Assembly (NCBI RefSeq): GCF_028281565.1
Contig: NZ_JANQJQ010000014.1
Coordinates: 53,205 to 117,204 of the forward strand
Direction of reading: 5' to 3'
Length of the DNA stretch: 64,000 nt
Origin: Seonamhaeicola sp.
Lineage (GTDB): Bacteria; Bacteroidota; Bacteroidia; Flavobacteriales; Flavobacteriaceae
The translations under genes and the position numbers were made by a program. The notes below the pieces were generated by a model. It made no database searches. It was not told the origin of the DNA and saw only the letters and a program-made list of their open reading frames with translations. Of this stretch, positions 1-64,000 are shown piece after piece; positions within the stretch are counted from its first letter, which is position 1; every line of letters begins with the position of its first letter.

Positions 1-819
1 ATCGCCAGCACCGCTACCAACATTCAGTTTTATACGTTGCATGCCACCGGCATTCTCTCTAAACAACCTAAAACCTGAGGTTCTGTCATTTTGGGTATCC
101 GGGTATCCGGCATTGTCCGTATCTTCAGGACCGATAACCAATATTCCGGCACGATCCGGTGTGGCATTAACTTTATACCAAAAAGAGGCGCTAAATTCAT
201 CACCTAACATGCCGTCGGTCGGAACCGTTAAGTACGAATCAGCGGCACCCGCATAGGCATTCGTTCCTACTTTAGCTTCTCCGGCAAAACCCGGAGACCC
301 TACCTCTGTGGCTTCGTCGAACGAAATTAAATTTGTAAAACTGCCGTCAAATGGCATATAAAACATTTCGCCATTAAACAGTGGTGTATAGGGTGGCTTT
401 TTACTAAAGTTCGATACGACCATTGAAGTGTTACCGGCCAAATCGGTAGCTTTTACCGTAAGCATATGATCCCCTGTAGTAATATTATCGTAATTAAATT
501 CTCTGGTGACAATTCGATAATCTAAAAAAGTATCATTAATCTCATTTTCGAATGAGGCTATTTGTACACCGTCCAATTCAACTTCAATCTTATCGAGTTC
601 TATATCGTCTTCCACTTTAAATTCAATATCCACAGAAGTAATGGGTTCGGGAACCTGAATTTCAAATCCGTTTGAAGGTTTCATAATGGTAATGACCGGT
701 GCACCGGCATCAGGTCCCGGGTCTACTTCAGTAATCGGGTCTATATTATTTTTATCACATGCCGTAAAAACCAACATGGATACTACTAATGTCATTATTC
801 TTTTTACTATAGTCTTCAT
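1..819 (-). CDS. Surface lipoprotein with C-terminal LamG/concanavalin-A-like domain (3' end beyond window edge), PUL-associated
   Basis: Read by hand from ATG at 819 on the minus strand: MKTIVKRIMTLVVSMLVFTACDKNNIDPITEVDPGPDAGAPVITIMKPSNGFEI...FYMPFDGSFTNLISFDEATEVGSPGFAGEAKVG...; 273 codons open to the window edge; lipobox FTAC; lies 3' of susD. Not in the ORF track because it has no stop in the window. Confidence 0.85.
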   Translation of the reverse strand, partial: MKTIVKRIMTLVVSMLVFTACDKNNIDPITEVDPGPDAGAPVITIMKPSNGFEIQVPEPITSVDIEFKVEDDIELDKIEVELDGVQIASFENEINDTFLDYRIVTREFNYDNITTGDHMLTVKATDLAGNTSMVVSNFSKKPPYTPLFNGEMFYMPFDGSFTNLISFDEATEVGSPGFAGEAKVGTNAYAGAADSYLTVPTDGMLGDEFSASFWYKVNATPDRAGILVIGPEDTDNAGYPDTQNDRTSGFRLFRENAGGMQRIKLNVGSGAGD

Positions 820-825
820 AATATC

Positions 826-2355
826 TTAGTTATTATTCGCATATTCTCTCAGAATGAAACTCTGTTCTAACTGGGCCAAAGGATAAGGTAAAAAGGCTTT
901 ATCCATAGTAAAATTTCTTCCATCATAGCTAAGCTCACCGGTTTCACCAAGGCGTACCATATCGGCATATCTTATACCCCATTCCATCGCAAATTCTGCA
1001 AATTTTTCATTGATAACATCCTGACTGGTTGCTCCGCTTATAGGTGTTAATCCGGCTCTGGCTCTGACTTCATTGATGGCGTCATCCGCAGAACCCGCAT
1101 TTCCTGTAGCGCCTCGCGTAAGCGCCTCGGCATACATCAGCAATACTTCGGCATATCGAATGACCGTATAGTTTTTATTCGTACCGTAATTCGTCCTGCC
1201 GGGCGTTAGTTGAACAGATGGCAAATAGTGCTTCCCGCTGGCAAAAAGGGCCCTGGAATAATCATTAATACGATCTCCGTCCCGGGTTGTATTACTTACA
1301 AATGACGGTAGATTTGTATAACCCGCCGCTTCAAGTTCGGCTATACCGCGATTGGTGAATAATACGCTTGTTTCCAGGCGAATGGTCTCATTTCTATCCA
1401 GCATAAATTTGATAAACTTCAAACTTGGTTCGTAAAAGCCCCAGCCACTTCCGGCACCGGCTACGGCCGGTGTCCAGTTTTGGGAGCCGTAAAACGCATA
1501 CAAATGTCCTACATTGTCTCCTGAAGACTGACCAAAGTCCGAGTATTGGATTTCCAGGATATTCTCTCTGCTTAGTTTTCCCGGTATTTTAAAAAGATTA
1601 TAGAAATCATTAAATAATTCGAATCTGTTAGAACTTATAATTTGACCTGTAGCATCGGCAACAGCCTGGTAGTTCTCTAATTCCAAATTGGCCATTGCTT
1701 TAACCGTCAGGGCCGTGTATTTTGTAATTCCTCCCGGTAAATCAGCTCTGTCTACGGGATGTTCATCCAATAAATCCGGTATGGCTTCGTCCATTTGATC
1801 TGATATCCATTGCATAAGCTGATCTTTTGGCAACACCTCGATTTTCGTTTGATCCGGTGTATCGATTTTATAAACGTCACCAAAAGTGCGCGATAATTGC
1901 AATGTAATGAAGCCTCGTAATGTTTTGGATTCTGCAATGTATTGGTCAATCAAATCGGCATTTACCCCATTGGCCTTAAATAGTTCCAACTGATCTATCT
2001 GTACTGTAATTTGTATTACATCCTGGAACCAGTTTTGCCAAAGCGAATTATACATCCAATAGTTATTATCGTAAATAAAATTATCTGTATCGGCAAATCC
2101 CTGTTGGTCTCCCAACCCTCCGGCATTTACGTCATCACCCCTCACGGCTATGAGTGGTATCTGCTCCCAGCCCACACTCTGGAATGCCCTATAGGATCCT
2201 ACTAAAGCCCCAAATGCGCTTTCCGGACTTGTGTAATCAATATCTCCTTGCTGAACCACAAGTTCTTGCTCTTCGTTTAATTGCTCACTACAACCTGTTA
2301 AAAAAACGGGGAGTGCCAATAACATAACTTTTATAAAAAATGATTGTGTTTTCAT
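826..2355 (-). CDS. SusD/RagB-like nutrient-binding outer membrane lipoprotein
   Basis: Lipobox LTGCSEQ; SusD-like C-terminus (YAEVLLMYAEAL, RARAGL, EFAMEWGIRYADMVRLGE); directly after SusC. ATG at 2355 preferred over the TTG at 2373 used in the ORF track. Confidence 0.93.
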   Translation of the reverse strand: MKTQSFFIKVMLLALPVFLTGCSEQLNEEQELVVQQGDIDYTSPESAFGALVGSYRAFQSVGWEQIPLIAVRGDDVNAGGLGDQQGFADTDNFIYDNNYWMYNSLWQNWFQDVIQITVQIDQLELFKANGVNADLIDQYIAESKTLRGFITLQLSRTFGDVYKIDTPDQTKIEVLPKDQLMQWISDQMDEAIPDLLDEHPVDRADLPGGITKYTALTVKAMANLELENYQAVADATGQIISSNRFELFNDFYNLFKIPGKLSRENILEIQYSDFGQSSGDNVGHLYAFYGSQNWTPAVAGAGSGWGFYEPSLKFIKFMLDRNETIRLETSVLFTNRGIAELEAAGYTNLPSFVSNTTRDGDRINDYSRALFASGKHYLPSVQLTPGRTNYGTNKNYTVIRYAEVLLMYAEALTRGATGNAGSADDAINEVRARAGLTPISGATSQDVINEKFAEFAMEWGIRYADMVRLGETGELSYDGRNFTMDKAFLPYPLAQLEQSFILREYANNN

Positions 2356-2375
2356 AATGTTTTCTTTTAGCAATT

Positions 2376-5300
2376 TTAAAGTTTTACATTTAGGCCAAAT
2401 GAATAGACAGACGGTACAGGATACGTTTGTAAGTCTATGCCATCAAAACCAACTTCCGGGTTAAATCCATTAAAGCTTTTAGCCCATTGGAATGGCCTGT
2501 CTGCGGTTAATGTAAATCTCATTTGTGGCAAATTATTGCTCTTTAAGGTATATGCCAGTTGTATATTTTGAATTCTAAAGAAGTTGCCTTCTTCTAACCA
2601 GAATTCTGACATTCTTTGGTTCCATAATTGTCTGTATCCTTCAGATGACGGGAATGCATTTGTAGTGCCCTCTCCATGCCATCTGTTAATGGCTAATTCC
2701 GCATCGATATTGCGACCTTGTGTACGGATTACCTCTGCTCTGTTTCTATTAAGTATCACGTTGCCTCCCTGACCATAAAACTGTGCAGTCACTTCCCAGT
2801 TCTTGTAATTTAAGCCCAGGCTACCTCCATAGTAGTATGTTGGAACCGGGGACCCTAAATATGTTCTGTCATTCGCGTCCAACGTACCATCAGGATCCAA
2901 ATCCTTATATCTGAAATACCCCGGCTTTACATCTATGCCTTCGGCAATGGCAGCCTGAGCCAACGGGTCTGAAGCTATTTCCGCAGCATTTTGATAGACG
3001 CCGTCAACCTGCCAACCATAAAATACATTGATGGGTTGTCCGACCGCCAGACGTTGTCTGAATTCTGCACTTCCACGGTCAATATGTGGTTGCCCTTCCA
3101 GATCCGTTATTTCGTTATCAATAGAACTGAAGTTTCCTGAAACGGTAAACCCTAAATTCTTAGCAATTTTACCTCTGTAGGTTGCCGCTATTTCAAAACC
3201 TTTATTTCTAACACTTCCTACGTTTTGCTGGCTAATATCAGTACCGACCAGTGGAAGTACGGGAATGGCAAGGTTTTTTGTATCCTTAATAAAGTAATCG
3301 GCTTCAAGTGATAAACTGCTGTCAAAAAATCTTGCGGTTAGTCCAAAATTAGCTTCCTCGGTAAACTCCCAACCCAAATCATCGGCATTTGTTGAAAATG
3401 AAAAGCCGTTAATTAAGGTATCATCAAAAACTGTGGAGATCGTACTGGCGCTTTGGGGGATACTTGCAGGAACGGCATCGTTAGCTAATCTACCCCAGCC
3501 TGCTCTAAATTTCAGGAAGTCAACGAAATCAATACCATCCATAAAGGGCTCTTCCGAGGCCACCCATCCCAATCCAAAGGCCGGGAGATACACATAGGTT
3601 TCTTCATATTTATTACTGCCTTCGGCCCTAAACGTTGCATAAGCAATGTACTTGTCTTTAAACTTATAGGACGCTCTACCAAAATATGAAAAACCATAAA
3701 ATCTACTAGGACCTGCTCCAGGGTTATTATCATACGAAATCCGACTATCCTCCGCGGTATTATCAAGATACCAAGTTTTGTCGTTGTTCCTAACGAATGC
3801 TGAGCCCGGATCAAAATTGCCTCGCGTCCCGAAAGCCACAAAATAATCATCCCTGTAGGACGTACCGGCCATTAAGGTAAGGTCATGATCTCCAAAAGTA
3901 TCAGTATAGGTAAGTACATTGTCTAAAATATAGTTTTCCTGAACAGAATTATTCCTTGTAATTGAAGATTCCTCAATTGGCCTCTGGAAATTATCCGACA
4001 CAAAATATGGTAACAATACGATTCTCTCGTTGTTATTTCTATTATTATATGACAGCGTGGTTTTAAAATTCAATTTTTCAGGTAAAATACTTATGTCCGT
4101 ATAAACATTAATGGTACTCCTGCGGCGTTCGCCCCGCCTGTCCGAATTATCCAGTAAAGGGAATGGGTTTTGGCTTCCCCTGTAACCTATTTCCCTGGCA
4201 TCTGCGTATGGCAGAGGATCGGCATTGGTGAAATTAGAATCAAATACGGGTAAAATCGGTACGGCATAATAGGTTAATTGCCATGCCGAACCTTCGTCGT
4301 CATATTTTATGGCCCTACTGTTTAAGAAATTTGCGCCAACTTTTAGCCAGTTGTTAACTTTAGCATCTATCCGTGCCCTTAAATTGAAACGTTTGTAGTC
4401 GTTTCGCATGTCAAGAATACCTTCCTGGAATAAATAGTTCCCGCCAACCGAATAGGCTACAGCCTCGGTACCTCCATTAATTTGTAAATCGTGATTGTAC
4501 ATAGCTGCTTCTCTTAACACTTCTTTATACCAGTCTGTGTTTACGTTTGGAATATTAGGGTTTACCCTACTTCTGCCAAAGCGTTGCATAGCGTCATCGA
4601 TACTGGCGATTTCCGAGACCGAACCTGACTCCAAAGCAAAGGTTGTAAATTGTTCTGCATTTGCCATTTTTAAAATGTTCTGTGCTCTTTGGAGGCCATA
4701 ATTCGTTGTGTACTCTATTTGGGCATCCCTATTGAACTTTCCTCCTTTGGTGGTGATTAAAACCACACCGTTTGCGGCTCTCACACCGTAAATAGCTGCA
4801 GCCGATGCATCCTTTAAAATTGATAAATCCTGAATCTCCGAAGCATTTAAGAAATCAATATTATTGTAAAACATGCCATCTACCACGAATAACGGGGCTG
4901 AATTCCCAAATAAGGAATTGATTCCCCGAATATTAATCTCCGGCGTATCGCCCGGTGATCCCAGACTACTAATCTGTACGCCGGCAACCTGACCCTGGAA
5001 TCCCTGAACAACCTGAGCGGTCTGAACTTTTTGCAGGGCTTCCGGCTCTATTGTAACAATAGCACTCGTTAAATCAGCACGTTTTTGCGTGCCATAACCT
5101 ACAACTACCACTTCATCCAGTGTGGCAATATCAGTTTCCAAAGCAATGTCAACCTGGGTTTGGTCCTGAATTAAAACAGTAACCGTTGTAAACCCCAGTG
5201 AACTGAATTCCAGGGTTTCCCCGGAACTTACATTAATGGTATACTTACCATCAAAATCTGTACTTACTCCTCTTGTGGTTCCCTGTACAATAACATTAGC

Positions 5301-5417
5301 CCCAGGAACGGGCATGTTATCCTCGGCACTTACTACCGTACCGTTAATGGATTTTTCCTGGGCGAAAACGTGCACTGTAAACAGCAGAATTAACCATAAA
5401 GTAAATCTTGTTTTCAT
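2376..5417 (-). CDS. SusC/RagA-like TonB-dependent receptor
   Basis: Signal peptide, CarboxypepD_reg-like domain (INGTVVSAEDNMPVPGANVIVQGTTRGVSTDFDGKYTI), TonB box/plug (LDEVVVVGYGTQKRADLTSAI, LKDASAAAIYGVRAANGVVLITTKGG), beta-barrel C-terminus. Confidence 0.96.
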   Translation of the reverse strand: MKTRFTLWLILLFTVHVFAQEKSINGTVVSAEDNMPVPGANVIVQGTTRGVSTDFDGKYTINVSSGETLEFSSLGFTTVTVLIQDQTQVDIALETDIATLDEVVVVGYGTQKRADLTSAIVTIEPEALQKVQTAQVVQGFQGQVAGVQISSLGSPGDTPEINIRGINSLFGNSAPLFVVDGMFYNNIDFLNASEIQDLSILKDASAAAIYGVRAANGVVLITTKGGKFNRDAQIEYTTNYGLQRAQNILKMANAEQFTTFALESGSVSEIASIDDAMQRFGRSRVNPNIPNVNTDWYKEVLREAAMYNHDLQINGGTEAVAYSVGGNYLFQEGILDMRNDYKRFNLRARIDAKVNNWLKVGANFLNSRAIKYDDEGSAWQLTYYAVPILPVFDSNFTNADPLPYADAREIGYRGSQNPFPLLDNSDRRGERRRSTINVYTDISILPEKLNFKTTLSYNNRNNNERIVLLPYFVSDNFQRPIEESSITRNNSVQENYILDNVLTYTDTFGDHDLTLMAGTSYRDDYFVAFGTRGNFDPGSAFVRNNDKTWYLDNTAEDSRISYDNNPGAGPSRFYGFSYFGRASYKFKDKYIAYATFRAEGSNKYEETYVYLPAFGLGWVASEEPFMDGIDFVDFLKFRAGWGRLANDAVPASIPQSASTISTVFDDTLINGFSFSTNADDLGWEFTEEANFGLTARFFDSSLSLEADYFIKDTKNLAIPVLPLVGTDISQQNVGSVRNKGFEIAATYRGKIAKNLGFTVSGNFSSIDNEITDLEGQPHIDRGSAEFRQRLAVGQPINVFYGWQVDGVYQNAAEIASDPLAQAAIAEGIDVKPGYFRYKDLDPDGTLDANDRTYLGSPVPTYYYGGSLGLNYKNWEVTAQFYGQGGNVILNRNRAEVIRTQGRNIDAELAINRWHGEGTTNAFPSSEGYRQLWNQRMSEFWLEEGNFFRIQNIQLAYTLKSNNLPQMRFTLTADRPFQWAKSFNGFNPEVGFDGIDLQTYPVPSVYSFGLNVKL

Positions 5418-5499
5418 ATGAGTCTTATTTTTGAACGTTAGTTTTTACTAAATTAACCACTAAGGAAGTGCTTATCAAAAAAACAGATACACATAAAAT

Positions 5500-5606
5500 A
5501 CGTCATACCACAAAAAGTACCTAAATTCTCTGTTTGACGTATAATATCAAGCTGTTTTTTTCTTATAAATAAAGGCTTTTAAATAAAAATGACGTAGTAA
5601 TGACGT
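5500..5606. promoter_or_regulatory. Cluster of four TGACGT/ACGTCA hexamers upstream of SusC (candidate operator sites)
   Basis: ACGTCA 5500-5505; TGACGT 5535-5540, 5590-5595 and 5601-5606; the last two are spaced 11 bp start to start. Located between the regulator gene and susC. Confidence 0.4.
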
Positions 5607-5644
5607 GCTAAAGAAGTTATAAAAATCAAGATTATCTCCCTTAA

Positions 5645-8437
5645 CTATTTAAAATCTCTTAAATAATCTGCTAAAGATTTATCATTATCTAAATTTAGCT
5701 TGCGTTTTAATCGATATCTGTGAGTTTCCAGGCCTCTTATTGACACATTCATTAATGGCGCAATCTCTTTGGTAAGCAAATTCATTTTGATGTAGGCACA
5801 AATCTTTAAATCTTTGTGTGTAAGCTTTGGATGCTTACGCTTTAATTGATTAAAAAATTCTTCGTGAACCTGATTGAAGTTATATTCAAACAACTGCCAT
5901 TCATCTTCATGGCCAATGGAGTTGTCTATTTTACGTAATAGTCTTTTGAAAGCCAGAGCATTTGAAAAATTTGACCTGTTTTGTTCAAGCTCGCTTTTAA
6001 TTTCCAGCATAGATTCATTTTTCTTAACCAATGCCATTGCCGTATTTGCAAGCTGCTTGCTTTTAAGTTTTACTTCATTCTTAAGCGATTGATTTTTTAG
6101 CTGCACTATTTTCTTGTCGTTTTCTATAGCCTTTTCCTTTAGTAATGTTTCCTGCTCCTTTACCAGCTTATCATGTAACAACTTTTGCTCCTTTCTTATT
6201 TTTCGTTTATGCAACCAGTAAAACAGCGCACTTCCCATTAAAGCGACTGCGGCATAAAACAACATATTTTTATACCATGGTGGTAAAATGGTAATGTTTA
6301 TAGTATTTTCTTTTGAGTCTTTCCCCGAAAAATTAGATGTTCTAAAATGCACTTTGTAATCACCATTACTAAGTCCTGACAGCTCCAATTTTTCTTTATC
6401 CATTTTTACCCAATTGAATGTTTCAGCATTGGAAATAGCATATTCAAAAAAATGATTTGTAGACAAAGGAGACGTCACAGAAATGGCCACATTCTTATTA
6501 TAGGGGAATTCATAGGTATTCTCCTTACTAATATTCACGGATTTATTATCGACCTTAACCTGTTTTATATCCGGCTTGTAAAGGTCCTCCTTACTGCCCT
6601 GAACAGATTTATCAATTAACAGAAATCCATCATAAAGATTAAACGTATAAGTGGTATCATTTAGCTTCGAGACGCTTTCTGCATTTACAACGAGTCGTTT
6701 TTGTAATAGTCCGCTAGGGAGGTTTACCGCATTATCCCCCGATATGGATCGTAAACTTACGACGCCTTTACCGCTTTTAGTTATTAGCTCGTCTCCGTTA
6801 GCATCTGATAAAATATCAGCATCTTCTCCCAATGAGCTATTTAAAATGTCATGGGGAACAATACTGTCAAGCAATGCCTCATACTTTTGCCATCCCCTGT
6901 TTGTTTTGAAGCAAATATCATTTTTAATCTTATGGACCTTAACATTAAAATCGGACCAAAGTCCTTTATCGTTATAATTTTCAAAACTTACTATACTGTC
7001 CCTGTTTTTATTAAACACCACCTTAAACAACCCTTTATAGGCGTGGGCCACCCAGGCAGTTTCAGGATCTTCAAAAACCAAATATTTAACAGGTATTATT
7101 CTCGACCCCAGATGGTTTACACTCCATTGACCATCTGCAAAATCAAACCTTACCAATCCACCATATGTCCCCTGAACAAATGCATTTTTTAATTCAGGGA
7201 TCTTTTTCATTATCCAACCTCCTGTAAAATCCGATATTTTCCTGAGTTTATTTTCATGCACCAGGTAGGTGCCACTATTGTGTCCGCAAAGCAATTGATT
7301 TTTTATTTCTTTTAACTCCCACACCTGCCCCTGAGAGCCCTCAACAAACTTTAAATCTTTAGTATCGGCATCCAGATAGAACAACCCTGTATTACTGCCT
7401 ATATACAAGGTGTTATTATGGTTAGCCACATCGTAAACGGCTCCCAGTTTTCCCGAATTATCGTTGTAAAGCACGTGGTTGGAATCCAAGTCTATTTTAG
7501 AAACGCCATTATCCAACCCAAGCCATAAATTGTCATATCTATCCAACTCATGACTCAATACGGTATTATTCAACAACCCATTTTCCTTATTAATATGGTA
7601 GTTTATATCGCCTTTTTTATCCGTTATGTATACACCATTTTTTATCGTACCACATACGATATTGGTATCTTTCAAAATTTCAAAACTATTGAGTTGTTGT
7701 TCCTTTAATATGGCATTGACCTCGGAGTCCCATGCAACCAAACTTCCATGGGTGGTATCATATAAAAAACAGCCATTCAAAGCGGTAGCTATAAATAGTT
7801 TTTCCTGATACCTGGTAATAGACACAATTTTAGTATTAATCAACTGAGGATGATGTATCTTCCGGTGTAAGATGCCGTTTTTCAAGATAAATACACCGTC
7901 TCTAACTGTAGCTAAATAAATGTCATTATCCACTATACTACATGACAAAATTGTGGAGGGCGGCACTACACGTTGAACTTCATTATTCTTATAGATATAT
8001 ACGCTGGAAAATGATCGAAATAAAATAGCGTCCTGATGATGAAAAATTTGCCAGAACTCTTCTGCCAAAGATTCTTCCCGTTCCTTAAAATCACTCAGGG
8101 AATTATATTCTAACCGCCCCTTTTCATTTTTTTTCCAAAAGCCGAACTCCTCATAAGAACCGCTATATACCAAGCCTTCATAAGCAAGAACTGAACGAAT
8201 TATGGTTTTATTCGGAAGTTGATAAAAATCCCATTTCACACCATCAAACTCCATTAATCCTTTATCGTTGGCTACATAAAGTTCTCCGGTCTCTGAAACA
8301 GATATGCCCCAGTTTTTATTACCGGCACCAAATTCGGTCAACGCATAGTTTTGAAAAAATGGTGTATACTGCCCATGAGCCATGTACCCCCATATAACAA
8401 AAACCAGTGCCAGAATGTTACGAATACTAAAATGCAT
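5645..8437 (-). CDS. Beta-propeller / Y_Y_Y domain sensor regulator with TM helix, coiled coil and C-terminal LuxR-type HTH
   Basis: N-terminal signal; propeller repeats (NLWLGLDNGVSKID, LYIGSNTGLFYLD); Y_Y_Y-like region (FEYAISNAETFNWVKM); TM (MLFYAAVALMGSALFYWL); C-terminal HTH (LTHKDLKICAYIKMNLLTKEIAPLMNVSIRGLETHRYRLKRKL). Confidence 0.87.
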   Translation of the reverse strand: MHFSIRNILALVFVIWGYMAHGQYTPFFQNYALTEFGAGNKNWGISVSETGELYVANDKGLMEFDGVKWDFYQLPNKTIIRSVLAYEGLVYSGSYEEFGFWKKNEKGRLEYNSLSDFKEREESLAEEFWQIFHHQDAILFRSFSSVYIYKNNEVQRVVPPSTILSCSIVDNDIYLATVRDGVFILKNGILHRKIHHPQLINTKIVSITRYQEKLFIATALNGCFLYDTTHGSLVAWDSEVNAILKEQQLNSFEILKDTNIVCGTIKNGVYITDKKGDINYHINKENGLLNNTVLSHELDRYDNLWLGLDNGVSKIDLDSNHVLYNDNSGKLGAVYDVANHNNTLYIGSNTGLFYLDADTKDLKFVEGSQGQVWELKEIKNQLLCGHNSGTYLVHENKLRKISDFTGGWIMKKIPELKNAFVQGTYGGLVRFDFADGQWSVNHLGSRIIPVKYLVFEDPETAWVAHAYKGLFKVVFNKNRDSIVSFENYNDKGLWSDFNVKVHKIKNDICFKTNRGWQKYEALLDSIVPHDILNSSLGEDADILSDANGDELITKSGKGVVSLRSISGDNAVNLPSGLLQKRLVVNAESVSKLNDTTYTFNLYDGFLLIDKSVQGSKEDLYKPDIKQVKVDNKSVNISKENTYEFPYNKNVAISVTSPLSTNHFFEYAISNAETFNWVKMDKEKLELSGLSNGDYKVHFRTSNFSGKDSKENTINITILPPWYKNMLFYAAVALMGSALFYWLHKRKIRKEQKLLHDKLVKEQETLLKEKAIENDKKIVQLKNQSLKNEVKLKSKQLANTAMALVKKNESMLEIKSELEQNRSNFSNALAFKRLLRKIDNSIGHEDEWQLFEYNFNQVHEEFFNQLKRKHPKLTHKDLKICAYIKMNLLTKEIAPLMNVSIRGLETHRYRLKRKLNLDNDKSLADYLRDFK

Positions 8438-8517
8438 GCATTAAAACGCGTTAAGAAAGTTTTGAGAATTAAATATAACCAATAGTTAGTGGAAAGGTAA
8501 AATTTAGGAATAAAAAA

Positions 8518-9624
8518 TCAATCAAAAGAGTTGGTCTTAAATGTTGCCAAAATGCCTTTATGATCGGATGGCCATACGCCTTTGGTCAGCAAAAACTTAT
8601 CCTGAAATTCAGTATCTTCAATACCTTCACCCCTAACAATACTTCCTGATAAACCTACTATAATTATATCGTCCAGAGACATAAAGGCGTCGTCATTATA
8701 ATAAACAAAATCTATGCGATCTCTGTCGTCAGCATCTGGTGCCCAAACCAATTTTGATAGTGGAACAAGGGTGTTAAAAGCAGGCCATGTAAAACCAGGG
8801 TGCGTTACAGGGTTTGGGTATTTTACACGATAGGCATCTAAATAACCTTCCGTTTGTAATGTTGAACTATTTTGCCATGGAACCACGGTTCCGTTATGAT
8901 CAAATAAATTCTTAGTTTCTTCAATCCAATCTAAATGAGATGGCTCGTTAAAATCACCCGCCAAAATAACCATATTGCCTTTATTTCGTTCACTTTTGGC
9001 GTTATTCACAAAAAGATCAATGGCCTCATCACGATTTGAACCTAAGTTTTGTTCTAAAATCGTATTTAGATCGGTAACGGGCTCAGGTAATTTTCCCCAA
9101 GTAATACCATCATATCCCCTAGGTAAATAGCAAGCATAATGCGTATAATCTAAATGTGCAGAATACATGGTTAAAAGTTTATCCTCAGTTAATTTTATAA
9201 CGCATTTTACCAAATAAGGGGAGTTTAGTATGGGTTCGGATACCATAGGAAACTTCGAAAGAATAATTGGGGATTTTCCAGAATTAAAGGAATGGTAGGT
9301 TTTTCCAAATGTTTTTAACGCTTCTACAATTCGGCTACTAAACACGGTATTGTCATTATTCATTATTTCAGAAAGGGCAACTATATCTGCATTAGTTTGA
9401 GCAATAACTTCGGCGATAGCGTTAACACCCCCACTAACTTTGGTACCTTCATGCCAGGTATTTAATGTTAGTACTTTAAGCTTTCCGGTAAACGCTACTT
9501 CTACCTTATTTGAGTTTTCATGCTGCTCTTGATTTGTTCTCTTTTCACTTCTATCAAATTGGCAGTTTAGAGTAAATAGGTATAGGATAAGAACAAAATG
9601 CAGGCTTACTTTTTTATGCAGCAT
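8518..9624 (-). CDS. Endonuclease/exonuclease/phosphatase-fold lipoprotein (extracytoplasmic)
   Basis: Lipoprotein-like N-terminus (FTLNCQFDRSEK) and EEP motifs: TLNTWHEG, ADIVALSEIMN, ILAGDFNEPSHLDW, RIDFVYY, WPSDHKGILATF. Confidence 0.85.
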   Translation of the reverse strand: MLHKKVSLHFVLILYLFTLNCQFDRSEKRTNQEQHENSNKVEVAFTGKLKVLTLNTWHEGTKVSGGVNAIAEVIAQTNADIVALSEIMNNDNTVFSSRIVEALKTFGKTYHSFNSGKSPIILSKFPMVSEPILNSPYLVKCVIKLTEDKLLTMYSAHLDYTHYACYLPRGYDGITWGKLPEPVTDLNTILEQNLGSNRDEAIDLFVNNAKSERNKGNMVILAGDFNEPSHLDWIEETKNLFDHNGTVVPWQNSSTLQTEGYLDAYRVKYPNPVTHPGFTWPAFNTLVPLSKLVWAPDADDRDRIDFVYYNDDAFMSLDDIIIVGLSGSIVRGEGIEDTEFQDKFLLTKGVWPSDHKGILATFKTNSFD

Positions 9625-9872
9625 AATTAATAAATTTAAAGAAGTGGGCGTTTTCTCACTCCTCTAAATATATTAAAAATTAAATAATTCTGGTTTTGCC
9701 CCGGCCCATACTGAAGCCTGAACTATTATCGAACCATACTTTAAAGTTTTTCAAAAATCTACTTGCTACATTAAACAGCCACACCACCTATTTTCTCATA
9801 ATCCTGAAGCACATCAATCAGAATTTCACCAAAGCAGATTATTTTAACCAAATCCTACTTTACGTATTACTA

Positions 9873-10745
9873 TTAATAAATATTTCGTGTCCCTTTAAAG
9901 TTTTCCCGAAACTCTGTAGGCGTGCAACCTTGCTTGTTCTTAAATCTTCTGTTAAAATTGGAAATATTGTTAAACCCACAATCAAAACAAATTTCAGAAA
10001 TACCATCATTGGTCTCAATAAGTTTTCTGGTGGCATAACCTAACCTTAACTCGTTCACAAATTCGGTAAACGTTTTGCCGGTGCGCTTTTTTATTAATCT
10101 ACTAAAAGAGATCACAGTCATGTTTATAATTGCAGCAGCATCTTCAACCTTAATCTTTTTATCGTAATGCTCTTTAATATAGTTGTACACCTTTTCTATA
10201 CGTTCACTATTATGAAAATCGTTCTGATCTTCAAACGACAGATTAGTCAGGGTTTTTTTATCCCTGGAAACAGCCAGGTCATATAATAAGGATTGAAATT
10301 CCATAAAATTGTCAAACCCACTCTTCCTGCTTAATGAATTCAACCTTTCTTCTACACTCAATATAGTTTCCTTTGAAAAGAGAATACCATGTTTTGAAGC
10401 TTTAAAGAGTTCCTTTATCGGTTTCAAAATATTCTTATTTAATAGAAGCGAGTCAAACAAATCCCTTGGAAACTGTATTGTAATTTCATGTAAGGTTTGA
10501 GTAGTATCATTTTTATAGTTTTCCCATCCATGATATACATTTGGACCCACCATTACTAATTCATAATCATCTATTTCACCGATGTGGTCTCCCACTATGC
10601 GTTTCCCCCCCTTGGCATTATGGATAAAGTTGATTTCGTATTCCGGATGAAAGTGAATCGGAAATGTAAAATCATTCCTTTCCCTATCAAAAACCAAAAA
10701 ACAATCATCTTCCTTTAGCGGGGTAATTTCTCTGTGTATTAACAT
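9873..10745 (-). CDS. AraC-family transcriptional regulator with N-terminal cupin domain
   Basis: N-terminal cupin (FPIHFHPEYEINFI) and C-terminal double HTH (DAAAIINMTVISFSRLIKKRTGKTFTEFVNELRLGYATRKLIETNDGISEICFDCGFNNISNFNRRFKNKQGCTPTEFRENF). Confidence 0.93.
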   Translation of the reverse strand: MLIHREITPLKEDDCFLVFDRERNDFTFPIHFHPEYEINFIHNAKGGKRIVGDHIGEIDDYELVMVGPNVYHGWENYKNDTTQTLHEITIQFPRDLFDSLLLNKNILKPIKELFKASKHGILFSKETILSVEERLNSLSRKSGFDNFMEFQSLLYDLAVSRDKKTLTNLSFEDQNDFHNSERIEKVYNYIKEHYDKKIKVEDAAAIINMTVISFSRLIKKRTGKTFTEFVNELRLGYATRKLIETNDGISEICFDCGFNNISNFNRRFKNKQGCTPTEFRENFKGTRNIY

Positions 10746-10978
10746 AATTCGTTTTGATTTAGCTTTAATTTGATGAAATAGTACAACAAATAATGATATA
10801 ATAGTACATATGCTAATTTAATAATAATATCTATAATATTGACCAAATAGCTTTTCTTATTATTCGTAAATTTTATTAATATTTATTTAAATTATTGATT
10901 TTTAAATATTTAACTTCAATTATGTATGAATAAAAAAATAGTGCCTGAATATCAAAATATTAAAAAATGTCGTAAAAG

Positions 10979-10993
10979 TATCATTAAATGATA
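10979..10993. promoter_or_regulatory. Perfect palindrome TATCATT-A-AATGATA in the araC/susC divergent intergenic region
   Basis: 7-bp inverted arms around a single A. Lies between the AraC regulator (10745, -) and susC (11132, +); TAATTTTG (11026-11033) fits the Bacteroidota -7 consensus TAnnTTTG downstream of it. Confidence 0.35.
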
Positions 10994-11131
10994 TAAAAAT
11001 ATTTAACAAAAGAGGTATTAGTACATAATTTTGAACTCTAAATTCTGATCAAAGAATTGCTTATACAACCATACGGTAAAAAAGCAAACTACTTAAGACA
11101 ATTTTGAGATATACTAACTAAACTTTTAATT

Positions 11132-14100
11132 ATGAGAAAAAACCTCCGATTTATTTTAATGATCGTTTTACTTGTGCCAACGTGGACATTATTTGCACAA
11201 GACAAAACGGTTAGTGGCACGGTTACAGATGAAAGTAATATGCCATTACCTGGTGTTACCATTTTGGTTAAAGGAACTTCCAATGGTACAACCACAGATT
11301 TTGACGGGAATTACTCCATCACGCTTTCCGGCAGCCAAAATGTACTAAGCTTTTCGTATATAGGTTTTAAAACCCAGGACGTAGCCATTGAAAGCCAAAC
11401 CACTTTAAACGTCACTTTACAAACAGATTTGGTTGGACTTAATGAAGTGGTAGTAGTTGGATATGGCTCTATGAGAAAAAGTGATTTAACCGGTGCTGTG
11501 TCATCGGTAACAGGAGATGATTTGTTAAGAGTAGCATCGAACAGACCAGTAGAAGCCATTCAAGGTAGAGTTGCCGGTGTTACGATCAATAAGACTTCCG
11601 GTCGTCCGGGAGCTGGAATGAAAGTAAGAATTCGTGGTGTTGGTAGTACCAACAACTCAGACCCACTGTATGTAGTTGATGGTGTACCGATTGGGAACGA
11701 CATTGAATTTTTAGCCCCGGAAGATATCCAAAGCATAGAGATCCTAAAAGACGCATCTTCAACGGCTATCTATGGTAACAGGGGAGCCAACGGTGTTATA
11801 ATTGTAACTACTAAATCCGGTAAAGCCTCTACGAAACCCGTATTCTCATTCAATACGTATTACGGTATTGCCGAAATCCCAAATAAGGTAGATTTATTGA
11901 ATGCCTCTCAACAGGGACAGTTGATTCTTGAGGCGGCAGCGAATGACGGACAAACATTGCCAACAAATCTTGAAAGCCGCATTAATTTTGCTATCGCAAA
12001 TAATGCATCAGGCACTGATTGGCAAAATCAAGTGTTTAGAGAAGCGCACCAACAAAATTACAACCTGAGTATAAGAGGAGGCTTTTCATCTAATGATGAT
12101 TCCGGAAGAAAGCTTTTGTACGCACTTAGCGGCACTTTATTTGATGAAGATGGAACTGTAGAAAACACTTCTTTTAAAAAGTATATTTTCAACACCAAAA
12201 CAGAATACCACTTTAACGATAAGGTTAATGCAGGTGTTCAAATCAATATTTTCAGAAGTGAATTAGGTAACTTCCCGGAGGGAATTTATAACGGCCCCAT
12301 TCCTTTATCATTAACATCAAGCCCAATTGACAGCCCAACAAATGCGGAAGGTGAATTTATTCCAATGCTTACGGCTTTTGGAAACAATCCTGCGTTACTG
12401 GTTGATCATTTACAATATGGCGACAATACAACCAATTCCTATTTGTTGCGTTCTTGGCTGGAATTTGATATAGCTGACGGCCTTAGCTTTAAAACCAATT
12501 ATCAAATTTCAAACGGAGCCATCCATAACAAAAATTATAGCCCGGCTTATTACTTAAACGAAAATTTTAATCGTCCTGAAAGCCAATTATTTGAGCAAAG
12601 AGGCGATTTCTATAGCTGGACGTGGATAAACTTGTTAAACTACAACAAGACTTTCAACGACTTACATAAAGTAAATGCAACTTTAGGCCATGAATCACAA
12701 TACAATAAAAGTTCAGGTTTCAGTGGAACAGGAATCAATGTTCCAGAGGAAAAAGATTTACAGTATTTGAATTTGGCAAAAACCTTTAACGAAAGAATTA
12801 ATGCCTATCAAGGACAAGGAGGTACAGAATCTTATTTCGCAAGAGCATTTTATTCCTTTGACAACAAGTACATGGTAACAGGAACAGTTAGATATGATGG
12901 GTCTAACAAATTCTCAGGAGACAATAAATGGGGATTATTCCCATCAGTTGGGGCCTCCTGGAAAGCAGATGAAGAGGAGTTCGTCCAAGATCTTAATATG
13001 TTCTCAACTTTAAAATTTAGAGCAGGATGGGGGCGCGTAGGTAATCAAGCCAGTGCACAAGCAGGTTCTGATGTTGCCAACATTGGCAACTACTCCATGC
13101 AGTACGTATTCAACGATGTTCAATACCAGGGAGGTACCACCACCAACATTCCAACACCCGACCTAAAATGGGAGGTTGTTGAAACCCAAAACTTTGGGGT
13201 TGATATGGGCTTCTTAGAAGGCGACTTAAGTGTTACCGCAGACTATTTCATAAGAGATACCAAAGATATGATTACCAGAGTTGCACTTCCTGGCTACTAT
13301 CCAAAAGACAGACCAAATGCGAATATTGGAACTATGAATAATAAAGGTTTTGAATTTGCAGCGAACTACGGAACCAATATTGGAGATGTAAACTTTAGCA
13401 TCGGGGCGAACATTACATTTATTGACAATGAGATCACCAAGCTAAATTCTGATGCCGATGCTTTTATTGATGGCGGATACATTGATAAACTGGGATTTAC
13501 AACCAGAACTGAATCTGGCAGAGAAATAGCTTATTTCTACGGATATCAAACGGATGGTATTTTCCGTACTCAGGAAGAAGTTGACGCTTACGCCAGTATA
13601 CAACCCAATGCTCAGATAGGAGATGTTAGATTTGTTGACAACAATGGAAATGGCACTATAGAAGCAGATGACAGAGCTTATTTAGGCTCTGGCCAGGCCG
13701 ATTTCTCTTATGGTATTAACTTCAGTTTGGAATACAAAGGATTCGATTTATCAGGTAATTTCTTTGGAGTCCAGGGGGCTGAAATCGTAAACGGTATGAG
13801 CTTAAGACTATTAGATGTTAACGATTATTTTAATGCCTATGCCGATAGAATGAATCGTTTCCATCCGGTAAACAATCCAAACGGGACACAACCAAGAGTC
13901 ACCCTATCTGATGCCAATAACAACTTACGTTTTTCAGACAGGTATGTTGAAGACGGTTCTTTCCTAAGATTGAAAAACCTACAAATTGGTTATACACTTC
14001 CTTCAAATTTAATTGAAAAGGCAGGCATCGATAAATTACGTTTCTACGTGTCAGGACAAAACTTATTGACCTTCACAAATTATAAAGGTTACGACCCTGA

Positions 14101-14218
14101 GATTGGTGATTTGACCCAAGACGCCGCAAATGATGTTAGGAGTTTAGGTATTGGTGTAGACTTAGGAAACTACCCGCAACCGAGGTTATACTATTTTGGA
14201 ATGAACATTAACTTTTAA
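11132..14218 (+). CDS. SusC/RagA-like TonB-dependent receptor (mannan PUL)
   Basis: CarboxypepD_reg-like domain (VSGTVTDESNMPLPGVTILVKGTSNGTTTDFDGNYSI), LNEVVVVGYGSMRKSDLTGAV, LKDASSTAIYGNRGANGVIIVTTKSGK. Confidence 0.96.
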   Translation: MRKNLRFILMIVLLVPTWTLFAQDKTVSGTVTDESNMPLPGVTILVKGTSNGTTTDFDGNYSITLSGSQNVLSFSYIGFKTQDVAIESQTTLNVTLQTDLVGLNEVVVVGYGSMRKSDLTGAVSSVTGDDLLRVASNRPVEAIQGRVAGVTINKTSGRPGAGMKVRIRGVGSTNNSDPLYVVDGVPIGNDIEFLAPEDIQSIEILKDASSTAIYGNRGANGVIIVTTKSGKASTKPVFSFNTYYGIAEIPNKVDLLNASQQGQLILEAAANDGQTLPTNLESRINFAIANNASGTDWQNQVFREAHQQNYNLSIRGGFSSNDDSGRKLLYALSGTLFDEDGTVENTSFKKYIFNTKTEYHFNDKVNAGVQINIFRSELGNFPEGIYNGPIPLSLTSSPIDSPTNAEGEFIPMLTAFGNNPALLVDHLQYGDNTTNSYLLRSWLEFDIADGLSFKTNYQISNGAIHNKNYSPAYYLNENFNRPESQLFEQRGDFYSWTWINLLNYNKTFNDLHKVNATLGHESQYNKSSGFSGTGINVPEEKDLQYLNLAKTFNERINAYQGQGGTESYFARAFYSFDNKYMVTGTVRYDGSNKFSGDNKWGLFPSVGASWKADEEEFVQDLNMFSTLKFRAGWGRVGNQASAQAGSDVANIGNYSMQYVFNDVQYQGGTTTNIPTPDLKWEVVETQNFGVDMGFLEGDLSVTADYFIRDTKDMITRVALPGYYPKDRPNANIGTMNNKGFEFAANYGTNIGDVNFSIGANITFIDNEITKLNSDADAFIDGGYIDKLGFTTRTESGREIAYFYGYQTDGIFRTQEEVDAYASIQPNAQIGDVRFVDNNGNGTIEADDRAYLGSGQADFSYGINFSLEYKGFDLSGNFFGVQGAEIVNGMSLRLLDVNDYFNAYADRMNRFHPVNNPNGTQPRVTLSDANNNLRFSDRYVEDGSFLRLKNLQIGYTLPSNLIEKAGIDKLRFYVSGQNLLTFTNYKGYDPEIGDLTQDAANDVRSLGIGVDLGNYPQPRLYYFGMNINF

Positions 14219-14228
14219 AAAATTAGCA

Positions 14229-15824
14229 ATGAAATTACATAGATTAATACCATTTTTTATAGCTGTTGTTGCTCTTTGTTCTTGTGAAGGCAACTTAACA
14301 GACTTAGAAAATATAGGAACCCAAACCGCAGAGGTTTATTTTAACGACCCCGAAAATGCATTGGCAGGATTAAACTCTGTTTATGCGGCAACCCAAGATG
14401 ATGAGTTCTTTGTTTATGGAGACATCTTATCTGATGACGCCCTAAAAGGAGGTAGTAGCTTCTTTGACTGGGTGGACCGTGAATACTTAAGACAATTTAC
14501 TGCAAACTCCGGAAACGGTGTATCCGGAGGAACCTGGTCGCTTTTATACACAACTATCGTCAGAGCAAATGAAGTGATAAACTCATTACCGGATGCCACT
14601 TTCGATGAAGATTTAAAACAAAGAATTATTGGTGAAGCCAAATTCCTAAGAGCTTATGCGTATTCTAAGTTAGTTCCTTTATTTGGTGGCGTACCATTGG
14701 TTACTGCAGACTTTACAGTAGACAATTTAACCGCTCCAAGAAGTACGGTTAGCGAGATTTACACTTTCATAAAACAAGATCTTGATGATGCGATTGCTGT
14801 CTTACCGGAAAAAAGCCAATATGCTGCTTCAGATTTAGGTCGAGCAACCAAGGGCGCTGCCAGAATGCTTAAGGTCAGAGTGCTAATGCAAGAAACCGGC
14901 TATAGCTACAATTCTGTTCTATCTGCTTCGGCAGGTCATTCGGTAGACGTTTCTGCCAACTGGAATGAAGTTTACAACCTTACAAGTGACATTATTAACT
15001 CCGGAGAATATGAGTTAGCGAGCAACTTTGCAACTATCTGGGAAGAAGAAGGCGAAAATAACATCGAGTCTATTTTCGAAATTCAACACAAACAAACCAA
15101 TAACGAATGGGGAGAAAGCGTAGGTAACACTACAATCGTTCAAATGGGTAACAGAGACGATTGGGGCTGGTGCTTTAACTTACCAACTGATGCACTGTAT
15201 AATACTTTCCTAAGCTCAGACCCAAGGATACTATGTACAATCTACGGGCAGGAATTCGACATTCTTTTCGGCGTAAAACAAACCTGGGACAAACAAATTT
15301 GGACATTAACTGATGACAGTACAAAAGATTTTGTAACCAGCTGTAGACTAAACAGAAAATATGCTTTAGCAAAAGAAGCCAGACATGGTAACCACAACAA
15401 TCAGGACGTAAACAAAAGAGTCATGCGTTATGCTGAAGTTTTACTGGCCCATGCGGAGGCTGCCTACTATAAAGGCATGGAAAGCGACGCCAGAGATTAC
15501 GTTAATATGGTCAGAAACCGTGCTCAAAACTCTACTATGCCGTTAGGGGCATCTGAAGGGCAAACGTCAAACTACACTTACGATACGTTTGCAGGAGCAT
15601 CTGTACCAGATATTCTTAGCACAGGAAATGACTTATTACTTGACATTTGGAAAGAACGCCGTATGGAACTTGCTCTTGAAGGCATAAGATACTTTGATAT
15701 CATCAGAACCGGAAGAATTGACCTATTACCATTTACAGACAATTATACGTCCCACGATGGCTTACTCCCTATACCAATAGGAGACGTAAACACCTTTGGA
15801 CTACCACAAAATAAAGGCTACTAA
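14229..15824 (+). CDS. SusD/RagB-like lipoprotein (mannan PUL)
   Basis: Lipobox LCSCEGN; RAYAYSKLVPLFGGVPLVT; MRYAEVLLAHAEAAY; RRMELALEGIRYFDIIRTG; immediately downstream of SusC. Confidence 0.95.
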   Translation: MKLHRLIPFFIAVVALCSCEGNLTDLENIGTQTAEVYFNDPENALAGLNSVYAATQDDEFFVYGDILSDDALKGGSSFFDWVDREYLRQFTANSGNGVSGGTWSLLYTTIVRANEVINSLPDATFDEDLKQRIIGEAKFLRAYAYSKLVPLFGGVPLVTADFTVDNLTAPRSTVSEIYTFIKQDLDDAIAVLPEKSQYAASDLGRATKGAARMLKVRVLMQETGYSYNSVLSASAGHSVDVSANWNEVYNLTSDIINSGEYELASNFATIWEEEGENNIESIFEIQHKQTNNEWGESVGNTTIVQMGNRDDWGWCFNLPTDALYNTFLSSDPRILCTIYGQEFDILFGVKQTWDKQIWTLTDDSTKDFVTSCRLNRKYALAKEARHGNHNNQDVNKRVMRYAEVLLAHAEAAYYKGMESDARDYVNMVRNRAQNSTMPLGASEGQTSNYTYDTFAGASVPDILSTGNDLLLDIWKERRMELALEGIRYFDIIRTGRIDLLPFTDNYTSHDGLLPIPIGDVNTFGLPQNKGY

Positions 15825-15844
15825 TAACTAAATAAACAATTCAA

Positions 15845-17518
15845 ATGAGAACGCATTTAAAATATTTATCAGTAATCATACTGGTTTTGGTAACCGTAAT
15901 CAGTTGCCAAAAGGATGATTCTATATATGACATAAGCTGGCCGGTGCCAACAATTTCAAATGTAAGTACTTATAGCGACTACTTATCAAGCACCATTACT
16001 TTAACAGGAAATTTTACCAGAGTTAAAAACGTATACTTTGGCAATGTAGCCGGAGAAGATATTGCAGTAGCCGGAGACGAAAACTCACTAACCGTTGTAG
16101 TTCCCAGAACCATGTCGGTAAATGGTGCTCCGATTAGAGTCACTAATGAATACGAACAAAGTTACCAAACCATGGAACCCTTTATCCCACTTATCCAGGA
16201 GTCTTCAGTTACAGAAGTAAGCGATATTCAAGTAGGATTGACTTTCACTGTAAAAGGAGTAAATGTAGATTTATTAACGGAAGTTGCTGTGGAAGGTGAA
16301 CCGGTGCCCGTTGTATCTAAATCTGAAACAGAATTATTATTATCAGTTTCCGGGTTGAATCTGAGAGCAGGTATGTTAGTAGACGTTTCATTCAAAAGTC
16401 TGGCTAAAAATGACATTCCAACTGCCGAAAAAATAAACGTTATCTATCCGTTTATTTCTTATGATGAAGTCATTATATGGGACTTTGAAGATGGTATTAA
16501 TCCTTATCAGGGAGAAGGAACTTCCACTATAGAAGCAGGAGATGTATTAGGCAACCAGGAAAACTACTTCTCTTTAAGAGCACCCGGTTATGGCTGGGAT
16601 AGAGAAACTGGAAATATTTCAATTGCTGAAACACCGGACTTTAGCAAGCTTATAAATCCACATTTAACATTTGCTGTTAGAACACCAGCAGGTAGCGCCG
16701 GGTATTTCCAAATGGAATCTCCTGGGACATGGAGACATTTTGGATATGGATTTGATACAGGCGGCCAATGGATTATCATCTCACAACCACTGGAAGATAA
16801 TTGGGAAGGTGACGGCTGGGACCCCGCAACATTCCTTCCTAAATTAGGGCTTAAAGCCGGTAATGCGGGAACTAGCCAGGATCTGGATATAGCCTATGTT
16901 AAAATAACAGAAGGAAAATACGATGGTAGCCAGGAAGTGGGAGACGCACTTGTTGGGTCTACGAAACCAGCCAAAATCGTTGTAATGGATTTTGAAGACA
17001 CAAATTCATGGCCTGATATCATGAATGGCAACGAGACTGTAGCTTCATTAAACTTTAGAAGGGATGACATTGATCCATTTTACGGCGACCAATTCTTCAC
17101 TTACACTGATGACGGTTCACTAGGTAACTGGAGCGGTTATTGGGGACAAGCCATATCAAAAGACATGTCAGACTCTCAACTATCCGTTTTCGACGACCCT
17201 TATTTATCCTTCGCCTTGAATGGCATTCCGGATAATGCACAATATGTGATCATTAGAATTTGGCAATATGATGGGGAAATGCAGTTGGCTAAGAAATTCT
17301 TCCCTAATACAAATGGAAATTGGGAAACATTTCAGTTTAGCTTGTTTAATGATGGTTCTTTTGAAAACTGGAGCGGGAATGCGCCATATAATACCTTCTC
17401 CAGCCCAACTAACGATGTACCTGTAGATAGGATTGAAATTATTGTAAACAGAAATGACGCGAACACCATAGGCATCAGTATAGACGAAGTTGTGATTACG
17501 GAAGGACCAAGATATTAG
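15845..17518 (+). CDS. PUL surface glycan-binding lipoprotein with IPT/TIG-like N-terminal repeats and two C-terminal beta-sandwich modules
   Basis: Lipobox VISCQKD; IPT-like PTISNVSTYSDYLSSTITLTGNFTRVKNVYFGN; two successive modules starting VIIWDFEDG and IVVMDFEDT and ending YVKITEG / EVVITEG. Confidence 0.75.
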   Translation: MRTHLKYLSVIILVLVTVISCQKDDSIYDISWPVPTISNVSTYSDYLSSTITLTGNFTRVKNVYFGNVAGEDIAVAGDENSLTVVVPRTMSVNGAPIRVTNEYEQSYQTMEPFIPLIQESSVTEVSDIQVGLTFTVKGVNVDLLTEVAVEGEPVPVVSKSETELLLSVSGLNLRAGMLVDVSFKSLAKNDIPTAEKINVIYPFISYDEVIIWDFEDGINPYQGEGTSTIEAGDVLGNQENYFSLRAPGYGWDRETGNISIAETPDFSKLINPHLTFAVRTPAGSAGYFQMESPGTWRHFGYGFDTGGQWIIISQPLEDNWEGDGWDPATFLPKLGLKAGNAGTSQDLDIAYVKITEGKYDGSQEVGDALVGSTKPAKIVVMDFEDTNSWPDIMNGNETVASLNFRRDDIDPFYGDQFFTYTDDGSLGNWSGYWGQAISKDMSDSQLSVFDDPYLSFALNGIPDNAQYVIIRIWQYDGEMQLAKKFFPNTNGNWETFQFSLFNDGSFENWSGNAPYNTFSSPTNDVPVDRIEIIVNRNDANTIGISIDEVVITEGPRY

Positions 17519-17557
17519 TATTCATTGTTTGAAATTAGTTGATGTTTAGTTTTTGTT

Positions 17558-17593
17558 TTAGATGGGGTATTTACCTAAGAATACCCCGTTTAA
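17558..17593 (+). terminator. Strong intergenic stem-loop (attenuator/terminator or RNA-processing element) between SGBP and GH26
   Basis: TTAGATGGGGTATT-TACCTAAG-AATACCCCGTTTAA: 8 perfect bp (17564-17571 / 17580-17587), extended by A-T and G-T pairs to about 14 bp. Only a weak T-tract follows. Confidence 0.5.
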
Positions 17594-17640
17594 AATAACC
17601 TTCTACCAATCACACTGAAAAGCATTTAAAACGTAGTATT

Positions 17641-19578
17641 ATGAAATTAACAATCAGAACGCTTTTATTGGTTTTCCTTTTGGCAGCATGTTCAAAAGAC
17701 GAAACCCCTACATTGAGTAGCGATGCTAAATTGCTTTCATTTTCTATCCAAGAAATAACCGAAAGCTTTAGTATTTCTTCAAACAAAGTAGAGACCACGC
17801 TAAAAGACGAACGAGATTTAAAAAACCTCACAGCTGTTTTTTCAATATCACCTGATGCCAAAGTATTTGTTGGCAATACACTTCAAACATCCGGTTATTC
17901 TAAAAACGACTTTACTAACCCGGTCACATATATTGTAGAAGCTGAAGATGGAACACGAACCAGTTACACAGTATCCATAAACTTTGAAGCCAAACTAACT
18001 GCTTTTAGCATCAAAGAACTTAACAACGTGAATTTCACAATAGATAATTTATCTATTACAGCTACCGTGCCTGCCGGAACAGATTTAAGCAATTTGACTG
18101 CCGAATTTACGACTACACAGAATTCCAGTTTATATATAGGAGGCACATTACAGGAATCCGGTAAAACAACCAATAATTTTGAGCAATCCGTTACTTACGA
18201 TTTAAAGCAGAATAATGAAACTGCAAAACAATATACGGTAACCATATCAGAAGCTCCCAACAACCAACCTGTAGCAAATGCCGGTGAAAATAAGGTCGCT
18301 GTCTTAGTAGGTTCCAACACTAGTGTAACAGTAAGACTAGATGGCTCTAATTCGTCGGATGTTGAAGCTCCCATTGCTGCATTTGAATGGAAGTTAAATG
18401 GCTCAACCATTGGTAACACAGAAGTTTTAGATGTTGATTTGAACCTTGGCACACATAACGTAGAATTAATAGTTACGGACTCCTATGGCGATACAGATTC
18501 TGATGCCATAAGTATTGAAGTTAGAGTGCAGGGAACCTATCTCCCGATAGATTCGAATGCTACTCAGGAAACTAAAAACCTCTATACCAAATTAGCAACC
18601 CTGGCTAACGGTAGCCAATTTGCTTTTGGTCAAGAATTCCCGTTGACTTTTCAATTAAATTCAATGAGCACAGACCTAAACACTTCAGATTGTAAAGATG
18701 TTACCGGAGACCACCCGGGAGTTTACGGCATAGACCCACACTACATGCTGTATAAACCGGAAAGCCAAAAGCAACTTCATATTGACGAAGCAAAACATGC
18801 TTATAACAATGGCTCTATAGTTACTTTTGACTTTCATCAAAGATCCAGAACCGACCACAAGGTCTATTTTAATGGCATAACCACTGATACCGACAAAAGT
18901 TTGATGTATGACATTGTTAATGATTTGAATGACTCAAGAACCTGGTTTTATACGGAACTTGATGAAGTATTAGACATCATAAACAATGATTTAGGGTTCC
19001 CTATAGTTTTCAGGTTGTTCCATGAAATGAACGGTGCATGGTTCTGGTGGGGCACTCAAGCCACTAATCACTCGGCCCAACTATACATTGATTTTTATCA
19101 ATTAGCAGTAGACTATATAAAAGACAGAACAAACCTTGTACTTTTTGGGTGGACACCAAATCAGACAACAGATGAAAGCTACTACCCCGGGGACACCTAT
19201 GTAGATGTTGTTGGAATTGATTATTACAACCCGGTTAAAAGTAATTTAAAAGCCGAGCTAACCTCATTATCAACATTTGCTTTCAATCATGATAAGGTGG
19301 CCATATTTAGTGAAACCGGAAAGGAAGACTATGTTAATTTAACACCTACCTTCTGGACCTCAAATGTTCTGGCGGCCATTCAAGAAGGCGGAAGTGATAT
19401 TAGAATTGCATGGGTATTAGCCTGGTTTAATGCGCCCTGGAATTCATCACAAAGTCAACTTTATATTCCAAATGCCAACAGCTCAACACAAATTAAAAAC
19501 GACTTTATTAATTTTTACAATAGTCCAAGCACATTATTCCAACAGGAGGTAAATGCTCTAAACGTTTATAACCAATAA
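17641..19578 (+). CDS. GH26 endo-beta-mannanase with tandem N-terminal repeat domains and PKD-like domain
   Basis: Lipobox LAACSKD; GH26 motifs FRLFHEMNGAWFWWG (acid/base) and VAIFSETGKEDY (nucleophile region); PKD-like region NQPVANAGENKVAVLVGSNTSVTVRLDGSNSSD...; two homologous N-terminal repeats. Confidence 0.92.
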   Translation: MKLTIRTLLLVFLLAACSKDETPTLSSDAKLLSFSIQEITESFSISSNKVETTLKDERDLKNLTAVFSISPDAKVFVGNTLQTSGYSKNDFTNPVTYIVEAEDGTRTSYTVSINFEAKLTAFSIKELNNVNFTIDNLSITATVPAGTDLSNLTAEFTTTQNSSLYIGGTLQESGKTTNNFEQSVTYDLKQNNETAKQYTVTISEAPNNQPVANAGENKVAVLVGSNTSVTVRLDGSNSSDVEAPIAAFEWKLNGSTIGNTEVLDVDLNLGTHNVELIVTDSYGDTDSDAISIEVRVQGTYLPIDSNATQETKNLYTKLATLANGSQFAFGQEFPLTFQLNSMSTDLNTSDCKDVTGDHPGVYGIDPHYMLYKPESQKQLHIDEAKHAYNNGSIVTFDFHQRSRTDHKVYFNGITTDTDKSLMYDIVNDLNDSRTWFYTELDEVLDIINNDLGFPIVFRLFHEMNGAWFWWGTQATNHSAQLYIDFYQLAVDYIKDRTNLVLFGWTPNQTTDESYYPGDTYVDVVGIDYYNPVKSNLKAELTSLSTFAFNHDKVAIFSETGKEDYVNLTPTFWTSNVLAAIQEGGSDIRIAWVLAWFNAPWNSSQSQLYIPNANSSTQIKNDFINFYNSPSTLFQQEVNALNVYNQ

Positions 19579-19619
19579 ATTACTTAATTTAAGGTCGAGG
19601 GGCTTAAACAAAATATTAT

Positions 19620-20810
19620 ATGAATTTTTCTGAACGATTACAAAGAATTACAAACCAATATGAGGCATTGGTTGCTGCACCAAATAACAAAAAATTTAGT
19701 GTCAATGGTATCTATAGCCGTTATCAAAACCCGGTTTTAACCAGGGACCATATTCCGTTACACTGGCGTTTTGATTTCAATGAGGAAACCAATCCGTATT
19801 TTATGGAACGTATTGGATTTAACGCCGTATTAAATGCAGGCGCTATAAAGCTTAACGGAAAATATATTTTAATAGCCAGGGTTGAAGGCAACGACAGAAA
19901 ATCAATATTTGCCGTTGCCGAGAGCCCAAACGGCATTGACAATTTCAGGTTTTGGGACAGACCTGTTACAATCCCGCAAACCGACAACCCGGACACAAAC
20001 GTATACGATATGCGTTTAACACAACACGATGACGGTTGGATTTATGGTGTATTCTGCACGGAACGCAAAGACCCAAATGCTCCTGACGGGGATACTTCTT
20101 CTGCCGTTGCATCTGCAGGGATTGCACGCACCAAAGATTTGATAAACTGGGAACGTCTGCCGGATTTGGTTACAAATTCCGGACAACAGCGAAACGTTGT
20201 CCTGTTCCCTCATTTAATAGACGGAAAATACGCCTTTTACACCAGGCCCCAAGACGGTTTTATTGACACTGGAAAAGGCGGTGGTATTGGATTTGGATTA
20301 TCTGACACAATAGAGAGCCCTAAAATAGACAAAGAAACCATTGTTGACCCAAAAACATACCACACCATTTATGAAGTAAAAAATGGTCAAGGTCCCGCTC
20401 CTATTAAGACTGAAAAAGGCTGGTTAAATTTAGCTCATGGCGTTAGAAACACCGCTGCAGGGTTAAGATATACCCTGTATATGTTTATGACCCATATTGA
20501 CAGGCCCTGGGAAATCATACATAAACCTCATGGCCATTTTATTGCGCCACTTAAGGAAGAGCGCGTTGGAGATGTTTCAAACGTAACATTCTCAAACGGT
20601 TGGATAAAAGATGAAGACGGTACAGTCTATATTTACTATGCGTCATCTGATACCAGAGTACACGTAGCCACCTCAACAATTGACAAGTTATTGGATTATT
20701 GTATCAATTCACCTGAAGACAAACTACATTCTCACCTTTCGGTAGAAACAATTAATAAACTGATAGACGCCAACAAGAAAGTTTCCAACCTAACACCAAT
20801 CCAAAAGTAG
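19620..20810 (+). CDS. GH130 beta-mannoside phosphorylase (mannosylglucose phosphorylase type)
   Basis: [57 protein letters not shown]; no signal peptide; adjacent to the AGE epimerase. Confidence 0.9.
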
Positions 20811-20814
20811 ATTA

Positions 20815-22083
20815 ATGAATAACAAGTTAGAAACCATCACAGAGGTCCTTGACAAAAGCCAATTTGACCTTTCGCTTCTTAAAGCTGAACTTTTTGAGGA
20901 ACTCAAAAGTTTACTCGATTTTTGGAGTTCGGAAGCTTTAGATACAGAAAACGGAGGCGTAATCGGTAAGATAGATCACTATGGTAACAGATACAAAGAA
21001 GCTTCAAAAGGTTCCATCTTACATTCAAGATTACTGTGGACATTCTCTTCCGCTTACAGAATCACCAGGAACAAAGCTTATAAATCAGTTGCCGATTCTG
21101 TTTACGAATATATTATAAATCACTTTTGGGATGAGGAGAATGGTGGTCTGTATTGGGAATTAGATTTTACCGGAAACCCCATAAACAAAAGAAAACAAGC
21201 CTATGCTCAGGGTTTTGGAATTTATGCTTTCTCAGAATATTATAGAGCAACAAACAATGCAGGTAGTCTAAACTTCGCAAAAGCACTATTCAATATTCTT
21301 GAGGATAAATTTAAAGAACCCAGATATTCAGGCTATATAGAAGCATTACAATATGATTGGGCCCCGATAGATGACATGCGCCTAAGTGAAAAAGACCAAA
21401 ATGCACCAAAATCCATGAATACACACCTGCATATTCTTGAACCATACACCAATCTGTATAGAGTTTGGCCAGATGACAAATTAAAGACTGGTATTCAGGA
21501 ATTAATAGCCATTTTTCAAGATAAGATTATGGATAAAGACTCCGGTCATTTTAACCTGTTTTTCGAATTAGACTGGAACGTGAGATCCAACACCATTTCA
21601 TTTGGTCATGATATTGAAGGGGCCTGGTTAATACATGAAGCAGCTGAAGTAATTCAGGATACCGCTTTAATTCACAATGTAAGGCAAACATCCCTGAAGT
21701 TAGCAAATATTACACTGAAAAAAGGGCTGGATACAGATGGCTCTGTATTTAATGAATACGAAAATAATCAGTACGATAAGGACAAACACTGGTGGCCCCA
21801 GGCCGAAGCTATGGTCGGCTTTATGGATGCTTTTGAAATGGAACCAAAACAGGAATACATTAAGGCCATATTTAACATCTGGAGTTTTATCAAGAATTAC
21901 CTGATAGACCGGGAAAACGGCGAATGGTTTTGGCGTGTTGATGAACACGGGAATCCTAATCCTGATGATGACAAATTAGGATTCTGGAAATGTCCATACC
22001 ACAATTCCAGAGCTTTAGTAGAACTTATTGAACGTATTGACAAGATTAAAAACCAAGGTAATGCAAGAGCCCATAAAATTTAA
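20815..22083 (+). CDS. AGE-family cellobiose/mannobiose 2-epimerase
   Basis: AGE motifs SAYRITRNKAYKSVADSVYEYI, GGLYWELDFTGNP, KHWWPQAEAMVGF, FWKCPYHNSRALVELIERI; follows GH130. Confidence 0.9.
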   Translation: MNNKLETITEVLDKSQFDLSLLKAELFEELKSLLDFWSSEALDTENGGVIGKIDHYGNRYKEASKGSILHSRLLWTFSSAYRITRNKAYKSVADSVYEYIINHFWDEENGGLYWELDFTGNPINKRKQAYAQGFGIYAFSEYYRATNNAGSLNFAKALFNILEDKFKEPRYSGYIEALQYDWAPIDDMRLSEKDQNAPKSMNTHLHILEPYTNLYRVWPDDKLKTGIQELIAIFQDKIMDKDSGHFNLFFELDWNVRSNTISFGHDIEGAWLIHEAAEVIQDTALIHNVRQTSLKLANITLKKGLDTDGSVFNEYENNQYDKDKHWWPQAEAMVGFMDAFEMEPKQEYIKAIFNIWSFIKNYLIDRENGEWFWRVDEHGNPNPDDDKLGFWKCPYHNSRALVELIERIDKIKNQGNARAHKI

Positions 22084-23434
22084 AGAAAAAGTAGGTTATG
22101 GATTTGGAGACTTTGCATCTTCCATGTTCTGGAAGTTGTTCTCCATGTTCCTAATGATATATTACACTGACGTAGTTGAACTTTCACCAGCTTCAGTGGG
22201 CACCATGTTCTTACTAACACGTTTATGGGATGGGCTAAATGACCCAATTATGGGGATTATTTCGGATAGGACTAACACCAAAATGGGAAAGTTTAGACCC
22301 TATTTGCTTTGGATAGCCATTCCGTTTGGTATTATAGGTGTTTTAACGTTTTCATCTTTCGACTTTAGTCCATCGGGAAAACTCATTTACGCCTACATTA
22401 CCTATACCTTAATGATGATGGTCTATACCGCTATTAATGTACCTTATTCTTCTTTAATGGGCGTCATGACCTCCAATACTAAAGAACGTACCTCTTTAGC
22501 TTCTTTTAGGTTTATAGGAGCCTATTCCGGGGGGATTTTCATGACAGCCACAGTACCGTACTTATTAGACTTCTTTAAAAATTCAGGATCCGATAATGCT
22601 CAAAGTTATCAATATACTGTTGCTGTATATGCTATTATTGCTGCTTTCTTTTTTATAATGACCTATAAGTGGACCAAAGAACGTGTTAAGCCCTTAATAG
22701 AAAAATCGTCTATAAAAAACGACTTAAAGGATTTAGCAAAAAACGGTCAGTGGTTTATCATGCTGGGAGCAGGCATTGCTGTTTTAATATTTAACTCCTT
22801 AAGGGATGGCAGCATTATGTATTATTTCAAATATTTTGTACAAGACCAGGTTTTATCGGGCTTTGGTGAAGTGAAATGGGATAAACTCGCGGGCGCTTAT
22901 ATGACAGTTTGGCTAGGATCAAACTTACTTGGAGTCCTACTTGCTAAACCTGCTTCGGCTAAATTTGGAAAGAAAACTGTTTTTATCGGTGCTATGCTCA
23001 TTGCTGCCCTGTTCAGCTTTATTTTTTACTGGGTGGACCCCAATGCTGTAGGCACCATTTTTGCTCTTAATTTAGTTATTGGACTATCTGCAGGTATTGT
23101 TTTACCTCTTATCTGGTCCATGTATGCAGATATAGCCGATTATTCCGAATGGAAAACAGGCAGAAGAGCTACCGGACTGATATTTTCATCTTCTTCTATG
23201 TCACAAAAAATGGGCTGGACATTAGGAGGTGCCATTACCGGATGGTTATTGGCAGCCTATGGCTTTGAAGCCAACACAGAGCAAACTATGGAATCATTAA
23301 AAGGCATTAAAATGATGATAAGCATCTATCCGGCACTTGGCGCCCTTATCTCTGCACTTATTCTGCTAGTATATAAATTAAATGACAAGTATATGGATCG
23401 TATCACTGACGATTTAACATCCAAACGACAATAA
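22061..23434 (+). CDS. GPH/MFS-family oligosaccharide:cation symporter
   Basis: KVGYGFGDFASSMFWKLFSMFLMIYYTDV; LTRLWDGLNDPIMGIISDRTNTKMGKFRPYLLW; about 12 TM. ATG at 22061 preferred over the TTG at 22028; overlaps the epimerase stop by 23 nt. Confidence 0.93.
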   Translation: MQEPIKFKEKVGYGFGDFASSMFWKLFSMFLMIYYTDVVELSPASVGTMFLLTRLWDGLNDPIMGIISDRTNTKMGKFRPYLLWIAIPFGIIGVLTFSSFDFSPSGKLIYAYITYTLMMMVYTAINVPYSSLMGVMTSNTKERTSLASFRFIGAYSGGIFMTATVPYLLDFFKNSGSDNAQSYQYTVAVYAIIAAFFFIMTYKWTKERVKPLIEKSSIKNDLKDLAKNGQWFIMLGAGIAVLIFNSLRDGSIMYYFKYFVQDQVLSGFGEVKWDKLAGAYMTVWLGSNLLGVLLAKPASAKFGKKTVFIGAMLIAALFSFIFYWVDPNAVGTIFALNLVIGLSAGIVLPLIWSMYADIADYSEWKTGRRATGLIFSSSSMSQKMGWTLGGAITGWLLAAYGFEANTEQTMESLKGIKMMISIYPALGALISALILLVYKLNDKYMDRITDDLTSKRQ

Positions 23435-23440
23435 AAAGAC

Positions 23441-25273
23441 ATGAAAAAAACATTAATATTAATAGCGATAACAATGATTAGTTTTGGTTGTTCCAAACCT
23501 GAAAAGAAAGGCTTTGAAAACTTTATAACCAAGGAAGGCTATAAACTAATGGATGGTGATAAGGAATATCGATTTATTTCCATGAACATTCCTAACCTAA
23601 ACTACATAGAGGACGAATTAAGTTTTTCAACCAACAACCCATACCGATATCCGGATGAATTTGAAATCCGTGATGCCTTTGAAACAGTTAAACAAATGGG
23701 TGGGAAAGTGATTAGAATCTACACACTTCCGGTAAAACGTGAAGACGAACCGGACAATCCGACTTTCATTACCGGGCCAGGCGAGTTTGTAGAAGAAGCT
23801 TTTGCGGTGAACGATTTAATGCTAAAGATTGCCAATGAAATGGAAATCCGAATTATTTTTTCACTTTTAAATAATTGGAAATGGATGGGTGGCGCACCGC
23901 AATACGCTGCCTTTAGAGGAAAAACCTTTGAAGAATTTTGGGAAGATGAGCAATTAATCAACGACTTTAAAAAAACCATTGAGTATACCCTTAACAGAAC
24001 CAATACCCTTACCGGTGTAAAGTATAAAGACGATAAATCCATTCTATGCTGGGAAACAGGGAATGAACTAATGTCCCCCTACTCCTGGGTTAAAGAAATA
24101 GCGGGCTACATAAAAGAGATTGACACCAATCATTTGTTAATGGATGGATTTTATGCCATAGATAATTACAGGTATGTTCATAAAGAATCTGTTGAAGACC
24201 CTAATGTTGACATTTTATCATCACACCATTACGAACAGGATCCATTTCAACAAATAGAAAATATCAAGGCGAATCTGGACATTATTCAAGGCAAAAAACC
24301 ATATATACTTGGAGAACTTGGATTTGAAAGCACCAGTGCCCATGAGCGTGTGTATGACTATATCATATCGAATAAAGAGATTGCCGGAACATTAAACTGG
24401 AGTATTCGATCTCATAGACGGGAAGGCGGTTTTTACTGGCACTCAGAACCTGTAGGGCATGGTTTATACAAAGCCTATCATTGGCCGGGTTTTGCTTCGG
24501 GACATAACTATGACGAAAAAGGGCTTCTTGAACTTATGAGAAACAAAGCTTACGAAATTGATAGTTTAACACCTCCGGAGTTACCTAAACCAAAAGTCCC
24601 TAAACTACTACCGATTGAAAACGTTTATGAAATTTCGTGGCAAGGTTCAGTTGGAGCTTCAGGATATAATATAGAAAGAGCCGAAAAAGAAAGTGGTCCC
24701 TGGAAACAAATAGCCTATAATATTTCAGATGCAGACGTTCAATATACTTCCTTATATAACGACAAAACTGCCGAATTAGGAAAATCATATTTTTATAGAG
24801 TTGAAGCCCAAAATGCTTCTGGTAAATCACCCAAATCAAACGTCATAGGGCCCGTTAGTGTTTCTGCTAAAGCGTTAATTGATGAAATGGGTAATTTAAT
24901 GACACTCTATAGTTATAAAAATCTTACCGTTGAAAAAGGGGAAGACAGAAAATTTAAAGAAGACACTGAGCGTATTCAGGGAGAAGCTGATAGTGAAATT
25001 ATTTATTATGTCCCCGGGAGTATCAAAGACATAAATATATTTGCTTTTGAAACGTCTTCAAACACAGGGTTAGAGCTTTCAGTTTCCGAACACGGAGAAG
25101 AATTTCTGCCAATATCAACAAGTGTTTTAGGTGAAAACAAAGGTGAAGGTGACTACGGGTATTGGAACGCAAAACTTTATAAAGGCAACCACCTTGAAAA
25201 CAAGGTGTCTTTCTTAAAAATTGGCTTTAAAGAACAAGTTCAAATTGGAAGGGTTTTAATAAGCTATCAATAA
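23441..25273 (+). CDS. GH5-like (clan GH-A) glycoside hydrolase lipoprotein with Fn3-like and C-terminal beta-sandwich domains
   Basis: Lipobox SFGCSKP; (beta/alpha)8-type motifs ILCWETGNELMSPYSW (acid/base) and PYILGELGFES (nucleophile); Fn3-like VYEISWQGSVGASGYNIERAEKESGPW. Confidence 0.8.
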   Translation: MKKTLILIAITMISFGCSKPEKKGFENFITKEGYKLMDGDKEYRFISMNIPNLNYIEDELSFSTNNPYRYPDEFEIRDAFETVKQMGGKVIRIYTLPVKREDEPDNPTFITGPGEFVEEAFAVNDLMLKIANEMEIRIIFSLLNNWKWMGGAPQYAAFRGKTFEEFWEDEQLINDFKKTIEYTLNRTNTLTGVKYKDDKSILCWETGNELMSPYSWVKEIAGYIKEIDTNHLLMDGFYAIDNYRYVHKESVEDPNVDILSSHHYEQDPFQQIENIKANLDIIQGKKPYILGELGFESTSAHERVYDYIISNKEIAGTLNWSIRSHRREGGFYWHSEPVGHGLYKAYHWPGFASGHNYDEKGLLELMRNKAYEIDSLTPPELPKPKVPKLLPIENVYEISWQGSVGASGYNIERAEKESGPWKQIAYNISDADVQYTSLYNDKTAELGKSYFYRVEAQNASGKSPKSNVIGPVSVSAKALIDEMGNLMTLYSYKNLTVEKGEDRKFKEDTERIQGEADSEIIYYVPGSIKDINIFAFETSSNTGLELSVSEHGEEFLPISTSVLGENKGEGDYGYWNAKLYKGNHLENKVSFLKIGFKEQVQIGRVLISYQ

Positions 25274-25291
25274 CACTTTAATGCCTAAAAT

Positions 25292-27085
25292 ATGTGCCAA
25301 TATCTTAGTCTTTTGAAAGCGGCTTCCGGATTAGTAAGTTTTATTCTTATCATACTATTCTTTTCTGCATGTAAAAACGATCCTAATTATGCCGAAAAAA
25401 AACAGCCAAATATTGTTCTTATTGTAACTGACGACCAAGCCTATGGAGACTTATCTTTCACCAATAACCCAATTGTAAAAACGCCAGCCATTGATTTACT
25501 TGCAAAGGAAGGCGCTTTTGCTGAGAATTTCTATGTTAGTCCGGTTTGTGCTCCAACAAGAGCCAGTATATTAACTGGCAGATATCATCAGCGCACAGGA
25601 GTGACCGGGGTCACCAGAGGCAGGGAGAACATGAATCTGGATGAAACTACTTTGGCAGACATTCTTAAATCACAGGGTTACACGACCGGCATTTTTGGAA
25701 AGTGGCATAATGGAGCGCATTACCCCTATCACCCATTGGGAAGAGGTTTCGACAAATTTACCGGGTTTACCTCCGGGCATTGGACAAATTATTTCAACAC
25801 AACTATTGAGAAGAATGGAAAAGAATTTAAAACCGTTGGCTATCTAACAGATGTTTTGACTAATGAAGCCACAGATTTTATTTCTGAAAATAACAAAGAA
25901 GAGCAGCCTTTCTTTTGCTACATACCCTATCAAACACCACATACGCCACTTCAGGTTCCGGATAAATATTTTGATAAATACAAAGCGAAAGGTATTGATG
26001 ATTTTAATGCTTCCATTTATGGAATGATTGAAAACATTGATGACAATGTTGAAAAAGTAATTAGGAAATTAGATGAGTTTGGAATCAGAGAAAACACAAT
26101 CATAATCTTCATGTCTGATAATGGCCCACTCAATTTTAGATACAACGCCGGATTGAAAGGCAAAAAAGGCGGTATTGATGAAGGCGGCGTTAAAGTGCCA
26201 TTCATCATTAACTGGAAAGGTAAAATATATGCAAACACGACGATTTCTAAACCACTGGCCCATATAGATATTTTACCTACACTATTAGACTTAATGGATA
26301 TAGAACATTCTTTTGAAAATAATATTGATGGAGTCAGTTTCAATGCACTATTAAAAGGCGAGAATAATTTTCCTGACAGAAAGTTATTCACTGAATGGAA
26401 TAGCAAAAAACGGGTCCGTTCAAACGATTTTTTATTAATTAACGAAGCGTTATTCAATTTAAAATCAGACCCAAGTCAGTCCATTAATATCAGAGAACAA
26501 TTCCCAACAATTTTCGATTCCTTAAACAACGCTTATAATAAGTGGTATACGTCTGTAAAACCTACTGAAATTACTAAGCGCATCCCCATTGGTTATAATG
26601 ATTATCCAAATACAACTTTGCCCGCTCACGAAGCTAATTTGCACCCCTCTTTCGAGTTTAGAAAAGACCGAAAACATACCGGAATCGCTTATCATAGCTT
26701 ATACGGTTGGGCCCATGATTGGATTGATTTCTGGACCAAACCGACGGCATATGCTACCTGGGACATCGATGTGGTAGAAACCGGTGACTATGAAATCAAA
26801 CTAAAATATGCACTAAACAAGGAAAATGTTGGCGTTGAACTTCTAGTTGAAATTGACAACCAAAGACTATCCATATCAGATTTAGAACCTTTTGAGCATG
26901 GTAGTTTTAAGAATTACGACCGTATTAAAAGGGACCAGGAAGCTCCGGAAGCTGATTGGAACATGGTTTCTGTTGGAAAATTTCACTTGTCCAAGGGAGA
27001 TAAAACACTAAAGATTAAATCAGCTAAAATACCTGGCAAAAAATCAATTGAACTAAAAGACATAATCATATCACGATTAAAATAA
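25292..27085 (+). CDS. S1-type formylglycine-dependent sulfatase with C-terminal beta-sandwich/CBM-like extension
   Basis: PNIVLIVTDDQAYGDLS; FGly motif VCAPTRASILTGRY (CxPxR); GIFGKWHNG; about 100-residue C-terminal extension YATWDIDVVETGDYEIKLKYAL...KDIIISRLK. Confidence 0.92.
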   Translation: MCQYLSLLKAASGLVSFILIILFFSACKNDPNYAEKKQPNIVLIVTDDQAYGDLSFTNNPIVKTPAIDLLAKEGAFAENFYVSPVCAPTRASILTGRYHQRTGVTGVTRGRENMNLDETTLADILKSQGYTTGIFGKWHNGAHYPYHPLGRGFDKFTGFTSGHWTNYFNTTIEKNGKEFKTVGYLTDVLTNEATDFISENNKEEQPFFCYIPYQTPHTPLQVPDKYFDKYKAKGIDDFNASIYGMIENIDDNVEKVIRKLDEFGIRENTIIIFMSDNGPLNFRYNAGLKGKKGGIDEGGVKVPFIINWKGKIYANTTISKPLAHIDILPTLLDLMDIEHSFENNIDGVSFNALLKGENNFPDRKLFTEWNSKKRVRSNDFLLINEALFNLKSDPSQSINIREQFPTIFDSLNNAYNKWYTSVKPTEITKRIPIGYNDYPNTTLPAHEANLHPSFEFRKDRKHTGIAYHSLYGWAHDWIDFWTKPTAYATWDIDVVETGDYEIKLKYALNKENVGVELLVEIDNQRLSISDLEPFEHGSFKNYDRIKRDQEAPEADWNMVSVGKFHLSKGDKTLKIKSAKIPGKKSIELKDIIISRLK

Positions 27086-27088
27086 ATT

Positions 27089-28372
27089 ATGAAAGTAATA
27101 ATACTTATAATCCTATTGGTATCAATAGGAAGCCTGTCCTCATGCGCCGGTTACAAACGAAAATTTGTTAAAGTTGAAAACGGCGCATTTATACACAAAA
27201 AGAAACCTTATGTATTTATTGGTTCCAACTATTGGCAAGGCATGAATTTAGGAGCACCGGATTCCGGTGACCGGCAACGTTTAATACAAGAGTTAGATGA
27301 GTTAAAAACACTTGGAATTACAAACCTGAGAGTTTTAGCTGCAAGCGAAGGCGATAGCGACATGAAATATTGTGTACATCCTGCTTTACAAACCAATCCG
27401 GGCGTATACAATGAAGATGTTTGGAAGGGCTTGGATTTTCTTCTTTCAGAAATGGCTAAAAGAAATATGAAAGCCGTCATGGTACTGGGCAACTTCTGGA
27501 CCTGGAGTGGTGGGTTCCCTCAGTATTTAAAATGGGCTAATGCCGGAGATATTCCATTTCCGCAAAATGAAGGCACATCCTGGAACGACTTTACAGACTA
27601 TTCACAATTATTTTATTCGAATGAAGTTGCTCAACAAATGATGTACAACCACATCGAGAAAATCATTAACAGAAGAAATAGCATTACCAAAAAACGCTAC
27701 AGGAAAGACCCGACCATAATGGCTTGGCAACTTGCCAATGAACCCAGAGGATACAATGCTTCTGAGGCTTTCGTAAAGTGGACAAGAAAAACATCAGCCT
27801 TTATTAAGAGCCTGGACCAGTATCATTTGGTATGCTTGGGAACAGAAGGCAATACAGATAAAGAAACTGCGGGCACCAATGTTTTACGTGACAACAATGA
27901 TGAAAACGTAGATTATATAACCATGCACATATGGCCGCAAAATTGGGGTTGGTTTAATCCTAAACAAGGTGAAGAAAAATTTAAAGAAGCCATTAAAAAA
28001 GCTGATAATTATTGGGGCACTCATGTAGAAGCTGCCAAGTCATTGCAAAAACCTGTAGTGTTGGAAGAGTTTGGTATTGCCAGAGATAATTCGTCATACA
28101 ACCCCGATTCCGAAACTATATGGAGAGATAGGTTTTACAAACATTTGTTTGGTAAAGTGCTCAACTCTATTCAAAATAACGGCCCTGTAAAAGGTTTAAA
28201 TTTCTGGACTTACTCCGGGGAAGGCAGGCCTGCAAGACCTGGAGAATATTGGAAACCCGGAGACACCTTTTTAGGTGACCCGCCTCATGAATTACAAGGC
28301 TGGTATGGTGTTTATAATACTGACACATCAACCTTAGAACTGATAAAAAGTTATTCTTTTAAAGTAAATTAA
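27089..28372 (+). CDS. GH5 (GH5_7-like) endo-beta-mannanase lipoprotein
   Basis: Lipobox SSCAGY; KKPYVFIGSNYWQGMNLG; MAWQLANEPRGYN (acid/base); KPVVLEEFGIARDN (nucleophile). Confidence 0.9.
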   Translation: MKVIILIILLVSIGSLSSCAGYKRKFVKVENGAFIHKKKPYVFIGSNYWQGMNLGAPDSGDRQRLIQELDELKTLGITNLRVLAASEGDSDMKYCVHPALQTNPGVYNEDVWKGLDFLLSEMAKRNMKAVMVLGNFWTWSGGFPQYLKWANAGDIPFPQNEGTSWNDFTDYSQLFYSNEVAQQMMYNHIEKIINRRNSITKKRYRKDPTIMAWQLANEPRGYNASEAFVKWTRKTSAFIKSLDQYHLVCLGTEGNTDKETAGTNVLRDNNDENVDYITMHIWPQNWGWFNPKQGEEKFKEAIKKADNYWGTHVEAAKSLQKPVVLEEFGIARDNSSYNPDSETIWRDRFYKHLFGKVLNSIQNNGPVKGLNFWTYSGEGRPARPGEYWKPGDTFLGDPPHELQGWYGVYNTDTSTLELIKSYSFKVN

Positions 28373-28720
28373 GTAAGCAGGAATATGACACTGCTAAAAA
28401 CTGTTTTCAAAGAGATATAGAGGAACTAAACGAAAAGGAAACGAATAAAAAAAGGGCATCAGTTATCTCAGTCGGTATCAACTAAAAAAATGATTAATCT
28501 TTTTGGTAAAGCGCAGAAAAAAGTTTAAATCAATCTACTCATTCACCTATCAAAAATTTTTAAAAAGCAAAGAAAAACTTAGTTTTTAAAAGGATTGTTA
28601 ACTAAAAAACAACAATTTTACCAGTAATAGTCCATTTTGTCTTACCTCATATTTCATTGCAAAACTACTTTCATTCACAGATTATTTAGAATAAAGTTTA
28701 CCCTATTACAAATATTTTTT

Positions 28721-29704
28721 ATGCGTTATTTAAAAATAAAAACATTAGCAATTTTAGTTTGCCTACTCAATGTTTTAAATTGTAAAGAGAATAAACCTAA
28801 CACGGTTAACTCACAAAAAATAGTTTCTCTTAAAAACAGATTCGAAGCCAATTTTTTCATTGAAGCAGCTATAAATAAAGGAATCATTGAAGGAAAAGAT
28901 TCTTTAAGTTTATCTCTTATTAAGAAAGAATACAACACTATTACTCCTGAAAACGATTTAAAATGGGAACAAATTCATCCTAAAAAAGACACGTTTTATT
29001 TTGATATAGCCGACAAATATGTTGCTTTTGGCGAAAAGATAGATGCGAATATTGTTGGACACACTTTGGTATGGCACAGCCAATTGGCTCCATGGATGCA
29101 TGAAGACATGGACAGTTTGGAAATGTTCAGCCACATAAAAAACCATATTAATACCATTGTCAGCAGGTATAAAGGGCGAATTGACACCTGGGATGTAGTC
29201 AATGAAGCCTTAAATGAAGATGGCTCATTGAGAGCATCCTTATTTCTAAAAACTATTGGAGAAACCTATATAGAACAAGCATTTAAATTGGCTGCAGAAG
29301 CAGACCCTGAAGCACTATTAGTTTATAATGATTATAACCTTTGGAAACCTAAAAAAAGAGCCGGGGTTGTCAGACTGGTAAAACAATTACAATCCAAAGG
29401 AATTAAAATTGACGGCGTAGGCCTGCAAGCGCATTATAGCCTTTTAGGTCCAACTATTGAAGATATTGAAAATAGCATTATAGCCTTTTCGGAACTAGGT
29501 ATTAAAGTAATGATTACTGAACTTGATGTAACCGCACTACCAAATCCATGGGATTTAAATGGTGCGGCAGTAGAACAGAGTTATGAGCGATTTGAAGGTG
29601 ACCCTAAAATGAATCCTTATCCAGTAAAATTAACTGATTCCGCTCAAATTAATCCTACCTTGAGCACGGATAAAATCCTAAGTTTTAGCCCTAAAAAATT
29701 TTAG
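28721..29704 (+). pseudogene. GH10 beta-xylanase, 3'-truncated (C-terminal beta8 region missing)
   Basis: Lipobox LNCKEN; GH10 motifs NDLKWEQIHP, HTLVWHSQLAPW, DTWDVVNEA (acid/base), VMITELDVTALP (nucleophile); after YPVKLTDSAQ homology stops, 18 residues then stop, with no FWG-type C-terminal motif. ATG 28721 (ORF track 28637 is a TTG start). Confidence 0.75.
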
Positions 29705-29838
29705 TTGTTCCTTCTTTAACTCTTATGAGAATAATTTTATATTAGCCTAGAAAGAATCTTGCGCTCAGATAATCTGTATTAGTATTCGAAACTTTCCTAA
29801 ATGCTTACAATAGATTATGCACAAAACCAAAACATGTC

Positions 29839-30441
29839 TCAGTACCGTCTATAATTTTGTCGAGAAAATAAAATGAACAGTTTTATAAAATCATTTCCCT
29901 TATCAATTAGCTTTTTTCGTAAAAACTTCAAAGATCTGCTTATGTGAACTTCTACAGTGTTTACAGATATATCAAGTGCCTCGGCAATCTCACGATATTT
30001 ATAACCTTGTATTTTGCTTAAAAGGAATACTTCCTTTCTTTTAGGAGGCAAGGCCTCAATTGCCGTCCTAAGTTTAATCAATTTTTGCTCAATAAAGTCA
30101 TCATCCTTTTCAATAATATCATTAACAACATTCAACCTAAGCTCTTCAAGCTGATTATTCGTTTTCATTTTCAAACGATAATGACTTATATATAAGTAAT
30201 ATACAGATTTGTATAAATAAGCTTTAAGAGAGGTGTGGATATTCAATTTTCTTCTCCTTTCCCATAGTTTAAGCAAAACTTCCTGAACAATATCTTCAGC
30301 TATAGTATCATTATTTGAAAAGCTGAAAATGTAAAGGCATAAACTATCATAATAGGTGTTATAAATATAATCAAAGGCCTTTTTGTCATCGACTTTCAAT
30401 CTATCAATTAAGTGTTTATCACTATTTAAAGATACAATCAA
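29839..30441 (-). CDS. ECF-type RNA polymerase sigma-70 factor
   Basis: Region 2 (AFDYIYNTYYDSLCLYIFSFSNNDTIAEDIVQEVLLKLWERR) and region 4 (LPPKRKEVFLLSKIQGYKYREIAEALDISVNTVEVHISRSLKFLRKKL). Confidence 0.95.
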   Translation of the reverse strand: MIVSLNSDKHLIDRLKVDDKKAFDYIYNTYYDSLCLYIFSFSNNDTIAEDIVQEVLLKLWERRRKLNIHTSLKAYLYKSVYYLYISHYRLKMKTNNQLEELRLNVVNDIIEKDDDFIEQKLIKLRTAIEALPPKRKEVFLLSKIQGYKYREIAEALDISVNTVEVHISRSLKFLRKKLIDKGNDFIKLFILFSRQNYRRY

Positions 30442-30555
30442 CTTCTGAATTAATTATAGTTTAAGATACAATAATAGTAAAAGTTAATTTTAAAGTAGTG
30501 GTATTTTATAATTTTCCGACACATTAATAACAATACTCAAAATATATCCAATGAA

Positions 30556-31737
30556 ATGAGAAAAGAAAAGATTTATAAAATTATAGTTAGGTATTTAAAT
30601 AATGAAATCTCAAAAGAGGAAGAGGCTCAGTTATTACAATGGATTGAAAAACCAGAAAATAAAAAAGAGCTTGAAGAGTATATTTCAATGAATTACTTTG
30701 TTAACAAACATTTCATAAAATTTAAAGGCAAGATTTCTTCGGAAGAGTTTTTAAACAATATAAAATCAACAACTGTTAGAAAATCACCTAATTTCTTTTT
30801 TAAGTTTTCTAAGTACGCAGCTGTAGTTGTCCTGCTATTAGCCTTTACTTATTTCCTAACTATGAAGAAGGATGATGATCAGAATATTGAGCGGCCGATA
30901 ATTGTTAATAATGTTAAAATAGGAACTGATAAGGCAACTTTAACTTTAGATGATGGTACCGATCTGGTTTTAGAAAAAGAACAAGATTATATAACTGATA
31001 ATTTTATGAGTAATGGAAAAGAATTGGTTTACAATAGCTCGACAAATTCTGAATCAAGTCAATCCGCCAATGAACACATAACAACTTATAATTACTTAAC
31101 CATTCCCAGAGGCGGTCAGTATTTTGTTAAACTATCAGATGGTACTCAAGTATGGTTAAACTCAGAATCTAAACTTAAATATCCAGTAAGTTTTATTGAC
31201 GGTGAAACCAGAACAGTCCAATTGATATATGGAGAAGCTTATTTTAAAGTTTCCCCAAGTACGAATCACCAAGGTTCTAAGTTTAAAGTACAAACGGATG
31301 CTCAGGAAATAGAGGTACTAGGTACTGAATTTAATATAAAAGCCTATAAAGACGAAAGTTTTATTTATACAACATTAATTGAAGGAAAAGTAGCTGTACA
31401 TAATACTCATAATTATAATGTATTGTCTCCCAATCAACAGACTGCCCTAAATCTTGGCACCAATAAGTTTCAATTATTAACTGTTGATGATATTTATAGT
31501 ATAACGGCTTGGAAAGAAGGTGTTTTTAGTTTCGAAGATACCTCTTTAACTGAAATAATGAAGGTGTTGTCAAGATGGTATGACACGGACGTGATATTTG
31601 TTAATAAAGAAACAGAAAAAAAGAAATTTACAGGAATCTTAGATAAGAACCAATCAATAGAAAAAATATTATCAACAATTTACAGTACCAACAATTTAAA
31701 CTATCAAATAAATAACAAGACTATCATTTTTCGATAA
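30556..31737 (+). CDS. FecR-family anti-sigma factor
   Basis: TM YAAVVVLLLAFTYFLTM; FecR core YLTIPRGGQYFVKLSDGTQVWLNSESKLKYPVSFIDGETRTVQLIYGEAYFKV...VLGTEFNIKAY; C-terminal DUF4974-like FSFEDTSLTEIMKVLSRWYDTDVIF. Confidence 0.95.
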   Translation: MRKEKIYKIIVRYLNNEISKEEEAQLLQWIEKPENKKELEEYISMNYFVNKHFIKFKGKISSEEFLNNIKSTTVRKSPNFFFKFSKYAAVVVLLLAFTYFLTMKKDDDQNIERPIIVNNVKIGTDKATLTLDDGTDLVLEKEQDYITDNFMSNGKELVYNSSTNSESSQSANEHITTYNYLTIPRGGQYFVKLSDGTQVWLNSESKLKYPVSFIDGETRTVQLIYGEAYFKVSPSTNHQGSKFKVQTDAQEIEVLGTEFNIKAYKDESFIYTTLIEGKVAVHNTHNYNVLSPNQQTALNLGTNKFQLLTVDDIYSITAWKEGVFSFEDTSLTEIMKVLSRWYDTDVIFVNKETEKKKFTGILDKNQSIEKILSTIYSTNNLNYQINNKTIIFR

Positions 31738-31838
31738 AAAAAGGGGATGAGGTTAGAATTTCTCACAAGACAAACCTCAATTTCCCCATAATTCCGATTA
31801 ATTAATTAAATGTTTAACTAACTAATTCAAGCAAATTT

Positions 31839-34800
31839 ATGGATTTTAAATTAACTGATGTCCTTTTCTTTTTTAGAAAAAAACTCCTACTAAACATTAT
31901 GAGAACTTTTATATTCTTATTGTGTACTACGGTTTTTAGCTTTACGCCCAACAATGTGTTATCACAGAATGCTTCAATTAATATTGAAAAAGATAAACTC
32001 ATAACCGTAGACGAAGTCTTTCGTATTATAAAAAAGCAGACTGATTATAGATTTATCTATGAATCAGATATGTTTAAAGGTTTCCCAAAAGTATCTGTTA
32101 AAAGAGGAACTATAAAAGCGAATCAATTACTTAAGTTAAGTCTTTCAAAAGGAAATTTTGATTTCAATTTCATTGATGAGAATACTGTTGTAATTAAGAA
32201 AATATCCAATATACAGCAAGAGGTGACAATTTCTGGTAAAATTGTGGATGAAAATGGTATACCATTGTCAGGAATGACAATTTATGTTACAAATAACAAA
32301 CCACAAGGAGAAAACCTAAATAGAGAATTTTTAGTAAGAGGAACTACATCAGATCTTGATGGTAATTTTTCTCTATTAACCGAGGTTGGTTATTACTTAG
32401 TTGCCTCTGGTATTGGATACTCATTTTATTCTGAGGTAATCGTTGCAGAAAAACTGGTGTATAATATAACTCTTGAAGAACAAATTAGTGCTTTAGATGA
32501 GGTAGTGGTTGTTGGCTATGGTTCTACTAAAAGAAAAGATGTAACCGGATCTGTATCTTCAGTTTCTGCCAAAGAAATTGTAGATATGCCAGTTGCAAGT
32601 GTAGATAATGCCTTAGTAGGTAAAGCTTCAGGGGTTCAAATTATTAAAGCCGATGGATCTCCGGGGGGAGCCGTTCGCATTAAAGTAAGAGGAGGAACAT
32701 CCTTGTTAGGAGGCAATGACCCTCTTTATGTTATAGATGGAGTTCCAGTAACTGTTACAAGTAATAATTACATTTTTGATGATATTAATGTTGCCAGTCC
32801 TATTGAAGCTCAAGGGTCTGGTGAAAGTTTTAATAATACAGTAAGTGGTGCCTTTGCAAGAGGATTAAATAATCTTGCCGGGCTAAATCTAAATGATATA
32901 GAAACAATAGATATACTAAAAGATGCCTCTGCAACTGCTATTTATGGCTCTAAAGCTGCCAATGGTGTAGTTATTATTACAACCAAAGGAGGTAGCTACA
33001 ATCAAAAAGTAAAAATAGATTTAAACGTCAATACTAGTTTCAGCATTCCAATAACACAGGATGTTATGAATGCACAGCAATTTAGGGACTTTCTTACAAC
33101 TGCTGCTCAAAATACAAGAGATCTTCAAAATGCAGGAAACAACCCATTTTTATTTGCAGGCGCCCTACCAGATCTTATTTTAGATTCCCCTGAAACCTTT
33201 TTTGGCGAAGCAGATACTGATTGGGTTGATTTGGTAACAAGAACAGCTAAATCTACCAGAGTTGATTTTTCCATAAGCGGAGGCTCACAAAACACAAAAT
33301 ACTATACCTCGTTGGCTCATGCAGAACAAGAAGGGACAATAATTAACACGGGTTTTAAAAGAATAACCTCTGTTTCCAAACTGGATACTAAATTTTCTCA
33401 CCGACTATCACTATCTTCTAAAATAGGCTTGTCGTTTTCACAAAATGATTTAACCAACGGTGTTTTTGCACAAGCTTTATTAGCAAGACCAGATTTTTCT
33501 GTTTTTGACGATAATGGTGACTACACAGTAATAGACACAGAGTTTTCAGGAATTCAGAACCCGGTAGCTTTGACTAAAATTGCCAATGAAGCAAAATCTT
33601 TTAATCTAAATGCATTTGTAGCTTTAGAATATAAAATATTAGAAGATTTAAAATTCAGGTCTTCGTATGCTATTGATTTAACTAGATATGATCAAACAAG
33701 ATTTGCTCCTAGTTTTGTAGACCTTTCTGATGGGAATGGAAGATTTTTTAGCCCAGAGGCAGAAGGGAGCGAATCTACTAGTAAAAACGAACGTAAGGTT
33801 TTTGAAAATTATTTCACATGGGATAAAGAATTTGACGAAAATAATAAATTAAATATAATAGCAGGTTCAGCCTGGGAGGTGTTTGATACAGATTTCTTTT
33901 CGGCTTCTGGACAGGGTTATCCGGATGATGTAGGGTTAATCAATTTGGGCTCGGCAGTAAACCGAACAAGGATTGCAGGTGGTGCAGGAGGCAATTCACT
34001 GTTGTCTTTTTACACCAGAGCTAACTACAATTATCGTGACAAGTATCTTTTTACTTTTACTGGTCGTGCAGATGCGTCTTCAAAGTTTGCCCCTAAAAAT
34101 AGATGGGCAATATTCCCATCAGGAGCGATTGCCTGGAGAGTTTCAGAAGAAAACTTTTTAAAGGATTCTAACTGGATTGATGAAATTAAACTAAGAGCCA
34201 GTTTAGGGTTGGTCGGGACTCAAAATATTGGTGATAACCTTTATAGAACATTATATGCTGTAGGGCAATATGCAGGTAACCCCACCATATCGCCAAGTGT
34301 TTTGGGTAATAATGATCTTAAATGGGAAGAAACTTTTCAACAAGATTTTGCACTTGATTATTCATTTTTTAAGAACAGAGTTGCGGGTACAATTGGATAC
34401 TATAGCAAGTCTACTGATGGCCAATTAATTAATATTTCAATAGCTCCCAGTTCTGGTTTTTCTAATTTAGTAACTAACCTTGCAACTATTGATAATGAAG
34501 GATGGGAAATAGATTTAAGACTTGATATTATAAGGTCTAAAAACTTCAGCTGGTCTTCTAATTTAAATCTTTCTACAAACAAATCAAAAGTTACCAATAT
34601 AGATGGAGATCCTTTTTCAGACCCATTTAACAGAGATGTAAGATCAGTTCAGTTAGGTACCAGTATTGTTAAAGAAGGTGAACCCCTAGGTCTATTATTT
34701 GGTAGATTGACTGATGGAATAATAGATGATCAAGATGAACTAGATGCCTATGTAACGGAAGCCTTTGACAAATTAGGTTTTGTCGCTAATTTTTTCTTTG

Positions 34801-35378
34801 GAGATGCCACTATTGGATCGACAAAATATATAATTGACGAAGAGGAGTTCTGGAAACGCGGTATAATTGGTAATGCTAATCCTGACTTTTTTGGTGGATT
34901 TAGTAATACGTTTAGGTTTAAAAATTTTAGTATTTATACCTTGTTTAACTTTACCGTGGGTAATGACCTTATTTGGCAGCGTGATGTAACAAACCGTCAA
35001 CCTGGTATTCGTACCGTTAGAAACTTTAGTCCACTTGCCTTAGGAGGGTATTCGCCCGATAATACAAATACAACAAGACCCCTACCTTTATTTGGAGCAT
35101 CGAGCTATTTGACGGACCAAAATGTATATGACGCTTCCTTCATTAAACTGAAACAGCTAACACTAAATTATAGCTTTTCTCAAACCTTGATGGATAAACT
35201 TAAAATATCAAATGCTTCTATATATTTATCGGCTTCAAATTTATTCACAATCACAGATTATCCGGGAATAGACCCTGAAGTAAGTGATGACCCTTCAAGC
35301 ATTATTGGAGGGGGGAGAGATACAGATAACTTCCCTACCAGCACAACAATATCATTAGGTTTTAAAGTTGGATTATAA
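31839..35378 (+). CDS. SusC-like TonB-dependent receptor with N-terminal STN (secretin/TonB) signalling domain
   Basis: STN-like region ITVDEVFRIIKKQTDYRFIYESDMFKGFPKVSVKRGTIKANQLLKLSLSKGNFDFNFIDENTVVIKK, then CarboxypepD_reg-like domain, LDEVVVVGYGSTKRKDVTGSV, LKDASATAIYGSKAANGVVIITTKGG. An alternative start is ATG 31899 (MRTFIFLL). Confidence 0.95.
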   Translation: MDFKLTDVLFFFRKKLLLNIMRTFIFLLCTTVFSFTPNNVLSQNASINIEKDKLITVDEVFRIIKKQTDYRFIYESDMFKGFPKVSVKRGTIKANQLLKLSLSKGNFDFNFIDENTVVIKKISNIQQEVTISGKIVDENGIPLSGMTIYVTNNKPQGENLNREFLVRGTTSDLDGNFSLLTEVGYYLVASGIGYSFYSEVIVAEKLVYNITLEEQISALDEVVVVGYGSTKRKDVTGSVSSVSAKEIVDMPVASVDNALVGKASGVQIIKADGSPGGAVRIKVRGGTSLLGGNDPLYVIDGVPVTVTSNNYIFDDINVASPIEAQGSGESFNNTVSGAFARGLNNLAGLNLNDIETIDILKDASATAIYGSKAANGVVIITTKGGSYNQKVKIDLNVNTSFSIPITQDVMNAQQFRDFLTTAAQNTRDLQNAGNNPFLFAGALPDLILDSPETFFGEADTDWVDLVTRTAKSTRVDFSISGGSQNTKYYTSLAHAEQEGTIINTGFKRITSVSKLDTKFSHRLSLSSKIGLSFSQNDLTNGVFAQALLARPDFSVFDDNGDYTVIDTEFSGIQNPVALTKIANEAKSFNLNAFVALEYKILEDLKFRSSYAIDLTRYDQTRFAPSFVDLSDGNGRFFSPEAEGSESTSKNERKVFENYFTWDKEFDENNKLNIIAGSAWEVFDTDFFSASGQGYPDDVGLINLGSAVNRTRIAGGAGGNSLLSFYTRANYNYRDKYLFTFTGRADASSKFAPKNRWAIFPSGAIAWRVSEENFLKDSNWIDEIKLRASLGLVGTQNIGDNLYRTLYAVGQYAGNPTISPSVLGNNDLKWEETFQQDFALDYSFFKNRVAGTIGYYSKSTDGQLINISIAPSSGFSNLVTNLATIDNEGWEIDLRLDIIRSKNFSWSSNLNLSTNKSKVTNIDGDPFSDPFNRDVRSVQLGTSIVKEGEPLGLLFGRLTDGIIDDQDELDAYVTEAFDKLGFVANFFFGDATIGSTKYIIDEEEFWKRGIIGNANPDFFGGFSNTFRFKNFSIYTLFNFTVGNDLIWQRDVTNRQPGIRTVRNFSPLALGGYSPDNTNTTRPLPLFGASSYLTDQNVYDASFIKLKQLTLNYSFSQTLMDKLKISNASIYLSASNLFTITDYPGIDPEVSDDPSSIIGGGRDTDNFPTSTTISLGFKVGL

Positions 35379-35389
35379 AATATACGATT

Positions 35390-36793
35390 ATGAAAAAAAC
35401 GTTTATATACTTTTTATTTACTGCAAGTTTTTTGTTTACTTCTTGTGAACTGGATGAATTACCAACAGGTCAGTTGATCGAAGAATTTGCAATAACAGAT
35501 GCAAATTCTGCAGAAAATGCTCTAAATGGTGCCTATCTTGCATTTGCAGGACAATCCGTTGATTGGATTACCGGCTTAGAGGCAACTAATTGGATGGAGG
35601 ATCATGAAAGAATACCATCATACCTTGCCGGCACTGCATTCTTTACTGGAAATCCACTTTTTGGTGTAGCCGATAATGTCGTTAGTTCAGATGAATCTGC
35701 CCCAATTTGGGTTAATAGATATGCCTTAGTTTCTGCGGCAAATGGTGTTATTCAATCAGTTGAGGGTTTATCAGATACTGGTTTTGAAGATAATAGAAAA
35801 TCAGAGATTATTGCCGAGGCAAAGTTTTTAAGAGCTTACGGTCACTTTTCGCTGTTAACTTATTACGGGCAATATTATGATACCAATAGTGAATTTGGTG
35901 TAATTATCAGGAACAGTTTAGTAACTGCTACAGAAATAGCAATTAGCAGAAGCACGGTTGCTGAGACTTATGATTCTATTATTAGTGATCTAGATGAAGC
36001 TATTTCCGATATGCCTGCAAGTAATGAAATTTATTACGCAAATGTTTGGACGGCAAAATTATTAAAGGCAAGAGTATTATTATATAAAGGTGATTATTCT
36101 GAAGCTAAAAACTTAGCTTTAGATATTATTAATAATGGTCCTTATCAGTTAGACAATATGCAAGGGCTATTTCAGTTTAACGGATTTAACAGTTCGGAGG
36201 TGATTTTGGGAATTCAACCTTATGAAACTCAATTTGCCCATCAGAGAGTCTATCTTTATCATTTTTTCTTTGGACAAGGAAATACATTAACAACGACTTT
36301 TACAGATCTGTTAAATGGAGATCCAAGAAGACCTTGGATGGTTGGTTTTGACTGGGATGGAAATAATAATATTTTAACTAAGTATGGTCAGTTCCCAAAT
36401 CCAAACGGTATTATTGAGAACTCATACGCTTTTAGATTGACCGAAGCTTACTTAATAGTCTCAGAGGCCTTTGCAAGAGAAGGAGATGAAGACTCATCCA
36501 GAACCTACCTAAAAGACGTATTAACGCAAGGTGGAATAACCGATTTTTCTTCGGTTGATGCTGCGACAGGTGCAGATCTTTTGTACGAAATATTTCTAGA
36601 ATATTATAAAAATATGAGCTTTGAAGATGGCCATGAATGGTTTGCTTTACATCGTCTTGTAGATTTTGAAGATGTCACACAATTAAGACCAGGTATTGAA
36701 AGTATAAATCAATATATACTGCCAATCCCAAGAAGAGAACTAGAACGAAACTTCTCGTTTGGGAGTCAGAACCCAGGATACGATAGTATTTGA
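35390..36793 (+). CDS. SusD/RagB-like lipoprotein
   Basis: Lipobox FTSCELD; FLRAYGHFSLLTYYGQYYD; C-terminal YILPIPRRELERN; directly downstream of SusC. Confidence 0.92.
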   Translation: MKKTFIYFLFTASFLFTSCELDELPTGQLIEEFAITDANSAENALNGAYLAFAGQSVDWITGLEATNWMEDHERIPSYLAGTAFFTGNPLFGVADNVVSSDESAPIWVNRYALVSAANGVIQSVEGLSDTGFEDNRKSEIIAEAKFLRAYGHFSLLTYYGQYYDTNSEFGVIIRNSLVTATEIAISRSTVAETYDSIISDLDEAISDMPASNEIYYANVWTAKLLKARVLLYKGDYSEAKNLALDIINNGPYQLDNMQGLFQFNGFNSSEVILGIQPYETQFAHQRVYLYHFFFGQGNTLTTTFTDLLNGDPRRPWMVGFDWDGNNNILTKYGQFPNPNGIIENSYAFRLTEAYLIVSEAFAREGDEDSSRTYLKDVLTQGGITDFSSVDAATGADLLYEIFLEYYKNMSFEDGHEWFALHRLVDFEDVTQLRPGIESINQYILPIPRRELERNFSFGSQNPGYDSI

Positions 36794-36803
36794 GTTAGTA
36801 GAT

Positions 36804-36837
36804 CAGCTTGCTTATCTAAAAAAAGATAAGCAAGCTG
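36804..36837 (+). terminator. Stem-loop downstream of susD (14-bp perfect inverted repeat, A6 loop)
   Basis: CAGCTTGCTTATCT-AAAAAA-AGATAAGCAAGCTG followed by TTATTCTTC. Confidence 0.75.
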
Positions 36838-37005
36838 TTATTCTTCAATATATAAGCAATTATTTTTTTTGCAATTGGGCTTCATTCAGTCTCAGATAGT
36901 TAATTAACAAAACAACAAAAAGAGTTGAGAACGGTAGTCATCTTTTGATTTAAACAGCAAAAATTTTAAAATGTAGAACAAATTAAACGCAAAAACACTC
37001 TAATC

Positions 37006-38217
37006 ATGAAATTAACTGGTATATTAAAAGCACTGCTTGTAATAATTTTAATTAACAGTTGTAAGGAAAAGTCACTTGAAACTGGTAAATATCGTATTGA
37101 TGGAACCGCAATCGGGTTACAAAACGGTCAGATTTTTATAGATAAAAACACGGGAGTAGATACTGTCAAAATTAAAAACGGGAAATTTCGAATAGAAGCG
37201 CATACAGATGATCCAGTATCTCAGCTTTATCTTAAAAAAGAGCGCTTATATGGAAGTGGCACGAATCCTGAAACAAATCTTCATCTTTTTATCGAACCTA
37301 CCATTGTAAAACTAACTCTTAATTATAATGATTTTTCAAAGTCAAAACTGATTGGTTCTAAAACTCAAGATGATAATTATAAACTTATCAACATGTTAGA
37401 GATTATCCGTAATAAATACAAAGATGAAGCAGATGAAGTTGATAGAATTAGAAAATCGTACTATAATGAAGCAATGAATGGAGCCAGCAAAGAAAAATTA
37501 GACTCTATAAAGGATAAAAGTTATAGAGCTGAACAAAAAATATACGCTATGCAGGCAGAACAACAAATTGCAATAATGATGTTTATCAAAGAAAATCCAA
37601 AATCCTTTGTAAGTATGTATCAAATGTTATTTATGATACGGAGTATGAAATATGGCGAAGCAAGATCAATATATGATAATTTTGACCCTTTGTATAAGAA
37701 TTCAGAATTAGGAAAACGATTACTTAATAGTATTGAAGATATGCAAAAAGGTATTCCTGGCACCGAAGCTAAAAATTTTAATACCATAGATATTTATGGC
37801 AATTCAATAAAATTAGCCGACTTTAAAGGCAAATATTTGCTCATAGATTTTTGGGCCAGTTGGTGCGTCCCTTGCAGAAAAGGAAATCCGCATTTGATTT
37901 CCCTTTATAATAAATATCACTCAAAAGGTTTAGAAATTTTGGGAGTAGCATCAGATGATAATGCACCCGATGCATGGCGTAAAGCAGTAAAAGATGATAA
38001 AATTGACATTTGGCATCATGTGTTAAGGGGGCTTAAAAAGGTAAATGGAAAAATAGACTATAAGGACGTATCTACCGATATTTGTAAACACTATAACATT
38101 AGCACCTTACCAACCAAAATTTTGATAGATCCCGAAGGAATAATTATTGGTCGTTATGGAAGTGGCGGCGGAACTGATGATGACATGGATAGATACCTAG
38201 CAGACTTGTTTGATTAA
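37006..38217 (+). CDS. TlpA/ResA-like thioredoxin-fold lipoprotein with DUF4369-like N-terminus
   Basis: Lipobox INSCKEK; N-terminal GKYRIDGTAIGLQNGQIFIDK; DFKGKYLLIDFWASWCVPCRKGNPHL (CxxC); NISTLPTKILIDPEGIIIGRYG. Confidence 0.9.
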   Translation: MKLTGILKALLVIILINSCKEKSLETGKYRIDGTAIGLQNGQIFIDKNTGVDTVKIKNGKFRIEAHTDDPVSQLYLKKERLYGSGTNPETNLHLFIEPTIVKLTLNYNDFSKSKLIGSKTQDDNYKLINMLEIIRNKYKDEADEVDRIRKSYYNEAMNGASKEKLDSIKDKSYRAEQKIYAMQAEQQIAIMMFIKENPKSFVSMYQMLFMIRSMKYGEARSIYDNFDPLYKNSELGKRLLNSIEDMQKGIPGTEAKNFNTIDIYGNSIKLADFKGKYLLIDFWASWCVPCRKGNPHLISLYNKYHSKGLEILGVASDDNAPDAWRKAVKDDKIDIWHHVLRGLKKVNGKIDYKDVSTDICKHYNISTLPTKILIDPEGIIIGRYGSGGGTDDDMDRYLADLFD

Positions 38218-38322
38218 TTTAATTATTAACAAATACTTAGCAAGTTTTATGGTATTATACCTCCTTATATGATGTATTATTGTAATATGGCTATTTTGAA
38301 TTCCAACGAAAGGACCATATAA

Positions 38323-38568
38323 ATGCACCTTCTTTCTTGTGAAGAGCATTTGATATGTCTTTTGTGTAAGTACGAAGGATTTCAATACAGTAAAATTATG
38401 GAGTACCTAGGGTTATCACCAAAGACTGTTGAAAACCAAATTGGTATTGCTTACGCCATGATAAAAAAAACTACTCACAGTTACTATCATATATTTAATA
38501 CTAGAAAAACTAATCTGACTTTTTTAACAGTCAAAATATATCATCCTTTATTCTGTACTGAAGGTTGA
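38323..38568 (+). pseudogene. Fragment of ECF sigma factor (region 4 HTH only)
   Basis: MHLLSCEEHLICLLCKYEGFQYSKIMEYLGLSPKTVENQIGIAYAMIKK parallels region 4 of the intact ECF sigma at 29839-30441 (LPPKRKEVFLLSKIQGYKYREIAEALDISVNTVEVHISRSLKFLRKK); no region 2 upstream. Confidence 0.55.
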
Positions 38569-38945
38569 CATATTATCGAACCAAAATTTATTCAAACATT
38601 ACTCAAATAAAAACCTCATTATTAAAGACTCCAAATCTAGTGCAGCAACCATGGAAGGAATCAAACTTTTTTGGAAATATAAAGATTATTTATCGAGAGG
38701 CGTAATATACTAATGCTAATTAGCAGAAATAAAGGACGCTACATCAATTCTTTACTATCCGATTTGTCTTAAATAAAATTCCATTAGGTAGCTTATAAAT
38801 CCAAATAGAAAAAATATTATATCCAATATACCGACAGCAGATGAAAAAATTTGTTAAAGTTTTAAATACTTTCTAAAGTTTAATTAGTAAGTGATATATT
38901 TGTAAAATCATAACACATATTGATTAATAAATCAACTGAAAAACC

Positions 38946-41702
38946 ATGCATCAATTTAAATTTCTGATATGCTGTGTCCTATTGACTATGCTATCATGCA
39001 ACAAAACCAAAACTAACCTAGAAAGCAATGATTTCTATGCTTACCACACCAGCTTAAAAAAGTCTGATAAACCCCACGAACGCTATGAAGATTTAATTGT
39101 TAAATTAGGCATTGGCCAATTGGAATTTAGAATCGATAATGCCTACGCTCCCATATGGCGTGTTGGAGATAAAACCTTTCCTCTTGAAGACCTTTACCCT
39201 AATCGCGAAAAAGATGACAAATCAAGGTACAGCTATGTTAGATTATTGGAGGAATCTGATAATCAAATAGTAGTACACTACAGGCATACCCCCATGCTTT
39301 CCGGCATTTTTAAAAGCATTGATGAAAACCCGCTATACAAAGGCGGTATTACCGATGTGGTCCATGAGGTTTTTACAATTAATAAGGACTACTCCATAAT
39401 AAGAGAAATTAAAGATGCAACTGGAACGCGATATGAAGATTGGGTGCATCCAGATTTTGGTTCCCTACAAAAAATCCAACTAAAGCCAAACGGGATTGAT
39501 CACAGCGCGCTTAACCAAGGAAAGTTGGCACCTATTTACCCCAGAAAAGCTTTTGAAGGAAATCCTATAATTCACACAAGTCCAGAAAACGTTGCCCTAG
39601 CCATCAAATTTGATGACGGCATGAAGTTACACGAAGACAATACTCTGGAGTCTGTTTCGGGAACCCCATGTGATATTGAAGGTGTCTCTACTCATTATAC
39701 CAAAGGAATCTCAGGCACCGCCTTAGCTTTTGATGGCTATTATACGTCTGTTTCGTTACCCACCGATAAAACGCCTAAACTGAGTAAATCTTTTACTATT
39801 AGCGCTTGGGTAGCCCCTGATGCCTACCCCTATAATAATGCACCTATTATCCATCAATCAAAAGGTTGGGGGGCTGAAGGTTTCTATTTTGGATTAAACC
39901 CTTATGGTAAAATCATATTTAAAACTAATGGAGAGGAAGTGCAATCAAAGTCCAAAATAGATTTTGGCAAGTGGTCTTTTGTATCTGTTTCTGTTAGCAA
40001 GACGGAAGCTACACTATCTATTAATGGGAAGGTTGAAGCAACAAAATCACTCAAAACACCAATCAATTTCATAAGCGCTCCCATGCAAATAGGCATGAAC
40101 AATGAGTTGGACAGGGGGTCTGATTTTGTAAGAACCAATGATGAAAACATAGATTATTACATTGGTTTTCAAGGATTAATAGATGAAATCCTCATTCAAA
40201 ATATAGCCTTAGACAATAAAGCTATGGCCACCCTATTCAACAATACGAAACCCTCAAATTTCACATCTAGCTTAGCACTAAGTGTACTACCCGGACAAAG
40301 TGAAACAGGAAAGTTTGGAGCTTACTATGCCAACTTAACCCTTAATAATGCTTTATGGGATAATTTATGGCGAAATGTTGCAAACCCAGATATAGCCGTT
40401 GAGTTTGACGGTGTTAAGGGCTCGGTTAAATTTTGGCGTGGTACCAATTATGCATCAAATTGGATTAGCGACAATAACATTTGGATGGCCGATCAAAGTA
40501 CCGAAACTTGGGGACCTCATGGATGCTCTGAACACATGGCAGATAAACAAAATCGACAAAGCTTTGCAAGAATCATTGAAAACAGTCCGGCCAGGGCCAT
40601 CATTCATTGGAAATACCCTTGTGTAGATGTTGGATACATTAACAATAATGACGACACCAATTGGTCTGATGAATATTACTATGTCTATCCAGATGGAACT
40701 GCCGTTAGAAAGGTAAACTTCAATGGTAGAGGATTACCAGAAGATGAAGAGAGCGAGGACACCTTTTCGTATGAAGAAGAGGAAGAAGAAGGCGAAGAAG
40801 AAGCGCTTTCCGAATTTTCACTGGCCACAATGGCCTGGGGAGAAGAGATGAGCAAATACAGAGACAAATTTTATCATCCGGAAAACGACACCTGGAATGA
40901 AGAAAATATAGGAGCCAATGGCCCCGGATTCCAAGATGTACAAATACTGGTTTCACCTGGAATAAAAGCCCTGGATCTAGTTGGATTAAATGCTATGGAT
41001 GTTGCTAACTTAAATGGAGAGGTTCAGAAATTACAATGGGAGCTACCAAATAAGTCCCCATTCGTTCAAATTCATGATGCATCCATTGAATTAATAAAAA
41101 CAAAATCGGAATACAGAACATTTGAAGTATTTCAGGGTGGCTATATTACGCCCTGGGGCCTTGCCGAGAATTCTGCCTACACCGATGATCCTTTTGCCGG
41201 ACCATGGAACCACTGGCCGGTAAACCTTCTGCCCTCTGATGGACGCTACGCTATTGGTAACGATCGCATCGGACATTTTGCAATCGGAGCGAATGACTTC
41301 TTACCAGCCGTTGGTGCCATGGTGCTTCACGGGATGACCAATCAAAATATAGAAACATTAGTGCCCTTGGCCAGATCATGGAAATTACCTCCGTCTATAG
41401 AACATATTTCTGGCGCTTCCTCTGTTACTTATTCTAAAGAACAAAAAGCTTTCTTAGTGGAATCTACAGGTGATAGCGTTCATTTTGAAATAATGGCTTC
41501 AGAAAAGCAGCCTGTAGTTCATCCAGCCTTTGTCATCTCTAATTGGAACGGCAATTTCAATATAAAGGTAAATGGAGAAACCATAGATACCAATAACTTA
41601 AAATCGGGTATAGAAAGAGATACCAATGGTAACATGAGATTGGTTGTATGGCTTAAATATCACAGTGACAATCCGGTATCGATTGATATTGAAAAATCAT
41701 AA
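38946..41702 (+). CDS. LamG-domain-containing lipoprotein, putative novel carbohydrate-active enzyme (paralogue of 49236-51311)
   Basis: Lipobox LSCNKT; LamG-like middle (FTISAWVAPDAYPYNNAPIIHQSKGWGAEGFYFGL...DEILIQNIALD); conserved downstream block FWRGTNY...WMADQSTETWGPHGCSEHMADKQNR...DEYYYVYPDGTAVR...NHWPVNLLPSDGRYAIGNDR. Confidence 0.75.
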   Translation: MHQFKFLICCVLLTMLSCNKTKTNLESNDFYAYHTSLKKSDKPHERYEDLIVKLGIGQLEFRIDNAYAPIWRVGDKTFPLEDLYPNREKDDKSRYSYVRLLEESDNQIVVHYRHTPMLSGIFKSIDENPLYKGGITDVVHEVFTINKDYSIIREIKDATGTRYEDWVHPDFGSLQKIQLKPNGIDHSALNQGKLAPIYPRKAFEGNPIIHTSPENVALAIKFDDGMKLHEDNTLESVSGTPCDIEGVSTHYTKGISGTALAFDGYYTSVSLPTDKTPKLSKSFTISAWVAPDAYPYNNAPIIHQSKGWGAEGFYFGLNPYGKIIFKTNGEEVQSKSKIDFGKWSFVSVSVSKTEATLSINGKVEATKSLKTPINFISAPMQIGMNNELDRGSDFVRTNDENIDYYIGFQGLIDEILIQNIALDNKAMATLFNNTKPSNFTSSLALSVLPGQSETGKFGAYYANLTLNNALWDNLWRNVANPDIAVEFDGVKGSVKFWRGTNYASNWISDNNIWMADQSTETWGPHGCSEHMADKQNRQSFARIIENSPARAIIHWKYPCVDVGYINNNDDTNWSDEYYYVYPDGTAVRKVNFNGRGLPEDEESEDTFSYEEEEEEGEEEALSEFSLATMAWGEEMSKYRDKFYHPENDTWNEENIGANGPGFQDVQILVSPGIKALDLVGLNAMDVANLNGEVQKLQWELPNKSPFVQIHDASIELIKTKSEYRTFEVFQGGYITPWGLAENSAYTDDPFAGPWNHWPVNLLPSDGRYAIGNDRIGHFAIGANDFLPAVGAMVLHGMTNQNIETLVPLARSWKLPPSIEHISGASSVTYSKEQKAFLVESTGDSVHFEIMASEKQPVVHPAFVISNWNGNFNIKVNGETIDTNNLKSGIERDTNGNMRLVVWLKYHSDNPVSIDIEKS

Positions 41703-41735
41703 CATGATAACAGACAAATAATCAACGGGACCTCT

Positions 41736-43448
41736 ATGACATCTAAGCCTAAATGTTTCTGGTTACATATGACTTTTTTCATACTGTATGCCTTTACTTC
41801 CCAAGCACAGGAAACGGGCAAATGGGGCGACCAAGGTAATGGCTTATTCAGAAATCCAATCATAGCGGGAGATTACAGTGACCCCGACCCCATTCGTGTT
41901 GGTACGGATTATTATATGGCAGCTTCTACATTTGAATCTTACCCCGGACTTACCATACTGCATTCAAAAGATTTAGTAAACTGGGAATATTCCGGAAGTG
42001 TTTTTAACAATTTAGCAGATATAAATAAAGATTTTAGATGGGATAAGATGAACAAATATGGTGATGGTATCTTTGCACCTTCTTTGCGTTACCACAATGG
42101 TAAGTTCTGGGTATTTGTTAACTTTTTTGGTGATGGGTTTTTTATGGCCACTGCAGACCATCCTTCAAAGGATTGGGAAATCCATCAAATAAAAGATAAA
42201 AATGGAAAGCCTTTAAGAACAACCAACTGGACCGACCCCTGTCCGTTTTGGGACGATAATGGAAAAGCTTATTTAGCATCCAGTCGTGTTGGCGAACAAT
42301 GGTTTGGTTACCTTTTTGAGATGACCCCTGACGGCAAACAATTATTGGATGCAGATGTGGCACATATGAATTTAGAGGACATTAAATACAATTACCCAAA
42401 AGGAGGCACTTTGTTTTCTCCATTTCAATCTACTGAAGGCAATAAAATATATAAACGCAATGGTTTTTATTATTTAGTACATATTGAATTCTTGCCGGAT
42501 GGCCAAGGTTGTGGCACTTACTTCATGCGTTCAAAACATATATACGGTACTAAAGACGATGGTACACCGGGTAGACCTGGCGATATTGGCAAATACGAAA
42601 TCTACAAAATTGGAAATGACGATTGCGAAGGCGTTAACCAAGAATTCCCAGGTCAGGGCGGCCTTGTTGACACCCCAGATGGACGTTGGTTTTGGATTGG
42701 GCAATTCAATAGAATTAATACCGATAAATATAGAGTCCCGCATTTAGTTCCTGTAACCTGGATCCATGATTGGCCCGTATTTGGTTCTAATGTAAAAAAT
42801 GGTAAAGGCCACATGCTCTGGGAAATGGAAAAACCCATTAAAGGATTTCCAATTGTTTATCCATACATCAATGATGATTTTAATGAGCCCACCTTAAATC
42901 CCATTTGGCAATGGAATCATGTTCCAAATAATAAAAAATGGTCATTAACAGAAAAAGAGGGTTATTTAAGGCTGCACGCCAGCAAAGCTAGTACATTTTA
43001 CAAAGCTCCAAATACATTGCTACAGAGGCACTTTAAAAGCGATAGCACCTTTACTACTATTAAGATACAATTTGATGGTATCGTAAATGGTCAAAAAGCA
43101 GGTCTGGCCCACTTCACCGGAGGTGAAAATTATGCCCATCTGGGAGTAGAAAAAAAAGGGGATAATCGCTTTCTTTTTTATGAGCATGATGAGCAAATCA
43201 CAGAAATAAAGGCATTGAAAGCGCATCAAAATACCCTATATCTTAAAACGAAACTGGGTATGGATAACATCACCCATTGGTTCTATAGTTTTGATGGCAG
43301 TAATTATATAAAAATCAAAAACACATATTCCATAGAAGCTAAAGGTTTTCGTGGCGATATGGTTGGTGTGTATAGTTACAATACGAAATCAGATTCAGGT
43401 TATATTGACTTGGACTGGTTTATATACGAGGTAAATAACAAGCCTTAA
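41736..43448 (+). CDS. GH43-family glycoside hydrolase with C-terminal beta-sandwich (DUF1349-like) domain
   Basis: NPIIAGDYSDPDPIRVGTDYYMAASTFESYPGLTILHSKDLVNWEYSG; APSLRYHNGKFWVFVNFFGDGFFMATADHP; WTDPCPFWDDNGKAYLA; secretion signal. Confidence 0.92.
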   Translation: MTSKPKCFWLHMTFFILYAFTSQAQETGKWGDQGNGLFRNPIIAGDYSDPDPIRVGTDYYMAASTFESYPGLTILHSKDLVNWEYSGSVFNNLADINKDFRWDKMNKYGDGIFAPSLRYHNGKFWVFVNFFGDGFFMATADHPSKDWEIHQIKDKNGKPLRTTNWTDPCPFWDDNGKAYLASSRVGEQWFGYLFEMTPDGKQLLDADVAHMNLEDIKYNYPKGGTLFSPFQSTEGNKIYKRNGFYYLVHIEFLPDGQGCGTYFMRSKHIYGTKDDGTPGRPGDIGKYEIYKIGNDDCEGVNQEFPGQGGLVDTPDGRWFWIGQFNRINTDKYRVPHLVPVTWIHDWPVFGSNVKNGKGHMLWEMEKPIKGFPIVYPYINDDFNEPTLNPIWQWNHVPNNKKWSLTEKEGYLRLHASKASTFYKAPNTLLQRHFKSDSTFTTIKIQFDGIVNGQKAGLAHFTGGENYAHLGVEKKGDNRFLFYEHDEQITEIKALKAHQNTLYLKTKLGMDNITHWFYSFDGSNYIKIKNTYSIEAKGFRGDMVGVYSYNTKSDSGYIDLDWFIYEVNNKP

Positions 43449-43505
43449 TTGTAACTAAAAGATTTAGTGAAATACTTACTTCTAAACTATTTAAAATAAA
43501 CCTTT

Positions 43506-44786
43506 ATGAAAACTTTTAATTCATTTACAGGTGCCAATACCTTTAAAGGAGATTTATGTATCATGTTGATATTATTGGTCTGTACCTTAAGTCTTGGTTT
43601 TGCTCAACAAAGTTCAATAAAAAACATCATTTATGTCAACTCTAGTTTGAGCGCTAATGGGGATGGTTCCTCTTGGAAGACGGCATACAACTCTTTAGAA
43701 ACTGCCTTATTACGAGCGAGTATAAAATCTGAAATTTGGGTAGCAAAAGGCATTTATTATCCAGAAAGAAAAGTTACCGGAAAAGATAACCGAGATCGCA
43801 GTTTTCACCTAAAAAATAACGTCACCCTTTTAGGCGGGTTTAATGGCACGGAGGAGACAAGGAATCAAAGAAATTGGAAAATAAACATAACCACACTAAG
43901 TGGAGATTTAAATCAAGATGATGAATCGGCTCAAAACCTTAGTGACAATGCTTACCATGTGGTTACCGGTAATGGAACCAACCAAACTGCTGTTATTGAT
44001 GGTTTTACTATTTCCGGAGGTAATGCTGACCAAGATGAATGGCCCAATGACGGCGGTGGCGGTATTAATATTGAGGAAGGAAGTCCAACAATTAAAAATT
44101 GTACCATTACCAATAACCGAGCCTTTGCTGATGGCGGTGGCATTCGCGTTTGGGGAGATTCTAACCCCTCTATTAGTTTTTGTTTGTTTATAAAAAACGA
44201 ATCCGTTCAGGAAGGTGGCGGCCTTATGAATGGCCCCGGAAGCCATACTAAAGTATTCAACTGTATTTTTAGAAACAATAAGACAGGCGAAGACGGTGCA
44301 GGCATGTATAATAACGAAACGACCCATCAGGTCATAGTCAATTGTCTTTTTTATGACAATGAAGCAACATTGACTGGCGGAGGCATGTATAATGTTAATG
44401 GCAGCGCTCCTTTAATAGTTAACTGTACTTTTGCTAATAACACTGCCAAAGAAGTTGGAGGTGGCATGAGCAACAGGGATAGCAACCCTATACTAAGAAA
44501 CTGTATACTTTGGGGAAATAAGGCACCTAAAAACTTTGAGATAAACAATTTAAGATCTACTCCAGATATTGCTTATAGCATCATATCCGGAGGTTATAAC
44601 GGTATGAAGATTATAGATGTTGACCCTGAATTTTCTGATAATAGATTTGAGCTATCAAATAACTCTCCAGCCATCGATTCAGGAATTAATGAAGTCTTTC
44701 CAAATGACATCTCAATTGATTTAAATGGAAATAGTAGAATCAATGATAACATCATTGATTTAGGGGCTTATGAGTTCTATAAATAA
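43506..44786 (+). CDS. Secreted right-handed beta-helix protein (choice-of-anchor-Q / Pbp-like repeats)
   Basis: IIYVNSSLSANGDGSSWKTAYNSLETAL; repeated coils SPTIKNCTITNNRAFADGGGI, NPSISFCLFIKNESVQEGGGL, HTKVFNCIFRNNKTGEDGAGM, HQVIVNCLFYDNEATLTGGGM, APLIVNCTFANNTAKEVGGGM; C-terminal RINDNIIDLGAYEF. Confidence 0.85.
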   Translation: MKTFNSFTGANTFKGDLCIMLILLVCTLSLGFAQQSSIKNIIYVNSSLSANGDGSSWKTAYNSLETALLRASIKSEIWVAKGIYYPERKVTGKDNRDRSFHLKNNVTLLGGFNGTEETRNQRNWKINITTLSGDLNQDDESAQNLSDNAYHVVTGNGTNQTAVIDGFTISGGNADQDEWPNDGGGGINIEEGSPTIKNCTITNNRAFADGGGIRVWGDSNPSISFCLFIKNESVQEGGGLMNGPGSHTKVFNCIFRNNKTGEDGAGMYNNETTHQVIVNCLFYDNEATLTGGGMYNVNGSAPLIVNCTFANNTAKEVGGGMSNRDSNPILRNCILWGNKAPKNFEINNLRSTPDIAYSIISGGYNGMKIIDVDPEFSDNRFELSNNSPAIDSGINEVFPNDISIDLNGNSRINDNIIDLGAYEFYK

Positions 44787-44908
44787 ACTGTTTCCCCAAT
44801 AACTTTTCCCCCTTATTATTAACAATTATTCATGGCCTATAAGTCGGCAAAAAAAAATAAATTTTTAGGTAGGGTAATTCTAAACGCTGTTGTTATAAAT
44901 ACAAGAGG

Positions 44909-44924
44909 GCCTGAGAAGTCAGGC
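44909..44924. terminator. Hairpin between convergent genes (weak terminator candidate)
   Basis: GCCTGA-GAAG-TCAGGC followed by ATTTCATAGGTTTTTT on the + strand. Confidence 0.35.
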
Positions 44925-45090
44925 ATTTCATAGGTTTTTTGATATTTGGTTAGTTAGTGAGGTACTATATAGGTGAATTAAAAGTTTGCCTATATTAGTA
45001 CCCCTAATTTTTAATAAGTCTTACTCGCCTTATAAAATTCAAAATAAGGTTATTAACATTACTAAAGCATACTATCCTGATTAATTTTAC

Positions 45091-46044
45091 TTATTTGCCC
45101 AAGGAACCTACTTTGAGACTTATATTTCTCTTAATAAATTTTAAATCTTTCTCTATAGCTCTTAAGACAGATTTGGGCTCTAAAGTTAATTTTCTATCTC
45201 CGTGTTCAGCGCCTCCTAACGGATACTCCAAGTGAAGCGTAATATTTCCCTGAATCTGTAAATTTTCAAGAAGCTTAGAATAAGTATCAAAATCTACATC
45301 TCCATGACCCAATGGAACATTTTCAACATGAACGCCATCTTTGGTAGTTTCCCAAACAAAATCTTTTATGTCTAGAGATTTCACATACTTATGTATGGCC
45401 TTTAAATCTGTTGTCCAAGAATTGAACCCCTCCAGAGAGGCATGGCGCACATCATATCTTATCCCCAACCATTTTGGTTTAATACTGTTATAAACTTCCC
45501 TAATATCCCAAACAGAAGCCCCAAAATCATCCCCACTATGATTTTGATAGTCAGCACGAATATTATACGTTCCACATAATCTATCCAATGCCGATAATTT
45601 TTCTCCTATTCGTGTCAAATTAAGCTCTAAACTAAGGTTTTCTTCAAAATGATACCATCCCAATCTTAACTGTTTAATTCCCAAATTAGCAGCAGTTTTT
45701 ATTATTTGTATAGTCTGTTTATCATTAGCATCAGTAATGGCAGTAGTTATTGTATCTATAATTAACCCTTCCGCTCTTATAGCTTCTACGGCTTTTGGAA
45801 GTTGCTCTTCAACCTCCTGGGGCTCAACATGACCACCAGGCCTAACGGTAAGATCAACACCATCAAACCCTAGGTTTTTTGCTACCTTGGCCATTTCTGA
45901 AAAATGCAACCATTGAAGATGTTTTGAAAAGATGTATACCCTACGTTCTTTGAATTGGCCTTTAGTAAACCTCCAATTGGGAAATCCAATAAAAACCAAA
46001 CTTGAGGCACAAACAGTATGCTTTATAAAATCTCTTCGTCTCAT
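45091..46044 (-). CDS. Tat-exported xylose-isomerase-like TIM barrel (sugar phosphate isomerase/epimerase family)
   Basis: Twin-arginine N-terminus MRRRDFIKHTVCASSLVFIGFPNW; TIM-barrel motifs GFDGVDLTVRPGGHV, RADYQNHSGDDFG, GIRYDVRHA, LDIKDFVW, LHLEYPLGG. ATG at 46044 preferred over the TTG at 46077. Confidence 0.85.
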   Translation of the reverse strand: MRRRDFIKHTVCASSLVFIGFPNWRFTKGQFKERRVYIFSKHLQWLHFSEMAKVAKNLGFDGVDLTVRPGGHVEPQEVEEQLPKAVEAIRAEGLIIDTITTAITDANDKQTIQIIKTAANLGIKQLRLGWYHFEENLSLELNLTRIGEKLSALDRLCGTYNIRADYQNHSGDDFGASVWDIREVYNSIKPKWLGIRYDVRHASLEGFNSWTTDLKAIHKYVKSLDIKDFVWETTKDGVHVENVPLGHGDVDFDTYSKLLENLQIQGNITLHLEYPLGGAEHGDRKLTLEPKSVLRAIEKDLKFIKRNISLKVGSLGK

Positions 46045-46063
46045 TGGTTTTAGGAATTTTCGA

Positions 46064-46528
46064 TTACGTTTTTTCAAAAAATGAATCTAATCCTGTTTTA
46101 TTACTTGTGGGAAATAAAACGAGCATACCTAGTGTCAACAGCTCTATTAAAATTGGATTTACAATCTGTGCAGTACCTAAAGAAAAGCTGCATAAATAAT
46201 ATAACAACAACAAAAGTAGCCCAAAATGTTTGATGGGCTTTGACAAAATTCCCAGAACCAATGAAAACCCCACAATAATCTGTCCCCAAGGGTTTATAAT
46301 ATTTGTAATTCCTAGTAGTATATCATTCTCGCTAATAGAATGAAACAAAGGAGAGAACATATTATTGGATTGTTCTAGAAAAGCCTTTGCAGACCAACTT
46401 TGTTGGAATGCTTTTTCCAAACCTTCATGTAAAAAATGCCAGCCAATAGCTATTCTAAGTCCTGTAAGCACGATGAGTTCAAGGTTTGAGTATACTTTGG
46501 TCCTGGATTCTAAAAAAAGGGGATTCAT
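46064..46528 (-). CDS. DoxX-family membrane protein
   Basis: LELIVLTGLRIAIGWHFLHEGLEKAFQQSWSAKAFLEQ...GIINPWGQIIVGFSLVLGILSKPIKHFGLLLLLLYYL-type pattern; four hydrophobic helices. Confidence 0.85.
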   Translation of the reverse strand: MNPLFLESRTKVYSNLELIVLTGLRIAIGWHFLHEGLEKAFQQSWSAKAFLEQSNNMFSPLFHSISENDILLGITNIINPWGQIIVGFSLVLGILSKPIKHFGLLLLLLYYLCSFSLGTAQIVNPILIELLTLGMLVLFPTSNKTGLDSFFEKT

Positions 46529-46547
46529 GCCTCTAAGCCTTTATCAA

Positions 46548-48119
46548 TTATATCATTATTACTTTTTCTTCGGTTTCATCCCAATCCACACGTTTCCCAT
46601 TTTGATAAGCTAGGTTCCCCATAATAAAGGTAACAGACTCCTCAAAACCAGCTTGTATATCGCAACTAACTTTAGTTCCATATCTAATGGCATCTATCCA
46701 TTCCTTTACATGAAGATACGTTGAATCTACTATAACACCACCATCTAAAGTTGTTCCAAGGCCTCTGGACTTATAATAATTTGCTGTTGCTCCAGAAATA
46801 CCATCTACCTTCTCCACTTCAAACGGAAAAGTATATATAGGGGCTCCTTCTTTTCGTTGTAGATTCATATAAGCTTCATTATATAAATCAGGGAAAACAT
46901 GTACCTCTGCTCCAATTTCCATTTGCGCCTTGGTTCCTAATAAGTGTATTCCACGGTCAAATCTACTTTTTAGGGTACAATCATAGGTAAGCGTGAGGCC
47001 TTTATCCGGATAGTTATAAATTACGTTATAAGAATCAGGGATATCCCTAGGGTCTTTAAAATAATAATTACCCCCTAAGGCTACAGCAGATTTTGGAATG
47101 CCAACACCTAAAACTTGATTTACACCATCGAAAGCATGTGTAAATTGGTTTCCTCCCGGTCCAGTACCAAAATCAAAATACTTCTGCCAATTAAAAAACT
47201 TGTCTAAATCAAAAGGCACCTTACCTGTATTTCTGATATACTCTTTCCAATTTACATTTGAAGCATTGGCTTTTGGGTCAATGCCTCTTATCCAGGCGCC
47301 AAAATCACTATTTCTATCGGTATAGGTTTCAATAGCCGAAACCGTACCAATAACACCCTGATCCAGTAATTGTTTGGCCTTTATGTAACTAGCTTGTTGT
47401 CTGTTTTGGTGCCCTAACTGAAAAACAACCTTACTTTGCTGAATAGCTTTGCGTAATGCTACTGCTTCCTCAATAGTGCGAGTCATTGGTTTTTCACAAT
47501 AAACATGAACGCCTCGTTTTGAAGCTTCTATGGCTATTTCGGCATGCCACAAATCTGCTGTTGCAATCATAATGGCATCTATACGATCATTATTTAGCAT
47601 GTCTCTATAAGTAGGATAAATTATAGGTGGTGTCACCTTTACAATTTTTCCACCAATCAATTTCTTGCTTCCAATTTTAGCACCGCGCTCTGCTCTAAGC
47701 GAGTACAAATCGCATACTCCCACAATTTCTACGTTCAAGTCTTCTTGCACTTTCATTTCCTCAAGAGTATAAGGATCTTCGGCTATTAATTCATCATCAA
47801 TATAGCCCAAAGATCGCATCAGATCCGGACCGCGCCATCCTAGTCCAACCACCCCAATACGAAGTGTCTTAGCATCCCCTATTGGCTTGAGCTGCTTTTC
47901 TTTTTCTACCTCATCAAAATCAAGTCCAAGTTTCTTAAGCGCCTCTAAATAGTTGTCTGAATTACCGCTGTCTTGTACCTGACCAAAGTGCTGAAAAAAC
48001 AATCCTAAAAAAGGTAGTCCAATCAGTCCCTTTATCAAGTTTCTGCGTTTGGTATTTCCAACGGTAACCTTTGGTGTAGCTTCTTGATACGTCTCTTCTG
48101 ATTGAGATTGTTTTTCCAT
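46548..48119 (-). CDS. Tat-type Gfo/Idh/MocA-family oxidoreductase
   Basis: Twin-arginine segment TKRRNLIKGLIGLPFLGLFFQHFG; Rossmann IGVVGLGWRGPDLM; signature VYCEKPMTRTIEEAVALRKAI. Confidence 0.92.
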   Translation of the reverse strand: MEKQSQSEETYQEATPKVTVGNTKRRNLIKGLIGLPFLGLFFQHFGQVQDSGNSDNYLEALKKLGLDFDEVEKEKQLKPIGDAKTLRIGVVGLGWRGPDLMRSLGYIDDELIAEDPYTLEEMKVQEDLNVEIVGVCDLYSLRAERGAKIGSKKLIGGKIVKVTPPIIYPTYRDMLNNDRIDAIMIATADLWHAEIAIEASKRGVHVYCEKPMTRTIEEAVALRKAIQQSKVVFQLGHQNRQQASYIKAKQLLDQGVIGTVSAIETYTDRNSDFGAWIRGIDPKANASNVNWKEYIRNTGKVPFDLDKFFNWQKYFDFGTGPGGNQFTHAFDGVNQVLGVGIPKSAVALGGNYYFKDPRDIPDSYNVIYNYPDKGLTLTYDCTLKSRFDRGIHLLGTKAQMEIGAEVHVFPDLYNEAYMNLQRKEGAPIYTFPFEVEKVDGISGATANYYKSRGLGTTLDGGVIVDSTYLHVKEWIDAIRYGTKVSCDIQAGFEESVTFIMGNLAYQNGKRVDWDETEEKVIMI

Positions 48120-48164
48120 AGTTTTCTAAAACAGTTTACTTTATGCTAAAACTTTAAAAACAGA

Positions 48165-49148
48165 TTAATAAACACCATGAATATGCTGATGCACTTGGTT
48201 GGCATAAAAGGCTTCTAAGCGTTTCATTAGACTATCCGGTAATGGATCTAAGGTGCTTGCCGTGGCGTTCCCAATCACCTGTTCTGTTGAACTTGCTCCG
48301 GGTATTACGGTTGATACGGCATCATGATCTAGGGTCCATCGTAGGGCCATTTGCACCATGGTCATATTGGGCGGACACAGCGTTTTAAGATATTCAGAGA
48401 GCGCTAGGCCCTTGTCAAATAGTAAGCCTGCAAAAGTCTCTCCAGCATTAAAAAACTTGCCGCCTTGATTAAAGTTTCTATGATCATTCTCGGCAAACTT
48501 CGTGTCCTTATTAAATTTTCCAGTTAGCAAACCGCTGGCTAAAGGCAATCTCACTATAATGCCGACACCTTTGGATTGGGCTTGCGGTAAGAGTGCTGTG
48601 CTAAGCTTTTGCCTGAAAATATTATAAATCACCTGTAGTGACTGCAGTCCGGGTTGTTCCAAGCAAATTAGGGCTTCTTCTACACTTTCCACGCTGGCAC
48701 CAAAATGGGCTATCTTCCCCTCGCGTTGCAATCTGCCTAACCAGTGGAATATAGCGCCATCTTCCAGCACGGTTTGGGGTACGCAATGCAGCTGAAGTAA
48801 ATCTATGGTCTTTTGGCCCAAACGTTCTGCCGAAGCCTCTACAGACTCCCTTAAAATAGCTTCGTTAAAATTGTTCCCCACCTTAACGGATTTTCCGAAT
48901 TTGGTAGCAACCTTAATATCCACATCGGTAGTTTTTAAAAAGGCTCCTATTAAAGATTCACTCTGTCCTTCCCCATATTCATCGGCCGTATCAAAAAAAC
49001 GGATACCCTGATCTACCGCAGTCTGAAGAATTTTGAAAGCCCTGTCATTATTCATATCGTCACCCCAATTTTTACCGCCCAGCTGCCAACAGCCAAGACC
49101 TACTTCGGTTACATGAAATCCGTTCCTACCTAATTTTCTACTTTTCAT
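48165..49148 (-). CDS. Aldo/keto reductase
   Basis: GLGCWQLGG; GIRFFDTADEYGEGQSESLIG; IKVATKFGK; IDLLQLHCVPQ; TVIPGASSTEQVIGN. Confidence 0.93.
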   Translation of the reverse strand: MKSRKLGRNGFHVTEVGLGCWQLGGKNWGDDMNNDRAFKILQTAVDQGIRFFDTADEYGEGQSESLIGAFLKTTDVDIKVATKFGKSVKVGNNFNEAILRESVEASAERLGQKTIDLLQLHCVPQTVLEDGAIFHWLGRLQREGKIAHFGASVESVEEALICLEQPGLQSLQVIYNIFRQKLSTALLPQAQSKGVGIIVRLPLASGLLTGKFNKDTKFAENDHRNFNQGGKFFNAGETFAGLLFDKGLALSEYLKTLCPPNMTMVQMALRWTLDHDAVSTVIPGASSTEQVIGNATASTLDPLPDSLMKRLEAFYANQVHQHIHGVY

Positions 49149-49235
49149 TTTTGCTTTTTTTTGATAGATCATTCTGTAAAAGGTCATTTCAAATACAGTA
49201 TAAATCCCTTTTTATTTTTTAGAGTTTTAGGATTA

Positions 49236-51311
49236 TTAGTTTAGGTTTAGTTTTACAGGTTCTCTTATATCTGTTTCAAGCCATACAATTAGGTCTTTAG
49301 ATTCTAAAGTTTTTCTAATAGCATATCTAAACCTATTTGATAGAGGCCGAAGCTTATCGTTTACCTTTAAGGCGGGAATGTTATTCCCCCAGTTTTTTAT
49401 GACGATGACCGGATTTACCAATGGAGCATCTTCCGAAGCATAAATAGCCATATTCAAACCATCTTTTTTAGCGTCTTTTTTAATTAAATGATACGCTCTG
49501 TCATTTCTGTTAAACCCTTCGTAAGTATACCCGTTACTTAGAACTTTTAACTCAGGAGTATTAATCCAAAACTTTGCAAATCCCGACAGATTTTGAATGG
49601 GTTCATCACTAAGCCCAAGTACAAAACGCCCTTCTAAAGGACCATTTTCAGTTTCGCGCTGCATTCCCGCTTCAGGCGATGTAATGGCAGAGCTGGTTAC
49701 CCTATCGTTGGCCAAAACAAAACGTCCGTCACTGGGTATTTGTGATACGGGCCAATGATTCCTCCAATGAAATTTCGATAAACGATAGTCAATTTCCTTT
49801 CTCCCGCCTCCATAAGGCCCAATTACCCCTTTCTTTTCATAAATAAAAAAAGGTTTTGTTTGGGCCTTTACATTAATAACAGACAACACTTCATTCTCTA
49901 TGGAATTTTTAAAACCACCACCTTGTAATTGTTCAGACGGCCATGTCTCAAAAGAATGGCTACTGGTTTCGCCGTCAAGGTTCATAAGGGTAACGGCAAC
50001 CATATCTATATTATCTTCTGGCCTTTCGCCCTGTCCAGACAATAAGGCGGGTTCTGTTATGCTATAGCCATCATCATAGCCATGTATCATATAATACCTT
50101 ACGGCCATACCGTCTGGATATATATAGTAATATTCATCGGCCCAATCGCCCCAATTGGTTACCGGATCCGTATTTGCAATGTTGTAGTTCACATCGGTAA
50201 GCGCATAGCGCCAATGTACCACCACTCGGGCGGCACTATTTTCTACAATACGAATATGGCTGTAGCGGTTTTGCTTATCAGACATATGTTCCATACAACC
50301 TAAATCTCCGAAAGTTTCCGCACTTTGGTCGGCTATCCACTTCCCATTTTCAGACACCAAATTCATGTTGTAATTGGTACCTTTCCAAAAGACCATGGCA
50401 TATTTTTTATCATCGAATGTAACAACCACATCCGGAAATTTATCATCTCTCCAAAGTCTATCCCAGTCCTCATCATAGTTTAACTTGGTATAATAGGCGC
50501 CAAATTCTGGCTGTTCAAGCTGTATTTCGGGTAGCTTGCGCCATTTTAACTGCGGTGCATTTTTAGGTTCTAGTTTCCTGTAGGTATGTTCCAGTTCCGC
50601 TTCAGACTTAACGGCGGCTGTAATCTTTAATTCATCAATCAACCCATCGAAAGAATATTTAACGGGCACATCCACAAAGCCTGCTCTATTGAGGGAGGAA
50701 GGAGGCATGGGCCTATGGTTTCTGGCTATCTGCATGGGAAATTCGCGATCATAAAGCAGGTCTCCTTTTACAGCTAATGCTCCCGCTAATTCCCCATTGA
50801 TATAAACCTTCATTCCCATTTCAGGATCATAGGTGGCAGCAATATAAGACCATTGCATAAAGGGAATGGTTTCCGTGCTAATACATTGACGCCACTGCCT
50901 TGCAATTGCAGCATGCAAACCAACCCTTCCTTCGGCATCGATACCAAAGAAAATACCGCGGTGCTTTTTATATTCTTGGTTATATATGGCACACCAGTTC
51001 CATGGGTAGGCCTGAGGGGCCACCCAGGCTTCAATGGTAAAAGGCCCGGTAATTACAGGAGCGGTTTCTGCTTCCCGCTGTATGGCCGTGGTAAAACCAT
51101 CGCATTTAAGTGCCTTGCCTTGAACACCTTCAACCAATCTGTAATACCCCGTTATACTATCTGAAACTGCACTGGCATGATCCATTATGGCATCATCTGC
51201 AACCGCATCAAAGTTCCAATATCCTAAAAGCGGTGCATCAGTTTGCCCATGTAATTGGATGCCCAATATGGCCATCGTTATAAAAACTTGTACTCTTTTT
51301 GTAATCTTCAT
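49236..51311 (-). CDS. LamG-domain-containing secreted protein, putative novel carbohydrate-active enzyme (paralogue of 38946-41702)
   Basis: N-terminal LamG-like region (FTIEAWVAPQAYPWNWCAIYNQEYKKHRGIFFGIDAEGRVGL); conserved block FWKGTNY...WIADQSAETFGDLGCMEHMSDKQNR...DEYYYIYPDGMAVR...NHWPVSQIPSDGRFVLANDR. Confidence 0.8.
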   Translation of the reverse strand: MKITKRVQVFITMAILGIQLHGQTDAPLLGYWNFDAVADDAIMDHASAVSDSITGYYRLVEGVQGKALKCDGFTTAIQREAETAPVITGPFTIEAWVAPQAYPWNWCAIYNQEYKKHRGIFFGIDAEGRVGLHAAIARQWRQCISTETIPFMQWSYIAATYDPEMGMKVYINGELAGALAVKGDLLYDREFPMQIARNHRPMPPSSLNRAGFVDVPVKYSFDGLIDELKITAAVKSEAELEHTYRKLEPKNAPQLKWRKLPEIQLEQPEFGAYYTKLNYDEDWDRLWRDDKFPDVVVTFDDKKYAMVFWKGTNYNMNLVSENGKWIADQSAETFGDLGCMEHMSDKQNRYSHIRIVENSAARVVVHWRYALTDVNYNIANTDPVTNWGDWADEYYYIYPDGMAVRYYMIHGYDDGYSITEPALLSGQGERPEDNIDMVAVTLMNLDGETSSHSFETWPSEQLQGGGFKNSIENEVLSVINVKAQTKPFFIYEKKGVIGPYGGGRKEIDYRLSKFHWRNHWPVSQIPSDGRFVLANDRVTSSAITSPEAGMQRETENGPLEGRFVLGLSDEPIQNLSGFAKFWINTPELKVLSNGYTYEGFNRNDRAYHLIKKDAKKDGLNMAIYASEDAPLVNPVIVIKNWGNNIPALKVNDKLRPLSNRFRYAIRKTLESKDLIVWLETDIREPVKLNLN

Positions 51312-51362
51312 AATGCTATAACTTAGTAATTAACCATCAGTATACGCTCCCTGAACCTAGTT

Positions 51363-52439
51363 TTAGTCTTTAACCGAAAACTTAAAAATAGTCCGTGTTG
51401 CATAGGTATCTTCAGGAGCTAATACGATTTCCGGAAAAGCAGCTTGGTTCGGGCTATCGGGAAAATGTTGCGTCTCCAGGCACAGCCCAGCGTATTTTCC
51501 ATAGGAACCATTAAGGTAATTCCCTGAATAAAATTGTATGCCCGGTTGATCTGTGTAGACCTCCATAAACCTACCACTCTTTTCATGGTAGACCTCTGAA
51601 ACTAAGGGACAGGCTGCTTCATCTGTGGTGAAATCAACCGATTCATTTATAACCCAGCAGTGGTCATACCCCTGCCCTATTTTCAGTTGTTCATTTTCTT
51701 GATCTATATCCTTTCCAATCTTTTTAAAGGCCCTAAAATCGAAGGGGGTATTTTCCACATCGGCTATCTCGCCAATGGGTATGAGCGTTTCATTTACGGG
51801 CAAATAACGATCGGAATAAATCCTTAATTCGTGGTTAAGCGTGTCTTCCTCGGTGTTTCCCGATAAATTAAAATAAGCATGCTGGGTTAGGTTAATAATG
51901 GTCTTCTTGTCTGTGAAAGCCTCATAATAAACCGCTAAGGCATTGTCGGCTGTTAACTCATAGGTCACAAAAGTCTCTAGGTTTCCGGGATAACCTTCTT
52001 CACCATCTTCACTATAATAGGACAGTGTAATGGAAACGGCATTGGCTCCCACGATTGTTGAAACAACTTCCCAGATTTGCTTATCAAATCCGTTTTCACC
52101 GCCATGTAGGCTATTGGGGAATTCATTTTTAGGCAACTGGTAGTGTTCCTCATCAATATAAAAGCTACCATTGGCTATTCTATTACAACAACGGCCGGCC
52201 ACGACCCCGAAATAAGGACCATTATCTTCAACATATCCTTCTAGGGAGTCATGTCCTAAGACTACGTTTTCTAATAACCCTTCTTTATTGGGTACATTAA
52301 TCTGGGTAATGATGGCACCGTAATTAATTATTTCCACTGCTACATTATTTTTGTTTTTCAGAATATGGCTTTCAATCTTTTCTCCGTTTGGCATTTGGCC
52401 ATAGATGCTTTTTTCAATGGTTGGTCTGTTGGTATTCAA
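51363..52439 (-). CDS. galM: Aldose 1-epimerase
   Basis: GVVAGRCCNRIANGSFYIDEEHYQLPKNEFPNSLHGGENGFDKQIW; LTQHAYFNLSGN; GLCLETQHFPDSPNQAAFPEIVLAPEDTY. Confidence 0.95.
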   Translation of the reverse strand: MNTNRPTIEKSIYGQMPNGEKIESHILKNKNNVAVEIINYGAIITQINVPNKEGLLENVVLGHDSLEGYVEDNGPYFGVVAGRCCNRIANGSFYIDEEHYQLPKNEFPNSLHGGENGFDKQIWEVVSTIVGANAVSITLSYYSEDGEEGYPGNLETFVTYELTADNALAVYYEAFTDKKTIINLTQHAYFNLSGNTEEDTLNHELRIYSDRYLPVNETLIPIGEIADVENTPFDFRAFKKIGKDIDQENEQLKIGQGYDHCWVINESVDFTTDEAACPLVSEVYHEKSGRFMEVYTDQPGIQFYSGNYLNGSYGKYAGLCLETQHFPDSPNQAAFPEIVLAPEDTYATRTIFKFSVKD

Positions 52440-52454
52440 TGTACTTCTTTTACG

Positions 52455-53852
52455 TTATAATTTCCGTTTAATTTCATAATGATGCCGCTTGGGCTGGTTG
52501 GCTATGTAGATGGCATCAACCATAGTCTTTGATTTGGATTCCAGGGCACCCACAACCGAGTAGAACTCCTTCTTTAAGTAGTTTTCTAGGCCCATGTTCC
52601 GCACCCTTAAATAGCGCTGGTAATCCGGGTCATTTACTAAATCTTCCTCTTCCTCTTCTTCTTCCTCATCTTCGTCTCCCAATTCCAAACCTTTACGCAA
52701 CAACCATTCGTCCCGTATTCTTTCTACTATTTGCTCGTTCCGTTCTTTATTGATCTGGGCCACCTTAAGCGCCTGTTGGTATTGCGGTGTTTTTTCATTG
52801 TTTTGTAATGCGACACCCGCTGCAAAATCTAAATGGGAATAGGTACCTACAAGGGAGCCATCAATCATCAACTCATAGTCGCCCGGTTCCAATCCAACCA
52901 CCTGCAAAAGTTCCTGGCCCATTTTAGAACCTGCCTCGGCAAGCTCAAAGGCCATTTGGGCATCATTGAGCACCACCCATGGCAAGGCGTTCGCTTTAAA
53001 ATCAAAAGCAATATTTGTTGGACTCTGACTACTGATCATACCATTTTCTGCGGTATAGGTCCAAGTGCCATCTTTATGATCGATTAGAATCTTAGAAACC
53101 GTGGTATTCGCTTCAATACCCTTGAGGAAGGAAAGCGCCATGATAAGCTGTCCATTATTTTCAGGATGCACGGCGTCTGACACAAAAGTGAAATTGGGAT
53201 CCTTTTTCCTGGCCATACGGGTATAATGTGTTAAATCGCCATGCAAATCGGCGTAACCATATCCTTTTAATCCCGCTATTTCGGCACACCAAGCCCCAAA
53301 AAATGATAGTACCGCATCATAATGTAAATCTTTAACTTCCTCCTTTTCAACCCAATTTTCACCAATCAAACCTTGCTGGGTATCATATATTGTTGGTGTT
53401 AAAAGTATGGTCTTGACCTTAGCTTTATCAAGCTTATTGGTCAGACTGGTCATGCTGTTCTTGTAGGTACTAAAAATAGAATCCTGCCATTTTACATATT
53501 CGCCATCATTCATCCCAATTAAAATACTCACATATTTAGGCTGGTGCTTTAAGATGTCCTCATCTAATCTTGTAAGGACATGTTCGGCAAAATCACCAGA
53601 TACCCCGGCATTTATTAAATTGATCCGTTTATTGGGGTATCGTGTATAAAAATAATCCTCAACATATTGGGTGTAGGCACATTGATGGGTGATACTATTT
53701 CCTATAAAGACGAAGGTATCACCATCTTCCAAGACTATAGGACTCAAGGTCTTTTTAAAGTTTTGGGAACCTGCATATAATGGTGCTAAGCATAGCAAGA
53801 GCCAAGCAACTCTAAAAATTTGTTTTAGTTGTCCTGTATACCTTATATGCAT
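52455..53852 (-). CDS. Secreted SGNH/GDSL-type hydrolase (putative esterase) with acidic insert
   Basis: FVFIGNSITHQCAYTQYVEDYF (GDSL-like block I), LINAGVSGDFAEHVLTRL (block II), VSILIGMNDGEY (block III), FVSDAVHPENNGQLIMA (block V Asp/His). Confidence 0.88.
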   Translation of the reverse strand: MHIRYTGQLKQIFRVAWLLLCLAPLYAGSQNFKKTLSPIVLEDGDTFVFIGNSITHQCAYTQYVEDYFYTRYPNKRINLINAGVSGDFAEHVLTRLDEDILKHQPKYVSILIGMNDGEYVKWQDSIFSTYKNSMTSLTNKLDKAKVKTILLTPTIYDTQQGLIGENWVEKEEVKDLHYDAVLSFFGAWCAEIAGLKGYGYADLHGDLTHYTRMARKKDPNFTFVSDAVHPENNGQLIMALSFLKGIEANTTVSKILIDHKDGTWTYTAENGMISSQSPTNIAFDFKANALPWVVLNDAQMAFELAEAGSKMGQELLQVVGLEPGDYELMIDGSLVGTYSHLDFAAGVALQNNEKTPQYQQALKVAQINKERNEQIVERIRDEWLLRKGLELGDEDEEEEEEEEDLVNDPDYQRYLRVRNMGLENYLKKEFYSVVGALESKSKTMVDAIYIANQPKRHHYEIKRKL

Positions 53853-53854
53853 AG

Positions 53855-55882
53855 TTATTTTTTCTTAAATCGAATGGCCAAACCACCACTTCTGGCAAGC
53901 TTTATTTTTAAAACATCGGTATTACTGACATCCTGAGATTCTATGATATAAGCCATGGGATTTTGAGCATAATCGGCCGCATCACTATCTCTATAAATTT
54001 GTGCTTCATAAGTTCCAGCCTCCAAGAAATCTAGTGTTATTTCTAATGTTCTGGAATGCGCATCTGTAATAGCTCCTAGAAACCAATCCTCAGAGTTTAT
54101 ATCCTTTCTGGCCGTTACAATATAATCTCCTATTTGTGCATCTAATATTTTGGTTGTTTCCCAATTAACAGGGACATCTCTTATAAATTGAAAAGCATCT
54201 AAGCGCTTTTCATAATTTTCAATTAAATCTGCTGCCATTTGTATGGGACTATAAATGACCACATATAAAGCCAGTTGTTTGCAAAGTGTTGTATTAACCT
54301 GGTTATGCTCCTGTTGCGGAATATCAATTTGAAAAATTCCAGGGGTAAAATCCATAGGCCCTCCCAATAATCTAGTAAAGGGCAGAATGGTTAGATGTTC
54401 TGGCGGATTACCGCCGTTTTCACCCCAAGCATTAAACTCCTGACCCCTAGCAGATTCCCTAGCAACTAGATTTGGATAGGTCCTTCTTAAACCCGTAGGT
54501 TTTATGGCTTCATGGAAATTAATAGCAAGATGATACTGCGCTCCTTTTTCGACAACTTTATTAAAATAACTTACCCCGTATTGACTGTGATGAAACTCCT
54601 TGGTGTCTAAAATGCGGTTTACATGCCCCACCTTCACGCTCTTGTAGCCTAAGTCTTCATAGAGTTTAAAAGCATCATCAATTTGATTTAAAAAATTTGT
54701 GGTATTTGCACAGGTCTCGTTATATGCCTGTATGGTTACATCCTTAGACATCGCGTAGTCTTGCAAACCTCTTAAATCGTATCTATCATGAGGTTTTGTG
54801 AAATTTTGATTTGGCCCCCAATCGCTATGCCAGTCTTCTTCGAAACCTTCATTCCAGCCTTCTACCAAAACTTCGTCAAAACCGTACTTGGCGGCAAAGT
54901 CTATATATTTTTTTGTGTTTTCTGTAGTAGCGCCAACATTTGGCCCAGGATTCCAGGTCCAATTACCAATATGTATACCCCACCAAATGCCGATGTATTT
55001 CATCGGATTTACCCAAGAAACATCTCCTAATTTATTTGGTTCATTTAGATTGATAATCAGGTTTGACTCAATTAAATCACCTGGTTTATCTCCTATTTGA
55101 ATGGTTCTCCACGGTGTTTTAAACGGTGTTTTAAGCTTTACTTTTACCCCATCTTGCCAAGCATATAATTCACTTTTCAATGTTCCAGCTTGGGTTGTCT
55201 TTAAAGCCATACTCGAATAATCAACCAAGGCCGCTTCATGTAAACTAATGAACTTCCCATTCAGGGTCTTTATGGTAATTGGTGTTTCGGCTGTTTCAAT
55301 GGCTCCTAGCTTTGATTTTTTGTAATACTGTTCATATTTCCCATGGAAAAATGCAGGTATATGCCATGCTTCATGCTCTTTAGTAAAGGCAAATTCTGTA
55401 AGTTCATTCATAATATTAACAGAATCTATCTTTTCTTGTTCAGGCACTAAATATCTAAAACCAACCCCGTCGTTAAATACTTTGAATTCTAATGAAAGCT
55501 TTCTTAAAGATTCTTTTTCTTCCAAATGAACTAGCAGACGTTTATGATGATCTCTTACCAAACGATTTTGTCCCCATGGTTGTTCCCATGTTTCGTTGGC
55601 TTCGGTAACTTGAAAATCTTTTATTTCCAGATTAGACTTTAAAGACGGGATGTTTTTAAATTCAAACCCTAAATTGGCATTAGATATTAAAGTGTCATTT
55701 TTATGAATAATAGAGTAAGCCATATTGAAGTTTGAGTTGTCAAATTCCAATATGATATTGTTATCAGGTGAGCTAATTGATATTTTGTTCTGTTCCGTTT
55801 TATCACAACCTAAAACAACGGTAATTATAACTGCCGATAATGCACACCGCACCAGGCATGTAATTCCTAATTTATTTATCAT
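53855..55882 (-). CDS. GH97-family glycoside hydrolase (SusB-like)
   Basis: Lipobox VLGCDKT; N-terminal ISISSPDNNIILEFD; catalytic-domain motifs DEVLVEGWNEGFEEDW, NFHEAIKPTGLRRTYPNLVARESARGQEFNAW, TPGIFQID. Confidence 0.92.
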   Translation of the reverse strand: MINKLGITCLVRCALSAVIITVVLGCDKTEQNKISISSPDNNIILEFDNSNFNMAYSIIHKNDTLISNANLGFEFKNIPSLKSNLEIKDFQVTEANETWEQPWGQNRLVRDHHKRLLVHLEEKESLRKLSLEFKVFNDGVGFRYLVPEQEKIDSVNIMNELTEFAFTKEHEAWHIPAFFHGKYEQYYKKSKLGAIETAETPITIKTLNGKFISLHEAALVDYSSMALKTTQAGTLKSELYAWQDGVKVKLKTPFKTPWRTIQIGDKPGDLIESNLIINLNEPNKLGDVSWVNPMKYIGIWWGIHIGNWTWNPGPNVGATTENTKKYIDFAAKYGFDEVLVEGWNEGFEEDWHSDWGPNQNFTKPHDRYDLRGLQDYAMSKDVTIQAYNETCANTTNFLNQIDDAFKLYEDLGYKSVKVGHVNRILDTKEFHHSQYGVSYFNKVVEKGAQYHLAINFHEAIKPTGLRRTYPNLVARESARGQEFNAWGENGGNPPEHLTILPFTRLLGGPMDFTPGIFQIDIPQQEHNQVNTTLCKQLALYVVIYSPIQMAADLIENYEKRLDAFQFIRDVPVNWETTKILDAQIGDYIVTARKDINSEDWFLGAITDAHSRTLEITLDFLEAGTYEAQIYRDSDAADYAQNPMAYIIESQDVSNTDVLKIKLARSGGLAIRFKKK

Positions 55883-55888
55883 TATATC

Positions 55889-58285
55889 CTAAAAGTTAAT
55901 TTGATGTGATTCCCCTATTTCACCTTGGAAAGGAATTACTTGATCTCCGAATTTTATCTTGGTAGAGCGCCCTGCTTTTGAAGTTATGGAGACTTTAAAA
56001 GGTTTGCCTTCCTTCCATTCCATATCTACAACAAAACCACCCCTGGCGGGTAAGCCTTTTACTTTACCATTAGGCCAGTCTTTTGGCAATGCGGGCAATA
56101 ACTCTATTTCATCTAATGTTGATTGCAATAACATATAGGACACCACTGCTGGCAGACCACCACTTATATCCATATTGAAAATACTCTCGGGATCGTGATA
56201 AGACACAAAACCAGGTGTCCAATAGGAGTTTACCAGCCAATTAACACATTCTTTTGCCAATGCGGTATCTTTAAGATGGGCCGAGGCCATTCCCAGCTGT
56301 ACCAGCCCAAAGGCCATGACGCCGCCATTATTATCACGTCTGTAAACCATTCTTGCTTCTATAGCTTTTCTGGCAGCCTCTTGTAGTGCTTTATCATCTT
56401 TAAATTCTGGATCCATGCCGTCATACAACGGATATAGATGTGAGGCGTGCCTATGGTCATTATTGTTTTCATAGCCATCCCATATCCACTCTTTTAACTC
56501 TCCATTGTTATCTATGGCGTATTCTGGTAATGCTTCTAATATACCTTCATATTCTTCAATGCTCTCTTTTGGTATATAGCCTTGTTTTGCCAACGTTATT
56601 AAATTTCTGAGTAACTGTTTCATGGCCGCCACATCCATAGTGGCGTTAATGGCCACAGGATGTTTATCCAAAGGTCCTATTTCCGGTGAGTAAGAAGGAA
56701 TAAACATATAATCTCCTTCTCCCGTTTTATATAAAATCTGACTTAAAAAGTCGTAAGCCTTTAGCATAAATGGTAGTGCCTTGTCTTTAAGGTATTGCTC
56801 ATCCATGGTGTATAACCATTTGTCATAATGAAAATGGGCTGCCCAGGCTGTTCCAGCATACCAATATAAGTGCGGAAAATATTCGGCATAATGGAATACA
56901 CTTCCAAACTCGCTAGCTCTTGAAGGCACATAGATACCATCCAGCCCATACATGGCCCTGGCATTATACTTAAAATCGTCCATCATGCTATCCAACATAT
57001 TTAAATAGGCATCTGTCAACTCTTGATAGTTGGTATTTAATCCTAATGCTATTACCGAAGGGACATTACCATTTAAAGTAAAATCACCTGACCAAGCAGG
57101 TCTCCATGTACCACCCCATATACCTTGCAATGCTGGAGGCGTAGCCCCGGTGCTGCTAATAACATTATATCTACCTGCTTTAAGGGCTTGTACTATTAAA
57201 TCTGGATTGGTACTTTCAAAACTGGAGGAAGCCAGCAATTCATTAGATGTAAGGTATATACTCTTATTCTCTCCCAGCTCAAGACTAAATCTGTTGAACA
57301 TTTCGCCATGAATCTTTGCATGTGGTGACAAAAGCTTATCGTAGGAAGGCTCCAGGGCATCGAGTTTATTTTTTAAAGCTTCTTTTTGGTTGCCTTCTGC
57401 TTTATCGTAACTTAATTTTATAGCTGAAAGCACCAAAATTTCATCGGCATTTGTTACTTCTATGGAATTTCCCTTTAACTTGACAGAACCATTTTTATTT
57501 ATAATCTTAGAAAGCACGCTGTATGATTTTAAAGACCCTTCCCATTCCTTTTTAAAAGTGGTCTGGTACGACAAATAATGATCTTCAGCCGATATATTTA
57601 AACTGGTGAATGCCGTAGGGTCAAATACTTCTTCGTCATCTTCGGCTTCCAACTGTGGTAATTGATTTAAAAGAAAGGTGTAATTAAGTTTGCTACCCGT
57701 TGGGCTCTTAATATGAAAAACAGCAACATTGTCTTTTCTTGATACAAATGCTTTTCTTGTAATGACTTCGCTTTCCGTGCCATAATTCACAGCTACTTCT
57801 CCCGTTTCATAATTTACAGTTCGCGCATATTTTTCATTTTTAATAGGCTTTATGGCCTGAAATTCCAACTGGCATGCTGGAATATGCGGGTTGGTCCATA
57901 CAAAATCATCTACAATACCTATTTTCTTTCCTTCCTCTACAGCCACCATTGAAGCCTCTTTCTCCTTACCTTGAAAAATAAGCGTTCTTATATCATCCAA
58001 TCTACTTCCTAAATTTGGAGCCTTTAAGGGCTCATATTCTGGCATGAATAGTTTCTCATGACTTAATACGATTCTATCTTTATGGACATCACCTGGAATT
58101 AACATGCCTATGGTACCATTACCGCTAATAGCAGATTCTTCCCATTTAGAAGCCGGAGCCTTACTTAAAAACCCATGCTTCGGAAAAGCTTCAAAAATTT
58201 CTTTTGTATTTGTCTGGTTTATTTTCGACTCACAGGAGCACAAACAAATAGCAGCTATCAGATATATAAAAGGCTTTCTCTTCAT
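55889..58285 (-). CDS. GH95-family alpha-L-fucosidase/alpha-L-galactosidase
   Basis: Lipobox LCSCESK; ISGNGTIGMLIPGDVHKDRIVLSHEKLF; PPALQGIWGGTWRPAWSGDFTLNGN; FIPSYSPEIGP; NNDHRHASHLYPLYDG. Confidence 0.92.
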   Translation of the reverse strand: MKRKPFIYLIAAICLCSCESKINQTNTKEIFEAFPKHGFLSKAPASKWEESAISGNGTIGMLIPGDVHKDRIVLSHEKLFMPEYEPLKAPNLGSRLDDIRTLIFQGKEKEASMVAVEEGKKIGIVDDFVWTNPHIPACQLEFQAIKPIKNEKYARTVNYETGEVAVNYGTESEVITRKAFVSRKDNVAVFHIKSPTGSKLNYTFLLNQLPQLEAEDDEEVFDPTAFTSLNISAEDHYLSYQTTFKKEWEGSLKSYSVLSKIINKNGSVKLKGNSIEVTNADEILVLSAIKLSYDKAEGNQKEALKNKLDALEPSYDKLLSPHAKIHGEMFNRFSLELGENKSIYLTSNELLASSSFESTNPDLIVQALKAGRYNVISSTGATPPALQGIWGGTWRPAWSGDFTLNGNVPSVIALGLNTNYQELTDAYLNMLDSMMDDFKYNARAMYGLDGIYVPSRASEFGSVFHYAEYFPHLYWYAGTAWAAHFHYDKWLYTMDEQYLKDKALPFMLKAYDFLSQILYKTGEGDYMFIPSYSPEIGPLDKHPVAINATMDVAAMKQLLRNLITLAKQGYIPKESIEEYEGILEALPEYAIDNNGELKEWIWDGYENNNDHRHASHLYPLYDGMDPEFKDDKALQEAARKAIEARMVYRRDNNGGVMAFGLVQLGMASAHLKDTALAKECVNWLVNSYWTPGFVSYHDPESIFNMDISGGLPAVVSYMLLQSTLDEIELLPALPKDWPNGKVKGLPARGGFVVDMEWKEGKPFKVSITSKAGRSTKIKFGDQVIPFQGEIGESHQINF

Positions 58286-58325
58286 TGCAATAAATGTATT
58301 CTAATTTTTTATACGTCAAGGTATT

Positions 58326-58370
58326 AAAAAGCACCATGCCAAATGATAATCAAAACTCTGACATGGTGCT
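58326..58370 (-). terminator. Intrinsic terminator/attenuator between susCD and the downstream GH95-GH97 genes
   Basis: Minus strand AGCACCATG-(23 nt)-CATGGTGCTTTTTAAT: 9-bp perfect stem plus T-run, inside the 163-nt gap between the susD stop and the GH95 start. Confidence 0.7.
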
Positions 58371-58448
58371 AGCAAAACTATTAAAACAACTAAATTTCTT
58401 CTTTGTTAAAGACTATCAACACGCAATCTTTAATAAAGACAGTTTGCA

Positions 58449-59948
58449 TTAATTAGCTTGGTTGGGCTTTAAATTGGCATTCGTATCAAGTTCTAATTGC
58501 GGAATTCCGGCAACCTCATCTTGGCCATCAGTAAATGTCGCAAAATTAGCATCTTCAACTTGCTGCGCATTATTGTATTTCCCCCAACGCCTTAGGTCAA
58601 AATATCTCCAGTTTTCTCCTGAAAGTTCCAGGATACGTTCTTGCTCCAACTGATCTCTAAAGGCTGTCTGACTTCCGGCAGCTCCAGGATAAGCAGTTAG
58701 TAATGCCGGTCTTCCGGATCTTGCCCTTACCTGATCTACATAGGTTACGGCCTGTGCCGTATTACCGCCGGCATTTAATGCTTCGGCATACATAAGCAAG
58801 ATGTCGGCATATCGCAGAACAATATAGTCTGTTCCGCCATCTTCTTCGAGCGCGGTACCATTACCATTATTTTCTACATGTTCCTGTTCCGAATATTTAT
58901 AGAAACCGGTTAATAATTCTGGATTCGGGGCAGCTTCGGCCCATACATCTCCAGTTAACCCGTAATAAGTAAGCTCTGAACCAGGATAGATAATGGTTTG
59001 GTCCATTCTGGAATCCTTGCTTCCGGAAGCAGTTTCTTCCCTAACAAAAGCATTAAATATCATATTGGTACATTGTATATCTCCAAATGCACCGCCTTGT
59101 TCAGATACACTGAAGATTTGGTGACGTCTGTTGTTATCTGTTTCATTTGTTGGACCGTTTTCAATAAAGTTTACCACAAAGATAGCCTCTGGGTTCACCT
59201 CACCGGTCTCTCTAAAGTTATCGGCAAAATTTGGCAATAAACTGTATTGGCCTGAATCAATAATGGCCTTAAGTAAAATTTCGGCATCTGCATAGCGTCC
59301 TAACTGAAAATAGTGCTTGGCCAACAGGGCCTGAGCGGCTCCCTTGGTAACTTTACCATATTCGTTTACCGGCCAGCTCAATGGCAATTTATCAATTGCC
59401 GATATTAACATGCTCTCCATAAGGGTATAGATCTGTCCATTTTCAGCAGAAAAAGGTCGATCTGCCGGCACCTGCACTTTATCAACATATGCTACGTTTT
59501 CTCCAAAAAAGTTCACTAAGTTGAAATAGCCAAGTGCAATCATAAACTCGGCCTGACCGGCAACTTCCGGCTTATTGAAGTTAGGCTCATTTTGTAAAAC
59601 CTGATAGGCCCTACTAATTAAGGTATAATTACTGGCCCAGTGGGGTCCACCGAAGGCATTGGTATCCGATAAGGTGAAACGCACCAAGGCATTAAACTCA
59701 AAGGGGTGTTCATTGGTACCTTCATCAGAAAGTCCGGAATATAGGATATGTAAATTTTGGCCGTACATATCTCTTGATTGTAGGGCATCATAGGTTGCAA
59801 TAACCCCCTTATTAAGATCATCTACCGTTTGCCAAAACGTAGCTTCTGAAACGTTAATAGGATCAATTTGGTCCAATTCAAAACACCCAAAGAATACCGT
59901 GGTTAACGCTAAAATGTAAATAGATTTTATTTTATTTTTCATAATCAT
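58449..59948 (-). CDS. SusD/RagB-like lipoprotein
   Basis: FFGCFELDQIDP; VLRYADILLMYAEALN; RARSGRPAL; ERILELSGENWRYFDLRRWGK. Confidence 0.95.
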   Translation of the reverse strand: MIMKNKIKSIYILALTTVFFGCFELDQIDPINVSEATFWQTVDDLNKGVIATYDALQSRDMYGQNLHILYSGLSDEGTNEHPFEFNALVRFTLSDTNAFGGPHWASNYTLISRAYQVLQNEPNFNKPEVAGQAEFMIALGYFNLVNFFGENVAYVDKVQVPADRPFSAENGQIYTLMESMLISAIDKLPLSWPVNEYGKVTKGAAQALLAKHYFQLGRYADAEILLKAIIDSGQYSLLPNFADNFRETGEVNPEAIFVVNFIENGPTNETDNNRRHQIFSVSEQGGAFGDIQCTNMIFNAFVREETASGSKDSRMDQTIIYPGSELTYYGLTGDVWAEAAPNPELLTGFYKYSEQEHVENNGNGTALEEDGGTDYIVLRYADILLMYAEALNAGGNTAQAVTYVDQVRARSGRPALLTAYPGAAGSQTAFRDQLEQERILELSGENWRYFDLRRWGKYNNAQQVEDANFATFTDGQDEVAGIPQLELDTNANLKPNQAN

Positions 59949-59952
59949 GTTT

Positions 59953-62900
59953 TTATAATGAAATATTTAAACCTGCAGAAATTGAACGTACAACAGGATA
60001 TCCTAAACTGGCTTCACCTGCCGTAAAGAAACCGCCTTCAAATTCTGGCTCTACACCGTTGAAATTGGTCCATGTGAATAAATTTTGTCCAGACACGAAC
60101 ACTCTAAGGTTATCCACGCTCTTCCAAGGTACGATATAACCGATCTGTAAATTTCTCAGCTTAACAAAACTGCCGTCTTCTACATAAAGGGTACTAGCTC
60201 TGTAATTACCGTGATTCCCATCTGTCTGTGGTCTTGGATAGGTTCCAACACCATCAATATACGGGTTATAATCTGCGGGATAATTACTGGCAATATCGCC
60301 ATGTAAGCCTTGAAGGGTGCCATTGAATACATCACGACCAAAAAGCCCTGAAAGGAATACCGTGAAATCCCAATTCTTATAATTAGCACTGAAATTCAAT
60401 CCGAAGTTTACATCGGGCAATGTATTTCCGTAAGCAACGCGATCATTTTGGTCAATGATATTGTCACCATTAACATCTCTATACTTGGCATCGCCAACCA
60501 TGGGCTCAAATTCATCTACAAGGAACCCTGGAGGCAAGGCATCGATTTCCGCTTGGGTATACAAACCTTGATACTCCCAAAGGAATAATCTTGCTCTTGG
60601 CGAACCTACCGTTGTAAGAGAGTTTCCAACAATTCCGGTAAAACCAGCTGGTACACTCTTAACCGAGGTTCTTGTAGCAAAAGCATTGGCACTAAGCGTA
60701 TAAGTAAAATCACCTTTTAATTTTCTATAGGTAAGCGCTGCTTCCCATCCGTTCTGCTCATTGGTAACCGCATTTAATTTAATGGTATTTTCAAATCCTA
60801 CACCCGCTGATGCCGGAATGGTAATGTCTGCCAATAAATCTTCGACCTCACCAAAGTAATAGTTACCTTCAAAGGCTAACCTACCATCAAACATTTCCAG
60901 GTCAACACCAAAGTTATATTGCTTAACCCTGGCCCATGTTAAACTGGGGTTCCCTAAAGCACTAGCTCGTGTAGCGCCTGAGGCTGAAATGCCATTCGGG
61001 CCTAAGTTATAGTTAGGACCACCTAATCCTTGGTTTATGCCTGTTACACCAATATAGGCGTTACTATCGGCATCATTGTTTCCTACCTCACCGTAAGCAG
61101 CTCTTAGTTTTAATTGGGAAATGTTCTTGACATTAAAAAAGGATTCGTTATGTAGGTTCCACCCTAAATCCAATGATGGAAATATATCGGATCTATTATC
61201 TAAAAATATAGAATAACTATCCCTACGCACCGAGGCCTTTAACAAATACCGATTATCATAATCATAGGTAAATCTTGATATCAAGGACTGCGTAACGATA
61301 GTACTGCGATCACTTCCCACGGTTGGCACCCCGGTAGTGATAGGCGACGCCGACGCCAGCTCAAATAAACCTGCCCTAAAAGCATCTAAGGTTTGATCAA
61401 AAGAAACACCCGATGAAAAGGCTGTCTCCTCTAACTCATTATAAGCACCCATTAAGGAAAATGCATGTTTTCCAAATGTTTTTTCATATGTCAATCTATG
61501 CTCTAGGTAAGTATTCATAGATTCTGAATGCCCTACCGCTAAAGCGGAACCAACAATGGTAGTTCTTCTAATTTGATTTCTAGGGTTATACGCTTTTGTA
61601 TAACCATGGGTCTTTTCTATACCCACACCAAAATGATAATCAAGTCCGTCAATTATATTAAAATCAACATTAAGATTCCCGAAGATGTTAGTGCCTTCAT
61701 CCGTATTCTTATACAAATCGGCGTAACCAATTGGATTGGCCGTAAAACTTAAATTGTTAAAATCGCCATGTCCATAACCACTTAACCTGGTTGGGTCGTA
61801 CACAGGAATAACAGGCAACATATCGATGGCGGCACCAACACCCACACCTGCTGTTGCCGGATTATCTTCATCTACGGATCCACTAGCCCTAGTTCTGTTA
61901 ATGGATAAGTTTTCGCTAACCGTAAGACGGTCCTTAATAATATCAAATGAACTATTTAAACGGATACCCGTTCTATCAAATTTTGGTCCTGGCACCGTAC
62001 CGTCCTGATAGGTGTAATTCACACCAAATAAAATGGTATGACGATCGCCACCACCAGATACGTTAATATTGGCATCTTGCAATGAAGCGGTTCTAAAGAC
62101 AGCCTTTTGCCAATCTGTATCTACACCTGGCAAATTAAAGGCATCAGCTGGCTGTAAACCACTGGCATTTGGCGAGTCAAAAGCCGCTCTAACGATACGC
62201 GACCAACCGGCGGCATCCATCACGTCCAGGCCTTCTGCAATTTGTTGAAAACCTGTTGTTAAATTGGCATTAACGCGCAGTCTTCCCTTTTTACCTTTTT
62301 TGGTAGTAATAAGAATAACCCCATTTGCTCCACCGGCACCGTAAATGGCCGCAGAAGAAGCATCTTTTAATATCTGGATATTCTCTACATCATTAGGTCC
62401 TATGGTAGGCACACCACTGAGTATAACGCCGTCTACAACGTAAAGCGGTGTATTGTTATTAAAAAAGGCTGAGCCACGAATTCTAATATCACCTACAGAT
62501 CCCGGCTCACCATTGGCGGTAACATTTACCCCGGCAGCCCGTCCCTGAAGACGATCGGTTATATTGGTATACTGGCTCTTTTCTGTTTCTCCAACATCAA
62601 TAATGGAAACCGCACCCGTTAAGGAGCTTTTCTTTTGTCTACCATACCCAACTACAACAACTTCATCAAGTTGGTTGCTATCCTCTTCTAAGGTAACATT
62701 TACTGTAGTCTTACCAGCAACATTTACTTCCTTAGTAACAAAACCAATATAGCTAACCACTAAGGTGGCGTTGGCATTACTAACTTCCAATGAAAAGGCC
62801 CCATCAAAATCTGTAGACGTTCCATTCGTTGTAGATTTTTCAATTACGGCCGCTCCTGGCAAAGGCTGTCCACTGCCATCCACAACCTTACCTGTTACGG

Positions 62901-62985
62901 TAGTTTGTGCCCCGGCAATAGATTGCACTCCAATAAAAAGCACTAAAAGCATTAGCACCTTCTTTATATCTTTTATATATTTCAT
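59953..62985 (-). CDS. SusC/RagA-like TonB-dependent receptor
   Basis: VTGKVVDGSGQPLPGAAVIEKSTTNGTSTDFDGAFSL; LDEVVVVGYGRQKKSSLTGAV; LKDASSAAIYGAGGANGVILITTKKGK. Confidence 0.96.
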   Translation of the reverse strand: MKYIKDIKKVLMLLVLFIGVQSIAGAQTTVTGKVVDGSGQPLPGAAVIEKSTTNGTSTDFDGAFSLEVSNANATLVVSYIGFVTKEVNVAGKTTVNVTLEEDSNQLDEVVVVGYGRQKKSSLTGAVSIIDVGETEKSQYTNITDRLQGRAAGVNVTANGEPGSVGDIRIRGSAFFNNNTPLYVVDGVILSGVPTIGPNDVENIQILKDASSAAIYGAGGANGVILITTKKGKKGRLRVNANLTTGFQQIAEGLDVMDAAGWSRIVRAAFDSPNASGLQPADAFNLPGVDTDWQKAVFRTASLQDANINVSGGGDRHTILFGVNYTYQDGTVPGPKFDRTGIRLNSSFDIIKDRLTVSENLSINRTRASGSVDEDNPATAGVGVGAAIDMLPVIPVYDPTRLSGYGHGDFNNLSFTANPIGYADLYKNTDEGTNIFGNLNVDFNIIDGLDYHFGVGIEKTHGYTKAYNPRNQIRRTTIVGSALAVGHSESMNTYLEHRLTYEKTFGKHAFSLMGAYNELEETAFSSGVSFDQTLDAFRAGLFELASASPITTGVPTVGSDRSTIVTQSLISRFTYDYDNRYLLKASVRRDSYSIFLDNRSDIFPSLDLGWNLHNESFFNVKNISQLKLRAAYGEVGNNDADSNAYIGVTGINQGLGGPNYNLGPNGISASGATRASALGNPSLTWARVKQYNFGVDLEMFDGRLAFEGNYYFGEVEDLLADITIPASAGVGFENTIKLNAVTNEQNGWEAALTYRKLKGDFTYTLSANAFATRTSVKSVPAGFTGIVGNSLTTVGSPRARLFLWEYQGLYTQAEIDALPPGFLVDEFEPMVGDAKYRDVNGDNIIDQNDRVAYGNTLPDVNFGLNFSANYKNWDFTVFLSGLFGRDVFNGTLQGLHGDIASNYPADYNPYIDGVGTYPRPQTDGNHGNYRASTLYVEDGSFVKLRNLQIGYIVPWKSVDNLRVFVSGQNLFTWTNFNGVEPEFEGGFFTAGEASLGYPVVRSISAGLNISL

Positions 62986-63008
62986 GTTATCGTATTCTTG
63001 TATATTAA

Positions 63009-63905
63009 TTATTGTTGCACCCCTAGCTTTATGTTATCAAGCCTAAATGTATCCCCTGATTTATTGGTATTAAATCCAATACCGGCAACAGAAGAAAAAT
63101 CGGCGTCATAACCGGCATTCTCTAGCAACTCCTGAAAATTATCTACCCTGATATTATTAAAATTAGGATCGTTCAAGACCAAATCCAGGCCAAGCTCGGA
63201 CAGAGGAATAAAGAACTCTTCTCCAGCTACAAAAAAGAAAGTAATAGCAGTTGGATCGGCTATACCGGCATAGCTGAACTCAAATCTCGGCTCTTCAGAA
63301 GCGTCTACAGGCGTAAAGAATATCTCGAATCCGGCCCAGGTATCATCTCCTGCGGCCACAGCAGGACCGATCAACAGGTTACCAGAGTCTATAAATGTCG
63401 TGGCTGGTTCCCCAGTCCAAATATCGGTCGCACCTGCAATTTCGGCCAGCTTTTCTGGCAAGGGACCATCGGTTAAATCAAAATTATAGTCTACCAGGAA
63501 GTCTAAATCCTCACCCGGTTCAACCGTTACATCGACCGTAGTTTTAGCCTCATTTCCGCTTGAGTCTATAATAGTAATATCTAAAACCGTTGTACCTATT
63601 GCAACAGACTGCAGCACCAATATGGAACCATTCATACTTGCTTCCACAATATTAGTATCTCTTGAAACCACCGTATAGGTTAGGGCATCGTTTTCCTGAT
63701 CCCTTACATTTGTAGATAAATCAAACTGCTTAGGCTTGCTTATCTCCTTAAGAATCTTGCCCTGAATAGCAGTAACCGCTGGCGGCTGATTAATGATTAA
63801 TACATCTGCAAACTCTAGTTCAAGTGGATTCTCGCAGGACATAAGCCCCAATACGAGAGCGACCACCAGAGTCACACAAGTAAATTTTTTGTCGTTTTTT
63901 CTCAT
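63009..63905 (-). CDS. PUL-associated lipoprotein with Ig-like/cadherin-like repeat and C-terminal beta-sandwich (candidate glycan-binding protein)
   Basis: Lipobox LMSCENP; FDLSTNVRDQENDALTYTVVSRDTNIVEASMNGSILVLQSVAIGTTVLDITIIDSSGNEAKTTVDVTV; encoded just upstream of SusC. Confidence 0.7.
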   Translation of the reverse strand: MRKNDKKFTCVTLVVALVLGLMSCENPLELEFADVLIINQPPAVTAIQGKILKEISKPKQFDLSTNVRDQENDALTYTVVSRDTNIVEASMNGSILVLQSVAIGTTVLDITIIDSSGNEAKTTVDVTVEPGEDLDFLVDYNFDLTDGPLPEKLAEIAGATDIWTGEPATTFIDSGNLLIGPAVAAGDDTWAGFEIFFTPVDASEEPRFEFSYAGIADPTAITFFFVAGEEFFIPLSELGLDLVLNDPNFNNIRVDNFQELLENAGYDADFSSVAGIGFNTNKSGDTFRLDNIKLGVQQ

Positions 63906-64000
63906 AATCTTAACTTAGTTTAGTATAAAAATTTTGGTAAATATAGATAATTTAATTTACTTTTTAAACATTAGTAAGAAAGATTTTTTATTTCATATTT

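Follow-up and report, generated by a model that had tools for sequence, protein, structure and literature searches.

The two proteins and their domains

The analysed window is a 64,000-nucleotide stretch of a Seonamhaeicola genome; two intact open reading frames, P0001 (918 aa; 38946..41702, + strand) and P0002 (691 aa; 49236..51311, − strand), were located in it, in agreement with the earlier note. P0001 has the architecture half-core + LamG + core (type B) and starts with a lipoprotein-type signal (LTMLSC), P0002 consists of LamG + core (type A) and starts with an ordinary signal peptide; both signals were read by eye and agree with the secretion that had been proposed for the two proteins. 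In P0001, LamG (Laminin_G_3; aa 263–422, 39732..40211, +; Pfam E 1.6e-20) is followed by the core (aa 440–917, 40263..41696, +), inside which a poly-acidic insert lies (aa 598–625, 40737..40820, +). In P0002, LamG (Laminin_G_3; aa 86–239, 50595..51056, −; Pfam E 1.3e-17) precedes the core (aa 251–690, 49242..50561, −) with the signature residues E332, E341, R362, Y398 and H519; alignment to P0002 gave E520, E529, R550, Y581 and H757 as their counterparts in P0001. The LamG domains sit where they had been placed before and scored 74.2 and 64.8 bits with PF13385 (gathering threshold 27.6), an assignment that holds for the LamG part only.

The N-terminal region of P0001 (about aa 28–175, 39027..39470, +), previously taken for an extra, separate domain, turned out to be half of the core in degenerate form, homologous to the segment around core positions 20–175 (HH probability 100%, E 2.9e-38); this half-core was detected with E 6e-5 in P0001 itself and with 1e-20 and 2e-14 in paralogues. 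The motifs FWxGTNY, W(M/I)ADQSxETxGxxGCxEHMxDKQNR, DEYYYxYPDGxAVR and NHWPVxxxPSDGR...NDR, on which the relationship had been based, were all found in both proteins. P0001 and P0002 are 30% identical over 726 columns (BLASTP, LamG plus core; E 9e-87), a similarity beyond chance. Four layouts occur in the family: LamG + core (P0002), half-core + LamG + core (P0001), core alone (C-type) and core + core; LamG normally precedes the core, and the half-core often sits ahead of LamG + core. LamG is a clear domain of both proteins, yet an appended module: the core is unrelated to it, and some members are devoid of it.

Sequence searches and distribution

Full-length P0002 searched against Bacteroidota drew many LamG-only matches, and the core or a core profile was therefore used in later searches. 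Sequence searches of Pfam, NCBIfam, PHROG and PDB gave no family to which the core of P0001 or P0002 could be assigned, which upholds the view that it has no recognised family; a profile built on 36 cores gave nothing credible in Pfam or PDB profile searches, tblastn against plasmids gave no match, and no description of the family was found in literature searches. A PHROG match was rejected for the core, as it covers the LamG region; a match to the CarC2 (C-deglycosidase) profile was judged to be chance (E 0.22 over 44 residues only). The P0001/P0002 family appears to be previously undescribed, set apart by comparison with Pfam, NCBIfam and PDB, which stood in for CAZy models.

Fifty-nine full-length core sequences were collected from a few Bacteroidota and Planctomycetota genomes; identities of family members to P0002 range from 23% to 74%. 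The Seonamhaeicola genome holds seven core genes, five of them besides P0001 and P0002 (contig C27); further members turned up in MAGs of Allomuricauda, Sedimentisphaerales (44 matching stretches, >30 genes by count) and, by its label, Caldisericaceae, in Flagellimonas algicola and in one more genome of Bacteroidota, G321. Sampling with the core profile gave 2/396 positive genomes in Bacteroidota and 10/392 in the Planctomycetota group; within the genus, the core was present in one of seven genomes. Few genomes carry the family and its occurrence is scattered, but where it does occur it is strongly expanded.

P0001 and P0002 fell into separate well-supported clades in a tree of 61 cores, each clade with Flagellimonas and Allomuricauda orthologues (best identity 82% and 74%), and for this reason the two genes are old paralogues rather than products of a local duplication. 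The Sedimentisphaerales orthologue of P0002 (about 70% identity) points to a transfer between phyla. The Allomuricauda and Sedimentisphaerales MAGs (L009, L012), with P0002 orthologues ~70% identical, come by their names from one sample, PL25a, in which co-resident phyla carry the same core family.

Predicted fold

The AlphaFold model of the P0002 core (pLDDT 90.6, pTM 0.92) is all-beta apart from short helices and consists of a super-sandwich, a helix (core 322–333) and an all-beta C-terminal module; the model of the half-core (pLDDT 83.6) folds alone in prediction. In these models the conserved unit is shown as a galactose-mutarotase-type beta-super-sandwich followed by the all-beta C-terminal module. 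Best solved matches of the core in Foldseek were GH2 LacZ and GH38 (E 3e-6 to 1e-4), LacZ giving the best value of 3e-6 at a global TM of only about 0.3; the half-core matched LacZ and, weakly, galactose 1-epimerase. The part shared with LacZ (domain 5) and GH38 is the galactose-mutarotase-like super-sandwich; since the global TM is low, the predicted core is assigned to this fold at the superfamily level at most.

LacZ domain 5, the GH38 C-terminal region and GalM share the predicted fold with the core; unlike them, the core has no detectable sequence relation to these families and no TIM barrel or alpha/alpha partner, and it has a signature of its own and the fusion to LamG. No Pfam match of the core to GalM (PF01263) was obtained, and hhalign to the GalM of the window itself gave a probability of 0.1%. 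With regard to GH2 and GH38, neither a Pfam match nor a catalytic TIM barrel or GH38 domain was present. As a rule, the super-sandwich domains of GH2 and GH38 have an accessory role and do not carry the catalysis.

Signature residues

Half-cores served as an internal control for full cores; Fisher p values are indicative, being calculated without correction for sequence relatedness. Conservation in full cores vs half-cores: E332 – 57/59 vs 4/26 (p 3e-14); E341 – 57/58 vs 9/21 (p 6.5e-8); R362 – 59/59 vs 5/27 (p 5e-16); Y398 – 58/59 vs 7/23 (p 9e-11). H519, in the second half of the core, is kept in 54/57 and is missing in some distant members. Two full-length cores without E332/E341 both adjoin an intact core, one in a tandem protein (L121) and one in a neighbouring gene (L114). 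Because E332, E341, R362 and Y398 are kept in full cores only, the signature is more in keeping with an active site than with a lectin and, as judged from conservation, speaks for an enzyme rather than a binding module.

No difference between full cores and half-cores was observed for D294, D345, R368, Y369 and R405. Being equally conserved in the degenerate half-cores, D345, R368, Y369, R405 and E393 are more likely structural than catalytic; the active site that had been read from the conserved motifs is supported for the polar set lost from half-cores and is less likely to include these residues. The comparison of full cores with half-cores yields a short, testable list of residues.

Gene neighbourhood

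A SusC/SusD pair, read from sequence, lies upstream of P0001 (31839..36793, +) and a GH43 with GH43_C2 downstream of it (41736..43448, +), the + strand group being SusC/D–thioredoxin–P0001–GH43. Directly downstream of P0002 is an aldo/keto reductase (AKR; 48165..49187, −), which is kept next to orthologues; GalM, SGNH esterase, GH97 and GH95 (51363..58285, −) belong to the same operon as P0002, and the − strand group reads SusC/D–GH95–GH97–SGNH–GalM–P0002–AKR–Gfo/Idh, convergent with the + group. The placing of both genes in the same PUL is imprecise for the window, with its two convergent groups, and finds support in Flagellimonas and Allomuricauda, where the P0001 and P0002 orthologues are ~2.2 kb apart, with AKR and phosphotriesterase-like genes between them; this spacing makes one shared system credible. 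A SusC/D pair abuts the P0001 orthologues in both genomes.

GH29 genes were found within 3 kb of a core in 3/5 cases in G443 (p 8e-4) and 3/7 in G321 (p 9e-5); core loci contained 11 GH29 (two of them counted twice) vs 0 in control regions. In the Seonamhaeicola genome, one of 18 GH29 is near a core and they are mostly elsewhere. GH95, sulfatases, SusC/D and SGNH esterases occur in the same clusters as core genes. Pfam tallies of Planctomycetes neighbours gave mostly dispersed singletons, GH29, FGE-sulfatase and DUF1080 being among those met twice; AKR and Gfo/Idh are not constant neighbours of cores outside Flavobacteriaceae.

Genes for Gfo/Idh (BT_2158-like glycoside 3-dehydrogenase), an AP_endonuc_2 TIM barrel and DUF1080 (3-keto-disaccharide hydrolase) were observed near core loci (window, 45091–48119; L047, 19186–19875; L120, 11091–12963), which suggests an oxidative 3-keto glycoside route alongside hydrolysis.

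Function of the core family

The core family quite probably comprises enzymes rather than binding proteins, and a glycoside hydrolase acting on a fucose-containing polysaccharide is the single most likely function, at a little less than an even chance. On this reading, P0001 and P0002 would be distant relatives within one so far undescribed family of carbohydrate-active enzymes that the cell exports, most likely glycoside hydrolases. From the neighbouring genes we infer fucose as the putative substrate; the substrates of GH29 and GH95 extend to further sugars, L-galactose among them. The substrate would be held by LamG and probably by the half-copy too, and the concave face of the super-sandwich would cleave the fucose-containing, probably sulfated polysaccharide, the carboxylate pair E332 and E341 acting as acid and base or nucleophile with assistance from R362, Y398 and H519; further processing of the fragments would fall to the GH29/GH95 fucosidases and the sulfatases encoded at the locus, and the multiple paralogues of a genome would differ in the linkage or the sulfation pattern that each of them serves. 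That the whole active site is housed in a free-standing galactose-mutarotase-like super-sandwich with no barrel partner, in a glycoside hydrolase family acting inside sulfated fucans with the decayed half-copy as a substrate-guiding module, is a more doubtful proposal.

The earlier note had left a new glycoside hydrolase or a lyase open, and the fucosidase/sulfatase setting is compatible with that. A polysaccharide lyase acting on a polymer of fucoglucuronan type would use its super-sandwich to take the proton from C5 of a uronic acid by Tyr/His chemistry, an Arg neutralising the carboxylate; Tyr398, His519 and Arg362 resemble lyase sets, and PL4 rhamnogalacturonan lyase, a catalytic super-sandwich, is a precedent, although the core has no Pfam PL4 match and PL4 is not among the 50 Foldseek matches listed for it. 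This reading is rather unlikely: several distant members lack H519, no GH88/GH105 gene was found near any core locus examined, and G443 (~30 or more core matches) and G440 (~8) have none genome-wide above the cut-off; on account of this absence the hydrolase is favoured over a uronate lyase. Other routes for unsaturated uronates exist besides GH88/GH105. Lyases acting on fucose polymers are known (FdlA; PMC9410043), which also counts for a lyase; FdlA and FdlB resemble P0001 and P0002 in secretion, fucose-polymer context and size (about 697 aa), but their right-handed beta-helix, discoidin domain (C-terminal in FdlA) and Por tail (PMC9410043) are unlike the core and place FdlA outside the core family. 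Identity with FdlA/FdlB, suspected from the similar length, was rejected on fold; the core profile gave no PDB sequence match.

Still less likely is a non-catalytic surface glycan-binding protein composed of LamG and a beta-sandwich binding module; in its favour, LamG commonly serves for binding, super-sandwiches of glycosidases are frequently accessory domains and half-cores are retained despite the loss of signature residues, yet two invariant Glu with an invariant Arg and Tyr are rare in binding modules as divergent as these (23–74% identity to P0002), and C-type members are cores without LamG. Action as a sugar or polymer epimerase, as a mutarotase or within the oxidative 3-keto-glycoside route is improbable; the GalM-like fold, the weak match of the half-core to galactose 1-epimerase, the nearby DUF1080, TIM-barrel and BT_2158-like Gfo/Idh genes and the chance-level CarC2 match (E 0.22) speak for it, and the missing sequence relation to GalM (HH probability 0.1%) and the inconstancy of AKR and Gfo/Idh outside Flavobacteriaceae against it.

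Sulfated polysaccharides that contain fucose are hard to degrade and are regarded as a carbon store in the ocean; for many steps of their breakdown we know of no enzymes. A family with seven copies here and >30 in one Planctomycetes MAG, in every case out of reach of current annotation, deserves attention in the search for the missing steps.

Further observations at the core loci

Long poly-acidic (Asp/Glu) inserts occur at varied places in core proteins of two phyla and also in neighbouring GH29, GH95, DUF1080 and SGNH genes (window, 52455–53852, SGNH, aa 390); the loci are the window, L103, L104, L112, L115, L118 and L120, and 0/253 control genes contained such an insert at the same threshold; inserts of P0001 orthologues were included in this scoring. 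Of the 13 GAN-repeat sites in the whole G443 genome, 6 are no more than 3 kb away from a core gene.

A conserved block of ROK regulator, SSS symporter, Zn-ADH, iron-ADH (FucO-like) and PfkB kinase travels with core genes in several genomes (L048, 5224–11707; L123; L125; L130) and is probably a monosaccharide catabolic arm. Giant secreted proteins, some of them 1700–1900 aa long, occur inside core clusters or close to them (L047, 7343–18789; L049, 5565–15354; L124; L130); judged by eye they are of the G8/parallel-beta-helix type, and one has a T9SS tail. In the window, two proteins without a Pfam match at 1e-5 read GH5-like; they belong to a separate mannan-type PUL (17641–29704) with GH26, GH130, AGE epimerase, sulfatase and GH10.
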